The notes under the pieces are model-generated. The model saw only the letters and a program-made list of their open reading frames with translations. It did not search any database and was not told where the DNA came from. Position numbers and translations under genes: made by a program. From Lentibacillus amyloliquefaciens (GTDB lineage Bacteria; Bacillota; Bacilli; Bacillales; Amphibacillaceae), in assembly GCF_001307805.1 (NCBI RefSeq), contig NZ_CP013862.1, positions 3,348,001 through 3,412,000 on the forward strand: DNA of 64,000 nt, read 5' to 3'. This document shows, piece by piece, positions 1 to 64,000 of this stretch (positions within the stretch are counted from its first letter, which is position 1; each line of letters opens with the position of its first letter).

Positions 1-97
1 CTCATCCCTATTCAATCAATTGTACGTTTCTATTAAAATATGGTAGTTTAGTAAATGTCGAATAATGGCAGATACATATAAGATAGGAGCGTCTGAT

Positions 98-1303
98 ATG
101 AAGAAAAGTCTGATATGGCAGTTGATTGCTGCATTTATTTTGGCGATTTTAACCGGTGTCATTTTTGGTGAAAAAGCGCAAGTAGTTCAACCCCTTGGAG
201 ATTTGTTTCTCCGATTAATCAATTTCATTATCGCTCCATTAGTGCTTGCCACACTTGTCGTTGGGGTAGCCAGTACAAGTGATGTGAAGAAACTCGGAAG
301 ACTGGGCGGGAAAACCATAGCATTTTATCTATTTACAAGTATGCTCGCGATAACGCTCGGTATCATAGCAGGGAAAATTTTTTCGCCGGGGAGCGGTATT
401 GATGTATCACTGGAAGGAGAAGAAGCTCCTGAGCCTAATGAGACAGAAGGTGTTGTACAGACCATATTAAATATCGTACCGACAAACCCGTTTGAAGCAT
501 TGTCGTCAGGTAATATTCTGCAAATTATCTTTTTTGCATTGGCTATTGGAATCGCTATCACCTTGGTGGGAGAAAAGGCAAAACCTGTACAGCAGTTTTT
601 CGATGGATTTGCGGAAGTTATGTACAAAATAACCGGCATGGTCATGACCATTGTTCCAATAGGTGTATTTGGCTTGCTTGCTCCCGTGGTAGGGGAGTAT
701 GGAATGGAGGTATTGCTTCCATTAATCAATTTGATCCTGGCTATGCTGGCGGCATGTATTATTCAACTTTTCGTGGTTTACGCGCTGATTATTAAATCGT
801 TTGGTAAAATGAGCCCGATTCGCTTTTTTAAAGGCATTTTTCCAGCCACTGCGGTTGCTTTCAGTACAAGCAGCAGTTCCGGAACATTGCCGGTAACGAT
901 TAAGAGTGCACAGGAAAGTCTTGGCGTATCAAAAGAGACGAGTACATTTGTTTTGCCGTTGGGTGCTACCATTAATATGGATGGAACGGCATTATATGTC
1001 GGCCTTTGTTCAATGTTTGTTGCACAATATTTTGGTATGGATTTATCGTTCTCACAGATGGCGACAGTTGTGTTGATAGGCACACTCGCATCGATTGGGA
1101 CAGCCGGCGTACCCGGAGCGGGCCTTATCATGTTGACGATGGCACTGAGTGCAGTTAATTTGCCGCTGGCCGGAATTGCATTAGTCGGCGGAATTGATCG
1201 TATACTGGATATGCTCAGAACATCTGTCAATGTTACAGGTGACGCAGCTGCAAGTGTTGTCGTTGACGCAAGTGAAAAGAAGGGCTTGCAGACAGGCAAA
1301 TGA
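98..1303 (+). CDS. Dicarboxylate/amino acid:cation symporter (DAACS family)
   Basis: Sodium- or proton-coupled uptake carrier for C4-dicarboxylates or glutamate/aspartate in the cytoplasmic membrane. The ~401-residue protein has the family length and many hydrophobic segments. It carries the serine-rich re-entrant motif (STSSSSGTLPVT) and the downstream ion/substrate motif GATINMDGTALY, both diagnostic of the GltP/DctA family. I chose the ATG at 98 because ATAGGAG lies just upstream; an in-frame ATG at 65 has no such site. A GC-rich hairpin (1371-1396) follows the gene. About 1 kb downstream is a decayed sensor-kinase fragment of the type that often controls dicarboxylate carriers. Substrate cannot be fixed from sequence. 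Confidence 0.9.
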   Translation: MKKSLIWQLIAAFILAILTGVIFGEKAQVVQPLGDLFLRLINFIIAPLVLATLVVGVASTSDVKKLGRLGGKTIAFYLFTSMLAITLGIIAGKIFSPGSGIDVSLEGEEAPEPNETEGVVQTILNIVPTNPFEALSSGNILQIIFFALAIGIAITLVGEKAKPVQQFFDGFAEVMYKITGMVMTIVPIGVFGLLAPVVGEYGMEVLLPLINLILAMLAACIIQLFVVYALIIKSFGKMSPIRFFKGIFPATAVAFSTSSSSGTLPVTIKSAQESLGVSKETSTFVLPLGATINMDGTALYVGLCSMFVAQYFGMDLSFSQMATVVLIGTLASIGTAGVPGAGLIMLTMALSAVNLPLAGIALVGGIDRILDMLRTSVNVTGDAAASVVVDASEKKGLQTGK

Positions 1304-1370
1304 CAGGATGAAAGATTATAACTTTGATGTGTGAATTAAAATAACTGAATGAAGTTCTGAGGCAAGTGGA

Positions 1371-1396
1371 AGCCGGCTCCTGATAAGTGGAGCCGG
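1371..1396 (+). terminator. Hairpin after the symporter
   Basis: AGCCGGCTCC and GGAGCCGGC form a GC-rich stem with a short loop. Only a short T stretch follows, so it is a weak intrinsic terminator or a 3'-end stabiliser. Confidence 0.5.
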
Positions 1397-1509
1397 CGTT
1401 TGAAATATGGGCGGAGCAGTTTCAGCCCTGCGAGGTGATTTTTTAACGGCTGTCGGTGATGTTTATGGCCCGAGAAATTGAGCGGACTTTTTTGGGACTT
1501 TACCTGATG

Positions 1510-1537
1510 TGTACAAATTTCAAAAATGTGGTATAAT
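1510..1537 (+). promoter_or_regulatory. Promoter of the antisense (antitoxin) RNA
   Basis: A perfect TATAAT (1532-1537) with TGTACA (1510-1515) 16 bases upstream. No protein gene follows on this strand; the transcript would run antisense to the 3' part of the toxin mRNA described at 1677-1754. Confidence 0.6.
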
Positions 1538-1543
1538 GACTAT

Positions 1544-1687
1544 ACAGACACATATAATATTAAAAACCGCCCCATGCTGACACATGGAACGGTTACAATA
1601 AGGCCGAACCCCATCAAGAGGGGCTAGGCACCTGAAAGAGATGATCCCTCAGTAGCCTGCTAGAGCATATGAGGGGTTATTTTTTAT
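1544..1687 (+). ncRNA. Predicted antisense antitoxin RNA (type I toxin-antitoxin)
   Basis: The RNA would start ~7 bases after the TATAAT at 1532 and stop at an intrinsic terminator with stem CCCTCA (1646-1651) / TGAGGG (1670-1675) followed by a T-rich tract to 1687. It overlaps the last codons of the holin-like toxin on the other strand and its entire 3' untranslated region. This convergent, 3'-overlapping layout is that of txpA/RatA and bsrG/SR4 in B. subtilis. The boundaries are inferred from sequence signals only. Confidence 0.6.
1565..1594 (-). terminator. Terminator of the toxin mRNA
   Basis: On the minus strand AACCGTTCCATG and CATGGGGCGGTT form a 12-bp stem (two G-U wobbles) with a six-base loop, followed directly by TTTTTA. 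It closes the toxin transcript inside the region covered by the antisense RNA. Confidence 0.65.
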
Positions 1688-1754
1688 CGGACATGATCAA
1701 CGCAACCAGCATACCAAAAGAAATCATCAGCGTAAGCGTCACTCCCACATCCAT
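1677..1754 (-). CDS. Holin-like type I toxin peptide (TxpA/BsrG-like, 25 aa)
   Basis: A 25-codon gene on the minus strand: the peptide begins MDVGVTLTLMISFGMLVALI and ends MSDKK. It has one hydrophobic membrane-spanning stretch and a charged C-terminus, the pattern of the putative holin-like toxin family (Hol_Tox; TxpA, BsrG, BsrE), which act on the cell membrane. A perfect AAGGAGGTG sits 8 bases before the ATG. An extended -10 (TGCTATAAT, plus-strand 1858-1866) gives a leader of ~95 nt. The leader (plus-strand 1821-1833) is complementary to sequence overlapping and just past the stop codon (1665-1679), a long-range 5'-3' pairing like that used to silence type I toxin mRNAs. Family assignment comes from pattern and context. 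Confidence 0.7.
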   Translation of the reverse strand: MDVGVTLTLMISFGMLVALIMSDKK

Positions 1755-1857
1755 TGGCAACACCTCCTTCCTGGGAAGCGTCCCGGAAGGCAAATCGAAA
1801 AAACGACGAAGCGGTGAGCCTAACCCCTCATGCGAAGCCAGCCTATTTGTATCTATT

Positions 1858-1866
1858 ATTATAGCA
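1858..1866 (-). promoter_or_regulatory. Extended -10 promoter of the toxin gene
   Basis: Read on the minus strand this is TGCTATAAT, an extended -10 element; no good -35 is visible at the usual distance. It is the only plausible start for the toxin mRNA. Confidence 0.5.
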
Positions 1867-1915
1867 TATTTCCTTAGTTTGCGTGCCTGTCACCACCCGA
1901 ATTTTGCATATTATG

Positions 1916-2022
1916 TCGAATGAAATTATCAAAAGGTTAAGGTGTCTGCGGTCACTTTCTGATTTTTGTCGAATAATATTATCTATGAGCTGCTGGTTCG
2001 AATAGAGCTGGTGGCTTTTTTT
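1916..2022 (+). repeat. Copy 1 of a TGTCGAA-type intergenic repeat ending in a G-U rich terminator
   Basis: Starts TGTCGAATGAAATT and ends in a hairpin (1988-2022) in which AGCTGCTGG pairs with CTGGTGGCT through four G-U wobbles before a run of seven T. The same 5' motif and the same wobble hairpin recur at 11548-11606; related 5' parts occur at 23280-23330 and 24190-24300. The rest of the stretch 2023-2299 shows no gene that I can support. Confidence 0.55.
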
Positions 2023-2299
2023 GTTTATGCCAGAATAAGGTCATAGGTTAGGGGAGAGTTCTTTTTTGCTCAAACAAATAATTTAAAAGGAATGATTCCA
2101 TGAACCTATGTAATCGATCTGGCAGCCAACATGCGAAAATCATATTAACAATTCAGCTGACATCATCTCGTTGTAACAATCTATACAAAGGCTCTCCTGT
2201 TCGATTTCTTTTGTGGATGAGTTAACAAGGATGTTTTATAAGAAGTACGAAGGATGTTCAAAGTGAAAATAACATACAATTTGCTTGAGGTGAGACGCA

Positions 2300-2482
2300 G
2301 TGCGGCAACCACGCTTTAAATTAAGTACAGTTATCATGCTACTGGTTTGTCTCGTTGTGTTCTTGTCCTTAATTACTACGGACATGCTCATTACGGACTC
2401 CACAAGTGAAAATATTCGCAATCAACTAGAGGAGAAAGCGACGAATATCTCCCGTACGGTTGCGGAACTTCCGTCCATTTAA
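2300..2482 (+). pseudogene. N-terminal remnant of a DcuS/CitA-type sensor histidine kinase
   Basis: Only the first 60 residues remain: a basic start, one transmembrane helix (TVIMLLVCLVVFLSLITTD) and the start of the juxtamembrane sensor (NQLEEKATNISRTVAELPS), then a stop. This is the usual beginning of DctS/DcuS/CitA-like kinases. No HATPase domain or response regulator follows; the next gene is an unrelated dehydrogenase. It is probably the leftover of a two-component system that once served the symporter at 98-1303. GTG start with GAGGTGAG upstream. Confidence 0.55.
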
Positions 2483-2615
2483 GCCTTCAAAATCGCTTCG
2501 TTAAACTTTTAAATCAGCGCGCCAGCAGGTATTATTAATGTATAGCAATAATTGTTAAAATTGCAGCAACGAGGCGGAATAAATTGCCTCAATAATGCGA
2601 AAGGAGTAATTCAGA

Positions 2616-3491
2616 ATGCTTTCAAAGGAATCTGTTATTGGAATTGTCGGTACCGGTGTTATGGGCGAAAGTATGGCTCGAAATTTGCAAAAGAGCGGTT
2701 ATTCAATCAATGTGTTCACCAGGACAAAAGAAAAAGCACATCTGCTACTGGAAAATGGTGCCACATGGAAGAAATCAGTCAGCGAATTGGCGAAAGACTC
2801 TGATGTAATCGTCACCATGGTTGGCTATCCATCAGATGTGGAGCGTGTTTACCTTGGACAGGATGGTATTATTGAAAATGCCAATGAAGGTACATATGTT
2901 ATTGATATGACAACATCAAAGCCGCCCCTGGCTAAACAAATTGACCGTGAAGCAGCGGAACGGAATATTCACGCGATGGATGCACCTGTGTCCGGAGGTG
3001 ATGTTGGCGCGAAAAATGGGGCGCTTGCCATCATGGTCGGCGGGGAGCAGGACGTATTTGATGACGTGATGCCTTTATTTGAAATCATGGGTGAAAATAT
3101 CATTTTACAGGGTGATGCAGGCGCCGGCCAGCATACAAAAATGGTGAACCAAATAGCGATTGCAACGAATATGATTGGCGTTTGTGAGGCAATTGCCTAT
3201 GCAAAAAAAGCTGGATTGAATCCAACACAGGTCCTCGACAGCATTTCAACCGGGGCTGCAGGCAGCTTCTCGCTATCCAAATTAGCACCACGCATGCTTG
3301 AGGGAGACTATGAACCGGGATTCTATGTAAAGCATTTTATTAAAGACATGACCATTGCATTGGATTCCGCACAGGAAATGGGACTCTCAACGCCAGGGCT
3401 GGAGCTTTCACTTAAATTATATAAGGAACTGGCGGAAAAAGGGGAAAATGACAGCGGCACACAAGCCTTGATCAAATTGTTTGGCACGTGA
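2616..3491 (+). CDS. NAD(P)-dependent beta-hydroxyacid dehydrogenase (3-hydroxyisobutyrate dehydrogenase family, YkwC-like)
   Basis: Cytoplasmic oxidoreductase of the 3-hydroxyisobutyrate / tartronate semialdehyde reductase family. The N-terminal Rossmann motif GIVGTGVMGESMARNL (residues ~9-24) binds the dinucleotide; DAPVSGGDVGAKNGALAIM (~115-135) is the substrate-binding signature; GAGQHTKMVNQ (~170) carries the catalytic lysine. The length of 291 aa is typical. AAAGGAG precedes the ATG by a good distance. It stands alone between a decayed locus and the convergent LysR gene, so the physiological substrate is unknown. Confidence 0.85.
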   Translation: MLSKESVIGIVGTGVMGESMARNLQKSGYSINVFTRTKEKAHLLLENGATWKKSVSELAKDSDVIVTMVGYPSDVERVYLGQDGIIENANEGTYVIDMTTSKPPLAKQIDREAAERNIHAMDAPVSGGDVGAKNGALAIMVGGEQDVFDDVMPLFEIMGENIILQGDAGAGQHTKMVNQIAIATNMIGVCEAIAYAKKAGLNPTQVLDSISTGAAGSFSLSKLAPRMLEGDYEPGFYVKHFIKDMTIALDSAQEMGLSTPGLELSLKLYKELAEKGENDSGTQALIKLFGT

Positions 3492-3492
3492 T

Positions 3493-3507
3493 GGGGGTCT
3501 GACCCCC
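3493..3507. terminator. Compact GGGGGTC-T-GACCCCC palindrome between convergent genes
   Basis: A perfect 7-bp inverted repeat with a single central base separates the convergent dehydrogenase and LysR genes and is followed by CTTT on the plus strand. Similar palindromes lie at gene ends at 59494-59509 and, less perfectly, near 19523-19565 and 60936-60948. Confidence 0.5.
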
Positions 3508-3508
3508 T

Positions 3509-4390
3509 TTACGTGAAAAACGCCTTTAACAGCTCGATAAACCGCAGCACAATTGGCGGCTGGAAACGGTTTCTATCATATGCAAGGTAAACAATGCGTG
3601 AGATGTTGGCATCGTCAACCTTTTTGATAACACAGTTTGTTTGGTTGGAATAGCGGACATAGTTTTCCGGGACAACAGTGATACCGAGCCCGTCCTCAAC
3701 AAGCGTGCAGCCGGTTTCGAAACGCTCAATTTCGAACTGGATATTCGGTTTGACGCCTGATTTGCTGAAGGCATTCAGAATGTCCTCCCGCGTCTGGAAA
3801 CCCTCCTTACAGACGATGAAATCCTCGCCTTCCAGATCATGAATCTGAAGCGGTCCTTCTCTGCTCAATGCGTGGCCAAGTGGAATGAGTGCCACGAGAT
3901 TTTCCTCATAAATTGGAATCGTTTCGATGTCTTCCTGATGAATGTACTGATTGGTGATAGCGAGATCGATGTCAAAGTTATTCAAGGCGTTTTTGACATC
4001 ACTGAGGCTCAAGGTTTCCAACAGGCTGATGCGTACATCACGGTATTCCTGTTTGAATCGGTTTAAAATATCAGGCACAAAAAACATTGAGGATTCAATC
4101 AGTCCAACCGAGAGTTTCAAGGGACCTTGCCGCTTAAGCCTGTCCATTTCAAACGAAACGTGTTCAAAGTGATGAAGCAGCTTTTGCGCTTCCTGATAGA
4201 GAATCCGGCCTTCTTGTGTCATTTGCAACTGACGTTCGGAGCGGTCAATTAGAATCAGGCCGATTTCTTCTTCCAGTTTTTTAATGGCGGCACTTAAGGA
4301 AGGCTGAGAAATGTGCAGTATGCTGGCGGCTTTCGTATAAGTTTGTTCATTGATAAGGGTGATGAAATAGTTTAATTGGCGGATATCCAT
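3509..4390 (-). CDS. LysR-family transcriptional regulator, probable regulator of the hut operon
   Basis: 293 residues with an N-terminal winged helix-turn-helix (LNYFITLINEQTYTKAA ... SQPSLSAAIKKLEEEIG, residues ~6-50) and a C-terminal LysR substrate-binding domain. It is transcribed divergently from hutG with a ~120-bp shared control region, the classic LysR layout. A T-N11-A box (ATAG-N7-CTAT, 4410-4424) lies between the two starts. No hutP gene is present in the operon, so this protein is the obvious candidate to sense histidine or urocanate. That role is inferred from position. Confidence 0.85.
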   Translation of the reverse strand: MDIRQLNYFITLINEQTYTKAASILHISQPSLSAAIKKLEEEIGLILIDRSERQLQMTQEGRILYQEAQKLLHHFEHVSFEMDRLKRQGPLKLSVGLIESSMFFVPDILNRFKQEYRDVRISLLETLSLSDVKNALNNFDIDLAITNQYIHQEDIETIPIYEENLVALIPLGHALSREGPLQIHDLEGEDFIVCKEGFQTREDILNAFSKSGVKPNIQFEIERFETGCTLVEDGLGITVVPENYVRYSNQTNCVIKKVDDANISRIVYLAYDRNRFQPPIVLRFIELLKAFFT

Positions 4391-4409
4391 GGCTTATGAA
4401 CACACTCCT

Positions 4410-4424
4410 ATAGATACAAACTAT
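4410..4424. promoter_or_regulatory. Candidate LysR binding site between lysR and hutG
   Basis: ATAG-ATACAAA-CTAT is a dyad of the T-N11-A type recognised by LysR proteins, 20 bp upstream of the lysR start and ~90 bp upstream of hutG. Confidence 0.4.
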
Positions 4425-4513
4425 GGAAATATAACAAATAAGTATTAGTAATTATAGCATAGTTAAAATATAATATTAAATAAAGTAACTATTTTCAAAA
4501 AATAACGGCGGAA

Positions 4514-5476
4514 TTGAGGTGGTTTAATATTTACATTCAAACGGATAACAAGCTTTGGAATGGCAGGGTTGATGATTGGGAAGATCCGGCGAGTTTCCGG
4601 TTCCATCAGTTGGTTCAGGTAATCGGAACCGATGAGCTAACCTCAGGTGAAAATGGCTTTGGTATCCTCGGTTTTGCCAGTGATGAAGGTGTCAGGCGAA
4701 ACAAGGGGCGACAAGGAGCTGCCCGGGCACCGGATGCTATTCGTCAGTCCTTGGCTGCACTGCCGTATCATTTAGATGGGTCAGGTAAAATTGCTGATGT
4801 CGGCAATGTGTATTGTGAGGGGGATAAGCTGGCGGAAGCACAGGCGGAACTCGGACAGTTTGCCTCAGGCATTTTAAAGAAAGGTTTGACACCAATTATT
4901 CTGGGTGGTGGCCATGAAACACTGTATGGTCATTATCTTGGTGCAAGGGCATCTGTTGGTCATGATAAAACGATTGGCATTGTAAATATAGATGCACATT
5001 TTGATATGAGAAACGATCCGGAGCCATCATCTGGTACCATGTTCAGACAAATATTGGAAAAAGATGACAAAGCTGGCTATTTGTGCCTGGGCATTCAAGA
5101 ATTAGGCAACACGCGGGCGTTATTTCAGACAGCTGAACGGTTGGGCTGTCAGTATATTTTGGCGAAAAATCTTGCGGTGAATGACTTTAAAGATACATTT
5201 ACTGCCATCGACGACTTTTCGAAACGACATGATTACTTAGTTCTGACGTTGTGCACCGATTCGATTGTGGCATCGGCGGCACCGGGGGTGAGTGCACCGT
5301 CACCGTTTGGTTTGGATCCGAAAACAGTGAAAACACTTTTGACTTACATTGCGGGGAAAACGAATGTATTAAGTTTTGATATATCAGAAGTGAATCCGCC
5401 GGTGGATGAAAGTAATAAAACGGTCAGACTGGCTGCATATTTGGTGGCTGAGACGATGCATGGCTTTCATGATTAG
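4514..5476 (+). CDS. hutG: Formimidoylglutamase
   Basis: Last step of histidine degradation: N-formimino-L-glutamate to glutamate and formamide. It belongs to the arginase/ureohydrolase superfamily, with the Mn ligands visible in GGGHETLYGH, NIDAHFDMR and SFDISEVNPPVD. Length ~320 aa fits HutG. The start is uncertain: the frame-opening codon at 4514 is TTG and lacks a spaced ribosome site, whereas GAGGTGG (4516-4522) sits ideally before an ATT at 4529. It is the first gene of hutGUIH, an order different from B. subtilis hutPHUIGM. Confidence 0.9.
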   Translation: MRWFNIYIQTDNKLWNGRVDDWEDPASFRFHQLVQVIGTDELTSGENGFGILGFASDEGVRRNKGRQGAARAPDAIRQSLAALPYHLDGSGKIADVGNVYCEGDKLAEAQAELGQFASGILKKGLTPIILGGGHETLYGHYLGARASVGHDKTIGIVNIDAHFDMRNDPEPSSGTMFRQILEKDDKAGYLCLGIQELGNTRALFQTAERLGCQYILAKNLAVNDFKDTFTAIDDFSKRHDYLVLTLCTDSIVASAAPGVSAPSPFGLDPKTVKTLLTYIAGKTNVLSFDISEVNPPVDESNKTVRLAAYLVAETMHGFHD

Positions 5477-5483
5477 ACAAACT

Positions 5484-5498
5484 TTGTAAGCGCTTTAA
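5484..5498. promoter_or_regulatory. cre-like site between hutG and hutU
   Basis: TTGTAAGCGCTTTAA matches the CcpA consensus WTGNAANCGNWWNCA with one mismatch (A for the C of the final CA). Carbon catabolite repression of hut genes is known in B. subtilis. Confidence 0.4.
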
Positions 5499-5522
5499 AT
5501 CAGTGGAGGGGGAAATGACTGT

Positions 5523-7193
5523 ATGACAGCAAATACGAACACACCGGTCACACAGTATCGTGGAACAGAATTGCGCACAAAAGGGTGGATTCAGGAAGCG
5601 GCGCTCAGGATGCTGAATAATAATCTGAATCCGGACGTCGCGGAAAATCCGGATGAATTGGTTGTCTATGGCGGAATTGGCAAAGCGGCACGGAATTGGG
5701 AGAGCTATGAAGCGATTGTCAGGGAATTGAAGCGGCTGGAAGATGACGAAACGCTTCTTGTGCAGTCCGGCAAGCCTGTGGCAGTTTTCCGCACGCACCA
5801 GGATGCACCAAAAGTACTGCTGGCCAATTCGAATTTGGTTCCGGCGTGGGCGAATTGGGATCATTTCAATGAGCTCGACCAGAAGGGTTTAATGATGTAT
5901 GGGCAAATGACAGCCGGGAGCTGGATTTATATCGGCAGCCAGGGCATTGTACAAGGGACGTATGAAACGTTTGCGGAATGCGCACGTCAGCATTTTGACG
6001 GCAGTCTGAAGGGGACGATTACGCTGACGGCCGGGCTTGGAGGCATGGGTGGTGCACAGCCGCTTGCGGTGACTTTGAATGAGGGCGTTTGTATTGCGAT
6101 TGAAATCGATCAGCAACGGATTGACCGCCGCCTGGAAACGAAGTATCTCGATACGCAGGCAGACGATCTGGACCATGCGCTGAAATTAGCCGGAAAAGCG
6201 CGTGATGCAGGTAAGGGACTATCAATCGGGCTGCTCGGAAATGCCGCGGACGTGTTGTCGGATATGGTTGCCAAAGCGTTTATCCCGGATGTTCTGACCG
6301 ATCAGACGTCAGCACACGATCCGAAAAATGGCTATGTGCCGGTTAATATGACACTTGATGAAGCGGCAGATATGCGCACTTATAATCCGGCACATTATAC
6401 GAATCTGTCTTGTAAAAGCATTGCCCGCCATGTGGAAGCGATGCTTGCGATGCAGCGAAAAGGTGCAATCGTGTTTGATTATGGCAACAATATTCGTCAG
6501 GTTGCCAAGGATGAAGGGGTGCGGAATGCATTTGATTTTCCGGGCTTTGTACCGGCCTATATCCGTCCGCAATTTTGCGAGGGAAAGGGCCCATTCCGCT
6601 GGGTGGCGCTGTCCGGTGATCCGGAAGATATTTATAAGACAGATGAAGTTATTTTAAAGGAATTCAGCGATAATGAATCACTTTGCACCTGGATACGCAT
6701 GGCACGGGAGAAAATCAGTTTCCAGGGGCTGCCGTCACGAATTTGCTGGCTCGGTTATGGCGAGCGTGCCCGTTTTGGCAAAATCATTAATGATATGGTG
6801 GCGAGCGGTGAACTCAAAGCGCCAATCGTGATTGGGCGTGATCATCTTGATTCAGGCTCGGTTGCATCACCGAACCGCGAAACAGAAGGCATGAAAGACG
6901 GCAGTGATGCGGTTAGTGACTGGCCAATTTTAAATGCACTCATCAACAGTGTTGGCGGGGCAAGCTGGGTAAGTGTTCATCACGGCGGCGGAGTTGGCAT
7001 GGGCTATTCACTGCACGCGGGTATGGTGATTGTTGCGGACGGCACGAAAGATGCGGAAGCACGGCTTGAACGGGTGTTGACGACAGATCCCGGTATGGGC
7101 ATTGCGCGGCATGTTGATGCGGGTTATGAGCCCGCGAAAGAGACTGCCCGTGACAAAGGTGTCAACATTCCAATGCTGAATAACAAGCGTTAG
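5523..7193 (+). CDS. hutU: Urocanate hydratase
   Basis: Converts urocanate to 4-imidazolone-5-propionate with tightly bound NAD+. The 556-residue length and the motifs [18 protein letters not shown] (NAD site), [14 protein letters not shown] (with the family's catalytic Cys region) and [15 protein letters not shown] near the C-terminus are those of the urocanase family. The ATG at 5523 follows GTGGAGGGGG. It lies 46 bp after hutG and is followed by a short non-coding stretch containing a 21-bp-period repeat before hutI. Confidence 0.96.
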
Positions 7194-7224
7194 CGGTTTT
7201 TATTGACGTTATTTTACAGCGCAG

Positions 7225-7287
7225 CGCTATAGATATACGGATAATCGCTGTAGATTGGCAGAAAAACGCTGTAGATTATCAAAGCAC
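7225..7287. repeat. 21-bp-period intergenic array, CGCTGTAGAT core
   Basis: Three units beginning CGCTATAGAT (7225), CGCTGTAGAT (7246) and CGCTGTAGAT (7267) are spaced exactly 21 bp apart between hutU and hutI. The period equals that of the CGAGCG arrays at 43081, 54424 and 61703. Confidence 0.6.
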
Positions 7288-7328
7288 GGTGCAAATCAAT
7301 TGAAGGGCAAACCACGAGGAGGAATAAC

Positions 7329-8611
7329 ATGGCACAAACACTTTTGATTAAGAACGCATCACAAGTCGTCACGATGTCAGGTCATACGGGAAAACCTGCA
7401 AAACAGGAAGCGATGCAGGAACTGAATATTATTGAAAATGGTAGTGTTCTCGTAAAGGATGGATTACTCAAGGCAGTTGGAAAACAAAAAGACATGGAAG
7501 AACAATACCGGGGGGATCTCGCCGAAGCAGAGGTAATAGACGCCACCGGAAAAACAGTCACACCGGGTCTGATCGATCCGCATACCCACCTGGTCCATGC
7601 AGGCACACGGGAAAATGAATATGCGATGAGGCTGAAGGGTCAGTCGTATATGGAGATCATGAATGCAGGGGGCGGCATTCATGCGACAACACGAGCGACT
7701 AGGGAGGCGGACTTTAATCAGCTCTATGACGAATCAATACGGCGCCTCGATACGTTTTTCCAATATGGCGTGACAACTGTTGAAGCCAAAAGCGGCTATG
7801 GCTTATCACTGGAACATGAGCTGAAGCAGCTTGAGGTTGCTGCCAAACTGAATCAGGACCACCCGATGGATATTGTGTCCACGTTTATGGGTGCTCACGC
7901 TGTTCCGACGAGTGAGCGGGATAATCCGGAACCATTCGTCAACCGGGTAATTGATGAGATGATCCCGGAAGTGGCGCGGCGCAAGCTTGCTAAATTTAAT
8001 GATGTGTTCTGCGAGCGCGGCGTTTTTACACCGGATCAATCACGGCGTATTCTGAAAGCCGGCAAGGAGCACGGACTCATACCGAAAATCCATGCTGATG
8101 AAATCGAGCCATATGGTGGTGCGGAGCTTGCAGCAGAGGTTGAAGCTATCTCGGCTGATCATTTGCTGAAGGCATCTGACGAAGGGATTCGCAACATGGC
8201 AGAAAGCGATGTAATGGGGTCCTGTTGCCCGGGACGGCATTCTTTCTGATGGCGGAATTTGCTGATGCGCGGAAAATGATTGATAACGGCGTGCCTGTTG
8301 CACTGTCGACCGATGCTAATCCGGGTTCATCGCCAACACTGTCCCTACAGTTCGTCATGAATCTGGGCTGTTTGAAAATGGGTATGACCCCGGAAGAAGT
8401 CATGATTGCAGCCACAATCAATGCCGCGCATGCGATTGATTGTGCTGATCGCATCGGCAGTCTTGAAGTGGGGAAACAGGCAGATATTGCCATATTTGAC
8501 GTCCCGAACTATTTGATGCTGTCGTACAACTACGGGATGAACCATATTGATACGGTCATTAAGAAAGGGGAGCCCGTAGTTGTACCTAGTAGCAGGAGGG
8601 GTCGCAAATGA
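7329..8611 (+). pseudogene. hutI: Imidazolonepropionase, broken by one missing base
   Basis: Hydrolyses 4-imidazolone-5-propionate to N-formimino-L-glutamate. It is a metal-dependent amidohydrolase with the HxH motif in GLIDPHTHLVHAGTRENE, the conserved KSGYGLSLEHELK and, after the break, STDANPGSSPTLS. The frame ends at 8249; the remainder is coded in the +1-shifted frame from about 8220 to 8611. The break is at a GGGG run (8216-8219). Adding one G gives SDVMGVLLPGTAFFLM and a 427-residue protein, the normal HutI length. It overlaps hutH by four bases. A sequencing error is more likely than true inactivation because the flanking hut genes are intact. Confidence 0.9.
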
Positions 8612-10125
8612 TTGAATTAACCGGGTATTCATTAACGATTGATGAATTTAAACGAATTTGTCTGGATTTGGAAGACATTACCATATCGGAAGCGAGTATG
8701 GCCAATGTCCGAAAAAGCCGTTTGGCTGTTGAGGATATCGTATCCAATCATCAAACCGTTTATGGTATTAACACAGGTTTTGGGAAGTTTAGTGACGTTA
8801 TCATTAACGAAGAAGATGTGGAAGATTTGCAGCTTAATCTGATTCGTTCGCACGCTTGCGGGGTTGGTGCGCTGTTTCCTGAAGTGGTTTCAAGAGCGAT
8901 GCTTCTTCTTCGGTTGAACGCTCTTCTAAAAGGATTTTCCGGTGTTCGTCCAGAAGTGGTGGAGCTTTTGAAAGAACTGGTCAATAAACAAGTTCACCCC
9001 GTTATCCCGCAGCAGGGTTCATTGGGCGCTTCCGGTGATCTGGCGCCTTTAGCACACTTAGCGCTTGTTTTGACAGGAGAAGGCAAGGTTTATAGTGACG
9101 ATGGCCAGCCGGTTGAGGGAAAGAAAATATTGACTGCTAAATCAATTCAGCCAATTACCCTGAAAGCGAAGGAAGGACTGGCTCTGATTAACGGGACACA
9201 GGCCATGACAGCTTTGGGAGCCCTTAATTATATTGAAGCCGAGCAACTGGCATACGACAGTGAATGGATTGCCGCATTAACAATGGAAGGGCTGGGCGGC
9301 ATAATTGATGCGTTTCACCCGGCTATTCATAAAGCGAGGGGCTTTAAACAGCAGGAACATGTAGCAGAACGCATGAACAATTGGCTGGAAGGCAGTCGAT
9401 TAGTCACACGTCAAGGTGAAAAGCGTGTTCAGGATGCCTATTCGATCCGCTGCATTCCACAAGTGCACGGGGCAACATGGCAGACACTGGATTATGTAAA
9501 AGAAAAACTCGAGATTGAGATGAACGCTGTAACCGATAATCCGCTTATTTTTGATGACGGTCAACTTGTGATATCCGGCGGGAATTTTCATGGGCAGCCA
9601 ATTGCCTTAGCGATGGATTTTTTAAAAATCGCTGTAGCCGAACTGGCCAATATTTCGGAGCGCCGGATTGAACGGTTGGTCAACCCGCAATTAAATGACT
9701 TGCCGCCATTTTTAAGCCCGAAACCCGGGTTGGAGTCAGGTGCCATGATTATGCAATATGCAGCTGCATCGCTGGTTTCGGAAAATAAAACGTTGGCGCA
9801 CCCCGCCAGTGTTGATTCCATTCCTTCATCTGCCAACCAGGAGGATCATGTCAGTATGGGCACAATAGCTGCACGCCATGCGGGATCTATTATCCAAAAT
9901 GCCCGTCGTGTTCTGGCAATTGAGTGTATTTGTGCATTACAGGCCATTGAGTACCAGGGCCATGAAAAATCCGCCCCAAAATTACAAAAGCTGTGGAACG
10001 ACTTTCGACATATTGTACCGACTATTGCAAGTGATCGTGTTTTCTCTGACGATATTGAAGCGGTTTATCACGCTTTAAGTCCGGTGTCTGAAACCAGATT
10101 TGAAAATATGGCTTGTTATATATAG
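8608..10125 (+). CDS. hutH: Histidine ammonia-lyase
   Basis: First step of histidine catabolism: L-histidine to trans-urocanate and ammonia. The internal Ala-Ser-Gly (residues 141-143, in [12 protein letters not shown]) forms the MIO cofactor. [12 protein letters not shown] and [12 protein letters not shown] are further family signatures. Length 505 aa is standard. The ATG overlaps the hutI stop (ATGA), and AGGAGGGG precedes it, so translation is coupled. Confidence 0.97.
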
Positions 10126-10181
10126 ATAACCTGGTGGATCGATTAACACCATGGATGTTTGGAGGCCCGAGTTAGTGTATG

Positions 10182-10196
10182 ACGGAAACGCATTCA
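10182..10196. promoter_or_regulatory. cre-like site upstream of the permease gene
   Basis: ACGGAAACGCATTCA differs from the CcpA consensus WTGNAANCGNWWNCA at one position. It lies ~30 bp before the permease start. Confidence 0.3.
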
Positions 10197-10223
10197 TTAA
10201 AATTTTGAGGGGGAGAAGAGAAA

Positions 10224-11540
10224 ATGTTATTGAATCCGGTTGTTTTGTCTGTCATTGTGTTAGTCGCCCTTAGTCTTGCACGCGTCAACGTCATTATTGC
10301 CCTTCTGATTGCAACCGTTGTGGGAGGTCTTACCGCAGGGTTGTCACTGGAGGAAACCATTACCACGCTGGTTGGCGGTTTGGGAGGACAGGGTGAAACG
10401 GCACTAAGCTATATTCTCCTGGGTATATTGGCCGTTATGATCGCGCGTTCCGGTATTACCGGTTTTTTAATTCGGCGCATTTTGCCGGTTATGACTGGAC
10501 GGCGCGGCATTGTGTTGTTTTCACTTGCCGGGCTTGCAAGTTTATCCCAAAATGTTATTCCAATCCATATTGCTTTTATTCCAATCCTTATTCCACCATT
10601 GTTAGCAGTCTTTAACAAGATGAAAGTAGACCGTCGCGGGATTGCCACAGCTTTAACGTTTGGCTTAAAGGCACCTTATATTCTTGTGCCGGTCGGATTT
10701 GGACTGATTTTCCAAGGGATTATCGTTGATGAAATGAAAGCAAATGGTATGGAAATTGCTTTGTCGCAAATTCCTTTGGCGATGGCGATACCAGCAGCCG
10801 GCATGGTTGTTGGATTAGCAATTGCCATATTATTTACGTACCGGAAACCGCGCGACTATAAGGATATTCCAACAGAATTCACAGGTGAGGTTGCTGCAGC
10901 GACAGAAGAGACCAATGATAAGTGGCAGATGAAGCATTTTGTAACATTGCTTGGTCTGGCTGTAACGCTTGTATTGCAACTTGTTTATGGTTCATTGGTT
11001 TTGGCCGCATTAGGTGGCATATTGACTATCTTTATCTTCCGGGCTGAAACATGGAAAAATGGTGAAGTTGTTGTGGAAGAAGGCGTCAAGATGATGGGAG
11101 CGATCGCGTTTGTCATGCTTGTCGCGTCCGGTTTTGCCTCTGTATTAACGGAGACAGGAGCAGTTACCGAACTTGTCGAGTCAACGAGTGGCTGGCTGGG
11201 AGACAGCTATCTGCTGGCGGCAGTTGTCATGATGCTCGTTGGTCTGCTGGTTACTATTGGCATCGGCACATCTTTTGGAACCATCCCGGTTCTCGCGGCA
11301 ATCTTTGTTCCGTTGTGCGCAACGATTGGGTTTAGCCCTTTGGCGACAGCTGCTTTAATTGGTACGTCCGGCGCAATTGGGGATGCAGGTTCACCGGCAT
11401 CAGACAGTACACTTGGCCCGACATCCGGATTGAATGTAGATGGGCAGCACCATCATATTTGGGATACATGTGTGCCGACATTTATCCACTTCAACATTCC
11501 TCTCTTAATCTGTGGTGTCATTGCAGCACTTGTTTTGTAA
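10224..11540 (+). CDS. YuiF-type permease (NhaC-like Na+/H+ antiporter family), probable histidine transporter
   Basis: 438 residues, about a dozen hydrophobic segments. The N-terminal part has GGLGGQGETALSYILLG and the C-terminal half GTSGAIGDAGSPASDSTLGP followed by LNVDGQHHHIWDTCVPTF, characteristic of the YuiF family. Members are annotated as Na+/H+ antiporter-like but are predicted histidine permeases in Gram-positive hut regulons. Its place directly after hutGUIH, with no HutM or HutT in the operon, supports a histidine uptake role. The start follows GAGGGGGAG. A terminator follows (11572-11606). Confidence 0.8.
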   Translation: MLLNPVVLSVIVLVALSLARVNVIIALLIATVVGGLTAGLSLEETITTLVGGLGGQGETALSYILLGILAVMIARSGITGFLIRRILPVMTGRRGIVLFSLAGLASLSQNVIPIHIAFIPILIPPLLAVFNKMKVDRRGIATALTFGLKAPYILVPVGFGLIFQGIIVDEMKANGMEIALSQIPLAMAIPAAGMVVGLAIAILFTYRKPRDYKDIPTEFTGEVAAATEETNDKWQMKHFVTLLGLAVTLVLQLVYGSLVLAALGGILTIFIFRAETWKNGEVVVEEGVKMMGAIAFVMLVASGFASVLTETGAVTELVESTSGWLGDSYLLAAVVMMLVGLLVTIGIGTSFGTIPVLAAIFVPLCATIGFSPLATAALIGTSGAIGDAGSPASDSTLGPTSGLNVDGQHHHIWDTCVPTFIHFNIPLLICGVIAALVL

Positions 11541-11547
11541 CATTTAA

Positions 11548-11606
11548 TGTCGAATGAAATTCTTATAAAGAAGCTGCTGGTTTGACCAAAGCTGGTGGCT
11601 TTTTTT
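11548..11606 (+). terminator. Terminator of the hut operon within a TGTCGAA repeat copy
   Basis: The 59-base stretch starts TGTCGAATGAAATTCTTATA and ends in a hairpin (11572-11606), AGCTGCTGG pairing with CTGGTGGCT with G-U wobbles, then seven T. It is near-identical to the copy at 1916-2022. The remaining gap up to 11734 shows nothing else. Confidence 0.65.
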
Positions 11607-11734
11607 ACTGATAGAAAAAACTAAACGCTTAGTCAAAATAGCATTTTCTTCAACTGTTTTTTAATTTTGCGTTTAAACGCAGTGGTATTTTGTTAGCTTG
11701 CCAAGAAAAACGCCCCAGTGAATGAGGCTTCGCT

Positions 11735-12589
11735 TTATAAACGCTTCAGACTTATGCCTTTTCTCATTTTTTGTAATGCCTCCTGGCCAGCTTCGTTATT
11801 TGCAATCATGACATTCGTGTAAAGCGCGTCAATGATAGACAGCTGGGCAATTCTTGATGATAACGCTTCTGAACGGAAATCGGTTTCTTCAGCGACAGTG
11901 TATAATGAAATGTCTGCTTTCTCAGTCAGCGGTGATTTAGCAAAATTTGTGACAGCTATGGTTTGTATTTCATTTTCTTTTAGAACTTGCAAGATATCGA
12001 GTAAGTCTTTGGTTGATCCACTGTGCGAAATGAGAACGGCAACGTCTTCATTTGTCATTTGGGATGCGGACATAATCTGCATGTGTGAATCCAGGTTGGC
12101 ACTGACATCAATGCCGCTGCGTATGAACTTATGATAGGCATCCAGTGCTACAAGGGCAGATCCGCCGCTCCCGAAAAATTGAATTTTCCTTGCCTGTAAA
12201 ATGGCTTCAACAGCCTCCCCGATCATTACTTCATCCTGGATATGAAGTGTATCCTCAATCGTTTTAACATTGGAACGGAAAATTTTTTCGGTGATGGTTC
12301 CAATGCTATCTTTTTCATTGATTTTTTCATGGATATCTTTTATTGGCGTTACGACCTCAGCTGCAAGTGCAATTTTCATTGCCTGAAATCCTTTGAAACC
12401 AATTCGCTGACAGAAACGGAAAACCGTCGATTCAGCGATTCCCAGTTTTTCTGAAACTTGATTAATTGTATGGTGAATGATTTTCTGGGGATTCTCTAAA
12501 ATAAAATCAGCAATTATTTTTTCCTTATCACTGAATTTTCCATAATTGCTTCGAATGCTGGCTAGGCAGTGCTGGTTATTGTTTACCAT
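11735..12589 (-). CDS. RpiR-family transcriptional regulator of the gluconate/galactonate island
   Basis: 284 residues: an N-terminal HTH_6 domain (NYGKFSDKEKIIADFIL ... GIAESTVFRFCQRIGFKGF) and a C-terminal SIS sugar-phosphate-binding domain (IQFFGSGGSALVALDAYHKF; VLISHSGSTKDLLDIL). I start it at the ATG at 12589, preceded by AAGGGGA; a longer frame to 12697 adds residues not found in the family. It is divergent from gntZ. A perfect dyad at 12743-12760 sits against the gntZ promoter and is its likely operator. SIS regulators usually respond to a sugar phosphate such as 6-phosphogluconate. Confidence 0.88.
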   Translation of the reverse strand: MVNNNQHCLASIRSNYGKFSDKEKIIADFILENPQKIIHHTINQVSEKLGIAESTVFRFCQRIGFKGFQAMKIALAAEVVTPIKDIHEKINEKDSIGTITEKIFRSNVKTIEDTLHIQDEVMIGEAVEAILQARKIQFFGSGGSALVALDAYHKFIRSGIDVSANLDSHMQIMSASQMTNEDVAVLISHSGSTKDLLDILQVLKENEIQTIAVTNFAKSPLTEKADISLYTVAEETDFRSEALSSRIAQLSIIDALYTNVMIANNEAGQEALQKMRKGISLKRL

Positions 12590-12742
12590 AATTATTCCCC
12601 TTATCACTAAACTGTATTTACCCCGCATAAAGGGCAGTAATCCGTCAAAAAATGCTGACTGACTGTCCGTGAATGCCTGATTCTGCTTAACTAACATTCA
12701 GCGGGAAGATGCCGCTGAATGAAGTCTCTCTTTATAGTATAT

Positions 12743-12760
12743 ATGAAAATTCATTTTCAT
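12743..12760. promoter_or_regulatory. Palindromic operator for the RpiR regulator
   Basis: ATGAAAAT-TC-ATTTTCAT is a perfect 18-bp dyad ending 6 bp before the -35 box of the gntZ promoter, in the divergent control region. Confidence 0.55.
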
Positions 12761-12766
12761 AAAACA

Positions 12767-12794
12767 TTGCATACGGAAAAAAATTTGATATAAT
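12767..12794 (+). promoter_or_regulatory. SigA promoter of the gntZ operon
   Basis: TTGCAT (12767-12772), 16-bp spacer, TATAAT (12789-12794), about 43 bp before the gntZ start codon. Confidence 0.6.
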
Positions 12795-12837
12795 GTTATT
12801 CAAATGAAAAAAAATTACTCGATAACAGGAGGGCACT

Positions 12838-13734
12838 ATGGAAATCGGAATGATTGGACTCGGAAAAATGGGTCTTAACTTATCCTTGAACTTATTGGAC
12901 CACGAGCATAAAGTCGTGGGATTTGATAAAAATACTGCAGCAATTGAAAGCGTTGCCAGCGAAAGTTTGCAGCTCGCTGAGTCTTTACGTGAACTTGTTA
13001 AAAATCTGCCTTCACCCAGAAAGATATGGCTGATGGTTCCGGCAGGTAAGGTTACCACGGCAGTTATCGATGAACTGATCCCATTGCTGGATGATGGCGA
13101 TATATTAATTGATGGTGGTAATTCGAATTATAACGATACACTCAAGCATGCCGAAAAATTAAAAGAGCATGGAATTTATTTCTTTGATTGCGGTACGAGT
13201 GGTGGTGTAGACGGTGCCAGGTCAGGCGCTTGTACGATGATTGGCGGAGACGAAGCTAAATTTAAGGAAATTGAACAATTGTTTAAGGATGTTTCAGTCG
13301 ATAATGGTTACCTTTACACCGGAAAATGTGGAAGCGGACACTTTTTGAAAATGGTTCATAATGGCATGGAATATGGGATGATGCAGGCAATAGGAGAAGG
13401 ATTCGATATCCTGGAGAAAAGTGAATTCGATTATGACTATGAACAGGTTGCAAAGGTATTCAACAATGGATCTGTTATCCGCTCCTGGCTGATGGAATTG
13501 GTTGAAAGTGCGTTTTCCAAAGATGCCAATCTGGATGATATCCGGGGTGTCATGAACTCATCCGGAGAAGGCAAATGGACGGTGGAAACGGCACTGGACT
13601 TGCAAGCTGCCGCCCCAGTTATAGCATTGTCGCTTATGATGCGGTATCGCTCACAGGAAGATGACACGTTTTCCGGCAAAGTTGTTGCAGCACTAAGGAA
13701 CGAATTTGGCGGACACGATGTCGTGAATAGGTAG
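12838..13734 (+). CDS. gntZ: 6-phosphogluconate dehydrogenase, short NAD-type (GntZ/YqeC-like)
   Basis: Oxidative decarboxylation of 6-phosphogluconate to ribulose 5-phosphate. The 298-residue length matches the short 6PGDH class (GntZ/YqeC), not the ~470-residue Gnd. GMIGLGKMGLNLSLNL is the dinucleotide motif and is followed by acidic D in VVGFDKN, which suggests NAD+ rather than NADP+. IDGGNSNYNDT and GHFLKMVHNGMEYGMMQ hold the catalytic Lys and substrate residues. AGGAGGG precedes the ATG. First gene of the RpiR-regulated operon, 23 bp before gntK. Confidence 0.9.
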   Translation: MEIGMIGLGKMGLNLSLNLLDHEHKVVGFDKNTAAIESVASESLQLAESLRELVKNLPSPRKIWLMVPAGKVTTAVIDELIPLLDDGDILIDGGNSNYNDTLKHAEKLKEHGIYFFDCGTSGGVDGARSGACTMIGGDEAKFKEIEQLFKDVSVDNGYLYTGKCGSGHFLKMVHNGMEYGMMQAIGEGFDILEKSEFDYDYEQVAKVFNNGSVIRSWLMELVESAFSKDANLDDIRGVMNSSGEGKWTVETALDLQAAAPVIALSLMMRYRSQEDDTFSGKVVAALRNEFGGHDVVNR

Positions 13735-13757
13735 TTTTTAAATTAGGAGGAAGAACG

Positions 13758-15305
13758 ATGGAGCAAGGATATTATCTGGGAGTTGATATCGGTACAACCA
13801 GCACAAAGGCGGTACTTTATCAAAAAAATGGTGAAATGAAAGCGGATCATACTATCAATTATCCACTGTATACACCAAATACATTGGTGGCTGAACAGGA
13901 ACCCGAGGAAATTTTCAATGCCGTCCTTATGGCTGTTCAGGAAGTCGTGCGGAAGAGTAAAATTTCGAAAGATCAACTCCGCTTGGTATCATTCAGTTCT
14001 GTAATGCACAGTTTGATTGCCTTGGATGGCGATGGGAAGTTGTTGACAAACAGCATTACATGGGCTGACACAAGGGCTGCTGATTACGCCCGGAAAATCA
14101 AAGAAGAACATAACGGTCATGACATTTATTTACGGACTGGAACGCCAATTCATCCGATGTCCCCATTAGCGAAACTGGTCTGGATGAAAGAGGAAAAGCC
14201 CGAGATATTTAATAAAGCGAAGAAATTTATTTCGATTAAAGGCTATGTCTTTTATAAACTTTTTGGACAGTTTCTTGTCGATTATTCAATCGCATCTGCG
14301 ACTGGCTTGTTTAATTTGGAGACGCTGGATTGGGATGATGAAGCGCTAAAATTAGCAGGCATTTCACGCGATCAGCTATCTGAAATTGTCCCGACGACAC
14401 ATCAGTTGGACGGGGTCTACGAGGAACATCTCACATATATGGGAATTGATCCCGATGTTCCGTTTGTTATTGGAGCAAGTGATGGAGTTCTGTCCAACCT
14501 TGGGGTTAATGCGACCGATGAAGGTGTTATTGCCGTAACAATTGGTACAAGTGGTGCCATTCGGACGGTATATAATGAGCCCAAAACTGATCCAAAGGGG
14601 CGGCTTTTCTGCTATGCCTTGACAGAAAACCATTGGGTGATTGGTGGTCCGGTTAATAACGGCGGGATTATTTTACGGTGGCTCCGTGATGAATTCGCTG
14701 CTGCAGAAGTCGAAACAGCCAACAGATTATCGATTGATCCGTATGATGTACTTACAAAAATCGCATCAGGTGTTAACGCGGGGTCGGATGGTCTGATTTT
14801 TCATCCGTTCCTGAAAGGGGAACGTGCACCAATCTGGGATGCCAACGCCCGCGGGTCTTTTTTCGGATTAAGCATCCATCATAAAAAAGAACACATGATA
14901 CGTGCAGTGCTTGAAGGAACGCTGTATAACCTGTATTCGGTATTGCTGGCCCTTGAAGAACTTACCGGCGAGCCGAAAAGTATCCAGGCAACAGGTGGTT
15001 TTGCGAGGTCCGAAACATGGCGTCAGATGATGGCGGATATTTTTGATAAACCGGTTATTGTCCCGGAAAGTTTTGAAAGTTCCTGTCTGGGAGCAGTTGT
15101 ACTGGGGATGTATGCGACAGGGGAAGTTGATGATTTCAGTGTTGTGTCGGAAATGGTCGGCAATACCAATACGCATTCCCCTGATGAAGAAACCTCAAGA
15201 ATCTACCGGGAGTTGCTGCCGATTTATATTCGCTTGTCACGGATGCTTACTGAAGAATATGAAAGTATCGCATCGTTCCAGCGCAAACATTTGGGTCAGG
15301 AATGA
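13758..15305 (+). CDS. gntK: Gluconokinase (FGGY family)
   Basis: ATP-dependent phosphorylation of D-gluconate to 6-phosphogluconate, feeding the adjacent GntZ. The 515-residue FGGY carbohydrate kinase has the N-terminal ATP/phosphate loop GVDIGTTSTKAVLYQ, the substrate-side VSFSSVMHSLIALD and C-terminal ATP motifs TIGTSGAIRTV and ATGGFARSETWRQMMAD. Its length and neighbours (6PGDH, GntP permease) fit gluconokinase GntK rather than xylulokinase. Start ATG after AGGAGGA. Confidence 0.88.
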   Translation: MEQGYYLGVDIGTTSTKAVLYQKNGEMKADHTINYPLYTPNTLVAEQEPEEIFNAVLMAVQEVVRKSKISKDQLRLVSFSSVMHSLIALDGDGKLLTNSITWADTRAADYARKIKEEHNGHDIYLRTGTPIHPMSPLAKLVWMKEEKPEIFNKAKKFISIKGYVFYKLFGQFLVDYSIASATGLFNLETLDWDDEALKLAGISRDQLSEIVPTTHQLDGVYEEHLTYMGIDPDVPFVIGASDGVLSNLGVNATDEGVIAVTIGTSGAIRTVYNEPKTDPKGRLFCYALTENHWVIGGPVNNGGIILRWLRDEFAAAEVETANRLSIDPYDVLTKIASGVNAGSDGLIFHPFLKGERAPIWDANARGSFFGLSIHHKKEHMIRAVLEGTLYNLYSVLLALEELTGEPKSIQATGGFARSETWRQMMADIFDKPVIVPESFESSCLGAVVLGMYATGEVDDFSVVSEMVGNTNTHSPDEETSRIYRELLPIYIRLSRMLTEEYESIASFQRKHLGQE

Positions 15306-15338
15306 TACTGTGTTTAAGCATTGAAAGAGGTGAAGTGG

Positions 15339-16292
15339 ATGGATGTTGTGACACTCGGGGAGACCATGGTGCTTTTTACCCCGGAAAACGCCGGGCCGAT
15401 GCGTTATACTGATCGGTTTTCGAGCCGTGTGGCAGGTGCCGAATCCAATGTGGCGATCGGTCTTGCACGACTTGGCGTTCAGGCCGGATGGATGAGTCGT
15501 CTTGGCGATGACGAATTCGGCAAAAAAATTCGTTCGTTTATTCGCGGTGAAGGGGTTGATACGAGCCAGGCAGTCTTTGATGAAACAGCTGATACCGGTC
15601 TTTTTTTTAAGGAAAAATTGACACCCGGTGAATGGCGGGTGAAGTATTATCGTCAGGATTCAGCGGCAAGCAGGATGAAACCGGGAGATGTGGATGAATC
15701 CTATATTGCCGGAGCGAAATATTTACATGTGACCGGCATTACGCCAGCTTTGAGCGAGAGCTGTTATGAAACCGTTTTAACCGCCATTGACTATGCGAAA
15801 AAGCATGATGTAACCGTGGTCTTTGACCCGAATCTAAGGCGAAAACTATGGCCGGATAATAAGGCCAGGAAAGTATTGACCGAGCTCGTAACACAAGCTG
15901 ATATCGTGCTGCCGGGAATTGAAGAAGCCGAATTTTTATTCGGAAGCGGGTCTCCGGAAGAACTTTCAAGGAAGTTTAGGGAAAAAGGCGCTTCCACAGT
16001 CATCATGAAACTGGGAAAGAAAGGCGCGTATTATCTGAACGATGATGCTGAAGGGCTTGTTCACGGTTTCCAGGTTTCGGAAATCGTCGACCCGGTTGGA
16101 GCCGGTGACGGATTTTCAGCCGGCGTTCTATCCGGTCTGCTTGATGGATTGTCGGTGAAGGATGCAGCGCAACGCGGAAATGCCGTTGGAGCCATGGTCA
16201 TCATGGCAGCCGGTGACGTTGAGGGGTTGCCGGAAAAAGACCGGCTGCTTAACTTTATGGATAATCGGACAAGAGGAGATGTCGAACGATGA
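15339..16292 (+). CDS. kdgK: 2-keto-3-deoxy-sugar-acid kinase (KDG/KDGal kinase, PfkB family)
   Basis: Phosphorylates 2-dehydro-3-deoxy-gluconate or -galactonate. PfkB/ribokinase fold: VVTLGETMVLFTP at the N-terminus, GAESNVAIGLARLG, and the C-terminal signature VDPVGAGDGFSAGVLSGLL with the catalytic Asp. The ATG at 15339 has AGAGGTG at the right distance. With the downstream aldolase and galactonate dehydratase it completes the route from galactonate to pyruvate and glyceraldehyde 3-phosphate, so the natural substrate is likely 2-keto-3-deoxygalactonate (inference). Confidence 0.87.
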   Translation: MDVVTLGETMVLFTPENAGPMRYTDRFSSRVAGAESNVAIGLARLGVQAGWMSRLGDDEFGKKIRSFIRGEGVDTSQAVFDETADTGLFFKEKLTPGEWRVKYYRQDSAASRMKPGDVDESYIAGAKYLHVTGITPALSESCYETVLTAIDYAKKHDVTVVFDPNLRRKLWPDNKARKVLTELVTQADIVLPGIEEAEFLFGSGSPEELSRKFREKGASTVIMKLGKKGAYYLNDDAEGLVHGFQVSEIVDPVGAGDGFSAGVLSGLLDGLSVKDAAQRGNAVGAMVIMAAGDVEGLPEKDRLLNFMDNRTRGDVER

Positions 16293-16305
16293 GGAGAATA
16301 TTTTT

Positions 16306-16940
16306 ATGTTGAATACATTGCAAAAAATGACCGATCATAAGCTGGTTGCGATTGTGCGTGGTGCGGATCCTGATGATGTGATGCCGATAGCTGAAGCGCT
16401 CTATGATGGTGGTATCCGCCTTATGGAAATCACAATGGACACACCGCGTGTTGAGACGATCATCAGTGAACTAAATAATGCATTTAGTGGCGAAATGCTT
16501 GTCGGTGCAGGAACTGTTTTGGATGCTGAGTCAGCTAAAACCGCGATTGAAGCAGGTGCGACGTTCATTATTTCACCGACTGTTAATACCGAAACGATTA
16601 AGATGACGAAGCGGTATGGCGTAGTCAGCATCCCGGGTGCGATGACACCAACAGAGATTTTGACAGCCTATGAACACGGGGCCGATTTGGTTAAAGTATT
16701 TCCTGCACAAGCGATGGGACCAGGCTATGTTAAAGATGTCCGGGGACCGTTTCCATATATTCCATTAATGCCTACCGGGGGGTGAATTTGTTAAACGTCC
16801 GGGAGTATTTTGAAAAAGGTGCCCTTGCAGCAGGACTTGGCAGTTCGCTTGTGAAGACTGGTTCACCGCTGACAGATACTTATTTGCAAAAGATAACCGA
16901 AAACGCGAAACAATTTATTGATGCGATTGAAGGTGTGTAA
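16306..16940 (+). pseudogene. eda: KDPG/KDPGal aldolase, broken by one missing base
   Basis: Class I aldolase that cleaves 2-keto-3-deoxy-6-phospho-gluconate or -galactonate to pyruvate and glyceraldehyde 3-phosphate. MTDHKLVAIVRG, GGIRLMEITMDTP, VGAGTVLDAESA and the Schiff-base lysine region HGADLVKVFPAQAMGPGYVKD are typical. The frame stops at 16785 after LMPTGG. The missing C-terminus (NVREYFEKGALAAGLGSSL to IDAIEGV) follows in the next frame to 16940. The break is in a run of six G (16777-16782); one more G gives TGGVN and a 211-residue protein of normal length. GAGGAG precedes the ATG at 16306. Confidence 0.88.
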
Positions 16941-16942
16941 CG

Positions 16943-18090
16943 ATGAAAATTACGGATTTTAAACTGTATAAAATACCACCACGCTGGCTATTTTTAAAAA
17001 TCGAAACGGATGAAGGCATCAGTGGTTGGGGGAACCGATTGTTGAAGGACGAGCCCATACGGTCGCTGCTGGTGTTACTGAACTGATGGCCTACCTTATC
17101 GGGAAAGATCCGCGCCACATTGAAGATCATTTTCAGGTTCTATACCGTGGCGGTTTTTATCGCGGCGGTCCGATTCTGATGAGTGCTATCTCCGGTATTG
17201 AACAGGCGCTTTGGGATATTAAAGGCAAGTTTTACAATATGCCCGTATATGAAATGTTGGGTGGAGCGGTTCGTGATGACATTCAGGTCTATTCATGGAT
17301 TGGCGGCGACCGGCCACAGGATGTTGGTGCTGCTGCTAAGGAAAAAGCAGACGCCGGATTTACTGCCATCAAAATGAACGGAACTGAGGAGATGAATTAT
17401 ATCGACAGTTATTCAAAGGTGGATGCTTCAGTCAGCAGGGTTGCTGCGATTCGCGAGACTGTTGGTAATGACTTTGGTATTGGCATAGATTTTCACGGAC
17501 GTGTGCACAAGGCGATGGCGAAAATTTTAGTGAAAGAACTTGAGCCGTACCGGCCGATGTTTATTGAGGAACCGGTGCTTGCTGAAAATCTGGAAGCATT
17601 TCGGGATGTTGCGAATTACACGGCAACACCGATTGCAGCAGGAGAACGTAACTACACACGGTGGGGATTCAAGCAAATGCTGACCGATGGTGTGGTGGAT
17701 GTTATTCAGCCGGACTTGTCTCATGCAGGTGGCATTTTGGAGGCGAAAAAGATAGCTGCGATGGCCGAAACGTTTGATGTGGCGGTAGCACCACATGCAC
17801 CGCTTGGTCCAATCAATCTGGCGGCTTCTTTGCAGCTGGATGCCTGTACACCAAACTGTATCATTCAGGAGCAAAGCCTTGGCATTCATTACAATCAGGG
17901 CAGCGATCTTTTGGATTATCTTAAGAACCCGAAAATATTCGAATATGCCGACGGGTCTGTAAAAGTTCCTAAGGGGATAGGACTTGGCGTGGAAATCGAT
18001 GAAGCACGGGTGATTGAAGCGGCGAAAACAGGTCATCAGTGGAAAAATCCTGTCTGGCGTAATAAGGATGGCACATTTGCTGAGTGGTAG
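16943..18090 (+). pseudogene. dgoD: D-galactonate dehydratase, broken by one missing base
   Basis: Enolase-superfamily dehydratase converting D-galactonate to 2-keto-3-deoxy-D-galactonate. The start ([17 protein letters not shown]) and the rest ([85 protein letters not shown]) follow E. coli DgoD closely, including metal ligands D/E/E and the catalytic His residues. The frame breaks at a GGGGG run (17028-17032) inside ISGWGEPIVEG. One added G restores 382 residues, the same as E. coli DgoD. It starts 2 bp after eda. Confidence 0.88.
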
Positions 18091-18143
18091 TATAAGAGTT
18101 TTGTAGGATCAAATAATTTAAATAAATGGAGGGGGAATTATAA

Positions 18144-19502
18144 ATGTCTACTGTAGGATTGATTTTACTTGCCGCTTTTGGCGTAGCTTTACTTCTGTTT
18201 TTGGTTATCAAAACAAAGCTGCAGGCATTTCTTGCATTGCTGGTAGTCAGTTATATTATCGGGCTTTTATCCGGAATGAGTCCTTCAGAAGTTCTTCAGG
18301 CTGTTAATGACGGGATGGGTGGAACTGTAGCTGAAGTTGCCGTCATTATTGGTGTTGGTTCGATGTTTGGTGAAATATTGAAGGCCTCCGGTGGTGCTGA
18401 ACGTCTGGCCATGACATTAATGGATAAGTTCGGTGAAAAGCGTGTCAACTGGGCATTGATGCTGACGGGTGTTATCATTTCAATACCAGTGTTTTTGGAT
18501 GTTGCATTTGTCATTTTAATACCTATTTTATACAGTCTTGCTCAAAAGACGAAGAAATCATTGCTGTTCTTCGCTATTCCGCTGTTAGCGGGTCTTGCTG
18601 TAACGCATAGCTTTGTACCGCCGACTCCGGGGCCAATAGCTGTTTCCTCGTTATTGGATGCCAATCTTGGATGGGTGATTCTGTTCGGACTGATAGCGGG
18701 TATTCCTGCAGCAATTCTTGCCGGGCCAGTTTTTGGAACATTCATCTCCAAAAAAATGCATGTTGAAGTGCCAAAAGAGATGCTCGAGAATATGGCGGAA
18801 GAAGCCAGAGGTAAAGAGTATGATAAAGAACTTCCCAGCTTTAAAATGATTGCATCGTTGATTTTGCTGCCTTTACTTCTGATTTTGTTAAATACGTTTT
18901 CCAGTGCAATATTTGGTGAAGACAGTACGGCGAGAAGTATCTTAACTTTTATTGGTAACCCGGGCGTTGCATTGACAATCACAGCTTTGTTAGCCATTTA
19001 CTTTTTGGGTACACGCCGTGGCTATTCAAAAGAGGATCTACAGCAAATTGCTACAAAAGGATTGGAGCCTGCGGGTATTATCATTTTGATTACCGGTGCC
19101 GGTGGTGTGTTCGGTGAGGTATTGGTTGCAACCGGTATAGGCGATGTGATTGCTAATACGATGACGAATTTGAATATGCCGATTATCGTCTTCGCGTTTC
19201 TTGTTGCTTCGGCCGTCCGTATTGCACAAGGTTCGGCAACGGTCGCAATGGTTACTGCAGCAAGTCTGATTTCACCGGTTATTGGCAACCTTGGAATTGA
19301 GGGGCCGATGCTGGCCTTACTTGTTATCACTATCGCATCGGGCGCAACGATTGCGTCCCATGTCAATGACTCAGGATTTTGGATGGTAAGTCGCTTTTTG
19401 GGGCTGTCAGAAAAAGATACATTGAAATCCTGGACAGTCATGGAAACAATCATTGCACTTGTCGGATTTGGTGTATCGTTGCTTATTAGTATTTTTATTT
19501 AA
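18144..19502 (+). CDS. gntP: GntP-family gluconate/galactonate:H+ symporter
   Basis: 452-residue membrane carrier of the GntP family with ~12-14 hydrophobic segments. Conserved stretches include LALLVVSYIIGLLSGMSP, HSFVPPTPGPIAVSSLL, AQGSATVAMVTAA and ASHVNDSGFWMV. It closes the sugar-acid operon and would import the substrate of GntK and/or DgoD. GGAGGGGG precedes the ATG. GC-rich inverted repeats and a strong terminator follow. Confidence 0.92.
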   Translation: MSTVGLILLAAFGVALLLFLVIKTKLQAFLALLVVSYIIGLLSGMSPSEVLQAVNDGMGGTVAEVAVIIGVGSMFGEILKASGGAERLAMTLMDKFGEKRVNWALMLTGVIISIPVFLDVAFVILIPILYSLAQKTKKSLLFFAIPLLAGLAVTHSFVPPTPGPIAVSSLLDANLGWVILFGLIAGIPAAILAGPVFGTFISKKMHVEVPKEMLENMAEEARGKEYDKELPSFKMIASLILLPLLLILLNTFSSAIFGEDSTARSILTFIGNPGVALTITALLAIYFLGTRRGYSKEDLQQIATKGLEPAGIIILITGAGGVFGEVLVATGIGDVIANTMTNLNMPIIVFAFLVASAVRIAQGSATVAMVTAASLISPVIGNLGIEGPMLALLVITIASGATIASHVNDSGFWMVSRFLGLSEKDTLKSWTVMETIIALVGFGVSLLISIFI

Positions 19503-19606
19503 TAGAATTCGCGGCAGAGGCAAGACCCCCTGTCCCGAAATTTTGTTTTATGGGGGGGTCAGTCCCTTCAAAGTTGGTTCACTCCCATAATCGAATCGTG
19601 GAAAGA

Positions 19607-19647
19607 AAAAGTGTCATGTAAAGATTCAACATGACACTTTTTTTATA
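19607..19647 (+). terminator. Strong intrinsic terminator of the sugar-acid operon
   Basis: AAAAAGTGTCATGT pairs with ACATGACACTTTTT around a short loop and ends in seven T. A second inverted pair (AGACCCCC ... GGGGGGTC) precedes it at about 19523-19562. The rest of the gap 19503-19772 shows no gene. Confidence 0.8.
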
Positions 19648-19772
19648 TGGAAGACGATTATAGAAACAAACGCTTGATTTTATCAGTGCTGTGACGTGTC
19701 TTGACATGCATATGGCAGCAGGTATGGTATGGGGTTTTACAAGTGTTCTTGATTTCCAAACATAGAAAACGG

Positions 19773-19799
19773 GTTTAAAAATAAGAAAAAATAGGGTAG
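19773..19799 (+). promoter_or_regulatory. SigB-like promoter upstream of the LysM-3D gene
   Basis: GTTTAA (19773-19778), 15-bp spacer, GGGTAG (19794-19799) resembles the general-stress SigB consensus GTTTAA-N12-15-GGGTAT. It lies ~25 bp before the ribosome site of the LysM-3D gene. Confidence 0.4.
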
Positions 19800-19848
19800 A
19801 TAGTAGTTATATAGATTTTTAGTTGGAGGTGTTATTATCAAATATATT

Positions 19849-20361
19849 TTGATGACTATCGTATGTATGATGGGTTTCGTGTTTTTCACGGGGTCGGTTT
19901 CTGCTGAAAAAAATTACAGGGTACAATCGGGTGACAGTTTATACCGTATAGCCCAAAATTATCAAGTTGATGTGAATGCTGTAATTGCAGCGAATGCTTC
20001 CATTACGAATCCGGCTTATATTAAGCCCGGACAAACGATAAAAATACCGGATCAAAATGGGACTTCTTTTACTGTTACAGCTTATACGGCGGGTTATGAA
20101 TCTACTGGAAAGCGACCAGGTGACCCCGGTTATGGCATAACAGCTTCCGGCTCAATTGTAGACGAGGGAGATACAATTGCATGTCCGCCGGCTCTTCCAT
20201 TTGGCTCGAAAATACATATTCCAAAATTGAATGAAACTTATGTTTGCGAAGATCGTGGAAGCGCCATTACAAATGGGCATCTCGACATTTATAAAGAAGA
20301 CTTAGACGATGCGTTGCAATTTGGCGTGCAACAGCTGCAGGTTAAAGTGTGGACTTATTAG
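19849..20361 (+). CDS. Secreted LysM and 3D-domain cell-wall protein (YocH-like)
   Basis: Exported peptidoglycan-associated protein: signal peptide (hydrophobic, ending GSVSA-E, cleavage ~residue 19), one LysM domain (YRVQSGDSLYRIAQNY ... IKPGQTIKIP) and a C-terminal 3D domain with three conserved Asp (FTVTAYTAGYES; YVCEDRGSAI; HLDIY), similar to YocH/MltA-type lytic enzymes. The start is unusual: the first TTG/ATG (19849/19852) is ~20 bases after TTGGAGGTG (19823-19831), whereas an ATT at 19834 or ATC at 19837 is correctly spaced and would add a Lys to the signal peptide. Monocistronic, possibly stress controlled. Confidence 0.85.
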   Translation: MMTIVCMMGFVFFTGSVSAEKNYRVQSGDSLYRIAQNYQVDVNAVIAANASITNPAYIKPGQTIKIPDQNGTSFTVTAYTAGYESTGKRPGDPGYGITASGSIVDEGDTIACPPALPFGSKIHIPKLNETYVCEDRGSAITNGHLDIYKEDLDDALQFGVQQLQVKVWTY

Positions 20362-20518
20362 ATTGCAAGTTTCATTGTTCAATTCAGGGATTATCTGACC
20401 GTTTGAAGAATATAAAGGGTGCTTTCCAACCATATATTTTGGCTCGAATCATTTTACATCATATTTTTCAAAGAGATTGTGTATCATTGACGAAAAACAA
20501 ATGAATGATTAGTGGGAA

Positions 20519-20731
20519 GTGGTTTGGTTGATAAGAGAGACTCGCAAATGTAAGGAAGATATCACGCAAAGAGAAAATGCCTTAATACAACGCGGCTATT
20601 GGATGTGTGATAAATGCTGTACGAAATATTACGCAGGTATTGATTGCCACCCTTGTATGCTTAAAGAATTGGCCTGGGAACTTTATAAGGAACAATATAC
20701 ATTTAATATGGTCTTGAGTGTGAAATATTAA
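20519..20731 (+). CDS. Small cysteine-rich hypothetical protein, zinc-ribbon-like
   Basis: A 70-residue protein with CDKCCTKYYAGIDCHPC: five cysteines in two CxxC-type clusters plus an upstream CKED, suggesting zinc binding. The start could be GTG (20519) or TTG (20528); GTGGGAAGTGG lies just upstream. I do not recognise the family. A good terminator ~100 bp downstream supports it being a real transcript. Confidence 0.5.
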   Translation: MVWLIRETRKCKEDITQRENALIQRGYWMCDKCCTKYYAGIDCHPCMLKELAWELYKEQYTFNMVLSVKY

Positions 20732-20830
20732 TTATATTCAGCGTAACATACATCAACATTTAGCGACATGTTATTTATGACTTGCAGGTATTATTCACCG
20801 CGCCTGAGCAGTACGTAATAACTATACTCA

Positions 20831-20866
20831 AGAGGACTGATCACTGCTGATCGGTTCTTTTTTCTT
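20831..20866 (+). terminator. Intrinsic terminator after the Cys-rich gene
   Basis: GAGGACTGATCA pairs with TGATCGGTTCTT (12 bp, three wobbles, loop CTGC) and runs into TTTTTTC. Confidence 0.65.
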
Positions 20867-20872
20867 TTACAA

Positions 20873-20899
20873 GTTGTTCCCCAAAAATAGGGGAACAAC
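20873..20899. repeat. Perfect 10-bp inverted repeat
   Basis: GTTGTTCCCC and GGGGAACAAC flank AAAAATA. No T-run follows on either strand, so it is not a standard terminator. The rest of the 615-bp gap 20732-21346 shows no supported gene; reading frames on the minus strand lack ribosome sites. Confidence 0.55.
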
Positions 20900-21346
20900 C
20901 CAATACTTACATTAATTTATAGGCGGAAAAAAATCGTTACTACCATTGTACCACAGAATAAAACAAAAATTCTTAACATTTATGTGCTTATAATGGAAGT
21001 GATTTTTCCAAAGTCAAATATTATAAAAATATCCTGTCATAAGAATTATCTGCCGCCTGTTCAGATGACATTTTTCCCTTAATTATTGCCCGGGCAATTA
21101 AAATGTGAAATGTTGTCGATGAGTGAGGTGATTTATTCGATGCCATGATGGGGTCAGGGACTTTGTTCGAGCGTGAATATCCCGGTCGACACCCTGCCCG
21201 TCCCGGTTGAATATGCAAGCTGCCAAAAAAATGCTGCAGCGCAGTCTGTCACGATTTCTCCTTGAAATATGTTAAAATAAAGCGAAATGCCTTTGGAAAA
21301 TGAACGTAACCAACCATACGAAGCAGCATAGAAAGAAGCGTTAACC

Positions 21347-23272
21347 ATGAAAAAAAACACACATGAATCCAGCAAGTCGCCTTCACTTATCAGACAGGCG
21401 TTAAAAGTAAACCGAAATCCATTTCCATGGTTGAAGGCTTTCCGGGCAGGACTGGCGGCAGGTTTGCCGGTTATGATCGGATTATTGCTTGGCAACCTGC
21501 AGTACGGCTTGATTGCTGCATTGGGCGGATTTACATATCTCTATGTTTTCAATGTTCCATATGCGCAGCGGGCTAAGAAGATATTCTTTGTTGTACTTGC
21601 TATGACACTGATTGCTGCATTAGGGACCCTTGCTGCCCCTTATCCGCTGATGGTCGCCGTATTGATGGGAATTATTGGGGCGGCCGCCGTCTTTATTTTT
21701 GGAGCATTAAAGATATCCGGGCCAAATGCTATTTTCTTCGTTCTGGTTTTTGCCATGATTACTGGTATGCCGGTCGATCAGGATGCGTTTCTTATTAGGG
21801 CGGGTCTTGTCTTTTCCGGCGGGGCCCTTTCCTGGGTGATTGCCATGATCGATTGGTTCTTTGATCCGCATGGTCCTGAGACAGGGGTCGTCAAAAGGGC
21901 ATATCTGGAGTTGGCATCACTGCTGGATTCAGTCGGAACAGAGAATTTCAATGAAGAAAAACATCGCGTCATGTCTGTCCTGAAAGAAGCAGAAGAAACT
22001 CTGGCTGCCGGGTATAGTCCGTGGCGGACAACTGAACTTTTTAATCGGTTATATATCCTGACTGATCATGCGAACGTGATATTCACGTATATCATTGAAA
22101 ATTTTGCGGATAGGGAAACAGCATTGCCAAAGGAATCAGCGGAATCTTTTCGTATGCTGGCCAATTCAATCGATACGAAAAACAACAATAACCGTGTCTT
22201 CGGGAAAATTAGCCGGCAAGACAGCGGTGATGAAGCTGTTGCCGCGCTTTACAGTAAAATTTACGATGCAGATGCCATTTTTAATGAGCCGCCCGCCAAA
22301 ATCAATCGTGTCATTCGCATTTCCAAACCGTCAATCAGGACGATTTTCTTTGGCGCCTTGGACAAAAATTCAATCGTTTTTCTGTCATCTTTACGGTTTG
22401 GCGCCCTTACCATCATTGCTGCGATTATAGCATTTGAGTTTGAATTGGAGCGGTCTTATTGGGTGCCGCTCTCCTGTGTGGCGGTTATGTCAGGATCCAC
22501 CATTGTCGCAACGTATCATCGTGCCATTCAACGCTCAATTGGCACCATTGTGGGCATTCTGATTGCGAGTGTCATCCTTGCCATGCAGCCGTCCGGATTC
22601 ATGATTGCACTATTCATCCTGCTTTTGACAGGGATAACCGAACTGTTTATCGTTAAAAATTACGGACTGGCTGCATTGTTCTTCACCCCGAATGCCCTTC
22701 TGATGGCTGAGAGCACAACGCAGCAGGCATTCAGTTTTTCATATTTTACATCAGCTAGATTAATCGATATTCTAATCGGCAGTGCCATCGGTCTGATTGG
22801 TGTATGGATGGTAGGAAGGAAATCGGCATCCAGTCGTCTTCCGCATTTAATCGCCAAAACGATCCGGAGCCAGGCGCAATTTATAATGGTTCTTTTCTCT
22901 GATCAGGGAGAAGGTTTCGATGCCACAAGAAGCAGAGAAAAGCTGAAGATGCGCACAAATATGGTCAATTTACAAACAGTATATAATACAGTGTCAGGCG
23001 AGATACCGGTTGACCAGAAAGCACTGGATTATTACTGGCCGGTTGTCTTTACGGTTGAACAATTAGGGTATTTGCTTGAGAGCTGTTCAAAGGACCATGA
23101 ACGGCATGGTCTTTCGGATGAAAAACTGTCTCAGCTTCTGTTTGCTTTCGAAAAAATGGCCAATGCCATCAATCGGAAGCGCTCGGCAGAACCCAGAAGA
23201 ATCCCTGAAATAGAGGACTATCCCGGTATACAGAATGAAATCAAATTTTTGCAGAAACAGCTTGGCCGGTAG
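21347..23272 (+). CDS. FUSC-family membrane protein (aromatic acid exporter-like)
   Basis: 641 residues with two blocks of about six transmembrane helices (residues ~25-165 and ~335-490), each followed by a soluble region, the architecture of FUSC/YccS/AaeB-type proteins. The blocks begin PWLKAFRAGLAAGLPVMIGLLLG and SLRFGALTIIAAIIAFEFE with SYWVPLSCVAVMSGSTIVATYHRAIQR (FUSC_2 signature). Probably exports organic acids or other toxic small molecules. No membrane-fusion partner is present, as is normal in Gram-positives. Single-gene unit. Confidence 0.8.
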   Translation: MKKNTHESSKSPSLIRQALKVNRNPFPWLKAFRAGLAAGLPVMIGLLLGNLQYGLIAALGGFTYLYVFNVPYAQRAKKIFFVVLAMTLIAALGTLAAPYPLMVAVLMGIIGAAAVFIFGALKISGPNAIFFVLVFAMITGMPVDQDAFLIRAGLVFSGGALSWVIAMIDWFFDPHGPETGVVKRAYLELASLLDSVGTENFNEEKHRVMSVLKEAEETLAAGYSPWRTTELFNRLYILTDHANVIFTYIIENFADRETALPKESAESFRMLANSIDTKNNNNRVFGKISRQDSGDEAVAALYSKIYDADAIFNEPPAKINRVIRISKPSIRTIFFGALDKNSIVFLSSLRFGALTIIAAIIAFEFELERSYWVPLSCVAVMSGSTIVATYHRAIQRSIGTIVGILIASVILAMQPSGFMIALFILLLTGITELFIVKNYGLAALFFTPNALLMAESTTQQAFSFSYFTSARLIDILIGSAIGLIGVWMVGRKSASSRLPHLIAKTIRSQAQFIMVLFSDQGEGFDATRSREKLKMRTNMVNLQTVYNTVSGEIPVDQKALDYYWPVVFTVEQLGYLLESCSKDHERHGLSDEKLSQLLFAFEKMANAINRKRSAEPRRIPEIEDYPGIQNEIKFLQKQLGR

Positions 23273-23279
23273 GGTCTTG

Positions 23280-23330
23280 AATTCTTATATAGAAGCGCGG
23301 AGGATATCGGTAATAAGTGCTCCACAGGGC
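23280..23330. repeat. Partial copy of the TGTCGAA-type repeat
   Basis: GAATTCTTATATAGAAGCG followed by GGAGGATAT, CGGTAATAAGTGCT is shared with 24236-24290. No gene is seen in the rest of the gap up to 23598; a TATAAT at 23557-23562 with TGG-TG before it is the probable promoter of the next gene. Confidence 0.45.
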
Positions 23331-23598
23331 GTGGGCTGTTTTAGTAGAAGTTCTTCTGTTCGACGTGTCATTTTGGTTATCATGATTCTTTAGCAGATAT
23401 GTATTATTCACTGAGATAGCTGGATGATGAAGATTGACATTGAGAATCTGAAGTGGGTGGGACGGGCCGTCATCTGCTGCCTCGGCAAAAGTGTAATAAT
23501 TTTCAGAGAGGCTCTATTAATTTTAAATCCTTATGAAATAAGGTCACATTTTGGTGTATAATGGTTTTTAAGAAATGTGCTGGAAAGGAGCTTCCTAT

Positions 23599-24195
23599 AT
23601 GGGGGTTGCAAATGAAAACCAAAATGATATGACATATGAGGAATATGTCACATGGGATAATGGAGAGCGCTGTGAAGTTTTGGAGGGTCAAATCATAAGT
23701 ATGGCACCTTCCCCACTCCCTGAACATCAAGATATATCGATGCAATTATCCATCGAATTTGGATCGTATGTACGAGGGAAGAATTGTAAAGCTTTTGCTG
23801 CTCCAATTGATGTCTACCTATTTGAAGATGCCAATAAAGAGTGGATGGATGATCGTGTCCGAAATTGGCTGATACCGGATTTGATTGTTGTATGTGACCC
23901 GAACAAGATTAAACGAAACAAAATCATAGGTGCTCCGGATTTGGTTATCGAGATTATATCGCCTTCTTCTGCAAAGATTGATCGTATGGATAAGCGGTTG
24001 GCATACCAGCAAGCCGGCGTGAATGAATATTGGATTATTGATCCTGCCAATCAAATTGTTGAAGTATACCTATTAAAAGGCCAATCATTGGAATTGGCAA
24101 ATGTTTATGACAAAGAAGACGCTGTTCCCGTACATGTATTGGAAAATCTTAAAATTGATTTGCGGGACGTTTTTCCTGAACAGGAAGCGGATTAG
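23599..24195 (+). CDS. Uma2-family (DUF820) restriction-endonuclease-fold protein
   Basis: 198 residues with the Uma2/DUF820 pattern: MTYEEYVTWDNGERCEVLEGQ at the N-terminus, PDLIVVCDPNK, then APDLVIEIISPSS (the D and E of a PD-(D/E)xK nuclease core) and RLAYQQAGVNEYWIIDP. AAAGGAG precedes the ATG at 23599. Uma2 proteins are common in cyanobacteria and scattered in Bacillaceae; their biological role is unknown. It stands alone with TGTCGAA-type repeat sequence on both sides, which suggests mobility (inference). Confidence 0.85.
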   Translation: MGVANENQNDMTYEEYVTWDNGERCEVLEGQIISMAPSPLPEHQDISMQLSIEFGSYVRGKNCKAFAAPIDVYLFEDANKEWMDDRVRNWLIPDLIVVCDPNKIKRNKIIGAPDLVIEIISPSSAKIDRMDKRLAYQQAGVNEYWIIDPANQIVEVYLLKGQSLELANVYDKEDAVPVHVLENLKIDLRDVFPEQEAD

Positions 24196-24300
24196 AGGCC
24201 TGTGGTCACTTCCTGAACATTGTCGTTTTATGTCGAACGAAATTCTTATATAGAAGCGGGAAGGATATTTATCGGTAATAAGTGCTGCGCATATCTTTAT
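24190..24300. repeat. Copy of the TGTCGAA-type repeat after the Uma2 gene
   Basis: Contains TGTGGTCACTTCCTGA, TGTCGAACGAAATTCTTATA and GCGGGAAGGATATTTATCGG. The first part matches 1948-1964, the second 11548-11567, the third 23300-23320. Confidence 0.5.
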
Positions 24301-24345
24301 ACGATTCCAGGCACTACGCCTTTAGTATAATGGATTCAAACACAA

Positions 24346-24392
24346 AAAAATAACCACCCTGTAACCCTGGTAAGCAATTAGGTGGTTATTCT
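24346..24392 (-). terminator. Intrinsic terminator (minus strand)
   Basis: AATAACCACC and GGTGGTTATT pair; read on the minus strand the stem is followed by TTTTTTT. It can end transcription running from the DeoR gene. Confidence 0.55.
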
Positions 24393-24511
24393 CCTTGTTG
24401 TGAGCCGCCCCTTGAAGGGTTGTTACACTCAATTGTTTGGTGTTGGCGCACCATTCGGTCTTTTTAGTAGTGTGTTTTCAAATGGTATTGTGCAGTATCC
24501 TCAACATCATA

Positions 24512-24597
24512 AAACCAAAATGGCTTTATTGGAGCAATTTTCCAAATAAATACTTGCGATTGCTCTGCCAATACCACTTGCTCCCGCTATAATGATG
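24512..24597 (-). pseudogene. Fragment of a short-chain dehydrogenase/reductase
   Basis: On the minus strand the bases code for IIIAGASGIGRAIASIYLE and then NKAILVL before a stop. GASGIGRAIA is the N-terminal nucleotide-binding motif of SDR enzymes. Nothing else of the gene remains. The fragment abuts a partial copy of the two-hairpin repeat at 24597. The rest of 24392-24742 holds nothing I can support. Confidence 0.4.
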
Positions 24598-24637
24598 GGG
24601 AGAAGGAAAACCCCACTGATTGAAGATTCACTTTATC
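24597..24637. repeat. Truncated copy of the two-hairpin repeat
   Basis: GGGG-loop-CCCCACTGATTG followed by AAGATTCACTTTAT is identical to the second hairpin and flank of the full copies at 39738-40028 and 54107-54389; the left arm is degraded. Confidence 0.5.
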
Positions 24638-24742
24638 GTCCTTTGAATTCCATCCCCATCCTTTTTCTTTTACGGACCCTTCACCTTTATAGAGACGCTT
24701 CACTCGTGAGCTTCGAAGTGATTACATCGATGTTCTTTTGTT

Positions 24743-25480
24743 TTAATCCTTCCGAAAATTCGGGGTGACAGGCTTATCTGTGATCAGTGTGCTAATAGTT
24801 TCCGGATCAGCAAATACTGCGCTGGATGATTTATCGATTTTTGAAGCATCGACAATAGCTATTATTGTGCTTGCCCGTTTAACCAATTCTTTTTTTAAGG
24901 ATACTTCATAAAGGTTAAAATCAGTTAAACCATTTTCCACTGAAAAGCCATTACCAGACGTAAACATGATATCGACATTAACATAATCCAATATGTTTAA
25001 CCCCAGTGTTCCTTCAATCGATGAGGAACGATTTGTAACTACTCCCCCGATTAAAATGACAGTGAGGTCCGGGTTTTCCTTCAACTCAAGAGCTGTATGG
25101 AGACCACTCGTCACAACCGTCAATCGAATCGGCTGGCTTTTAAGATATCGTGCTAATTCCAAGGCTGTAGAGCTGGCATCTAATAAAATACACTGCTTTT
25201 CTTCAATAAATTTGAAAGCTTCTTTAGCTATTTGTATTTTTTCTTTTTTATTTTTCTTTTCTCTTGCAGAAAAACTGGTATCGCTTTCAGTCTCATCGTT
25301 GAGAATGGCACCACCATGAGTTCGAATCAACATGCCTTCTTCTTCCATCTTATTTAAATCTGTTCTGAGAGTTGCTTCTGACACCCCAATTTCCAGCGAC
25401 AATTCTTTCACTGTTAAGCGTTTTTTTTCATATAGGCGTTCCATGATTTTGTTTCTTCTTTCACTCACAAACATTTTCAT
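24743..25480 (-). CDS. DeoR-family regulator of the polyol island
   Basis: 245 residues: N-terminal DeoR winged helix (RRNKIMERLYEKKRLTVKEL ... GVSEATLRTDLNKMEEEG) and a C-terminal sugar-phosphate isomerase-like sensor domain (LDASSTALELARYL, VVTSGLHTALEL, VDASKID). Divergent from the polyol dehydrogenase gene; the intergenic region holds the promoter and a cre site. DeoR proteins normally repress sugar genes and release on a phosphorylated intermediate, here plausibly a tetrulose phosphate (inference). Confidence 0.88.
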   Translation of the reverse strand: MKMFVSERRNKIMERLYEKKRLTVKELSLEIGVSEATLRTDLNKMEEEGMLIRTHGGAILNDETESDTSFSAREKKNKKEKIQIAKEAFKFIEEKQCILLDASSTALELARYLKSQPIRLTVVTSGLHTALELKENPDLTVILIGGVVTNRSSSIEGTLGLNILDYVNVDIMFTSGNGFSVENGLTDFNLYEVSLKKELVKRASTIIAIVDASKIDKSSSAVFADPETISTLITDKPVTPNFRKD

Positions 25481-25617
25481 AAGCTTTCCATCCTTATTTT
25501 TATGTTAATTTTATGGTATTTCATTTGTTAAGATTTATCAATATTTTAACCTATGATTCTTGATTATTATTGTTTGAATAATTGTATTTGATAATTTGAA
25601 AAGATTCAAAAATAATA

Positions 25618-25645
25618 TTGACAAAACGAAAAAAAGTGATAACAT
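25618..25645 (+). promoter_or_regulatory. SigA promoter of the polyol operon
   Basis: A consensus TTGACA (25618-25623), 16-bp spacer, TAACAT (25640-25645), 90 bp before the dehydrogenase start. Confidence 0.6.
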
Positions 25646-25658
25646 GAAAAACAAATGA

Positions 25659-25673
25659 ATGAAACCGTTTTCA
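25659..25673. promoter_or_regulatory. cre site (CcpA) of the polyol operon
   Basis: ATGAAACCGTTTTCA matches WTGNAANCGNWWNCA at every position. It lies just downstream of the promoter, where CcpA binding would block transcription. Confidence 0.65.
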
Positions 25674-25734
25674 AGGAGTTCGTTTGTTCTGGTTTTTTTC
25701 ATTGTCTTCAAAAGATTTAAGGAGGGAATTTCAC

Positions 25735-26844
25735 ATGACCGAAACACTTGGTAAACAACGTGAATATTCAGAAGCCATTCCGGAAACGATGAATGCCGTT
25801 GTCGCATATGGACCGCAAGACTACAGATATGAAGAAGTGAAGACGCCGAAACTGGAGAATGATAAAGAAATACTTGTGAAAGTAGAAGCATGCGGCATTT
25901 GTGCCGGGGATATCAAAGCATATGATGGTGCGCCAAGTTTCTGGGGGGACGAACAACAGCCAGCCTATATAAAGGCACCCATGATTCCGGGACATGAATT
26001 TATTGCACGTATTGTGCAAAAAGGAGAGGCTGTAACAGATTTTGATATTGGCGACCGTGTGATATCCGAACAAATTGTTCCGTGTTGGGATTGCCGATTC
26101 TGTAACAGAGGTCAATATTGGATGTGTGAAAAACACGACCTATATGGCTTTCAAAATAATGTAAACGGTGGCATGGCAGAATATATGAAGTTTACAAAGG
26201 AAGCGATTAACTATAAAGTGCCTGAAGATTTGCCAATTGAAAAGGCTGTCCTAATAGAACCTTATGCATGCAGTTTACACGCAGTCCAGCGCGCTCAAGT
26301 TCAAATTGGTGACGTGGTTGTTCTGTCAGGTGCCGGGACATTGGGACTTGGAATGCTTGGTGCCATTAAAAAATCAGGCGCTTCAAAACTAGTCGTCCTG
26401 GATTTGAAGGAAGATCGATTGGAGCTGGCGAAACAATTTGGGGCAGATGTTGTTCTTAATCCAAGTGAAGTGGATGTCGTCAAAGAAATCAAAGATATGA
26501 CAGAGGGTTATGGCTGCGACACGTACATTGAAGCCACGGGGCATCCAAAGTCAGTCGAACAAGGACTTCATGCGATTAGGAAATTGGGGCGTTTCGTTGA
26601 GTTCAGTGTATTTGGAGAGCCGGTTACCGTTGATTGGAGCATTATTAGCGATCGTAAAGAATTGGACGTACTAGGTTCACATTTGGGACCATATTGCTAT
26701 CCACTGGTAATCGAGGATATATCCAATGGCGATTTACCAACAGAAAATGTTGTCACGCATACATTAAAGATGGAAGAATTCGAGAAAGGTTTCGATCTAA
26801 TGAAAAAAGGTGAAAATTCTATAAAAATTGTTTTACAACCATAA
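25735..26844 (+). CDS. Zinc-dependent polyol dehydrogenase (erythritol/L-threitol dehydrogenase-like)
   Basis: Medium-chain dehydrogenase, 369 residues. Catalytic zinc residues lie in EACGICAGDIKAYDG and PGHEF; the structural zinc site is CWDCRFCNRGQYWMC; the NAD motif is SGAGTLGLGMLGA. The PSFWGDEQ segment and overall N-terminus resemble the erythritol/L-threitol dehydrogenase (EltD) group, recalled from annotation, not searched. Its neighbours (tetrulose-type kinase DhaK/DhaL, RpiB-type isomerase, RbtT-type transporter) fit oxidation of a C4 polyol to erythrulose. GGAGGGA precedes the ATG at 25735. Confidence 0.8.
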   Translation: MTETLGKQREYSEAIPETMNAVVAYGPQDYRYEEVKTPKLENDKEILVKVEACGICAGDIKAYDGAPSFWGDEQQPAYIKAPMIPGHEFIARIVQKGEAVTDFDIGDRVISEQIVPCWDCRFCNRGQYWMCEKHDLYGFQNNVNGGMAEYMKFTKEAINYKVPEDLPIEKAVLIEPYACSLHAVQRAQVQIGDVVVLSGAGTLGLGMLGAIKKSGASKLVVLDLKEDRLELAKQFGADVVLNPSEVDVVKEIKDMTEGYGCDTYIEATGHPKSVEQGLHAIRKLGRFVEFSVFGEPVTVDWSIISDRKELDVLGSHLGPYCYPLVIEDISNGDLPTENVVTHTLKMEEFEKGFDLMKKGENSIKIVLQP

Positions 26845-26900
26845 TTTATTAAATGAAGGGGAAAGAGCATGATCTAAACGAAGGGGGAGAGAATGATAGG

Positions 26901-28187
26901 ATGAGAGATTTAACGCAGACAGAGTCATTTTTAGATCGAATGGGAATTCCCTCTCATTTGGCATGGGGTTACTTTGGTGTACTCATTTTTATGATGGGGG
27001 ACGGTTTAGAGCTTGCTTGGATAAGCCCTTATCTGGTAGATCAAGGATTAACGGTTCAACAGGCTTCTTTCTTAACAACTTGTTATGGCGTCACAATTGC
27101 CATTTCAGCGTGGTTATCCGGGGTTTTGGTTGAAGCAATTGGACCCAGGAAAACAATGTTGTCGGGTTTGATTTTATACCTGATCGGCCATATCCTTTTT
27201 GTTGGATTGGCGATTCCTGCGCTTAATTACGGCTTAATGATACCAACGTATGCCATTAGAGGCTTTGGCTATCCGTTGTTTGCCTATGCGTTTCTGGTGT
27301 GGATAACTTATCGCACACCCCAGCACCAGCTCGGTAAAGCGGTGGGGTGGTTCTGGTTTGTCTTCACGGGGGGATTAAGTGTTTTAGGTGCATATTACTC
27401 TAGTTTCTCTATTAATTTCTTTGGGCATATTCCAACCCTGTGGACAGCTATTTTATGGGTGCTTATTGGGGCGTTTTTTGCACTTGTTGTTAACAAGGAT
27501 AAATTTGAACTGCCGGATAAGAAATCTGATAATTCCCCCAAATCCAAAGAACTATTAAACGGTATTACAATTGTGAAAAGAAAGCCAAAGGTTGGTATTG
27601 CAGGATTTGTACGCGTTGTCAATCAGGCCGCACAATACGCGTTTCCGTTGTTTCTCCCAATTTATTTGGCTGATCAAGGTGTCAGCACAACTGTATGGCT
27701 CAATATTTGGGGAACAATATTTATTGCCAATATTGCCTTTAACCTCATCTTCGGTTACCTTGGGGATAAAATAGGCTGGCGAAATACAGTTAAGTGGTTT
27801 GGCGCTTTTGGCTGCGGGATTTTTACGCTGATGTTGTTTTACCTGCCGCAAGTATTTACTGGAAATGTGTTTGTCGTTGCTACGATTGGTTTTCTTTGGG
27901 GTGCGTGTTTAGCAGGTTTTGTACCGCTTTCCGCTCTTACACCGTCCTTAGTTGGTGATGGTGATAAAGGCGCGGCCATGTCTATATTAAATTTAGGTGC
28001 TGGTCTTTGCGTGTTTGTTGGACCTGCCCTCGTAACACTATTTTATGACTTGGTTGGCACACAAGGCATGATGTGGATTCTGGGTGGTCTTTACTTTATA
28101 GCTGCGATTCTGACGAGCTTGCTTAAACTTCCGGAAGAAAGCAAAAAAGATAGATCCTCTAAAGACGGTGCACAGTCTGTGGTTTAA
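26901..28187 (+). CDS. MFS polyol transporter (RbtT/DalT/CsbX family)
   Basis: 428-residue 12-helix carrier. The opening RMGIPSHLAWGYFGVLIFM and MGDGLELAWISPYLVDQGL are characteristic of the ribitol/arabitol transporter family (RbtT, DalT, CsbX). Placed between a polyol dehydrogenase and kinase, it is the likely importer of the polyol. I start it at 26901, preceded by GGGGGAGAG; an ATG at 26853 has no ribosome site. A hairpin after the gene separates it from dhaK. Confidence 0.85.
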   Translation: MRDLTQTESFLDRMGIPSHLAWGYFGVLIFMMGDGLELAWISPYLVDQGLTVQQASFLTTCYGVTIAISAWLSGVLVEAIGPRKTMLSGLILYLIGHILFVGLAIPALNYGLMIPTYAIRGFGYPLFAYAFLVWITYRTPQHQLGKAVGWFWFVFTGGLSVLGAYYSSFSINFFGHIPTLWTAILWVLIGAFFALVVNKDKFELPDKKSDNSPKSKELLNGITIVKRKPKVGIAGFVRVVNQAAQYAFPLFLPIYLADQGVSTTVWLNIWGTIFIANIAFNLIFGYLGDKIGWRNTVKWFGAFGCGIFTLMLFYLPQVFTGNVFVVATIGFLWGACLAGFVPLSALTPSLVGDGDKGAAMSILNLGAGLCVFVGPALVTLFYDLVGTQGMMWILGGLYFIAAILTSLLKLPEESKKDRSSKDGAQSVV

Positions 28188-28192
28188 AAAAC

Positions 28193-28220
28193 TAATAGCT
28201 CTCATAACCTGAGGGCTATT
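28193..28220 (+). terminator. Hairpin between transporter and kinase genes
   Basis: AATAGCTCTCA pairs with TGAGGGCTATT and is followed by TCTCTGTTTT. It lies inside the operon, so it may set a lower level of the kinase genes or mark a processing site. Confidence 0.5.
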
Positions 28221-28275
28221 TCTCTGTTTTGTCCTGAAAGGAAGATTGTATTTTAATAGAAGGGAGTATTGTCTT

Positions 28276-29279
28276 ATGAAGAAATTAATAAATGATCCTA
28301 ACAACGTGGTAGAAGAAATGGTAGAGGGTTATGTGAATGCACATCCGGGCTACATAAAGCAATTGCCGGATAATAACCGATCGTTAGTATCGGTGCGGGA
28401 AACAAACAAAGACAAAGTTGGCATATTAATCGGCGGCGGATCCGGACATGAACCTGCATTTATGGGTTATGTCGGTGAAGGTATGGCAGATGGCGTTGCT
28501 GTTGGAAATATCTTTGCTTCACCCTCGCCAGAACCAATCTTAGAGGTTACCAAAGCTATTGATAAAGGGTCCGGGGTTGTTTACTTGTATGGCAATTACG
28601 CTGGTGATGTCATGAATTTCGGAATGGCTGCAGAGATGGCGGATATGGAAGAAGATATTGAAGTTGGAGCGGCATTAGCATCCGATGACGTCGCCTCTGC
28701 GCCGGTTCAAGAGAAAGAAAAACGTCGCGGCATAGCAGGTGAGTTTTTTATTTATAAAGCGGCCGGGGCTGCAGCGGATTTTGGCTACAATTTAGACGAC
28801 GTTGTGAGAATCGCCGAAAAGGCAAATGACAATACACGCTCGATGGGTGTTGGGCTTACGCCTTGTTATCTTCCGCAAACAAACGAACCAAGTTTTCAAA
28901 TCAATGAAGACGAGATGGAAATTGGTCTTGGCCATCATGGTGAGCCCGGTATAGAGAAGGGAAAACTTGAAACAGCTGATCGTGTGGCAGATAGATTATT
29001 AGGGGATATTTTAGATGACATTAACATTTCGGCAGGAGATGACGTAGCGGTTCTTGTAAATGGATTAGGTTCCACCCCAAAATGGATTTATATATTATTC
29101 ACCGTCGAGTCGGCCAGGTTTTAAAAGAACGCGGCATTAATATTTATCGTTCATATGTGGGCAACTATATTACATCACTGGAAATGGGAGGCTGTTCCAT
29201 AACGTTAATGAAACTGGACGACGAGCTGGCTAAAACAGTTGATCATGCAGTTGATTGCCCAATGTTTGTTCAAAAATAG
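28276..29279 (+). pseudogene. dhaK: DhaK-type dihydroxyacetone/erythrulose kinase, substrate subunit, broken by one missing base
   Basis: Binds the ketose covalently through a His; the motif GHHGEPG puts that His at residue 221. GGGSGHEPAFMGYVGEGM and YGNYAGDVMNFGMA are the phosphate/substrate loops. The frame ends at 29124; the C-terminal part (LYIIHRRVGQVLKERGINIY to VDCPMFVQK) continues in the next frame to 29279. The break is in an AAAA run (29079-29082); one more A restores GLGSTPKMDLYIIHR and a 334-residue protein. Next to dhaL it forms an ATP-dependent two-subunit kinase. In this setting the substrate may be D-erythrulose rather than dihydroxyacetone. Confidence 0.85.
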
Positions 29280-29294
29280 AGGGAGGTTACAATC

Positions 29295-29951
29295 ATGGAG
29301 TTCACAGCGGCAGACTTAACAAATTATTTTAAAGCAGTCATCGAGATGATTGAGGAACAAAAAGATTATCTTTGCGCGTTAGATCGTAAAATTGGTGATG
29401 GTGATCATGGTGTTACGATGTCTATTGGATGGCAAGCTGTAAACGATATTTTAAATGAAGATCTTAAAGATGAGGAAGATTGTGGGAAACTCAGTATGAA
29501 AGTGGGAAAAACGTTTTTAAATGCAGTGGGTTCATCTGTAGGTCCGTTATATGCAACTGGACTGATGAGAGGGGCAAAAACAGTTAAAAAGAAAACCGTT
29601 CTTAATGATCAGGATTTAGTTGACTATTGGTTAGTATTCACACAAGGTGTTAAAGAACGCGGTCAAGCGAGTATAGGAGATAAGACAATGATGGATACTT
29701 TTGAGCCATTCGCGGAAGCTTTGGAAGCAAAGTTTGACGAAACCAATGAATTCATCCCAGCTTTTGACCATGCGTTAAGTATCGCTAAGAAAGGGATGGA
29801 ATCAACGACAGGTCTTGTTTCCCAAAAGGGGCGTTCAAGCAGATTAGGTGAACGGTCGGTTGGCTTTCAAGATCCGGGTGCAACGTCGGCATATCTTATT
29901 TTAGCAGCTTTTTTAAACTATGCTCAGAGCAACTCAGCAGAGGTCAGCTGA
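29295..29951 (+). CDS. dhaL: DhaL-type ATP-binding subunit of the ketose kinase
   Basis: 218 residues. The Mg-ATP site DRKIGDGDHGVTMSIGWQAV carries the three conserved Asp residues; SSVGPLYATGLMRG and GRSSRLGERSVGFQDPGATSAY are the other family blocks. ATP use is inferred because no DhaM (PTS) gene is nearby. GAGGGAGG precedes the ATG, 15 bp after dhaK. A terminator follows at 29985-30025. Confidence 0.9.
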   Translation: MEFTAADLTNYFKAVIEMIEEQKDYLCALDRKIGDGDHGVTMSIGWQAVNDILNEDLKDEEDCGKLSMKVGKTFLNAVGSSVGPLYATGLMRGAKTVKKKTVLNDQDLVDYWLVFTQGVKERGQASIGDKTMMDTFEPFAEALEAKFDETNEFIPAFDHALSIAKKGMESTTGLVSQKGRSSRLGERSVGFQDPGATSAYLILAAFLNYAQSNSAEVS

Positions 29952-29984
29952 CCCTGTATCACAATTCAAATCCATTCATAACGA

Positions 29985-30025
29985 ACAAAGGAATCAGATA
30001 ACATCCTATTTCTGGTTCCTTTTTA
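29985..30025 (+). terminator. Intrinsic terminator after dhaL
   Basis: AAGGAATCAGA pairs with TCTGGTTCCTT and ends in TTTTT. rpiB beyond it probably needs read-through or its own promoter. Confidence 0.6.
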
Positions 30026-30137
30026 ATGAAACAATAATAAATGATACTATATGATAAAAAATGAAAGTAATAAATTGAATTATAATAAAAAATATAATAA
30101 AATGAAAATATACGACAACCTGAAGGAGGAATCACTC

Positions 30138-30593
30138 ATGAAAATAGGCATTGGCAGTGACCATAATGGCTTTGAATTTAAAGAGGAAATTAAAACGTCT
30201 GTAGAAGAAATGACCGATCATGAACTTGTAGACTATGGCTGCTACTCTTGTGACGCAGTTGACTATCCTGATGTTGCATTTGATGTCTCTCGGGCAATAA
30301 GTGAAGGGGAGTTAGATAGAGGAATATTGATATGTGGTACTGGTATTGGCGTTTCGATTGCTGCTAATAAATATCCCGGTATTCGTGCTGCACTTGCACA
30401 TGATACGTATGCCGGTGAAAGAGCCCAATTAAGCAATAACGCGCAAATAATCACGATGGGAGCCCAAATTATCGGCGCAAAAGTCGGGACAAAAGTAGTT
30501 GAGGCCTATTTAAATGTTGAATGGGCTGAAGGTTCCAAACGTAAAGTGGATAAAATTACTAATAAAGAAAAAGAATTTGCCGGCAATAAGTAA
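30138..30593 (+). CDS. rpiB: RpiB/LacAB-family sugar-phosphate isomerase
   Basis: 151 residues, aldose-ketose isomerase. [31 protein letters not shown], the catalytic Cys in [15 protein letters not shown] and [10 protein letters not shown] match RpiB. In C4 polyol pathways a member of this family (DerI/EryI) converts D-erythrulose 4-phosphate to D-erythrose 4-phosphate, which fits this cluster better than ribose 5-phosphate isomerisation. The ATG at 30138 has AAGGAGGA upstream. Confidence 0.88.
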
Positions 30594-30645
30594 ATACCTG
30601 AGTGTCAATCATTCATTTCGTCAAATCAAAGGGGCTGAGTTTCAA

Positions 30646-31608
30646 ATGGAACCATTATTATTAGACTTTTTAAAGGTAACAGAATCTGCTGCACTTGCAG
30701 CGAGACAATGGGTTGGCAGAGGAGATAAAATTGCCGCGGATGAAATCGCTACCAAAACAATGCGCAAACATTTAAACCGTATCAATATGAAGGGTGAAAT
30801 TGTCATTGGGGAAGGGGAAATTGATGATGCCCCCATGCTTCACATCGGGGAGGTGCTTGGTTTCGGGGAAGATCCCGAATTGGATATTGCGGTCGATCCA
30901 ATCGAAGGAACAACTCCTACAGCCAATGGACAAGATAATGCGATGACCGTGATTGCGGCTGCTCCTAAAGGAAACTTACTTCATGCTCCTGATATGTATA
31001 TGGAAAAAATGGCTGTGGGGGCTGATGCCAAAGGGAAAATAAACATTGGCGCCTCAATAATTGAAAACCTCCAGGCTGTTGCTAAAGCAAAAGGCAAAAC
31101 GGTTGATGAATTAAATGTTCTCATTCAAGACAGACCTCGTCACAAAGAAACGATAGATGAAATTAGGCAATCCGGTGCCAAGGTCCATTTATTTAAAGAT
31201 GGCGACGTTATTTACGCCATTTCAACGTGTATTAAGCGTGTCGATATGGACCTGTTTCTTGGAATTGGAGGAGCGCCTGAAGGTGTGTTAGGAGCCATCG
31301 GCGTAAAAGGCCTTGGTGGCGAAATGCAGGCAAAGCTTAAGCCCAGAAATAACCAGGAAACAGAACGCTGCAAGGACATGGGATTAACAATTCCCGAAAA
31401 GACACTAAATCATGAAGACTTGGTAAAATCCGACCATTGTATGTTAATCGCAACGGGCATAACAAATAATCCTTTTTTAAGAGGTATTGAATCCGATCAC
31501 GAACATCAAACAACCCATTCTCTCCTTATTGGAGGAAAAGCGCAGCAGTTGCGTTACGTGGAAACGCAGTACCCCATGGTTAAGGAAGCCTATGCAAGAG
31601 TGGACTGA
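30646..31608 (+). CDS. glpX: Class II fructose-1,6-bisphosphatase
   Basis: 320 residues, lithium-sensitive phosphatase fold: GEGEIDDAPMLHIGEVLG and AVDPIEGTTPTANG hold the metal ligands, GGAPEGVLGA the substrate loop. It hydrolyses fructose 1,6-bisphosphate and in some bacteria sedoheptulose 1,7-bisphosphate. Fifty-two bases after rpiB, it looks like part of the polyol unit, where it could regenerate fructose 6-phosphate for the transketolase/transaldolase reactions that consume erythrose 4-phosphate (inference). Confidence 0.9.
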   Translation: MEPLLLDFLKVTESAALAARQWVGRGDKIAADEIATKTMRKHLNRINMKGEIVIGEGEIDDAPMLHIGEVLGFGEDPELDIAVDPIEGTTPTANGQDNAMTVIAAAPKGNLLHAPDMYMEKMAVGADAKGKINIGASIIENLQAVAKAKGKTVDELNVLIQDRPRHKETIDEIRQSGAKVHLFKDGDVIYAISTCIKRVDMDLFLGIGGAPEGVLGAIGVKGLGGEMQAKLKPRNNQETERCKDMGLTIPEKTLNHEDLVKSDHCMLIATGITNNPFLRGIESDHEHQTTHSLLIGGKAQQLRYVETQYPMVKEAYARVD

Positions 31609-31626
31609 TATGGGCAAATATGGCAC

Positions 31627-31763
31627 CCGCGTTTATCCCGCATGTAACTGGGTTGTATAGGCTGCAATGCCCCCATTAGCCTTCCCGGGGACAAGTGAAC
31701 CCCCGGGGATTAGCCTTGGGTACGCTGTCACTTCCAGGTTACTCGCAGCGGCTCTGCCATATC
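31627..31763. repeat. Structured intergenic element between glpX and the TSUP gene
   Basis: ATATGGCA near the left end pairs with TGCCATAT near the right end, GTAAC with GTTAC inside, and CCCGGGG with CCCCGGG in the middle. The left part TTTATCCCGCATGTAACTG is identical to the left end of the two-hairpin repeat at 39738, so this looks like a diverged relative. Confidence 0.45.
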
Positions 31764-31825
31764 GCAGTCTTTAATTTTCTGATTCCATTAACGAAAGGAG
31801 AATGAATTGCAAGCAACTTTAAAAG

Positions 31826-32611
31826 TTAACCAAAATACAAACGAACCCCCATAAGAATTAATAAAATGGAAAGCATTTGGTTGATAACTTTACCAGAGAT
31901 TTTCTTGGATAGACTTACACCTAAGTAAGCACCTGCTATAATACCCAACCCTCCCCATAACACTGTCAGCCAATCCACATGATCATAGAGGATTTGAAAT
32001 AAGACCCCCGTTGACGTATAAAGACATAATGAAAAAATCGATGTGGCTGTTGCGATATGTGTCGGAAAACGAAATATATAAATTAAAATGGGTACAAGCA
32101 GCCATCCTCCGCCAATTCCTAAGTAGCTTGAAAGTATCCCCAGAAAAACCCCGATTGGCAGAAACCATTTATGACTTAAAATGGAATTGACATCATTCTG
32201 TTCATGTTCAGCAGCAATTTCACTGTTGTTGTCGGATGTGAAATTCTTTATAAACAAAAATATTCCTAACGATACAAGGGCAGTTGCAAAAATCCAAAAG
32301 AAGGCCGCGGATTCGGATGATTGAAATTTTAATAGCAACACACCAATGATGGAACCGGGAATAGCCCCCGTTCCGACTTGTATGCCTGCTTTATAATTTA
32401 TTCTGTTTTGTTTGGCATACCCTGTCACACCTGATAAAGCATTAATCAATACAATGACTAATCCTGATCCTGCAGCCATTGCAGGTTCCATGTTAAAAAA
32501 TAATAAAAGGGCGGGGACAAATATAAAACCGCCGCCCGCTCCAACAACTGTTCCATAAGATCCTGCCAGAATACCTGTTATAAGCAGAGCCACTGATGTC
32601 GTTATAGTCAT
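31826..32611 (-). CDS. TSUP-family membrane transporter (TauE/SafE)
   Basis: 261 residues, eight or so hydrophobic helices. GAGGGFIFVPALLLFFNMEP and GIGGGWLLVPILIYIFRFP are the duplicated GGGxxxxP motifs of the sulfite exporter TauE/SafE family. Probably exports a sulfur-containing or organic anion. GGAGAGAG precedes the ATG. It is followed on the same strand, upstream, by a LysR gene (101 bp apart). Confidence 0.88.
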   Translation of the reverse strand: MTITTSVALLITGILAGSYGTVVGAGGGFIFVPALLLFFNMEPAMAAGSGLVIVLINALSGVTGYAKQNRINYKAGIQVGTGAIPGSIIGVLLLKFQSSESAAFFWIFATALVSLGIFLFIKNFTSDNNSEIAAEHEQNDVNSILSHKWFLPIGVFLGILSSYLGIGGGWLLVPILIYIFRFPTHIATATSIFSLCLYTSTGVLFQILYDHVDWLTVLWGGLGIIAGAYLGVSLSKKISGKVINQMLSILLILMGVRLYFG

Positions 32612-32711
32612 TTATCTCTCTCCACATTTTGTTATTGTTATTTTACTTTAACAAAACAACTCCGAATGCGCATATTTCAATAAAATCATAGGCTATAACG
32701 AATAGGAATAG

Positions 32712-33593
32712 CTAATGGCGGATAAAGTTAACAAATGAAGCCACGTTATTTTTGTTGAATTTCTCATTTTTACGAATTAACCACAAATTGCGTTTTAAGT
32801 TTGTGTTGCGTATCGAAACCTCTTTAAGCAATCCTTGTTTAAGTTCCTGAGCCACAGTTAATCGGGAAACAATACTTACGCCAAGTCCTGCCTCAACAGC
32901 ACTTTTAATGGCTTGTGTTGTCCCCAGCACCATGTAATTGTTAATTTTATCCAATACATTATGGTCCTTCAGAGTTTTTTCGATAATTAATCTGGTACCG
33001 GAAGTCGTTTCCCGCCAGAGCATTCTTTCCTGCGTTATTTCTTCAATGGCAATTTCCTCGCGGTTATTCCAGGGGTGGTCGGGTGGATGAATTAAAACTA
33101 GTTCGTCATCTGCAAAACTTTCTGCTAATAGGTTATCATTCTGAACAACACCCTCAACTAATGCAAGGTCCAATACATCATTTGCTAATTCATCTAATAT
33201 TTTGGGGGTGTTATTAATAATTAATGATAATTGAAGTCCGGGATGTTTCTTTTTAAATTTTCCCATTAGGCTTGGCAGCAAGTATTCTCCAATCGTGTAA
33301 CTAGCTCCTACTGTAAGTCTAGTATTGGCATCGTCCAGTTTTTCTTGAATAGATTCCTGCGATCGGTTGTATTCATTAACAATGGATCTTGCGTAAGGAT
33401 AAAGAATTTCCCCGTTTGCAGTAAGTGACAATCTGCCATCTTTTCGCTCAAATAACAGCGTGCCGTATGTGTTTTCCAAATGCTGAATTTGCTTCGTAAC
33501 AGCCGGCTGTGAGACAAACGATAAATTTGCTGCTTGGCTGACACTGCCCATATCCACTACTAAGCAAAACATTTTAAAGGTATCTATGTTCAA
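32712..33593 (-). CDS. LysR-family regulator (CysL/CbbR-like)
   Basis: 293 residues. The helix-turn-helix (MFCLVVDMGSVSQAANLSF, SQPAVTKQIQHLE) and the substrate domain fit the CysL/YwfK-like LysR branch. The probable start is TTG at 33593 after AAGGGGGA; an ATG seven codons in would cut the DNA-binding helix. It is divergent from the amidohydrolase gene, with a 331-bp control region in between, and adjacent to the TSUP exporter, so it may control either. Confidence 0.85.
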   Translation of the reverse strand: MNIDTFKMFCLVVDMGSVSQAANLSFVSQPAVTKQIQHLENTYGTLLFERKDGRLSLTANGEILYPYARSIVNEYNRSQESIQEKLDDANTRLTVGASYTIGEYLLPSLMGKFKKKHPGLQLSLIINNTPKILDELANDVLDLALVEGVVQNDNLLAESFADDELVLIHPPDHPWNNREEIAIEEITQERMLWRETTSGTRLIIEKTLKDHNVLDKINNYMVLGTTQAIKSAVEAGLGVSIVSRLTVAQELKQGLLKEVSIRNTNLKRNLWLIRKNEKFNKNNVASFVNFIRH

Positions 33594-33782
33594 GTGGAGT
33601 CCCCCTTATTTCTGTACACTTCATTCATTAGCTTATCATATGGAAAAAGAATGGCTAAATAACAGGTTTCCGAGGAACAGATGGCCAGTTGATTATCGAT
33701 TCATTTTAACCACCCCAAGTCAGATGAAAGGTTATGAAAGCATATTTTTCATTATACACCACGTAATTTTGGAGATATCAGC

Positions 33783-33828
33783 TCACTGAAGTTTACTGAC
33801 GCTCACTGAGCTTCACTGAGTTCACTCA
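33783..33828. promoter_or_regulatory. Array of TCACTGA heptamers with 10-bp phasing
   Basis: TCACTGA (33783), TTACTGA (33793), TCACTGA (33803), TCACTGA (33813) and TCACTCA (33822) follow one another at one helical turn. The array lies ~100 bp before the amidohydrolase start in the LysR/amidohydrolase control region. Rest of 33594-33924 shows no gene. Confidence 0.5.
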
Positions 33829-33924
33829 ATTCATGAAATCGGATTTGTCAGTTCTCATAAGGTTTTGTAGTCTGTCATTAGTTCATGCGCATGGATATTA
33901 CAATGAAAAAAGGAGTCATATTAA

Positions 33925-35015
33925 ATGCCGCAAAAATCTGCTAAAAAGGGACAAAACCAACGTCGAATCATTGATACAGATATTCATGAACGGGTGACTT
34001 ATTCGGAGCTTATCCCTTACTTAGATAATCCATGGAAGCGATATATAGAAGATAACCACTGGATGCAGGAAAAACATATGCCGTATACGCAGCCAACTGT
34101 GGCCGGTGTCGACCGGGCAGATGCTGTCACGCCGGACGGGGAGCTGCAGGAACTGATTTAGGGTTTATGCAAGAACAATTGCTTGATGCAGAGGGGCATG
34201 AATACGGTATTTTAACCGGCGCTTTGGACCCATCTCCGTCGTCAATGCACGGCTGGTATGAAATGGCGACTGCTCTGGCAAGTGCGTATAATGATTGGCA
34301 AATCGAAAATTGGCTGGATAAGGATGACCGTTTATATGGTTCCGTGCATATTGCGGCACAGGATCCGGAACAAGCGGTTCGTGAGATTGAACGGGTCGGC
34401 CCGCATCCTAAAATGGTGCAAATATTGCTGCCGATTGATACGCGTTCTTGGGGAGATCCGTATTATCATCCGATTTATGAAGCAGCGGAGCGTCACAATT
34501 TATCAATCGGTATGCATCATAATGAGCCGCCTACCCATTTCGGAGGCTGGCCGCGTTATTTCATCGAGTGGCATACCATGGTGCCGACAGCGCACATGAT
34601 TGAAGTTTCCAATATGGTGTTCAACGGTGTATTTGATAAATTTCCGGGCTTGCATCTTGTCATGATCGAGGGCGGGTTCACACATGTTCCGCATTTGATG
34701 AAGAAGATGGATCAGCAGTATAAAGAGCTTCGTCATGAGATTCCTTGGGTAAAACGAATGCCAAGTGAAATTATGCGGGAACACGTGCGTTTCACCACAC
34801 AACCTGTTGAGGAATTAACCCAGAAGGAATTTATGCAGTATGTGGATCAAATGGGGTCGGAGGATATGATCTGCTTTGCAACGGATTATCCGCATTGGGA
34901 TTATGATTCACCACTTCAGGCACTGCCTGCACTTGACGAGGCGTTGGAGGAAAAAATTTATTCGGAAAATGCGCGGGCATCCTATCCTAAATTGCCGCAA
35001 TTGATTGGAGTGTGA
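33925..35015 (+). pseudogene. Amidohydrolase-2 family metal hydrolase, broken by one missing base
   Basis: TIM-barrel metal enzyme of the ACMSD/amidohydrolase_2 group. RRIIDTDIHERVTYSELIPYL carries a metal-binding D-x-H; GMHHNEPPTHFGGWPRY, HLVMIEGGFTHVPHL and FATDYPHWDYDSP hold further His/Asp ligands. The frame stops at 34161 and resumes in the next frame at 34142-35015. The break is a GGGG run (34138-34141); one extra G gives DGGAAGTDLGFMQE and a 363-residue protein. AAAGGAG precedes the ATG. First gene of an operon with a Rieske protein five bases downstream. Could be hydrolase or decarboxylase. Confidence 0.8.
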
Positions 35016-35019
35016 AACG

Positions 35020-35376
35020 ATGAGGAAAGTTGTATGTGAAAAGGAAGATATTTTGCCCGGCAAGATGAAAAGCGATTCATTGGGAATGATTCCAATTGTT
35101 GTTTGTCGCACAAAAGATGGTGAATTTTACGCATATGCGAATAGATGCCTGCACCAGGGCGCGCCGCTCTCAGAAGGCGTCTTATGTGGTGATACTAAAC
35201 GAACAGATATTCACGGAAACTATGAATATATTAAAGATGGCGAAATCCTCCGTTGTCCGTGGCATGGTTTGGAATATGACATTAAAAATGACGGTTGCAT
35301 GCTGGCTGAACCACAAAAAAAATTACGCAGTTTCGACGTCATGATTGAGGATGACCATGTGGTTGTCTATAAATGA
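35020..35376 (+). CDS. Rieske [2Fe-2S] protein
   Basis: 118 residues. The cluster ligands are CLHQGAPL (Cys, His) and CPWHGLEYD (Cys, His), with an unusually long ~30-residue stretch between them. It is a small ferredoxin-like Rieske protein, not an oxygenase alpha subunit. It begins 5 bp after the amidohydrolase, suggesting the two act together. Electron donor is probably the ferredoxin reductase at 37278. Confidence 0.88.
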   Translation: MRKVVCEKEDILPGKMKSDSLGMIPIVVCRTKDGEFYAYANRCLHQGAPLSEGVLCGDTKRTDIHGNYEYIKDGEILRCPWHGLEYDIKNDGCMLAEPQKKLRSFDVMIEDDHVVVYK

Positions 35377-35411
35377 ATCTGAATCTGCCAGAGGATGCTT
35401 GAGGTGAAAGT

Positions 35412-36875
35412 ATGAAAAAAATGTTTATTAACGGCGAATGGGTTGAAGCCACTTCCGGCGACACACGAGAGATTATAAATCCTTACAATCAAGCGGTCAT
35501 TGCCACGGTCTCGGAAGGCGATAAGCAGGATGCGAAAAACGCGATTGCGGCTGCCCGTGAGGCTTTTGACAATAAGGAATGGGCTGCGATTCCCGCTGCT
35601 GAACGCGGTAAGGTTGTTCATGAAATTGCCCGTTTAATCGAACGTGACCGGGAAGAATTGGCTGAGCTTGAATCACTCGATACCGGTAAAACCGTTGAAG
35701 AAAGCCGCGGAGACATGGACGATATCGCCGGTGTTTTCCGTTATTTTGCTGAAATGGCTGACAAAGACGGTGGCGAAATCATTGAATCGCCTATTCCGAA
35801 TTCAACCAGCAGAGTGGTCCATGAGCCGGTCGGGGTCTGCGGTCAGATTACGCCATGGAATTACCCATTGCTGCAGGCGTCATGGAAATTGGCACCGGCA
35901 CTGGCAGCAGGCAACACACTTGTCATGAAGCCAAGTGAAATTACGCCGCTTACGTCTATAAAAGTTTTTGAATTAATGGAAGAAGCCGGCGTCCCGGCCG
36001 GGGTTGTCAATCTGGTGCTCGGTCCCGGCAATTCCGTTGGTGCGGAACTTTCAGTTAATGATGATGTCGATCTGATTTCATTCACAGGCGGCATTGAAAC
36101 AGGCAAGCGGATTATGCAGGCAGCCAGTTCCAATGTGAAAAATTTGGCGCTTGAACTGGGCGGTAAAAATCCGAATATCGTTTTTGCCGATGCTGATTTC
36201 GAAACAGCTGTCGACCAGGCGATGAACGCGGTGTTTTTCCATGCCGGGCAAATTTGTTCAGCGGGCACCCGTCTGCTTGTGGAAGAAAGCATTCACGATG
36301 ATTTTGTCGAGGCCCTAGTCAATCGTGTGAAAACAATAAAGCTCGGCAGCGGTTTTGATGAATCAACTCAAATGGGACCGCTCATTTCAGGCGACCATTT
36401 AAATAAAGTGATCAATTATGTTGAAAACGGCAAGCAGGAAGGCGCAACGGTTGCTGTCGGCGGCAGGCGTCCGGAAGATCCGGAACTGCAAAATGGCTTT
36501 TTCTACCTGCCGACAGTGTTGACTGACTGTACGACTGACATGGGCGTTGTGCAGGACGAAGGCTTTGGTCCGGTGATTACCGTGGAAAAATTCACGACTG
36601 AAGAAGAAGCGGTTCGTCTTGCCAACGACTCCATTTATGGGCTTTCCGGCGGTGTCTTTACAAATGATATTGCCAAGGCTGAGCGCTGTGTAGCGAAAAT
36701 GCGGATGGGAACCGTCTGGATCAACGACGTAAACCTATACTTCCCGCAGGCACCATGGGGCGGCTATAAGCAATCCGGCATCGGCCGTGAGCTCGGCAAA
36801 ACTGGCCTGGAAGAATATCAGGAAACCAAGCATATTTTCCGAAATCTGAAGCCTGAACCGGTGAATTGGTTTTAA
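35412..36875 (+). CDS. Aldehyde dehydrogenase, betaine aldehyde dehydrogenase (GbsA/BetB)-like
   Basis: NAD(P)-dependent oxidation of an aldehyde to an acid. The 487-residue protein has ITPWNYPLLQASWKLAPAL, the catalytic Glu in LELGGKNPNIVF, the catalytic Cys in FFHAGQICSAGTRL and the C-terminus EPVNWF, close to Bacillus GbsA. It could make glycine betaine from betaine aldehyde, but no choline oxidase or alcohol dehydrogenase (GbsB) is adjacent, and its partners are Rieske proteins, so the real substrate could be another amino-aldehyde. GAGGTGAAAGT precedes the ATG. Confidence 0.85.
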   Translation: MKKMFINGEWVEATSGDTREIINPYNQAVIATVSEGDKQDAKNAIAAAREAFDNKEWAAIPAAERGKVVHEIARLIERDREELAELESLDTGKTVEESRGDMDDIAGVFRYFAEMADKDGGEIIESPIPNSTSRVVHEPVGVCGQITPWNYPLLQASWKLAPALAAGNTLVMKPSEITPLTSIKVFELMEEAGVPAGVVNLVLGPGNSVGAELSVNDDVDLISFTGGIETGKRIMQAASSNVKNLALELGGKNPNIVFADADFETAVDQAMNAVFFHAGQICSAGTRLLVEESIHDDFVEALVNRVKTIKLGSGFDESTQMGPLISGDHLNKVINYVENGKQEGATVAVGGRRPEDPELQNGFFYLPTVLTDCTTDMGVVQDEGFGPVITVEKFTTEEEAVRLANDSIYGLSGGVFTNDIAKAERCVAKMRMGTVWINDVNLYFPQAPWGGYKQSGIGRELGKTGLEEYQETKHIFRNLKPEPVNWF

Positions 36876-36931
36876 GTTTCTTTGGCAAACAAGCGTAAGT
36901 GATATGAAGAATGAACATGAGGGTGATAGTA

Positions 36932-37276
36932 ATGCAACATACAGAAGGATCTGAATACGACTCTTATATTTATGCCTGCTCAAGTTCAGAGCTTGATGAA
37001 GATGATCTCATCGAATGTGAAATAGGGATAGAGACGATTGTTGTCGGCCGCGGGGAAGGAAAGGTTTATGCCGCCCAGGGGATATGCACCCATGCCTATT
37101 CCGAGCTGGTTGACGGTGAATTGGACGGAACATGTCTGACGTGTCCGTTGCATTTCGCTTGTTTCGATATTCGTGACGGTTCCGTGCTGGAAGGCCCGGC
37201 GGAAACCCCGCTGCGAGTCTATAAGGCTATCGAGGCTGACGGAGCGGTATGGATTAACTATGAAGGAGGTGAATAA
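36932..37276 (+). CDS. Rieske-type [2Fe-2S] ferredoxin
   Basis: 114 residues with CTHAYSEL and CPLHFACFD supplying two Cys and two His. Length and spacing are those of the ferredoxin components of Rieske oxygenases (BphF/NirD-like). Start chosen at 36932 because GAGGGTGA lies just before it. Directly upstream of its probable reductase. Confidence 0.87.
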   Translation: MQHTEGSEYDSYIYACSSSELDEDDLIECEIGIETIVVGRGEGKVYAAQGICTHAYSELVDGELDGTCLTCPLHFACFDIRDGSVLEGPAETPLRVYKAIEADGAVWINYEGGE

Positions 37277-37277
37277 G

Positions 37278-38513
37278 GTGTCTGGAGCAGAGACAACAGT
37301 TATTGCCGGAGCGGGAATCGCGGGTGTTCATGCCGCCGAAAGCTTGCGGAAAGAAGGTTATCAAGGCCGGATTGTGCTGCTGGACAGCGACAGTCAGATG
37401 CCTTATGACCGCCCGCCTTTGTCGAAGGAATGGATAACCGGGGAGACGGACGAAGCAAGTATTTTATTACGGGATCCCGCGTTCTATGAGCGTTTGGACG
37501 TAGACTTGCAGCTCGGTGTTGAAGTGACAAACATAGATCCATTTCGTAAGACCATCGATACAAAAGATGGTCATTCCTATGAATGGGAAAAACTGATGCT
37601 TGCGACCGGATCACAATTGCGCACACTATCGATCGGGGGTGATGACCTTCAAGGTATTTTTTACTTAAGAAGGATGGCTGATGCCACAGCTATTAATCAC
37701 CATATGGAAGGTGTGAAAGAGGCCGTTATTATAGGTGCCGGGTTTATTGGAGCCGAACTGGCGGCTTCTCTGAATCAGTTAGGCATTAAAGTGACGATTG
37801 TGGAAAGGTCCTCTTACCCGATGGAGGCGATCGTTGGACGGCAAGCATCAGCGTATTTCCTGGATTTGCATCGACGTAACGGCGTCGATGTCATAACGGA
37901 GGATTCTGTCAGGCAGTTTAATGGTGAGACGAACGTAGAAGAAGCGGTGACAGCCGCGGGTAGGCGGATTCCGTGCCAGGCGGTCATAATAGGCGTCGGC
38001 GTAAGTCCGAATACGGCGGTGTCGCACCCGCAATTACAGACTGACAGAGGCTATGCTGTGAATGAATTCGGCGAAACATCGGTTCCTGACATTTATGCGG
38101 CGGGGGACTGTACGTCATGGCCATACAATGGGGTGCCCATTCATGTGGAACATTGGGATCATGCCGTCAACCATGCCAAAACCGTCGCCAAAAACATGGT
38201 GCATCCGCAATCGGACCCTTATACGTATACACCGTACTTTTGGTCTAATCAATATAGCAACCGGTTTCAGTATTTCGGGCATGCCAAGGAATGGTCCAAA
38301 ACGATTATAAGGGGATCGACCGAATCGCATGCTTTCACGGTTTTCTATCTGGATGATCAGGATGTCGTCAAGGCCGCGTTCATCGCCAACCAGCCGAAAA
38401 ATGCCTTGCCTGTGAGACGAATGATCCAGCAGCAAAACGCCATATCCCCGGAAGCTTTGGCAGATGAAAGTATAGCACTGAAAAAAATTCAGCGTATGCA
38501 GGTAAAGATATAA
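37278..38513 (+). CDS. FAD-dependent ferredoxin reductase (oxygenase reductase type)
   Basis: 411 residues. FAD motif VIAGAGIAGVHAAESLR, MPYDRPPLSKEW, NAD(P)H motif VIIGAGFIGAELAASL and DIYAAGDCTSWP are those of BphA4/CamA-type reductases. It would pass electrons from NAD(P)H to one or both Rieske ferredoxins upstream. GTG start at 37278, eight bases after GGAGG, which overlaps the end of the preceding gene. No terminal oxygenase alpha subunit is in the window. Confidence 0.88.
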   Translation: MSGAETTVIAGAGIAGVHAAESLRKEGYQGRIVLLDSDSQMPYDRPPLSKEWITGETDEASILLRDPAFYERLDVDLQLGVEVTNIDPFRKTIDTKDGHSYEWEKLMLATGSQLRTLSIGGDDLQGIFYLRRMADATAINHHMEGVKEAVIIGAGFIGAELAASLNQLGIKVTIVERSSYPMEAIVGRQASAYFLDLHRRNGVDVITEDSVRQFNGETNVEEAVTAAGRRIPCQAVIIGVGVSPNTAVSHPQLQTDRGYAVNEFGETSVPDIYAAGDCTSWPYNGVPIHVEHWDHAVNHAKTVAKNMVHPQSDPYTYTPYFWSNQYSNRFQYFGHAKEWSKTIIRGSTESHAFTVFYLDDQDVVKAAFIANQPKNALPVRRMIQQQNAISPEALADESIALKKIQRMQVKI

Positions 38514-38629
38514 TAGAAGAGTTTTGCATTTCTGTCGGCTGATAGGTATCTTTCGAAAAAAAGAAAACAATTTTTCTAAGATTAAATAATAATTTTCAAA
38601 CTCCAACATACAAAGGATGATGTCTTTTA

Positions 38630-39679
38630 ATGTTAAAATTAATCAAAATGCTTCGACCGGTGTTGTTGTACATATCTGTTTTCGGTGTTTTATTATTAGC
38701 AGCCTGTGATTCAACAACAGAGGCTACCAGTGAAAATGATGACAATAGTGATAATGAAGCGACAAAAGAAAAAATTGTATTTTCTGATCTGGGCTGGAAC
38801 AGTATTCGCTTCCATAATCAAGTCGCAGCCACAGTATTGGAAGAAGGCTATGGTTACAAAACGGAAGTGACCACCGCATCGATGTCTATTGGCTTACAGG
38901 GACTGCAAAATGGTGATATTGATGTGACGATGGAAATATGGGGAGATAAAATGGGCGACGCTTATGATGAGGCGCTTAATGATGGTAAAATTGAACAAGT
39001 AGGCATTAATTTTGGTGATACCAAACGTGGTTATTTTGTCCCTACTTATGTGATTGAGGGCGATAAGGAACGTGGTATTGAGCCCGTGGCACCTGATTTG
39101 AAATCCGTCAAAGATTTACCGCAGTACAAGGATGTGTTCAAAGAATCTTCCAGGAAGAGTAAAGGGCAAATTGTAGGTGCGCCATCTATGTGGGGAGCTG
39201 CTGAAGCATTTGAGCAAAAAATGGAGACTTATAATCTGTCCGAAACTTACGAATATGTGGATCCCGGTTCCGGCACCGGTTTGAATGTCTCGCTGACAAA
39301 AGCTTATGAAGCGGGTGAGCCTTGGATCGGTTACGCCTATTCACCAAGCTGGGTGTTAGGAAAATACGATATGACGATGCTTGAAGAACCGGCTTATGAT
39401 GAAGAGACTTGGAATGAAAATTATGGTACAGGATTCCCGGACCAGGATGTTCCGATCGCCATTAATGCGAAGCTGACGGAAACGGCGCCGGATGTTGTCA
39501 AATTTCTAAAAAACTATCAAACAAGCAATGATCTGACCAATGAGGCGCTTGTTTATATGAATGATAATGATGCCGAACCAAGGGAAGCTGCCGAATGGTG
39601 GATGAACGAACATCCTGATATTTGGACAGAATGGGTTCCTGATGATGTGGCGGAAAAAGTTAAAAAAGCAATTCAATAG
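38630..39679 (+). CDS. Glycine betaine/quaternary amine ABC transporter substrate-binding lipoprotein (OpuAC type)
   Basis: 349 residues. Lipoprotein signal with lipobox LLAAC (Cys ~26), then an OpuAC/ProX-type domain (IVFSDLGWNSIRFHNQVAA; DVTMEIWGDKMGDAYDEAL; GTGLNVSLTKAYEAGEPWIGY). The family binds betaine, choline, carnitine or other trimethylamines in an aromatic cage. No permease or ATPase gene lies beside it, so it must share a transporter coded elsewhere. Its place behind the Rieske/ALDH genes suggests the pathway's substrate is a quaternary amine (inference). Terminator at 39688-39722. Confidence 0.88.
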   Translation: MLKLIKMLRPVLLYISVFGVLLLAACDSTTEATSENDDNSDNEATKEKIVFSDLGWNSIRFHNQVAATVLEEGYGYKTEVTTASMSIGLQGLQNGDIDVTMEIWGDKMGDAYDEALNDGKIEQVGINFGDTKRGYFVPTYVIEGDKERGIEPVAPDLKSVKDLPQYKDVFKESSRKSKGQIVGAPSMWGAAEAFEQKMETYNLSETYEYVDPGSGTGLNVSLTKAYEAGEPWIGYAYSPSWVLGKYDMTMLEEPAYDEETWNENYGTGFPDQDVPIAINAKLTETAPDVVKFLKNYQTSNDLTNEALVYMNDNDAEPREAAEWWMNEHPDIWTEWVPDDVAEKVKKAIQ

Positions 39680-39687
39680 GATTTTTA

Positions 39688-39722
39688 AGGTTGGCTGTTC
39701 TTTAGAATAGCCAACCTTTTTA
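39688..39722 (+). terminator. Intrinsic terminator after the binding protein
   Basis: AAGGTTGGCTGTTC pairs with GAATAGCCAACCTT (loop TTTA) followed by TTT. Confidence 0.8.
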
Positions 39723-39737
39723 TGTATGCCAAAAATT

Positions 39738-40028
39738 TATCCCGCATGTAACTGGCAGTACGACCCCCAGCCCAAATGTACGCGTATATGATGAAAATTA
39801 GGTGGGGGATGGCTGCCAGTAAATGTCCGATTTGTTCATCTAACAATCAGTGGGGAAGAAAAAATCCCCACTGATTGAAGATTCACTTTATCTTAAAGCA
39901 GATTATGACAAAAAAGTAAACAACATATATGTGGTTTTGTGTATATTAATATATTCCTAATATTATGAATTATTTTTCATTTATTTGGATGTTTCTTGTT
40001 TTCTGTATTGGGCGGTATGCACTTTCTT
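39738..40028. repeat. Two-hairpin ~290-bp intergenic repeat, copy A
   Basis: Starts ATCCCGCATGTAACTGGCAG. Hairpin 1 pairs ACTGGCAG and CCCCC with GGGGG and CTGCCAGT (39751-39820). Hairpin 2 pairs CAATCAGTGGGG with CCCCACTGATTG (39844-39877). The rest, ending GGTATGCACTTTCTT, also matches copy B at 54107-54389. The gap up to 40211 holds no gene. Confidence 0.7.
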
Positions 40029-40211
40029 CCCTCTTTTGACACCATGGATATTGCAGGTTGCAGTAAGCTTTTCTTCATTACATATTCTTTAACGATTTAA
40101 TCAACACTTTCCAAAAAATTAGTGATAATGTAAACTTAGACAAAACTGGCGTTCACTATATATTTGCATACCGAGAGAGGCGGTTTTGCAGATCATCAGG
40201 GGGGATTACAT

Positions 40212-41462
40212 ATGGTAAAAGCAGTTAATACAGCAATGATCGCAGGTGGAGGAATCGGCGGACTTGTCACAGCACTCAAGCTTCACGAAAATGGTGTGAA
40301 AGCCCGTGTTTTTGAAAGTGTGGAAACGATTCGGGAACTGGGCGTCGGTATTAATCTTCTTCCCCATGCGGTTCGGATTTTGACGGAATTAGGTCTGACC
40401 GAGGAGCTGGAGAAAACAGGTTTGCCGACATTAGAGCTCAGTTATTATAACAAATTCGGCCAGCAAATTTGGCAGGAACCAAGAGGGCGTCATGCCGGTT
40501 ATCGCTGGCCGCAATATTCAATCCATCGCGGACGACTGCAGATGCTTTTGTTACAAGCCGTAAAGGAACGATTGGATGAGGATGCGGTCAAAACCGGTCA
40601 TCATCTGCATTCCTTTGACCAAACGGATGATGGTGTCAAAGCGCATTTTATAAATAAAAAAACAGGCGAATCGCTTGGGACTTATCAGGCGGATATCATG
40701 ATTGCCGCCGATGGTATTCACTCCGTTGTACGCAAAAGTTTTTATCCAAATGAAGGGGACCCTGTCTTCAGCGGACGTATCTTGTGGCGCGGGCTTACTG
40801 AAGCGCCTGCTTTTCTGACCGGCAAATCCATGATTATGGCCGGCTATCAGGACCAGAAATTCGTTGCTTATCCGGTAGATCCGGAATATACAGGTGGACG
40901 TTCACTTGTTAACTGGATTGCGGAGCGTACAATCGAAGGGGATGTGCCGTCACGTGCTGATTGGAACCAAAAGATCGATAAGCAAAAATTTGCGCCTTAC
41001 TTTTCAGAATGGGATTTCGGCTGGCTGAATGTCCCGCGTCTTATAGAAGATACGGATGCTGTCTATGAATTCCCCATGGTCGACCGGGATCCGGTTGATC
41101 GGTGGACGTTTGGAAACGTGACACTTCTCGGGGACGCGGCACACCCGATGTATCCGATTGGGTCCAATGGTGCTTCACAGGCCATATTAGACGCAGATGC
41201 TCTGGGGCGCGCACTCATGAAACACGTAAGCGGCAAGACAGCTTTAAAGGGCTATGAAGCAGAGCGGCTGGAGCCGACTGCCAATATTGTCAAAAGCAAC
41301 CGAAAGAACGGACCTGAACACGTTATGCAGATTGTGGAAGAACGCGCCCCGGACGGTTTTAAATCGTTATATGACATTATCTCCAGGGCAGAACTTGAAG
41401 ACATCACCGGCGGATATAAGAAGATAGCCGGTTTTGACAGGGAAGAACTGAACTTAAAATAA
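40212..41462 (+). CDS. Flavin-dependent monooxygenase (PhzS/salicylate hydroxylase-like)
   Basis: 416 residues, class A FAD monooxygenase: N-terminal FAD motif MIAGGGIGGLVTALKLHENG, the IAADGIHSVVR (DG) motif and the second FAD motif TLLGDAAHPMYPIGSNGASQAI. Likely hydroxylates an aromatic or heterocyclic substrate using NAD(P)H and O2. GGGGG precedes the ATG at 40212. It is followed 80 bp later by the FGGY kinase. Substrate not identifiable. Confidence 0.83.
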   Translation: MVKAVNTAMIAGGGIGGLVTALKLHENGVKARVFESVETIRELGVGINLLPHAVRILTELGLTEELEKTGLPTLELSYYNKFGQQIWQEPRGRHAGYRWPQYSIHRGRLQMLLLQAVKERLDEDAVKTGHHLHSFDQTDDGVKAHFINKKTGESLGTYQADIMIAADGIHSVVRKSFYPNEGDPVFSGRILWRGLTEAPAFLTGKSMIMAGYQDQKFVAYPVDPEYTGGRSLVNWIAERTIEGDVPSRADWNQKIDKQKFAPYFSEWDFGWLNVPRLIEDTDAVYEFPMVDRDPVDRWTFGNVTLLGDAAHPMYPIGSNGASQAILDADALGRALMKHVSGKTALKGYEAERLEPTANIVKSNRKNGPEHVMQIVEERAPDGFKSLYDIISRAELEDITGGYKKIAGFDREELNLK

Positions 41463-41542
41463 CACGGAAGCAAGGGGTGATTCTCTTGCTTTTCAATAAG
41501 CAGAGTTACCCCTTTGCCTCCGTTGAGAAAGAAGGGACAGGT

Positions 41543-43039
41543 ATGCCTACGTATGCAGCTGTTTTCGATATTGGTACGACGGCTGTCAAAGGGGCTTTGG
41601 CCGGAAAAAATGGATCGTTTTTATGTGAACGCACTGTCCAGCTGGAAACAGATTATGAATCAAACGGCATCGTTGAGCAGAACCCACATGACTGGTGGGA
41701 GGCGGTTAAATTAATTACACGGCAGTGGTGGGTGGAAGACGGAATTGACCCTGACCAAGTCGTCATGATTACGTTTACAGGGCAAATGGAAGATGTGATT
41801 CCCATAACACAGCATCAGACAGCCGAACGCGCCTTATTATATGCTGATACGCGAGCAGGGGCGGAAGCAGAGTGGCTTAAGCAGCAATTTCCGGAAATCG
41901 TTCAGCAGACAGGCAATCCCATCAGTGCGACCACACCGCTGGCAAAACTGGTCCACATGAAGAAACACAAGCCAACCACCTATGAAGACGTGCAGTGCTT
42001 TGTGTTTAGTTCAAAGGATTATGTGATTTTCCGGCTGACAGGAGCTATAGCAACGGACCCAACGACGGCGGCGACAACCGGTATGATGAATGTCAGGACG
42101 CGCCAATGGGAGACGGGCCATGTTTCACTGGCAGGATTGGATGCCGACAAATTGCCAACGATTCTCGACGCTGCTGATGTTGCCGGTTATGTCGATGAGC
42201 AGGCAGCACAGGACACCGGTTTATCGCAAGCGACACCTGTTCTATGCGGAAGTGGTGATGCGGCTGCTTCCGCTATCGGGGCAGGTGCCGTCACATCCGG
42301 TGACAGCTATTGCTATATCGGTACCACGGGGTGGATTGCCGGGATTCAAGAAGCGGTTAAGCCGGATGCTGCTGCGCATGGCCACTTCCATTTAGCGCAT
42401 TTGCCAGCCGATGTGATCATTTCGGTTGCACCGCTCCTGAATGCCGGTAATGTCTATCAATGGGGTGCCGATACGTTTGCGAGTGAGGCATCAGATGACC
42501 GTTTCAGTGATTTTGAGACGCTAATCAGGCAAGCTGAGCCCGGCAGCAATGGCGTATTATTTTTGCCATATTTACAGGGCGAGCGAAATCCTGTGAATGA
42601 TTCCAAGGCGAAAGGGGCCTTTTGGGGAATCGGTCCCGATACAAAGAAATGTGATTTGGCCAGAGCCGTTATCGAGGGAATCTGCTTGTCGTTAAGGCAA
42701 GTGATGGATGTTCAGAAACTGGCATCAGATGACGTATTGACTGTGGTTGGCGGCGGGACGAAAAGTGCTGCCTGGTGTCAGACATTGGCTGATGTGTTGG
42801 AACGGCCGGTCCGTATCACGCCGGAAAATGCGTATATGGCAGCCATCGGGGGCGCATCACCTGCATTTATCCGGCTTGGCTGGGCAGCAGATTATGACGA
42901 TTTTGCAGAAAGGTTTATAAAAGTGCCCGGATCAAAAATATATAACCCCAATCAGCATACGGTAGCTATGTACCGGAGTCGGTATCAGCAGTTTTTGCGA
43001 ATGTATCCCGGGTTGAAGGGGATGCATCAGCCCGAGTAG
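41543..43039 (+). CDS. FGGY-family carbohydrate kinase (xylulokinase-like)
   Basis: 498 residues. FDIGTTAVKGALAGKNG is the N-terminal phosphate loop; MITFTGQMEDVIPI the substrate side; YIGTTGWIAG and VVGGGTKSAAWCQTLADVL the ATP site. It resembles xylulokinases in length and motifs but the sugar is unknown; it has no obvious link to the neighbouring monooxygenase. AAGGGACAGGT precedes the ATG at 41543. A hairpin AGCCCGAG/CTCGGGCT (43029-43057) overlaps the stop codon. Confidence 0.8.
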   Translation: MPTYAAVFDIGTTAVKGALAGKNGSFLCERTVQLETDYESNGIVEQNPHDWWEAVKLITRQWWVEDGIDPDQVVMITFTGQMEDVIPITQHQTAERALLYADTRAGAEAEWLKQQFPEIVQQTGNPISATTPLAKLVHMKKHKPTTYEDVQCFVFSSKDYVIFRLTGAIATDPTTAATTGMMNVRTRQWETGHVSLAGLDADKLPTILDAADVAGYVDEQAAQDTGLSQATPVLCGSGDAAASAIGAGAVTSGDSYCYIGTTGWIAGIQEAVKPDAAAHGHFHLAHLPADVIISVAPLLNAGNVYQWGADTFASEASDDRFSDFETLIRQAEPGSNGVLFLPYLQGERNPVNDSKAKGAFWGIGPDTKKCDLARAVIEGICLSLRQVMDVQKLASDDVLTVVGGGTKSAAWCQTLADVLERPVRITPENAYMAAIGGASPAFIRLGWAADYDDFAERFIKVPGSKIYNPNQHTVAMYRSRYQQFLRMYPGLKGMHQPE

Positions 43040-43080
43040 GATTCACGAGCTCGGGCTCCTATTGAAATGACGTAGTGTAG

Positions 43081-43143
43081 CTTGAGTGAGAGCGTCTCGA
43101 ACTTGAGCGAGAGTCTCCTGAACTTGAGCGGCAGGATCTTCCG
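43081..43143. repeat. 21-bp-period array, CTTGAGCGAGAG core
   Basis: Units start at 43081, 43102 and 43123 (CTTGAGTGAG, CTTGAGCGAG, CTTGAGCGGC), exactly 21 bp apart. Related by core and period to the arrays at 54424 and 61703. Confidence 0.6.
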
Positions 43144-43214
43144 CCCACATGGGATTGACGGGGCTGCAACCTTGTTGGTACTGCTTTTGTGCCGATTTAT
43201 AACAAAGCGAAAGT

Positions 43215-43356
43215 GGCTGGGACAAAACTGAAACGAGTGTTGGGAAAGACGAATAAAGCGATCCGTAAGCGAAGCATATTTCCGCAGCGGTGTATCCCGC
43301 TTCCCTCCTAATAATAGTTCGTCTTTTCATGTACTTTAAATCCTTTTGTCCCAGCC
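43215..43356. repeat. MITE-like element with 13-bp terminal inverted repeats (GGCTGGGACAAAA)
   Basis: 142 bp bounded by GGCTGGGACAAAA and its exact complement TTTTGTCCCAGCC, with an inner inverted pair (AAAGACGAA / TTCGTCTTT). No coding potential. Similar GGCTGGGACA-ended intergenic elements are common in Firmicutes (recalled). It sits in the 371-bp gap between the FGGY kinase and LysR genes. Confidence 0.65.
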
Positions 43357-43410
43357 TATTTCAATGTTTACAGTAGCCGCTCAGCTCGTGCTTTTATGCA
43401 GCCGGATATT

Positions 43411-44295
43411 CTAAATCTCATTAATCAACGGCGGATAGGCGACATCCGTAAAATCCTGAATTGTTTCGATGAATTTCGCCATCGTATTTGTTACGTATGA
43501 TTCAGCATGCCAAATAAAAACAGTTGATATGTTGCTGTATTGCTCAGGAATATCATGGCAATGAATAGTGCCATCCAGTTCTAATTGATGAACCGTGGAT
43601 TGCGGGACAAGACTGATTCCAAGACCTGACCTGACACTGCCTAAAATGGTTTCCAATGTGCCAAATTCCATGACGTTTGCCTTTATAATACCTTCTTCAT
43701 AAAGCCAATTTTCCAGATTTGCCCGATAACTGCATCCTTCACTAAAAACGAGCAGTGGTTCTCTTTTTAAATCGTCAAAGGAAATCGTTTCATTATTTGA
43801 TATTAATACTAACTTTTCCTGGAATACTTCAATTTGTTTGAGTTCCGGATGATAGCCGAAACCCGTCACAAATGCACCATCAAGTTTCCGGTTCAAAATT
43901 TGATTAATTAATTCGTCAGTAACATCGGTGATAAGTGATAAATCAACATTAGGGTAGGTTCTGTGGTAGGACGATAAAATGGCCGGCAGTTTAATAACCG
44001 TTTCGACTGTGCCAATTTCCAGTGTTCCTGAGGGATTGTCGGAATCGTGAAACACTTTTTTCATTTCATCAAACATGTAGAGAATTTTTTCTGAGTAGTT
44101 AAGCAGTTTCTTTCCTTCAGAATTGAGCGTTGTTCCCCGGCTGTGCCGATGAAATAATTCCGTTTGTAAACTTGCTTCGAGAAATTTTATTCTGGCCGTC
44201 ACGTGTGATTGTACATAACATAGTTCATCAGCAGCTTTACTGATGCTTCCATGGTGAGCAACACTTTGAAAAATAAGCAAATCTTTTATTTCCAT
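43411..44295 (-). CDS. LysR-family regulator, probable regulator of the hydantoinase operon
   Basis: 294 residues with an N-terminal helix-turn-helix (LLIFQSVAHHGSISKAADEL) and a LysR substrate-binding domain. Divergent from hyuA with a ~440-bp control region. I take the ATG at 44295 as start, six bases after GGAGGAG; a GTG two codons upstream is possible. Control of hyuAB by an N-methylhydantoin-related ligand is inferred from position only. Confidence 0.86.
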   Translation of the reverse strand: MEIKDLLIFQSVAHHGSISKAADELCYVQSHVTARIKFLEASLQTELFHRHSRGTTLNSEGKKLLNYSEKILYMFDEMKKVFHDSDNPSGTLEIGTVETVIKLPAILSSYHRTYPNVDLSLITDVTDELINQILNRKLDGAFVTGFGYHPELKQIEVFQEKLVLISNNETISFDDLKREPLLVFSEGCSYRANLENWLYEEGIIKANVMEFGTLETILGSVRSGLGISLVPQSTVHQLELDGTIHCHDIPEQYSNISTVFIWHAESYVTNTMAKFIETIQDFTDVAYPPLINEI

Positions 44296-44547
44296 TTGCA
44301 CTCCTCCAATAAGCCAATTAACGTTCAGCCATCAGTAATCGTGATAGATGCCATCTTTTTTTAACATTGTACATGATGGTTATTTAATTTTATAATAATT
44401 TTAAATATTTAACAAGGTTCCAACTGTATGAATAGTAAAACTATCCGTGTGGGGCTTGATATATTCATTATTGGAGGAGTGATTTAAATCGTGAAAATGT
44501 CCGGTATTAGTCTTAATGATAGAAACCATCATTTCAAATCATTATAC

Positions 44548-44571
44548 GTGAAAACGCTTTCGTTATATAAT
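44548..44571 (+). promoter_or_regulatory. cre-like site and -10 box upstream of hyuA
   Basis: GTGAAAACGCTTTCG (44548-44562) resembles the CcpA site with mismatches at both ends; TATAAT follows at 44566-44571. A similar TTCGGTTATATAATT lies upstream of the DUF1989 gene (52209-52222). A 51-codon open frame (44491-44646) crosses these signals and is not called. The rest of 44296-44736 is AT-rich without other features. Confidence 0.4.
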
Positions 44572-44736
44572 CTTACTTATAACTATCTACATTATAAAAA
44601 TTTAGGCAAGGGGGTTTTTATTCAAGAACATTTCCGGCGCATTTAAGGTGAATGTTAACTTATGCAAAATCTCAAAAGGGCGAAACGAGAGATGATGAAG
44701 TTTTACTTTATCCCTAAACATGAGAGGAGACTAAGA

Positions 44737-46887
44737 ATGGTTCGAGTTGGAGTGGATGTTGGCGGTACGTTTACTGATCTGATATTAGTTGATGAATCAG
44801 CAAATCAAATTAATGTACACAAAGTTCCAAGCACAACGCACGACCAATCTGTTGGTGTTATTAAAGGAGTAAAAGAGCTATGTGCCATAAGCGATGTAGC
44901 TGTCGAGGATATTGATGACATTTTGCATGGCACTACAGTGGCAACCAATATCACCATTGAAGGAAATGGTGCAAAGGTCGGGATGCTGACAACACGAAAT
45001 TACAGGGATATTCTTCATATTGCCCGGCATAAAAAGAGCGAAAACTTCTCTATACAACAAAGTCTTCCATGGCAGGACAATCCACTCGTGAAACGACGGC
45101 ACCGTCTTCCAATAACGGAAAAACTTCAAGCACCCGATGGACGTATCCGCTTCCCGATGGAGGAGCAGGAAGTACGGGATAACGTTAAAAAATTAAAAGC
45201 AGAGAATGTCGATGTTATTATTGTTGGCTTTCTTTTTTCTTTTCTTAATGATGTCCATGAGAAAAGAGCAAAAGAAATTGTTAATGAGATCTGGCCGGAG
45301 GTAACATGTTTTACATCGAGTGAAGTGGCCCCCCGGATACGCGAGTATGAACGCTTCAGTACGACAGCCATGAACGCTTTTGTTGCGCCTAAAGTGAATC
45401 AGTATATTGATAACCTGGTTTCATCACTTGAAGAAGCTAACGTACAGGGGAAACTGCAGATCATGCAGTCTTCCGGCGGGATGGCATCTTCCGAAAAAGC
45501 TACCATGACCCCGATGAATCTATTGAAATCAGGACCTGCAGGAGGCGTTCTGGCAGCTTCATGGTGGGGAGAATTGGACGGGATAGACGATGTTATCAGT
45601 GTCGATATTGGAGGCACATCAGCTGACATTTCAATCATCCCGGAAAAAACGCCGAGGGTCGTCAATCCAAGAGATGCTGAAGTTAATAGTTATCCTGTGA
45701 TTACTCCGATGCTGGAGGTGGATACGATAGGTGCTGGAGGCGGTTCGATCGCTTATGTCGATGCCGGCGGAGCATTTCGGGTTGGACCCAAGAGTGCCGG
45801 CTCAACTCCGGGACCTGCCTGTTACGGCCAAGGCGGCGAGGACCCTTGTGTAACCGATGCAAATGTTGCCTTAGGAAGGTTGGATCCGGAACAGTTTTTA
45901 GGCGGGGAGATTCCGCTTCATCCGGAAAAAAGCACCGAAGCTATTCAAAAATTAGCTGACGAATTAAGCATGACGGTTGAGGAAGCAGCATTTGGCATTT
46001 TGAAAATTATCAATAACAATATGGCGCTGTCCATCCGGGAAAACTCAGTCCGCAAAGGGATTGACCCGAGGAACTTTGCATTATTGGCTGCAGGCGGGGC
46101 GGGACCGCTTCATTCCATAGATTTGGCAGAAACGATTGGTTCTAAGACCGTCATGGTCCCGAACTATCCGGGGATTACAGCTTCAGCCGGTTTATTGATC
46201 AGTGACCTGAAATATCATTTTAATGCTTCCTGTATTGAGAAGTTAGAAACGATTTCTGAGGACCTTGTCTTTAAACTGGATAAACAGTTGAAGGAATTGG
46301 AAGGACAAGCGGCAGGCCAGCTAATGCAGGATGGGGTCAGTGAAGGTGATATTGAGTATGAACGGATTGCTGAATGCCGCTATATGGGACAAGGCTTTGA
46401 GTTACGAGTGCCTATTCCTGAGGGGACGTTGACAGAACAAAGTGTCAAAGAGATTATTTCAGGTTTCCATCTGATGCACCAGCAGGAATACGGGCACCAT
46501 TTTCCGGAAAATGATGTGGAACTCATTTCGCTGGATATTGTTGCGACCGGGAAAACACCATCATTCAAGCTGCCTCAATTAGAAAAAATGGAAAGAAGTA
46601 ATCCGACAGAAGCGTTTATGTATGAGCGGCAAACCTATTTTGAGGTAGATGGCGAGATTAAAAGTCTGGCGACACCACGCTACCAGCGGGAAAAATTATC
46701 GGCAAACGATCGCATTACAGGACCGGCTTCCATCATTCAGCGTGATTCAACAACTATTGTCCCGCCAAACTGGGAAGTGGTGGTGTCAGCACATGGCACG
46801 CTGCATGCGACACAAAACGAAGAAAAGGCCGATAAATCTCACAATACGGAAAAACAATTTACTGAGGCGGTGATGAGTGATGAGTAA
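44737..46887 (+). CDS. hyuA: ATP-dependent hydantoinase / N-methylhydantoinase subunit A
   Basis: 716 residues, HyuA/5-oxoprolinase family with an actin-like ATPase fold: GVDVGGTFTDLILVD (N-terminal phosphate loop), LHGTTVATNI, SGPAGGVLAASWW, SVDIGGTSADISII and AAGGAGPLHS. Together with HyuB it opens hydantoin rings at the cost of ATP. Immediate neighbours HyuB, N-carbamoylsarcosine amidase and sarcosine oxidase make N-methylhydantoin (from creatinine) the likely substrate. GAGGAGA precedes the ATG at 44737. Overlaps hyuB by 8 bp. Confidence 0.9.
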   Translation: MVRVGVDVGGTFTDLILVDESANQINVHKVPSTTHDQSVGVIKGVKELCAISDVAVEDIDDILHGTTVATNITIEGNGAKVGMLTTRNYRDILHIARHKKSENFSIQQSLPWQDNPLVKRRHRLPITEKLQAPDGRIRFPMEEQEVRDNVKKLKAENVDVIIVGFLFSFLNDVHEKRAKEIVNEIWPEVTCFTSSEVAPRIREYERFSTTAMNAFVAPKVNQYIDNLVSSLEEANVQGKLQIMQSSGGMASSEKATMTPMNLLKSGPAGGVLAASWWGELDGIDDVISVDIGGTSADISIIPEKTPRVVNPRDAEVNSYPVITPMLEVDTIGAGGGSIAYVDAGGAFRVGPKSAGSTPGPACYGQGGEDPCVTDANVALGRLDPEQFLGGEIPLHPEKSTEAIQKLADELSMTVEEAAFGILKIINNNMALSIRENSVRKGIDPRNFALLAAGGAGPLHSIDLAETIGSKTVMVPNYPGITASAGLLISDLKYHFNASCIEKLETISEDLVFKLDKQLKELEGQAAGQLMQDGVSEGDIEYERIAECRYMGQGFELRVPIPEGTLTEQSVKEIISGFHLMHQQEYGHHFPENDVELISLDIVATGKTPSFKLPQLEKMERSNPTEAFMYERQTYFEVDGEIKSLATPRYQREKLSANDRITGPASIIQRDSTTIVPPNWEVVVSAHGTLHATQNEEKADKSHNTEKQFTEAVMSDE

Positions 46888-48649
46888 GAAAATTGATCCC
46901 GTGACGATGCAAGTTATCGGCGGAGCACTGGATACCATTGCCAAGGAGATGTCACACGTGATACAGCGGATGGCCTATTCCTCATTGATTCGGGAATCTG
47001 AGGATCTCGGTGCCGGTGTGTTCACCACATTTGGTGAAACGCTCGCTGAATCCGATTCAACGCCTATGCAACTGGGGTGTCTGCCGGGTTATATTCAAGG
47101 GTTTCAAGAGGTGCTCGGAGACGACCAGCATCCTGACGATATCATTTGGAACAATGACCCGTATGCCGGTGCCTCACACTCACCTGATATCTCTCTTAGT
47201 CAGCCGATTTTCTATGAAGGGGAATTAATCGGATATGCCGGCACAACGGCGCACCATCTGGACATCGGCGGTGCACAGCCAGGCTTGATTGTGGATGCTC
47301 CTGATGTCTATGCTGAGGGATTAGTATTAAATGGTGTGAAGTTATATGATAAAGGAAAACCGAATGAAACATTGTTCGAAATCGTCAGGCAGAAAGTACG
47401 CACATCATCCCAGGTGATTGGTGATTTGGAAGCGCAAGTAGCCGCCTGCCGACTAGGGGCAAGACGGTACATTGAGCTTATCGATAAGTATGGAAAAGAT
47501 ACGGTGCTTGCGGCCGGGGAAGAATTGATGAATTACTCGGAACACATGATGCAGAGAGAAATTGCCAAGATTCCTGATGGTGAATACGAGGCAGAATCCT
47601 GGCTTGATGATGATGGCATCAACTTGAATGAAAAATTGAAGGTTCATGTGAATGTCATTAAAAAAGGAAGTGAACTGGAGATAGATCTTTCCAAATCGGC
47701 TGATCAGGTCGCGTCAGCTTTTAATGCCGCTTATTCAGGCGCGCTATGTGTGGCTGTATATAGTGTGGTGCGTTCCATCTTTCTTGACACCTATACACAT
47801 GAAGAATTTGTTCCGGCCAATCATGGCGTATTTCGTCCGGTCACTGTAACAGCAAGGAAGGGGAGCATCTTTAATCCAATCCGCCCTGCTGCTACCTTTA
47901 GCCGGGCAAATCAAGTGAACACTGCTGCTGATTTAATCATCAAGGCGTTGACGCCCGTCATCCCTGATAAAACGTGTGCAGGCAGTGCGGCGAATATCCA
48001 GTTTGCATCGTATTCCGGTCTGGATCAGGACCACAATTACTGGGTATACATTGAAGTCAATGAAGGTTCGTATGGCGGCCGTCCGGAGAAGGATGGCATG
48101 GACGCAATGGACTTCAGTTCATGGAATACACGAAATAATCCGATTGAAGACCTTGATATGCACACCCCAATGATTTGCGAGCAGTATGAACTGAGAGAAG
48201 ATACCGGTGGGGCAGGTAAAACCCGAGGAGGCCTTGGAATTATTCGCCGGAACCGTTTCCTGACTGATGGCTTGATGTCCATGGAAGGGGATAAACATAC
48301 CGTCAAACCATGGGGATACAATGGCGGTCTGCCGGGAACAGAAGCCGCATTAATTAAAAATGCGGATACAAAACCGGAAGAGCTCCCGTCAAAATTAAAC
48401 GGCGAACGTTTTAACGCAGGAGAGTCGGTGAAAATTATGGTGCCGTCATCCGGTGGCTATGGTGATCCATTGGAACGTCAAGCAAGTCAAGTTTATGAAG
48501 ATATATTGGATGAAATCATCTCCGCAGAAACAGCGCTGAATGATTATGGGGTAGTCATTGAAGATGGGAACTTAAATATTGAGCGGACAGAAGAAAAACG
48601 ACAAGAAATTCGCCGGCAAAGAGGCAAGTTGCCGTTGTTCACCCAATGA
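46880..48649 (+). CDS. hyuB: ATP-dependent hydantoinase / N-methylhydantoinase subunit B
   Basis: 589 residues of the HyuB family. Conserved blocks: VIGGALDTIAKEMSHVIQR, NDPYAGASHSPDISL, TTAHHLDIGGAQPG, SAFNAAYSG, and the C-terminal GGAGKTRGGLGIIRR and PSSGGYGDPLERQ. The ATG overlaps the hyuA stop, so expression is coupled as expected for a hetero-oligomer. Product would be an N-carbamoyl amino acid, here N-carbamoylsarcosine. Confidence 0.92.
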   Translation: MSKKIDPVTMQVIGGALDTIAKEMSHVIQRMAYSSLIRESEDLGAGVFTTFGETLAESDSTPMQLGCLPGYIQGFQEVLGDDQHPDDIIWNNDPYAGASHSPDISLSQPIFYEGELIGYAGTTAHHLDIGGAQPGLIVDAPDVYAEGLVLNGVKLYDKGKPNETLFEIVRQKVRTSSQVIGDLEAQVAACRLGARRYIELIDKYGKDTVLAAGEELMNYSEHMMQREIAKIPDGEYEAESWLDDDGINLNEKLKVHVNVIKKGSELEIDLSKSADQVASAFNAAYSGALCVAVYSVVRSIFLDTYTHEEFVPANHGVFRPVTVTARKGSIFNPIRPAATFSRANQVNTAADLIIKALTPVIPDKTCAGSAANIQFASYSGLDQDHNYWVYIEVNEGSYGGRPEKDGMDAMDFSSWNTRNNPIEDLDMHTPMICEQYELREDTGGAGKTRGGLGIIRRNRFLTDGLMSMEGDKHTVKPWGYNGGLPGTEAALIKNADTKPEELPSKLNGERFNAGESVKIMVPSSGGYGDPLERQASQVYEDILDEIISAETALNDYGVVIEDGNLNIERTEEKRQEIRRQRGKLPLFTQ

Positions 48650-48717
48650 TGAAGGCTTTAACGATATGTGAACGTGCATCACAACTATAAAATCAAATTT
48701 TTGAAAGGGTGGAAGAG

Positions 48718-49425
48718 ATGTCAGAAGAAATCTTTGATCTGGAGTTATTACAAAAAATGTTTAAAAGAGCAAAAGAAATTCATACGGAGCGAGGGTTTCA
48801 GAAGCGAGTCGGTTACGGGAAAAAACCAGGCATCATCACGGTAGATTTGGCCAATGCATGGACCAAACCGGGGCATGCTTTCTCCTGTGAAAACATGGAA
48901 GAGGTCATCCCGAATGTACGTCGTGTGCTCGATGCAGCGCGGGAAAAGAATGTACCGATTTTCCACAGTACAACCGGGTATAATCCGAATGGCTATCAGG
49001 ATATTGGGCGATGGGCAGATAAAATTCCATTGGACGAATTAAAGCTTGGGGAAGATTGGTTAGACATTGATGAAAGGCTGAATCCTCAGAAAGAAGAAGT
49101 AGTATTCGTCAAAAAGACGGCGAGTTGCTTTAACGGGACGCCACTGCAGTACTGGCTTACAACCCACGGTGTCGATACACTTATTGTAGTCGGTGCTACA
49201 GCATGTGCTTGTGTCCGCCACACATGCATGGACTCAACTGAACTTGGATTCCGCACCATAGTCCCTGAAGGCACGATTGCTGACCGCGTTCCCGGCGCAG
49301 TGGAATGGAACCTGTTTGATATTGACGCCAAATTTGGTGATGTGGATCCGCTCGATACCGTGATTAATTACCTGAAAGGCATCGACACCATTCAGAAACG
49401 GGACGTGACAGCAAATTCTGTGTAA
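48718..49425 (+). CDS. N-carbamoylsarcosine amidase (isochorismatase superfamily)
   Basis: Hydrolyses N-carbamoylsarcosine to sarcosine, CO2 and ammonia. 235 residues of the cysteine-hydrolase superfamily. The triad is readable as Asp43 (GIITVDLANAW), Lys133 (VFVKKTASCF) and Cys165 (ATACACVRHTC). CENMEEVIPNVRRVL and WNLFDIDAKFGDVDPLDT are features I associate with N-carbamoylsarcosine amidase rather than nicotinamidase (recalled, not searched). AAAGGGTGG lies before the ATG. Terminator at 49443-49480. Confidence 0.85.
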   Translation: MSEEIFDLELLQKMFKRAKEIHTERGFQKRVGYGKKPGIITVDLANAWTKPGHAFSCENMEEVIPNVRRVLDAAREKNVPIFHSTTGYNPNGYQDIGRWADKIPLDELKLGEDWLDIDERLNPQKEEVVFVKKTASCFNGTPLQYWLTTHGVDTLIVVGATACACVRHTCMDSTELGFRTIVPEGTIADRVPGAVEWNLFDIDAKFGDVDPLDTVINYLKGIDTIQKRDVTANSV

Positions 49426-49442
49426 GAAGAAGCAGCGAACGT

Positions 49443-49480
49443 GATAAAGGGTAATCCTGTTTCAGGATTACCCTTATCTT
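49443..49480 (+). terminator. Terminator of the hyuAB-amidase operon
   Basis: GATAAAGGGTAATCCTG pairs with CAGGATTACCCTTATC (loop TTT, one mismatch) followed by TTTTT. Confidence 0.85.
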
Positions 49481-49553
49481 TTTGGATTGTTAATTGGATT
49501 TGGATCTTACGTGTGGATTAAGAAATAAGCATCTTGTGCCCGGAGTATGTTGA

Positions 49554-50687
49554 TCACGTTGCATACTCAAGAATTAATTGTTTATAAAAATCAATGGAAC
49601 GCAGGTAAGCATCCACATTGACGTATTCATTTGGCTGATGTGCTAATTTTTCGTTTCCGGGGCCATAAATCAGTGTCGGGATGGCGCTTTCGGGATTTAA
49701 AACCGCGCCATCGGTATAATAGGAAACCCCATAGACCGAATCGGTATCTTGTCCTTTAATTCGGAGCGCCTCTGTTATAATCGGGCTTGATTGATCGGTC
49801 AGAATCGATGGCCGGTTCAATAATTCATTCATTTCAAACGCCGGGGCACCCTCTTCGGAAAACAAATCCGTTAATTTTTGCTTCAATTCAGCAAACAACT
49901 GCTCGTGGGACTGGGGCGCCACGGTTCTGATATCAATGTTCAGCGTACAGCGGTCAGGGATCACGTTTGTTTGAACGCCGCCTTCCATTTTATTGGCCGA
50001 AACGCTGCTTTCACCAAGGGGAGGCTTGGAAATCTTCCAATCTAATTTTAACGCTTCAACAATTAGAATCACCCGGCCCATCCATTCGACCGCATTAATT
50101 CCTTGGTCCGGCATGGCCCCATGCGCTGTTTGGCCGATGGTGATCACTTCAACCCATAAAGCACCTTTATGGCCTGCTGCGACTTTTTCATTTGTCGGCT
50201 CACCAATCACCAAGGCTTCGACATTAGACATGTCATCTTCTTGTAAGTACTGCCGCGCACCGCAGCTATCCACTTCTTCACCGGCAGTTGCCAAGAAAAC
50301 AATCTCCTTTGACAACTCTCTCTTTTCCTGAAAAAGTGATTCAACCGCAAGAAACATCGCTGCAAGACCGCTTTTCATATCTGAGGCGCCGCGTCCGTAC
50401 AGATTTTCTCCCACCAGCTCGCCGGAAAACGGTGCATATTCCCACGGCTGCTCACCGACTAAAACCGTGTCCATATGACCACAGAAAATTACCTTTTCCT
50501 TTGCTTCATTATTGAAGGACATTTCAAAATTGCTTCGGTTTGATTCAATGTTGGTCATTTTATACGGGATACCTGTTTCGTCACATCTTTCGGCAAGTTT
50601 CTTAGTGACGTTGTTTTCGCTGCCAGGGGGATTGGTGCTGTCAATTCGAATCAGCTCTTGCAGAAATTCAACGGCTTCATTTGCCAT
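49554..50687 (-). CDS. M20-family metallopeptidase/deacylase (ArgE/DapE-like)
   Basis: 377 residues. Two-zinc amidase: FCGHMDTV and GRGASDMKSG supply His and Asp ligands, ATAGEEVDSCGA the catalytic Glu pair, GQTAHGAMPD the dimer-domain motif. Family members remove acyl, succinyl or carbamoyl groups from amino acids or dipeptides. It is co-directional with and 88 bp behind sarcosine oxidase, so it may hydrolyse another N-substituted amino acid in the same pathway (inference). AGGAGG precedes the ATG. Confidence 0.85.
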   Translation of the reverse strand: MANEAVEFLQELIRIDSTNPPGSENNVTKKLAERCDETGIPYKMTNIESNRSNFEMSFNNEAKEKVIFCGHMDTVLVGEQPWEYAPFSGELVGENLYGRGASDMKSGLAAMFLAVESLFQEKRELSKEIVFLATAGEEVDSCGARQYLQEDDMSNVEALVIGEPTNEKVAAGHKGALWVEVITIGQTAHGAMPDQGINAVEWMGRVILIVEALKLDWKISKPPLGESSVSANKMEGGVQTNVIPDRCTLNIDIRTVAPQSHEQLFAELKQKLTDLFSEEGAPAFEMNELLNRPSILTDQSSPIITEALRIKGQDTDSVYGVSYYTDGAVLNPESAIPTLIYGPGNEKLAHQPNEYVNVDAYLRSIDFYKQLILEYAT

Positions 50688-50775
50688 TTGGTTAACCTCC
50701 TATTTGAAAAATTAGACAGGAAAAGGTGACGTTGACCTTCCCCTGTCCGTTTGAATTCCGGTGCGTTATTTAGTT

Positions 50776-51942
50776 TTACACCGTTGTTGATCCTTGTGTT
50801 TGTAAGCTTGGACGTGTTGCTGAAAAGAGGGAAATGTCGTGATTGGTTGTGCCGCTGGTTGCCAGTTGGCTTAAGATTTCGCCGACCACACTTGAAAATT
50901 TATAGCCGTGGCCGGAAAATCCGCCGGCAATGGCAACATGGGAATGTTCCGGATGCAAGTCAATAATAAAATTTTCATCCGGTGTGTTGGTGAACATACA
51001 CGTCTTGCCAACATTTAATTTGCCTGCCGCCTGTGGCATAAACGTTTTTAAAAATTCACGAACGTCGTCCTCGTCTTTTGGTAAAATGCCAAATTCACGA
51101 TTCATATATTCGGGCTCAATCTTTTCGCCGTTATCGTAACGACCAATCTTTAAACCGGCGCCATCAATGCTTGGAAACCCGTAATAGATGCCAGTTGGCA
51201 AGTCCACGAAAAAGCCCGGAAATCCATCAGCCTGATATATTGACTCGTCCGCATCAAACCAGCCGATTGTTTGGCGACTTGGCTGCAGCGCTAAATTAAG
51301 GTTGAGATCAGATAAAAGTTTCTTGTTCCAGGCCCCGGCGCTGACAATCAGTTTATCAGCGGTATATGAACCTTCTTTCGTATGGACAGTGACGTCATGT
51401 TCAGTAACGTCAAGATTGTCAACAGGTGTATGCGTTAATAAATCTGCGCCACTTTGCAATGCCAACTTACGAAAGGTGCGAATGCAATTTCCGCTGAACA
51501 GAACACCTGCTTCTGGTTCATAGCACCCGAAATGTGCTTCAGGGGCGGTGATTCCCGTCCAGCGCTCATTGATTTCTTCGCCATTATCAAACGTATCAAT
51601 AGGTAAGGAGTACTTTTTCCCGCCTGCGATTGCTTGATTAACAAAGTCTGAATCTTCAGGACCGAAAGTCACCACACCCGTTTTTCGGAAAATCGTCTCC
51701 GATGTTTTTTGTTGCAGTTCATCCCATAATTCCTGCGCCCTTAAGGCAAGCGGGACATACTCGTAGCCTTCACCACACGCATGGCGAATCAGGCGTGTAT
51801 CACCGCTGTGGCTTCCGTTTGAATGCGGTGGATCAAACGCATCAATGAGCAATGTGTTTGTTCCTTCTTTAGCCAGATAATATCCGGCGGCCATCCCCAT
51901 TGACCCAGCTCCAACTATAATCACATCATAGTGTGATTTCAT
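50776..51942 (-). CDS. soxA: Monomeric sarcosine oxidase-like flavoenzyme
   Basis: Oxidises sarcosine to glycine, formaldehyde and H2O2. 388 residues, close to Bacillus MSOX through its length. FAD motif VIIVGAGSMGMAAGYYL; covalent-flavin Cys315 in GKTCMFTNT; oxygen-activating Lys265 in GAGLKIGRY; Arg50 and Arg53 in GDTRLIRHA. Two active-site histidines of the classic enzyme appear replaced: His45 by Ser46 and His269 by Tyr269 (alignment from memory). Substrate could therefore be sarcosine or a related N-methyl amino acid. AAAGGAGAGG precedes the ATG. Confidence 0.88.
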   Translation of the reverse strand: MKSHYDVIIVGAGSMGMAAGYYLAKEGTNTLLIDAFDPPHSNGSHSGDTRLIRHACGEGYEYVPLALRAQELWDELQQKTSETIFRKTGVVTFGPEDSDFVNQAIAGGKKYSLPIDTFDNGEEINERWTGITAPEAHFGCYEPEAGVLFSGNCIRTFRKLALQSGADLLTHTPVDNLDVTEHDVTVHTKEGSYTADKLIVSAGAWNKKLLSDLNLNLALQPSRQTIGWFDADESIYQADGFPGFFVDLPTGIYYGFPSIDGAGLKIGRYDNGEKIEPEYMNREFGILPKDEDDVREFLKTFMPQAAGKLNVGKTCMFTNTPDENFIIDLHPEHSHVAIAGGFSGHGYKFSSVVGEILSQLATSGTTNHDISLFSATRPSLQTQGSTTV

Positions 51943-52253
51943 GAAACACCTCTCCTTTAATAATTATTCGTTTGTTGAAAAGCACTTTCACAGCTGTCGG
52001 ATTTGCAGCCAACTTCTTATTTTTTCCCTTCTTTCAGTTTAGGTCCCGTGCTTATGTCTGATCTTAATTCATATGATAGTGGTAATTAAATATCACGTAA
52101 AATTACTAAAAATGATGAATTCCATCTTTGAAAATGATAGTTGTTTACTGCGGGTTTCAGTAACAGTGATAGGTGCCATCATTATTTATCGTTATATATG
52201 AAGGCTATTCGGTTATATAATTGATTTAAGTAATTAATTAGGGGGCGTGAGAT

Positions 52254-52871
52254 GTGGTTAACACACAAGGGGAAATCAAAGAGGAAATAACAATACCGCC
52301 GTATGAGGGGAGAAGTGTACTGTTAAAGCCTGGTGATGAGCTGTTTATAATTGATGTTGATGGCAAACAAGTCGGTGATTTTGTCTGCTTTAATCGAAAT
52401 GATTTAAGCGAGTTCGTATCACCTGTCCATATGCGAGCGTCTCTTGGCAGTATTCGGTTAAAAGTGGGAGATCCGCTCTACAGCAATAAACGCCGTCCAT
52501 TGATGACGTTTATTGAAGATACAGTCGGAAAGCATGATTTCTTTTTCCCGGCGTGTGACTATTATCGTTATAAAGTAGACTATGATCAAGATGACCACCC
52601 GAACTGCCACGATAATCTAAAAAATGCCCTGGCCGTGTATGGGTTGGGCGACAAACCCGTACCGGATCCAATTAACTTATTTATGAACAATGTTTTGGAC
52701 GAAGCAGGGGATTATGAGATTCATGAACCTTTATCCAAACCCGGTGATTATGTGCGTCTAAAAGCATTGGAAGAAGTGGTTGTTGCCTGTGCAACGTGTT
52801 CTCAAGATATGGCACCTGTTAATGGATGGAACGTGACGTCATTGAAAATGCAGGTTATGGAGTTGAGTTAA
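52254..52871 (+). CDS. DUF1989 (urea carboxylase-associated) family protein
   Basis: 205 residues. PGDELFIIDVDGKQVGDFVCFN, VHMRASLG, HPNCHDNL and ACATCSQDMAPVNGW are the DUF1989 blocks with conserved Cys/His that probably bind zinc. Family members occur beside urea carboxylase and aminomethyltransferase-type genes and are of uncertain function. GTG start after GGGGGCGTGAG. Divergent from sarcosine oxidase across a 311-bp AT-rich spacer in which I see only a TATAAT-like box (52216-52221). Confidence 0.85.
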   Translation: MVNTQGEIKEEITIPPYEGRSVLLKPGDELFIIDVDGKQVGDFVCFNRNDLSEFVSPVHMRASLGSIRLKVGDPLYSNKRRPLMTFIEDTVGKHDFFFPACDYYRYKVDYDQDDHPNCHDNLKNALAVYGLGDKPVPDPINLFMNNVLDEAGDYEIHEPLSKPGDYVRLKALEEVVVACATCSQDMAPVNGWNVTSLKMQVMELS

Positions 52872-53001
52872 TCGGATGCTGCAAGTTTTCTTCGGAGTAT
52901 GATGATTCGTATTGATTTCTCTGGTCTTCCCGTTAATAAATGAGCATGACTGGAGATGAGAACGGCATCCCTAGCTATCAGGATGCCGTTTTTTCCCGGA
53001 A

Positions 53002-53682
53002 TCAAACAGTATTTCTTCTGGCCGATAGCCATTCTTCTTTCATATAGGCCATCTCCCAAAATGCAAGTTCATATTCTTTCGCGATCACAAATTGTTCTTT
53101 AATTTTTCCCTTTTCCTTGTCACTTGCTTCTTCGGCGAGTTGATTAAGCAAGTCAATTTGCTCTTGTGTTGATGTCTGAAACCAATCGTCAGCATACATA
53201 CTTATCCAATTCTGATAGATGGTCTGACCGGGTTTTGCATCCTGGTTCGTTTTTCCAATATCCGCGTACAACCAGTAGCATGGAAGCATCGCGGCAACGG
53301 TCTGAGCAAGTTGTCCGGAAAGCGCTGCCCGGTACAAATGCGATGTGTAGGCGTAGGCAGTTGGCGCAGGCTTGAATTGGTTCATTTCCTCATTAGTGAT
53401 GTTCAGCAATTCTGCATGCTCACGGTGCACGGTCAATTCCGCTTCGGCTGTCATTTTGGCTTTTTCAGCAAGCATCCCGGCCACTTGAAAATCGTCTGCT
53501 TGCGAAGCGGCGATTGCATGTACCTTGCCAAAATGCTTCAAGTAGTAAATGTCCTGAAGAATGTAGAACTTGAACGTTTCAAGCGGCAGATCTCCCCGTA
53601 CAATCCCCTGGACAAATGGGTGGTTCAAGCTCTGTTCCCAGCTTCCCTTTGTTGCCTGACGCAGCGATTCAGTAAAGCGCAT
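53002..53682 (-). CDS. tenA: Thiaminase II / aminopyrimidine aminohydrolase
   Basis: Hydrolyses aminopyrimidine degradation products of thiamine to the HMP precursor for salvage. 226 residues; the B. subtilis TenA active-site residues are present at the same numbers: Asp44 (FYILQDIYYLKHF), Cys135 (MLPCYWLYADIG) and Glu205 (AKEYELAFWE). GGGGAGG precedes the ATG. Controlled by a TPP riboswitch in its leader. No thiO, thiS, thiG, thiF genes follow, so it is a stand-alone salvage unit. Confidence 0.95.
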   Translation of the reverse strand: MRFTESLRQATKGSWEQSLNHPFVQGIVRGDLPLETFKFYILQDIYYLKHFGKVHAIAASQADDFQVAGMLAEKAKMTAEAELTVHREHAELLNITNEEMNQFKPAPTAYAYTSHLYRAALSGQLAQTVAAMLPCYWLYADIGKTNQDAKPGQTIYQNWISMYADDWFQTSTQEQIDLLNQLAEEASDKEKGKIKEQFVIAKEYELAFWEMAYMKEEWLSARRNTV

Positions 53683-53817
53683 TAAAAAATCCTCCCCTTC
53701 TTAATTAATGCTGACCCGGCTTGGGCTAAGAGAAAAGGGAGGTCATTTACACACGCAAGCATGATAAGGTTCAATCAATATTCATGCTTGATGCATCCGC
53801 CTTATTTGACGCTGACG

Positions 53818-53905
53818 TCCACTTTCCTCCGCTGGCACTAACCAGGTCAGGTTCAAGGGTCTCAGAGTCCACTCTAATCTCAGCCTTTTAAAGGCACCCC
53901 TAGTG
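53818..53905 (-). promoter_or_regulatory. TPP riboswitch (THI-box) upstream of tenA
   Basis: On the minus strand the element opens with GGGGTGCCTTT, contains GGCTGAGAT, ACCCTTGAACCTGA and CTGGTTAGTGCCAGCG, then GGA: the conserved THI-box core. Between it and tenA a hairpin CAAGCATGAA/TCATGCTTG (near 53755-53792) has no T-run, so control may be translational. The surrounding 53683-54106 has no gene. Confidence 0.93.
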
Positions 53906-54106
53906 AAAACGCTATACTGTGTATACGGTAACATAGGCAGAGGGAAAAGAAAATACGTAGGTGTTTGGCATACTGGGTTCTGTGGAAACTTTACATAATC
54001 ATAAAACCAAAGTCATTAATGTTACTATCGTCACGATTCAGGGCTATTATGACTGCCGGAGTGACATAAGATAATTCTAAAAAGGGACATTATTTGAAAT
54101 GTCCTT

Positions 54107-54389
54107 AATCCCGCATGTAACTGGCAGTAAGACCCCCATCTCAAATGTTCGCGTATACGATGAAGATTAGGTGGGGGATCAACTGCCAGTAAATGTCCGA
54201 TTCGTTCATCTAACAATCAGTGGGGGAAGAAACCCCCACTGATTGAAGATTCACTTTATGGTAAAGCAGATTATGACAAAAAAGTAAACAACATATATGT
54301 GGTTTTTACATCTTTATTATTAAAAATTATGAATAATTAGTTTACTTGAGTTTTTCTTGTTTTCTGGTTTGGACGGTATGCACTTTCTT
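54107..54389. repeat. Two-hairpin ~290-bp intergenic repeat, copy B
   Basis: Same order of parts as copy A. Hairpin 1: ACTGGCAGT ... ACTGCCAGT (54120-54190). Hairpin 2: CAATCAGTGGGGG with CCCCCACTGATTG (54214-54245), one G-C pair longer than copy A on both arms, i.e. a compensatory change. Preceded by a further small hairpin GGGACAT...ATGTCC. Confidence 0.7.
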
Positions 54390-54423
54390 TGTGTTATAGA
54401 TTCGGACAAGCCCTTTTTTGATT

Positions 54424-54570
54424 CGATCGAGAGAGCGCGGGGGACGAGCGGGAATGAGGTTGAATCGAGCAAGAAGCCGTTCGATACGAGCGACAGCATA
54501 GTTAAACGAGCGGAAGCAACATCAAATCGAGCGAGAGCCGGTGTGAATCGATCGAGAGCACACACAAATG
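54424..54570. repeat. 21-bp-period array, CGAGCG core (7 units)
   Basis: Units begin at 54424, 54445, 54466, 54487, 54507, 54528 and 54549; all steps are 21 bp except one of 20. Core CGAGCG/CGATCGAG with AAT or AAA before it. An open frame crosses it (SSK, TSD, NRAR-type low complexity) but has no ribosome site. Confidence 0.65.
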
Positions 54571-54725
54571 AATGGGGAAATCGGGTTTAAGTGTCCTGAA
54601 AACGAACAGTTTGATATCAGGGACAATACGGATATACTGTAATGTCCTTTTTTCATTTCATGACTGGACATTTGAATCGTTTTGAGTCAAGATTTAATTA
54701 TATAGGGGCAGGTGAGGTGACTTCG

Positions 54726-56122
54726 ATGAATCTATCACGTTTTCATAAACGTTTAATTGTGGCGATTACATTATCGGCATCTTTTTTATCTGTATTGACG
54801 CAATTTCTGCTCATTACGGCTTTTCCAAAAATCATGCAGGAGTTTGGGGTCGATTCGACTGATGTTCAGTGGCTGACAACTGTCTATATGTTAACGATTG
54901 CCGTTTTCATCCCGATAACGGCTTATTTTATTGATCGGTTTAAAACGCGCCATTTAATGATGAGTGCTATGTTCTTGTTTCTGATCGGTACATTGATTTG
55001 TCTGGTGGCACCAACATTCCCGATGCTACTTGTGGGACGCATATTTCAAGGGATGGGCTCCGGCATTATGATACCGTTAATGCAGACGATTTTGTTTTTG
55101 ATGTACCCGAGGGAAAAAAGAGGATATGCAATGGGATTGGCAGGACTTGTGATTAATGTTGCGCCTGCAGTTGGCCCGCCTATATCAGGTGTATTGGTTA
55201 ACTATTTCGACTGGCGTGCTTTATTCTTGCTGACACTGCCGATTGCAGCACTTATCTTGCTTTTGGCTTTTCTGTACATGCGCAATGTGACTGAACAGCG
55301 GGAAACGGAAATTGATCCTTTATCCATTTTATTGTCAACAGGGGGCTTTGGAGGTGTGCTTTATGCCTTCAATAAAATAGAGGAAAGTGGAATAGGTGAT
55401 CCGGCAGCGCTTGTGAGTATGATGGCAGGTTTTGTGGCCTTGGGTTTGTTTGTGTACCGGCAGCTGCGGCTTCAGGCACCTATTTTGGAGATACGTGTTC
55501 TTAAAGTACCTCTTTTTGCTCTTGTTGCGTTTATTTCGATTCTCTCTTTCAGCCTGCTCATATCGACTGAAACGATTTTGCCGATGTATGTGCAGAACGC
55601 GCAGCAATATTCAGCATTTTTCGGCGGCCTGATTGTGATGCCCGGGGCTTTGACACTCGCTGCCATGTCTTTGTTTGCCGGAAACCTGTTTGATAAATAC
55701 GGTGGTAAAATCATTGCGATTACCGGTTTTGTGTTGCTTTCTTTGAGCACAATCGGTTTTCATTTCATCCTTGGTTTGGAGACGCCATTTATTGTGACGA
55801 TGGTTTTATTCATGTTTGCCATGGGGGGGTGGGATTGATCAATATGCCGATTATGACTGCCGGCATCAATTCGCTGCCTGATAATTTGATTCCGCATGGG
55901 ACGGCGGTCATCAATACAGCCCGCCAATTTGGGGGATCACTTGGCTTAACGTTTATCATCTCCTTTATCAGTGGCGCTGAGGGTGCGACTGAAACCATTA
56001 ACCCCGCTGAATACCTGGTGGGCGTGAAAACGGCCTTTTTCGTCGCTTTTCTGTTTGCTATTACGGGCTTGCTTCTCTCACTATTTTTAGAAAAAGATAA
56101 GCAGCCTGCTAAGGACAGATAA
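54726..56122 (+). pseudogene. DHA2-family (EmrB/QacA) MFS efflux pump, broken by one missing base
   Basis: 14-helix drug:H+ antiporter. VDSTDVQWLTTVYMLTIAVF, GMGSGIMIPLMQTILF, AVGPPISGVLVNYFDWRALF are the DHA2 motifs. The frame stops at 55838 and resumes to 56122 (INMPIMTAGINSLPDNLIPHG, TARQFGGSLGLTFI). The break is in a run of seven G (55823-55829). One more G restores FAMGGVGLINMP and a 465-residue protein of family length. Start ATG 54726 after GAGGTGA. Confidence 0.85.
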
Positions 56123-56328
56123 TGACATTAAATATGATTATACCACTCGAGAATTACTTGTTTGAAGTCGAAATGAGAACGTTTGTGTCCCGGAACTTTT
56201 CGGCATTTAAAAATCCTAACCGCAATTTCCACCGAATCCCTGTGATACATGTGATACATGTTAGAAAATGACGAAAAACCGTGGTATACTATTGAAGTGT
56301 ATGAAAACTACAATTCGGAGGTTTTAGT

Positions 56329-57480
56329 ATGGTAAATCAGCCACATGGCGGGAGATTAATCAGCCGTGAGTTAACGGGAGAGGAACGCGAACAGGCGATC
56401 AAGAATGCTGAAAAACTTCAGGCGCTGACGGTCAACTCCTGGGTTGTTTCGGATATTGAATTGATTGGCATTGGCGGATTCAGCCCGCTGACGGGGTTTA
56501 TGGGACAGAAAGACTATGAGAGTGTTGTCGATAATACACGTCTTGCGGATGGCACCATCTGGAGCATCCCGATGACACTGCCGGTGACTGAAGATGAGGC
56601 AGAGCCATTCAATATTGGTGAACAGATCGCGCTAAAAGGCGAAGATGGCGTGATTTATGGCACGATTAATTTGGAAGAGAAGTATACATATGACGAGAAA
56701 AAGGAAGCGCAAAATGTTTACGGTACAACGGACGATGCGCATCCCGGTGTCATGAAAGTTTATGAGAAAGGCAATGTCTATCTTGGCGGGGCGATTACGC
56801 TCTTGAACCGTCCGGACCACAGCCAGTTTGAAGCGTATTACATGGATCCGGCTGAGACACGTCAGATGTTTGAAGATGCCGGCTGGAAAACGATTGTTGG
56901 TTTCCAGACACGCAATCCGGTCCACCGAGCGCATGAGCATATCCAGAAAACGGCTTTGGAAGCTGTTGATGGCTTGCTTTTGAATCCGCTTGTCGGGGAA
57001 ACGAAATCCGATGATATTCCAGCGGATGTCCGGATGGAAAGCTATGAAACGATTCTTAAAAACTATTATGTGAAAGATCGCGTGCGCCTTGTGATTTATC
57101 CGGCAGCCATGCGCTATGCCGGTCCGCGTGAGGCGATTTTGCATGCGATTGTGCGGAAGAACTATGGCTGCACGCACTTCATCGTCGGCCGTGACCATGC
57201 GGGTGTCGGTGACTATTATGGAACCTATGATGCCCAGCAGCTGGTTGCCCAGTATGAAGAAGAGCTCGGCATTCAGATTTTCAAATTTGAGCATGCGTTT
57301 TACTGCACGGTTTGCGAGAATATGGCATCAGCGAAAACATGCCCGCATGATAAAGAGAATCATGTGCATCTGAGTGGTACGAAGGTGCGCGAACTGCTTC
57401 GTAACGGGGAGCGTCCGCCGAAGGAATTTTCGCGTCCGGAAGTTGCTGATGTTTTGATTAAGGGTATGAAAGAAAACTAA
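56329..57480 (+). CDS. sat: Sulfate adenylyltransferase (ATP sulfurylase)
   Basis: Activates sulfate to adenosine 5'-phosphosulfate. 383 residues of the monomer-type Sat: [15 protein letters not shown] (nucleotide-binding QxRN and HxxH), [17 protein letters not shown] and [24 protein letters not shown]. First gene of sat - permease - cysC - cysQ. GGAGG precedes the ATG; TATACT at about 56284-56289 is a possible -10. The 206-bp gap before it has a GTGATACAT direct repeat but no other feature. Confidence 0.96.
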
Positions 57481-57491
57481 GCGTTGAAAGG

Positions 57492-57638
57492 TTGTTCAAA
57501 AAGTCCGGTAACAATGACACATCGAATTTCTTCGTTGGCTTGTTTCTCCGCTGCTCATGTATATAAAGTCATACATTCCGCTGCTCGAAACTGCGCCGCC
57601 TTGAAATTCTCGGTCCTTGTTATCCTCCTTTTTGAACA
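57492..57638. repeat. MITE-like element with 11-bp terminal inverted repeats (TGTTCAAAAAG)
   Basis: 147 bp bounded by TGTTCAAAAAG and its exact complement CTTTTTGAACA, non-coding, inserted between sat and the sulfate permease gene. Related TTCAAAAAGTCCGG elements occur in many Bacillaceae (recalled). Confidence 0.6.
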
Positions 57639-57712
57639 CGCACTTAAAAGGTTCCAGTAGCCTTGCGGTGCGGCGTTTTTTGCACCCGGATTATAAAGGG
57701 GATAGATATCCC

Positions 57713-59491
57713 ATGTCGTTTGAAATGATAGTTGTGCTAATTCTGATAGCGGCCATGCTTGCCGGGCTGATTTTTGAAGTCGCCCGGCCTGACATGGTTA
57801 TTTTTTCAGTATTGGTGATATTGCTGCTGACAGATATTTTGACAGTTGATGAGGCGTTGAGCGGCTTTTCCAACGAGGGGATGCTGACTGTTGCGTTATT
57901 GTTCATTGTGGCAGGCGCCGTACAGAAAAGCGGACTGATTGATCAAATGATGGCGAAATGGCTCGAGAACAGCCGCACTCAGACAGGTACGATGCTGCGC
58001 TTTTTTGTGCCGACATCGGCTTTTTCTGCTTTTTTGAACAATACACCGATTGTTGTCACGTTCACACCGATCATTAAAAATTGGTGCGAAAAGCACGGGA
58101 TTGCCCCGTCCAAGTTCTTGATTCCCTTGTCCTATGCCACGATTTTGGGCGGCACGATTACCTTGATGGGAACATCCACGAACCTTGTCGTTCACGGCTT
58201 GCTGCTTGATTTTGGCATGGAAGGTTTTTCACTATTCACGCTTGCTGTTGTCGGCGTGCCGGCTGCTGTGGTTGGACTCATTTATTTATTCACGATTGGC
58301 TATAAACTGCTGCCGGACAATAAAGGCTTCAGCCAGCAGATTAAGGAAGACTCCAAAGAATACATTGCCGAGATGCAGGTGACACCTGATTTTGATCATC
58401 TTGATAAAAGTGTTAAAGATGCCGGGTTGCGTGACCTGAAGGGGCTGTATCTGATTGAGATCATTCGCGATACTGAACGGATTTCACCGGTCCGCTCGAC
58501 GACAGTTATTCAAAACGGTGACCGGCTGATTTTCACCGGATTGATTTCTACCATCGCTGATTTGCAAAGGAAAAAAGGGTTGCGGCTGGAAACAGGAACG
58601 AATATTGATCTCGATGATTTGAAAAACGGCACGACAAGTCTTGTGGAAGCTGTTGTGTCAGATCAGTCATCGCTTTTGACGCGATCGATTAAGCAGTCGC
58701 AGTTCCGTTCCAAATATGATGCTGGGGTCATTGCCGTGCACCGGAATAACGAACGAATCCAGAGCAAAGTCGGCGATATTGTGTTGAAACCGGGTGATTC
58801 GCTCTTGCTGTTGGCAGGCGCCGATTTTGTTGAAAAATATCAGCAGTCGAATGACTTTTTTGTCGTCTCGTCATTGGATACACCGGCTGCTTTGAAACAG
58901 AACCCTGTCAAAGGCTGGTTCTCCATCATTGTGCTGCTCGCGCTGATTCTGACGGTGACACTCGGTTGGCTGAGCATGTTTAAAGCCATGGCACTCGCGG
59001 TTGTGGTTTTTCTTGGGACAAAAATCATTACACCGCAGGAAGCGAAGCAATATGTCCATTTCAATGTGCTGCTCTTGATCGCAAGTGCCTTAGGGGTCGG
59101 TGTTGCCATGCGGAAGACGGGGCTTGCCGAATGGATAGCGGAAGTTCTCTTGGAATTTGGTGAGCCATTGGGACTTGTGGCGATTCTGTTTATACTTTAT
59201 ATTTTAACCAATGTGTTTACCGAGCTGATCACCAACAGTGCAGCAGCTGTGTTGATGCTGCCAATCGGTCTTGAGATGGCACAGACACTCGGCTACGATC
59301 CGATGGGGTTTGCGGTGGTCATCGCTATTGCCGCATCAGCGAGTTTTATCACGCCAATCGGGTACCAGACGAACTTGATCGTGTATGGGCCCGGTGGCTA
59401 TAAATTCACCGACTATGTTAAAGTGGGCCTCCCGCTGAGCATATTAGTGATGCTAACAGCTGTTTTAATTATTTATAATGTATGGTTTTAA
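57713..59491 (+). CDS. SLC13/DASS-type sulfate permease with RCK_C (TrkA-C) domains
   Basis: 592 residues: N-terminal helices (AGAVQKSGLIDQMM, FLNNTPIVVTFTPIIKNWC), a central soluble pair of TrkA-C domains (residues ~215-400; GDRLIFTGL, KPGDSLLLLAGADF), then C-terminal helices with ITNSAAAVLMLPIGLEMA and ASFITPIGYQTNLIVYGPGGY. This layout is that of SAC1/SLT-like sulfate carriers. Between sat and cysC it is the obvious sulfate importer. GGGGATA precedes the ATG at 57713. Confidence 0.88.
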   Translation: MSFEMIVVLILIAAMLAGLIFEVARPDMVIFSVLVILLLTDILTVDEALSGFSNEGMLTVALLFIVAGAVQKSGLIDQMMAKWLENSRTQTGTMLRFFVPTSAFSAFLNNTPIVVTFTPIIKNWCEKHGIAPSKFLIPLSYATILGGTITLMGTSTNLVVHGLLLDFGMEGFSLFTLAVVGVPAAVVGLIYLFTIGYKLLPDNKGFSQQIKEDSKEYIAEMQVTPDFDHLDKSVKDAGLRDLKGLYLIEIIRDTERISPVRSTTVIQNGDRLIFTGLISTIADLQRKKGLRLETGTNIDLDDLKNGTTSLVEAVVSDQSSLLTRSIKQSQFRSKYDAGVIAVHRNNERIQSKVGDIVLKPGDSLLLLAGADFVEKYQQSNDFFVVSSLDTPAALKQNPVKGWFSIIVLLALILTVTLGWLSMFKAMALAVVVFLGTKIITPQEAKQYVHFNVLLLIASALGVGVAMRKTGLAEWIAEVLLEFGEPLGLVAILFILYILTNVFTELITNSAAAVLMLPIGLEMAQTLGYDPMGFAVVIAIAASASFITPIGYQTNLIVYGPGGYKFTDYVKVGLPLSILVMLTAVLIIYNVWF

Positions 59492-59493
59492 AT

Positions 59494-59509
59494 GGGGGGT
59501 CAGACCCCC
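59494..59509. terminator. GGGGGGTCAGACCCCC palindrome after the permease
   Basis: Near-perfect short inverted repeat immediately downstream of the permease stop and upstream of the cysC ribosome site; same motif as at 3493-3507. No T-run, so operon read-through is likely. Confidence 0.35.
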
Positions 59510-59530
59510 TAAATATAGGAGGGATTGTTG

Positions 59531-60133
59531 ATGGCTAAATCAGAAAATATCGTATGGCATGATTCGAAAGTAACGAAAGAAAACCGGCAGGAGCTGAACA
59601 ACCATAAGAGTGCGGTTATTTGGTTTACCGGTCTTTCCGGATCCGGCAAATCGACTATTTCGGTTGAGCTTGAGAAGGAACTGTACAACCAAGGTGTGCG
59701 GACGTATCGCTTGGACGGCGATAATATCCGTCACGGCTTGAATAAGAACCTCGGCTTCAGCCCGGAAGACCGCAAAGAAAACATCCGCCGCATCGGGGAA
59801 GTTTCCAAACTGATGGTGGAAGCGGGCTTGTTTACATTATCCGCATTCATTTCACCGTATCGCGAAGACCGTGATGAAGTGCGCGAACTGATGGAAGACG
59901 GTGAATTCATCGAGGTGTTTGTAGATGCCAGTGTGGAAACGTGCGAATCCCGCGATCCAAAAGGTCTTTATAAGAAAGCGCGCGCCGGTGAGATTAAAGG
60001 CTTTACCGGAATTGATGCTCCGTATGAAGCGCCTGAGAGCCCGGAAGTTACGGTTGATACGGATAAACAGAGCCTTGAGGAATCGGTTCAAACGATTGTT
60101 AAGTACTTGAATGAGAAAGGATACTTGGAATAA
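59531..60133 (+). CDS. cysC: Adenylylsulfate kinase
   Basis: Phosphorylates APS to PAPS. 200 residues with P-loop [27 protein letters not shown] and [24 protein letters not shown] precedes the ATG. Its stop overlaps the cysQ start (TAATG). A PAPS reductase (cysH) is not in the window. Confidence 0.95.
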
Positions 60134-60936
60134 TGGCTGATGTGAGTTTAGCGAAGTTACTTGAGATTTCATTGGAAGCCGGACGGGAAATTTTGGATGT
60201 GTATGAGAAGGATATCTCAGTGGAGACGAAAGACGATGATTCACCACTGACTGAAGCTGACCAGCGTGCACATCAGACGATCGTAAGCGGCTTGCAGGAA
60301 GCGTATCGGGACGTTCCTGTCTTGAGTGAAGAAGGCAGCGATGTGGCGTACGCGGACCGGAAAGATTGGGAGGCATTTCTCCTGGTTGATCCGCTGGACG
60401 GCACGAAAGAATTTATTAAGAAAAACGGCGAGTTCACGGTCAATATTGCCTTGATTGAAGGGCAGTACCCCGCTCTCGGCGTGATTTATGCACCGGCACT
60501 CGATACGTTCTACTTTGGCCGTACCGGTCTGGGTGCGTTTAAGCTGGAAGGTGCATCACAGGCAGATGTAGCTGATGAGCGCAGGCTTGTCGAGGCGAGT
60601 GTGCGGCTGCCGCTTGCTGAAGAGAGCGACGTCGTCAACGTGGTGGCGAGCCGTTCGCATATGTCTGCTGAGACCGAGGAATTCATTGAAGATTTGCGCG
60701 GCAGTAATCGAGAGGTGGATGTTGTCTCGGCCGGAAGCTCCCTGAAGTTCTGTCTTGTTGCAGAAGGCAAAGCCGACTACTATCCGCGTTATGCTCCAAC
60801 AATGGAATGGGACACCGGTGCCGGTCAGGCCATTGTGGAAGCGGCAGGCGGCAGTGTAGTGCGGTATGAGGATAACGAGCGGTTTTATTATAACCGGGAA
60901 AACTTGAAGAATGGCTGGTTTTTGGCAAAGGGATAG
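60133..60936 (+). CDS. cysQ: 3'(2'),5'-bisphosphate nucleotidase
   Basis: Removes PAP, the by-product of PAPS use, to AMP. 267 residues of the inositol-monophosphatase-like family: VLSEEGSDVAY and LLVDPLDGTKEFIKKNGEFTVNIALIE give the metal-binding Glu and Asp residues, MEWDTGAGQAIVEAAGG the third. Translationally coupled to cysC, which places it in sulfate assimilation. Confidence 0.93.
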   Translation: MADVSLAKLLEISLEAGREILDVYEKDISVETKDDDSPLTEADQRAHQTIVSGLQEAYRDVPVLSEEGSDVAYADRKDWEAFLLVDPLDGTKEFIKKNGEFTVNIALIEGQYPALGVIYAPALDTFYFGRTGLGAFKLEGASQADVADERRLVEASVRLPLAEESDVVNVVASRSHMSAETEEFIEDLRGSNREVDVVSAGSSLKFCLVAEGKADYYPRYAPTMEWDTGAGQAIVEAAGGSVVRYEDNERFYYNRENLKNGWFLAKG

Positions 60937-60971
60937 GGGGTCTGTCCCCATTCGAAACGGGAGTGCCTATC

Positions 60972-61553
60972 ATGTATAATCAGAGAGAAGAAATTGTTGC
61001 TTACTTCCACCAGCTGGATCGCGGCTATTTCATGGAGTCGAATACGATATATGGAGCAGCTGACTGTCCTGTGTCGATTGGCTTTGGTCAAACAATATCC
61101 CAGCCGACACTGGTGCTGAACATGACCCTTAAGCTGGATCTCGAGCCTGATTCACGTGTTCTGGAAATTGGAACAGGTTCAGGGTACCAGACGGCTTTGC
61201 TCGGGGCATTTAGCTATGAGGTATATACCGTGGAACGGCTTGAACCATTATACGATAAAGCAAAAAAGCGGCTGGATGCAAAAGGCTTCACGAATATTCA
61301 TTTCAAGCATGGTGACGGAAGCCTGGGCTGGCCGGAACACCAGCCGTATGATCGGATTATAGTGACCGCTTCGGTGAGCCGTGTTCCGGATGAATTGCTG
61401 GACCAGCTGGATGCAGGCGGCAGAATGATCATACCTGTCGGGAATAACTTTCAGCAGGAATTACAAATGGTTGAAAAAGATGACAATGGAGACGTGACAT
61501 TTTCCGTATTGGAAGACGTGGCCTTTGTCAGGTTGAAGGGAAAGTATGAGTAG
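60972..61553 (+). CDS. pcm: Protein-L-isoaspartate O-methyltransferase (Pcm)-like
   Basis: 193 residues, SAM-dependent. The N-terminal IGFGQTISQPTLVLNM and motif I VLEIGTGSGYQTALLGAF with VYTVERLEPLYDKAKKRL are those of the PCMT family, which repairs isoaspartyl damage. ATG at 60972 after ACGGGAGTG; a GTG at 60963 is less likely. Short GC-rich palindrome GGGGGTCTGTCCCC lies just upstream. Confidence 0.87.
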   Translation: MYNQREEIVAYFHQLDRGYFMESNTIYGAADCPVSIGFGQTISQPTLVLNMTLKLDLEPDSRVLEIGTGSGYQTALLGAFSYEVYTVERLEPLYDKAKKRLDAKGFTNIHFKHGDGSLGWPEHQPYDRIIVTASVSRVPDELLDQLDAGGRMIIPVGNNFQQELQMVEKDDNGDVTFSVLEDVAFVRLKGKYE

Positions 61554-61561
61554 ATGCGGAG

Positions 61562-61612
61562 AGCTGTCATTTCTCGTAAAGAAAAAAGTCATGATAGTTA
61601 AGACAGCTCTTG
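61562..61612 (+). terminator. Large hairpin after pcm
   Basis: AGAGCTGTC pairs with GACAGCTCT around a ~30-base loop; TTGATTAAT follows. Weak terminator. Confidence 0.4.
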
Positions 61613-61702
61613 ATTAATCCTTTATCACAACAAAAATGAAAGAAAGGAAAATCGATAATTGGCGGGAGCCGCGCCAAGATGCCAGAAGCCTTGTCCCCTT
61701 TT

Positions 61703-61850
61703 CGAGCGGGGGGCTTGAATCGAGCGAGGCACCGGCTGAATCGAGCGGGAATCCGGTTAAAACGAGCGAGCACGTTCGAAAAACAAGCGACAATAAGTGT
61801 GAAACGAGCGGGAGCTGCGCCAAATCGAGCGGGAGTATCACGAAAACGAT
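61703..61850. repeat. 21-bp-period array, CGAGCG core (8 units)
   Basis: CGAGCG-type cores at 61703, 61721, 61742, 61763, 61784, 61805, 61826 and 61847; after the first step of 18 all steps are 21 bp. The frame through it encodes only Ser/Gly-rich low complexity. The gap 61851-62119 holds nothing else except the tRNA promoter region. Confidence 0.65.
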
Positions 61851-62119
61851 AAAAAATCGCATTGGATCGGTATTATTTGGCACACAAAAATACTGATGGG
61901 CTTTTTAATCATCATCTGAAACGGATAAATTGTTACATAAAAAATGAATGTTTGATTGGAGATGCTGTAGTGGGATGGACAATATTGGATGGATAGCCTT
62001 ATCGGTATGGTAGAACCGCGCCTGTAAAAACGTTTGTGCGCGAATTCCCTCATACAGCATTTCTATTGTTTTCACCTTGATTTTTTTCTATAATATAAAA
62101 TATAAAAAGCTTCATTGAA

Positions 62120-62193
62120 CGGGACGTAGCTCAGCTTGGTAGAGCACTAGCATGGGGTGCTAGGGGTCGCAGGTTCGAATCCTGTCGTCCCGA
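62120..62193 (+). tRNA. tRNA-Pro (GGG anticodon)
   Basis: Acceptor stem CGGGACG / CGTCCCG with discriminator A, D-arm GCTCAGCTTGGTAGAGC, anticodon stem CTAGC / GCTAG around loop ATGGGGT (anticodon GGG), T-arm GCAGG-TTCGAAT-CCTGT. CCA is not encoded. It stands alone with an AT-rich upstream (ATAATATAAAATATAAA). No attachment-site duplication was noticed. Confidence 0.95.
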
Positions 62194-62408
62194 TATTTTA
62201 CTGCAATACGTTGATAGTAGTATTGAATGGAGTGGCATAAATCTGATTATACGGTGTGTGAAATGGATTGGGGATTTCCACTTTAATTGCTTTTTATTAA
62301 TGTAATTGTTAGGGTCCGAGTGCTTTGTTGATAAGATGGTTAATCGAAATTATTCATGTTATAACGATAGAAGAACTTTCCATGATGCTATGCAGCGTGA
62401 TTTAACAA

Positions 62409-62443
62409 AAGGCCTTCTCTATGAAACAAGAAGGCCTTAAGCA
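62409..62443 (-). terminator. Terminator of the homocysteine methyltransferase gene
   Basis: AAGGCCTTCT pairs with AGAAGGCCTT; on the minus strand it is followed by TTGTT. The 215 bp between the tRNA and this hairpin show no feature. Confidence 0.65.
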
Positions 62444-62452
62444 AATTTCAGA

Positions 62453-63502
62453 TTATGCTTTCTGTCGGTAATTCCGGTTATGTTCTTTAAGTGTTTCATC
62501 TTTTCCGAACAAAAAGTGTTTCTCCATGTTAGGGGAGTACTTCGAGTTGATCGTCTCCACACCTGCTGCTTCAGCGACGGCACGCAGCATAGCCGGTGAT
62601 GCCCCGCAGCATAAACCGATGTAGTTAACCCCGATATCTTTAGCTTCTTTTGCCCACTCAGCTAGTTCATAGCGATTATGATACAGCGGGTCAAGTGCCG
62701 TCGGGAATGTTGTTTCCAACGGCAAATGGCAGCTGCATCCGCCATCAGGCAGGTTAAAAAATGTCGGATGCTCGTCGGTTGTCCGGTAAGGAATTGGCAA
62801 ACCGCCGACATAGCCGCTCACATTGTTCCGTATTTCAGCGAGATATGGCTGCATGGTGTCAGGACCGCGGAAACAGTTCATGCCAACAACCAATGCGCCT
62901 TGTTCAGACAGTTGTTTACAAGATTGTTCAACCGTATAGCCGTCCCGTAGAATGTTTTCGCCCATCAGCCCCATTGTAATGACAGCAGGCAGGTTCTGTT
63001 TACGGATTTCTTCAAGCGCGATCTGTGCTTCTTCATGATAATAGAATGTTTCTCCATTTACGAAGTCAACGCCTTCTTCCTTGCACCATTTCACCATTTC
63101 GGCAAAGATCGTTCTCACGTGTTCCTTTGATTCGGCATCTTCCGGATCAAATAGATTTGTATTGGAAATATTACCGGCTACCAATGCTTCCTCGGTCGGA
63201 TGCTCTTTGGCGACTTCTTTTGCCAGACAAATAGCATTTCGGTTTAATGGCTCCAGCAGTTCTTCTTTGCCGATAATGCGCATTTTTTCACGATGGGCAT
63301 TATAGGTAAAAGCTAATACGACATCTGAACCTGCATTCATATAATCCCTGTATGCCTGTTTCAATGCCCCGGGGTTATCCAGTGCCACTTCCGGAACGAA
63401 TGAGCCGGCCTGCAAATAGCCTCTTCGTTCCAGCTCAAATAAATAGCCTTCTCCTGCAATCACTGTTCCTTCCTGCAATCGTTCTTCCAAACTACGCTTC
63501 AT
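62453..63502 (-). CDS. Betaine/S-methyl donor:homocysteine S-methyltransferase family protein
   Basis: 349 residues, zinc enzyme transferring a methyl group to homocysteine to give methionine. The zinc ligands are Cys in VVGMNCFRGP and the pair in IGLCCGASP. The start GEGYLFELERRGYLQAGSFVPEVAL and AFTYNAHREKM follow the betaine-homocysteine methyltransferase (BHMT) branch more than the MmuM branch (judged by eye). GGGAGG precedes the ATG. The S-box in its leader ties it to methionine supply. Confidence 0.88.
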   Translation of the reverse strand: MKRSLEERLQEGTVIAGEGYLFELERRGYLQAGSFVPEVALDNPGALKQAYRDYMNAGSDVVLAFTYNAHREKMRIIGKEELLEPLNRNAICLAKEVAKEHPTEEALVAGNISNTNLFDPEDAESKEHVRTIFAEMVKWCKEEGVDFVNGETFYYHEEAQIALEEIRKQNLPAVITMGLMGENILRDGYTVEQSCKQLSEQGALVVGMNCFRGPDTMQPYLAEIRNNVSGYVGGLPIPYRTTDEHPTFFNLPDGGCSCHLPLETTFPTALDPLYHNRYELAEWAKEAKDIGVNYIGLCCGASPAMLRAVAEAAGVETINSKYSPNMEKHFLFGKDETLKEHNRNYRQKA

Positions 63503-63586
63503 TGTGTTGTCCTCCCTTTATTTTTATCTGGTTTACTTCTAAATGGTTAAAATATCTCTTGAATGGTCTGTGTTATGACCAACATG

Positions 63587-63618
63587 AAAAACCCCCTTCT
63601 TAAAATAAGAAGAGGGTT
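63587..63618 (-). terminator. S-box-controlled leader terminator
   Basis: On the minus strand AACCCTCTTCTTA pairs with TAAGAAGGGGGTT and ends TTTTTC. An upstream AAGATAAGAAGAG can pair with its left arm as antiterminator. Confidence 0.85.
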
Positions 63619-63624
63619 CGCTTA

Positions 63625-63731
63625 CAATACTCTTCTTATCTTCTAGCGTTAAGCTACTGGAATTAGCACAGTACAAATGTCTGGTGCTGAGGCTTCGATG
63701 GGCCAGTCCCTCCACCTCTCTGGATAAGAAA
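63625..63731 (-). promoter_or_regulatory. SAM-I riboswitch (S-box)
   Basis: Minus strand: CTTATCCAGAGAGGTGGAGG, GACTGGCCCATCGAAGCC, then CAGCACCAGAC and GTGCTAATTCC, the S-box core, followed by a terminator. SAM binding should stop transcription of the homocysteine methyltransferase. A TATAAT-like box upstream (plus strand ~63747-63752) is the likely promoter. Confidence 0.93.
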
Positions 63732-63990
63732 TTGAATTATTCAATTATTATAGTTATATACGATACAGTTATTTTAGTGGGGTGTCAAGATGAAATTTGC
63801 AAAAAAGGAAAGGCTTATCTTGATTTTTTCTCAAAGCGATAAATAGAACAAGGTAATGGGAACAATAGCATGAATTATGGGATACCGCTTAATACTTAAA
63901 TAAAATGACACTTATATCATTTTTTCTTTAAAAATAATTTATTGCAGTATATAATAAGAAGCACCAATAGATGATAGGGAGAGGGGTTTG

Positions 63991-64000
63991 ATGGAAAAGT
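63991..64000 (+). CDS. Start of a gene cut by the window end
   Basis: ATGGAAAAG follows GGGAGAGGGG at the right spacing, so a gene probably starts here. Only three codons are visible. The region 63732-63990 before it is AT-rich; an 18-codon frame at 63790 has no ribosome site and is not called. Confidence 0.5.

Follow-up and report, generated by a model that had tools for sequence, protein, structure and literature searches.

The gene annotated as an amidohydrolase at the head of positions 33925-39679 of the analyzed Lentibacillus amyloliquefaciens DNA (64,000 nucleotides, hereafter the window) most likely encodes, judging from its sequence, an amidohydrolase-related dinuclear oxygenase (ARO) that uses a small Rieske protein. 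We propose that this region forms one transcription unit around the monooxygenase and that the enzyme probably hydroxylates a trimethylammonium compound to betaine aldehyde, which the adjacent betaine-aldehyde dehydrogenase (BADH) would then oxidize to glycine betaine. As substrate we tentatively prefer taurine betaine (N,N,N-trimethyltaurine). The proposal builds on family membership, the ligand set, gene linkage, and the BADH subfamily, all read from sequence.

Gene set of the cluster and identity of the oxygenase

An earlier note on this DNA had described two small Rieske proteins and a ferredoxin reductase as an electron chain and had named a quaternary amine or osmolyte as the likely substrate. 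Profile matches confirmed the chain genes together with the BADH-type dehydrogenase and the OpuAC-family lipoprotein (Table 1), and we likewise favor a quaternary-amine or osmolyte theme. The six genes are arranged head to tail, with neighbors overlapping or separated by 35 to 116 bases, and the hairpin closing the unit was found in a scan whose overall number of sites was not above that in shuffled sequence. The best PDB match of the lipoprotein was the DMSP-binding protein 7yle; among four substrate-binding proteins (SBPs) compared, the closest was the ARO-linked one of Sinorhizobium meliloti (27.8%, 7e-45). As the LysR protein scored 238.8 bits with NF040786 (cut-off 250) and 204.5 bits with the YeiE profile NF040889 (cut-off 480), it is called YeiE-like only.

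Table 1. Features of the proposed unit and its neighbors
Feature	Position	Strand	Evidence
TauE/SafE-family (sulfite exporter family) membrane protein	31826..32611	-	PF01925 171.6 bits
LysR regulator, YeiE-like, divergent from ARO	32712..33593	-	PF03466/PF00126
Predicted ARO-type monooxygenase (annotated amidohydrolase)	33925..35015	+	PF04909; two frames, 33925-34161 + 34167-35015
Rieske A, AibG-like small Rieske ferredoxin	35005..35376	+	PF00355 64.8 bits; C-x-H...C-x2-H motif
Predicted betaine-aldehyde dehydrogenase, GbsA type	35412..36875	+	TIGR01804 726.1 bits, cut-off 668.6
Rieske B, dioxygenase-type ferredoxin	36911..37276	+	PF00355 67.3 bits; best NCBIfam AndAb/HcaC, below cut-offs
FAD-dependent ferredoxin reductase, HcaD-like	about 37251..38513, start inferred	+	PF07992, PF14759; NF042949 277.6 bits, below cut-off 450
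OpuAC-family substrate-binding lipoprotein	38630..39679	+	PF04069 173.7 bits
Terminator-like hairpin closing unit	39687..39718	+	14-pair stem with T tail

The earlier note had regarded the oxygenase of this chain as missing. No Rieske oxygenase alpha subunit was found within the cluster, as it had stated, but the amidohydrolase itself belongs by sequence to the dinuclear oxygenases, which would answer the puzzle of an electron chain without an oxygenase. Its second piece matched PF04909 with 118.8 bits (cut-off 26.4). Compared with PDB chains, the window protein matched 8sm9 with 5.8e-91, 8sm6 (SfbO) with 5.5e-62, and AibH2 with 5.3e-46; an intact homologue (L007) gave 6.3e-107, 3.3e-61, and 6.0e-54, respectively. 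Alignment to the AibH2 and SfbO chains pointed to a predicted ligand set of three carboxylates and three histidines, namely, D17 or D19, H21, H198, E249, D321, and H324, each present in 59/59 sequences of the halophile clade described below. The cofactor would be a dinuclear Fe/Fe or Mn/Fe center. The two sulfate-binding arginines of SfbO are replaced in this clade by His (59/59) and by Ile, Leu, or Met, and thus the sulfonate site of SfbO is not conserved there.

In the window the gene is not one open frame: a stop codon ends the first piece and the remainder follows in another frame, so that the N-terminal D/H ligands lie before the break and the other ligands after it. The break sits within a short G run, and the frame is intact in the relatives L007 to L011. 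As at least four other window genes (hutI-, eda-, dhaK-, and MFS-like, assigned by reading) change frame in the same manner, assembly indels are the likely cause.

Electrons would pass from NAD(P)H to the FAD reductase, then to the Rieske carriers, and on to the ARO, with Rieske A as its probable direct partner; the C-x-H...C-x2-H motif is present in both Rieske proteins of the window and in 54/55 clustered relatives. The flavin monooxygenase that the earlier note had offered as a possible oxygenase (40212; here 40164-41462) is not supported in this role and lies outside the unit: it had no match in the 80 ARO loci compared and is located beyond the terminator-like hairpin. Another oxygenase is encoded elsewhere in the genome. 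A genome-wide PF00355 search gave six matches with a single alpha subunit, part of an aromatic-type alpha/beta pair at C1:1652939-1654282, 1.7 Mb from the cluster; two other long Rieske proteins (518 and 540 amino acids) were judged by eye to be FAD-oxidoreductase fusions and not alpha subunits. If both Rieske proteins and the reductase served this benA-like pair (C1:1.65 Mb), the amidohydrolase could be a hydrolase or decarboxylase. We consider this most improbable, since the pair belongs to a separate aromatic-type cluster that has an FNR-type reductase gene of its own, decarboxylases are much weaker matches of the amidohydrolase than AROs (7.4e-17 versus 5.8e-91), and the ARO/Rieske A pair is kept in 80/80 loci.

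Conservation of the cluster in two ARO branches

The tight pairing of the amidohydrolase with the first Rieske gene, pointed out in the earlier note, holds throughout the loci compared, but all six genes in exactly this combination are almost confined to Lentibacillus. Rieske B together with an HcaD-type reductase occurs in 5/80 loci, with Rieske B in Lentibacillus loci only, and an OpuAC gene of the window type at similar identity was found in 1/80 (L008; L013 has one at 26%). Among 59 close relatives, mostly Bacillaceae from salty habitats and here termed the halophile clade, 41 have a BADH gene within the ARO cluster, downstream of the ARO, and 18 lack an adjacent one; 38 of the 59 carry an FNR-type reductase different from the HcaD-like one of the window. 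The window has a single ARO gene; tandem pairs of the AibH1H2 type occur in other lineages, e.g., L071 to L077.

Proteobacterial AROs, including that of Sinorhizobium pSymA, formed a separate branch (8/8 rows) in a quick tree of 26 of the 59 halophile-clade sequences and 48 others, calculated without bootstrap and with a number of long branches. The set of eight clusters consists of L086 and seven of the plasmid records inspected; outside this set are H55 and H94, which have no annotation, H38, which repeats S. meliloti, and L170, L171, L175, L176, and L182, which belong to other ARO branches. Two proteobacterial clusters carry a BADH of the BetB type (742.7 and 749.7 bits, cut-off 593), and choX, a ProX/OpuA ABC transporter, or a BCCT is found in clusters of the proteobacterial branch. 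A PSE/YeiH gene is present in 3/8, in one directly after betB. Two proteobacterial proteins of the YeiH family (PF03601) scored 125.1 and 119.8 with TIGR00698 (cut-off 232.6). Next to the window ARO this family is not found, and TauE/SafE takes its place; the corresponding region of a second S. meliloti strain contained no annotated YeiH. Publications that name locus tags around the S. meliloti cluster, with the tags estimated by map location, held nothing on the substrate in their accessible text.

Product and candidate substrates

The linkage of a BADH to the ARO in the halophile clade and, as another type, in the proteobacterial branch argues for betaine aldehyde as the probable product. 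The same product is favored by the mosaic identity of the window BADH with a second BADH gene of its genome (see below) and by the three genomes named next, whose sole BADH above the cut-off is ARO-linked. One candidate precursor is choline, which would make the ARO a third, nonhomologous solution besides BetA/GbsB and the plant Rieske enzyme. In addition to the adjacent BADH, this reading is consistent with a ChoX above the cut-off in a Pseudomonas cluster, BetI near the S. meliloti cluster, and three genomes (L013, L019, L026) in which the sole BADH above the cut-off is ARO-linked and both GbsB and a strong BetA-type match are absent; L064 also lacks GbsB and BetA, yet its ARO has no adjacent BADH. 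However, a BetA-type enzyme and/or GbsB occurs in 46/50 ARO genomes (50 of the 56 loci first listed), and BetA is present in the window's own genome. Strong BetA-type GMC matches were obtained in 33/50, and GbsB is absent in 33/50. The idea that the ARO alone stands in for choline dehydrogenase was therefore rejected and fits at most L013, L019, and L026.

GbsB was found in 10/12 genomes without an adjacent BADH versus 7/38 with one (Fisher 9e-5), but on the tree this amounts to two to three independent contrasts and is not significant, so that the anticorrelation was dropped as proof. BetA showed no clear link to an adjacent BADH (5/12 versus 28/38, p 0.08). In a sample of 120 genomes of the order, ARO was found in eight (at least 70% identity) and GbsB in six (at least 66%) plus one partial match (59%), with an overlap of one genome, all small counts.

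The transporters beside the ARO also bear on the substrate. In the halophile clade a BCCT is found in 16/59 loci and an OpuAC-type SBP in 13/59. In all 16 ARO-adjacent BCCTs and in the two from proteobacterial clusters, Gly occupies the position of the Asp of a choline-specific BetP variant; the sequence cluster has 17 members, 16 with the Gly motif, the exception (L026_1479) lying far from the ARO, and neither motif is present in an additional BCCT that L007 encodes 5.5 kb away from its ARO. Because of this zwitterion-type Gly and the common choline enzymes, choline is not the obvious substrate, and as it would also leave the sulfite/oxyanion transporters without a role, we regard it as rather unlikely.

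Genes for four families of sulfite-, sulfate-, or chromate-type transporters (TauE/SafE, YeiH, ChrA, SulP) are enriched near the ARO, with 26/480 open reading frames (ORFs) within 4 kb versus 1/320 at 6 to 10 kb (20/283 at 0 to 2 kb, 6/197 at 2 to 4 kb, 3/191 at 4 to 6 kb). Within 6 kb such a gene is found, by the counting rule applied, in 19/59 halophile-clade loci and in none of the other 40; relatives of the window TauE/SafE protein are present in 6/59. The 19 include a weak ChrA match in L018 (27%), not labeled positive on the 50-locus ARO tree; a ChrA fragment in L038 below the length rule is outside the count yet labeled positive on that tree, and a PSE match in L047 lies beyond the limit at 8.8 kb. 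The label changes at least 14 times on the tree, which favors a link to sulfite; against it, ChrA genes are common (49/50 genomes). Sulfite resistance in Salmonella requires YeiH (PMC12880088).

TauD releases sulfite and an aldehyde from taurine by hydroxylating the carbon next to the sulfonate. By the same logic, hydroxylation of taurine betaine at its sulfonate-bearing carbon would yield sulfite and betaine aldehyde; the substrate would be imported by OpuAC- or BCCT-type transporters and the sulfite exported by the neighboring TauE/SafE, YeiH, ChrA, or SulP protein. Such a dedicated sulfonate-betaine pathway, possible but put forward with reserve, would have emerged at least twice, on the ARO branches of halophilic Bacillaceae and of Proteobacteria, which differ in their BADHs and reductases. 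High concentrations of taurine betaine have been reported for Madracis corals (PMC5557254, as far as its accessible text goes). One study found that the compound destabilized two proteins (PMC5762795), so its suitability as a compatible solute may be poor.

Oxidative cleavage of choline-O-sulfate to betaine aldehyde and sulfate would account for BADH and oxyanion transporters alike from a zwitterionic substrate. The known route, though, is the hydrolase BetC, sulfate should not require dedicated export, and the evidence for YeiH concerns sulfite, not sulfate, which makes this reaction quite improbable. We also doubt that the ARO is a glycine betaine N-demethylase like GbcAB, forming dimethylglycine and formaldehyde by methyl hydroxylation. 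The betaine-type BCCT and OpuAC proteins would suit it, one proteobacterial cluster contains a GbcB-like reductase (293.5 bits, below the cut-off of 500), and one Mesorhizobium cluster a trimethylamine methyltransferase-family gene, but the BADH would have no role although two BADH subfamilies were recruited, and the conserved neighborhood of the halophile ARO offers no further widespread gene family that would fit demethylation.

Relation to known enzymes and pathways

The earlier note knew of no described pathway with this gene set. None was found in the CC-licensed literature searched, but the enzyme class itself, ARO, has been described (accessible parts of PMC10811679, PMC10401708, and PMC7782822). 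The 2-aminoisobutyrate hydroxylase AibH1H2-AibG-AibF of Rhodococcus wratislaviensis likewise combines a PF04909 oxygenase with an identical ligand set, a small Rieske ferredoxin, and a flavin reductase, and there too the genes share one catabolic cluster, which also includes a LysR gene, a permease, and dehydrogenases. AibH1H2, however, has two oxygenase subunits instead of one, AibF is a 2Fe-2S/FMN reductase and not an HcaD-like FAD enzyme, and the substrate is an amino acid and not the predicted trimethylammonium compound. For the AROs of Liu et al. 2024 (8SM6-8SM9), SfbO among them, a small Rieske gene likewise adjoins the ARO gene, and 8SM9 is the solved structure closest to the window ARO. 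PIPES and other N-substituted taurines are substrates of SfbO, which has the sulfate-binding arginines that the window ARO lacks; the accessible text of that study neither inferred native substrates for its AROs nor mentioned a BADH link. For hundreds of AROs, genome neighborhoods gave few substrate clues, according to the accessible parts of PMC10811679 and PMC10401708. Since BADH recurs in two distant branches together with transporters of the betaine and sulfite types, the substrate is here narrowed to a handful of compounds. If the proposal is true, a non-heme, possibly Mn/Fe, oxygenase gains a role in osmolyte metabolism, taurine betaine obtains a predicted route that ties organosulfonate cycling to salt adaptation, and the "amidohydrolase" label is to be corrected in many genomes.

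Plants form betaine aldehyde by an O2-dependent, ferredoxin-fed choline monooxygenase of the Rieske type working with BADH; the proposed route follows the same logic, but the plant enzyme is not homologous to the window ARO. Neither is TauD, an Fe/2-oxoglutarate-dependent enzyme, related to it. In choline oxidation by GbsAB or BetAB, the BADH partner is from the same family as that of the window, but these systems use dehydrogenases instead of oxygenases, and they coexist with the ARO in most genomes tested. The window BADH shares 90% DNA identity, in a mosaic pattern, with a second BADH gene of the same genome located beside a GbsR-like gene.

Gene unit and its conservation among relatives

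The window is G000:C1:3348001-3412000 of a 3.86-Mb single-contig genome. The unit under study comprises six genes, neighboring members of which overlap or are separated by 35 to 116 bases; its features are listed in the table. ARO stands for amidohydrolase-related dinuclear oxygenase and BADH for betaine-aldehyde dehydrogenase.

Features of the gene unit and its flanks (window positions)
Feature	Position	Strand or orientation	Basis
Unit in gene order: PF04909 amidohydrolase (ARO), small Rieske protein A, BADH-type aldehyde dehydrogenase, small Rieske protein B, HcaD-like ferredoxin reductase, OpuAC lipoprotein	33925-39679	+	gene order
Terminator-like hairpin, 14 pairs	39687-39718	downstream of the unit	hairpin scan, whose overall number of sites was not above that of shuffled sequence
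YeiE-like LysR gene and TauE/SafE-family transporter		divergent from the unit	

A single scan of GTDB genome contigs yielded 454 stretches encoding relatives, and the counts of loci refer to the best 80 of these, in which the closest named relatives belonged to Lentibacillus; a set of plasmids complemented the scan. A group of 59 loci (L007 to L065), termed the halophile clade, showed 69 to 95% identity to the window ARO piece, and beyond this group identity was at most 48%. These loci originate mostly from Bacillaceae of what are, judging from names, presumably salty or alkaline habitats. The earlier note had named conservation of the gene set across Bacillaceae as a check. Such conservation holds for the core, as the Rieske A gene lies beside the ARO gene in all 80 of the best 80 of 454 loci and a BADH with at least 65% identity is present in the cluster in 41 of the 59 halophile-clade loci, but not for Rieske B and the HcaD-type reductase, which were confined to five Lentibacillus loci and therefore appear to have replaced the usual reductase locally. 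In the same clade, 38 of 59 loci contained an FNR-type reductase and 16 a BCCT transporter, both named on our own reading, and 13 an OpuAC-type binding protein detected by BLAST. The ARO-Rieske pair was duplicated on different contigs in L. halodurans (L009/L047), A. albus (L023/L063), and N. halophilus (L039/L057).

The ARO frame of the window is broken within a short G run near 34145-34150, and relatives with an intact ARO frame exist. A stop followed by continuation in another frame was found at 8249, 16785, 29124, 34150, and 55838, in hutI-, eda-, dhaK-, ARO, and MFS-like genes, respectively (names other than ARO by our own reading), which suggests either assembly indel errors or many young pseudogenes. 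Since at least four other genes of the window also shift frame, assembly indels are a likely cause of the break in the ARO gene.

The amidohydrolase as candidate oxygenase

The earlier note had described an electron chain lacking its oxygenase. This description no longer fits, as the amidohydrolase itself matches solved AROs and carries the predicted ligands of this class. The intact homologue of locus L007 matched 8sm9 (6.3e-107), 8sm8 (5e-87), 8sm7 (2.6e-74), SfbO (8sm6; 3.3e-61), and AibH2 (6m1w_B; 6e-54), and the best decarboxylase match of the window piece was 7.4e-17. The ARO class was discovered via an adjoining small Rieske gene, and its metal ligands are two bridging carboxylates, one terminal carboxylate, and three histidines (PMC10811679; PMC10401708). 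Each of the candidate ligands D17/D19, H21, H198, E249, D321, and H324, assigned by us from the alignment in L007 numbering, is identical in 59/59 close relatives, as is D326, the counterpart of the second-sphere residue D342 of AibH2 (PMC10401708). The flavin monooxygenase at 40164, which had been suggested as the oxygenase, found no match in any of the best 80 of 454 loci. Among the openly licensed papers listed, none combined amidohydrolase, Rieske, monooxygenase, and BADH in a relevant manner. Gene neighborhoods may be displayed in the supplementary material of PMC10811679.

Tandem ARO pairs resembling AibH1H2, most of them with a Rieske gene, occurred in L071 to L077, L175, and L176 and formed their own tree branches in actinobacteria, Bacillota, and Proteobacteria. 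In a Mycobacterium locus (L066:1072-8000), three ARO-like genes occurred together with two Rieske genes and with the gene of an aldehyde dehydrogenase that shares 38% identity with the window BADH.

Candidate product and substrate

We infer, as for all chemistry considered here, that the ARO product is probably betaine aldehyde. The window BADH (35412-36875) scored above the TIGR01804 cut-off and shared 90% DNA identity over 1414 bases with the second BADH gene of the genome (L097:7464-8933), which adjoins a regulator sharing 45.5% identity with that flanking gbsAB of Priestia megaterium. Identity of the BADH pair was mosaic (53 to 68% across the first 240 columns, 77 to 100% thereafter), and these near-identical blocks suggest gene conversion within one genome between interchangeable BADH genes. 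In the genomes of L013, L019, and L026, the single BADH above the cut-off was the ARO-linked copy, matched by coordinates, and a search of these three for GbsB and a strong BetA-type match found neither, L026 giving a weak GMC match only. GbsB was present in 7 of 38 BADH-linked versus 10 of 12 unlinked loci (p 9e-5), but the tree reduces this to two to three independent contrasts, at which the difference is not significant.

Further support comes from a second ARO branch with its own BADH type. On a quick tree of 74 ARO sequences, the halophile rows formed one group (26/26, SH-aLRT 99), and eight proteobacterial rows formed a separate one (SH-aLRT 96). The order ARO-Rieske-betB was found in S. 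meliloti pSymA and Pseudohalocynthiibacter, whose BADHs exceeded the NF009725 cut-off of 593 (742.7 and 749.7 bits, respectively; window BADH, 518 bits). All eight proteobacterial clusters contained a LysR gene, seven a reductase labeled "hybrid-cluster" (those scored are GbcB-like), and five a choline/betaine-type transporter gene (BCCT, choX, ProX ABC, or OpuAC-like SBP); in the Paracoccus cluster the aldehyde dehydrogenase was reduced to a short fragment. Among four SBPs compared, the ARO-linked one of S. meliloti was nearest to the window OpuAC lipoprotein.

Choline as the ARO substrate would also yield this product, and ChoX above the cut-off in a Pseudomonas ARO cluster fits such a role. 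However, 33 of 50 ARO genomes had a strong BetA-type match and 17 GbsB (both in 4, neither in 4), and all three BetA-type proteins checked, including that of the window's genome, passed TIGR01810. Moreover, the 16 ARO-adjacent BCCTs and two in proteobacterial clusters carry Gly, at a position matched by motif rather than structure, where the change G153D is reported to render BetP choline specific (PMC6400524); against this, another BCCT, 5.5 kb from the ARO gene of L007, shows neither form of the motif. Choline is thus perhaps not the substrate.

The preferred candidate substrate is taurine betaine, a trimethylammonium zwitterion that the ARO would oxidize to betaine aldehyde and sulfite. Genes for TauE/SafE (PF01925), YeiH (PF03601), ChrA (PF02417), and SulP (PF00916) occurred near the ARO gene, representatives being checked by domain and the remainder by BLAST. 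Such oxyanion transporters made up 20/283 of the ORFs of at least 100 amino acids at 0 to 2 kb from the ARO gene in the 59 loci, 6/197 at 2 to 4 kb, 3/191 at 4 to 6 kb, and 1/320 at 6 to 10 kb; 19 loci carried such a gene at up to 6 kb, in one case as a weak match, and 40 had none within this distance. Although ChrA genes were present in 49 of 50 ARO genomes, each of which gave 2 to 8 domain matches, few are expected next to any one given gene. At least 14 changes of the transporter label are required on a quick tree of the AROs from 50 loci, so the linkage is not a single inherited event. In Salmonella, sulfite is reported to be sensed by YeiE, and YeiH is required for sulfite resistance (PMC12880088). 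Taurine betaine is described as a major betaine of Madracis corals (PMC5557254) and as an osmolyte, yet a protein-destabilizing one (PMC5762795); among the listed papers naming the compound, judged by titles and abstract openings, none dealt with its breakdown by bacteria. The sulfate-binding Arg positions of SfbO are occupied in the halophile clade by His (59/59) and by Ile/Leu/Met, so a sulfonate would need another binding mode in these AROs.

Other genes of the window and genome

The stretch 44662-51942 contains genes of the HyuA/HyuB type, with a beta subunit that scores 281 bits against a caprolactamase model (below cut-off), a gene of the sarcosine/N-methyltryptophan oxidase type with 444.9 bits against a cut-off of 257, and an isochorismatase-like gene without a match in an NCBIfam search; by our assignment this stretch might encode a creatinine or N-methylhydantoin route. 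At 56329-60936 lie sulfate assimilation genes for sulfate adenylyltransferase and APS kinase and, by our reading, an SLC13-like transporter and a CysQ-like phosphatase. Another region of the genome (L098, C1:1643000-1660000) contains an aromatic-type Rieske oxygenase alpha/beta pair, a ring-cleavage dioxygenase-like gene, a decarboxylase-like amidohydrolase, and an FNR-type reductase that shares 52% identity with the ARO-adjacent ones.
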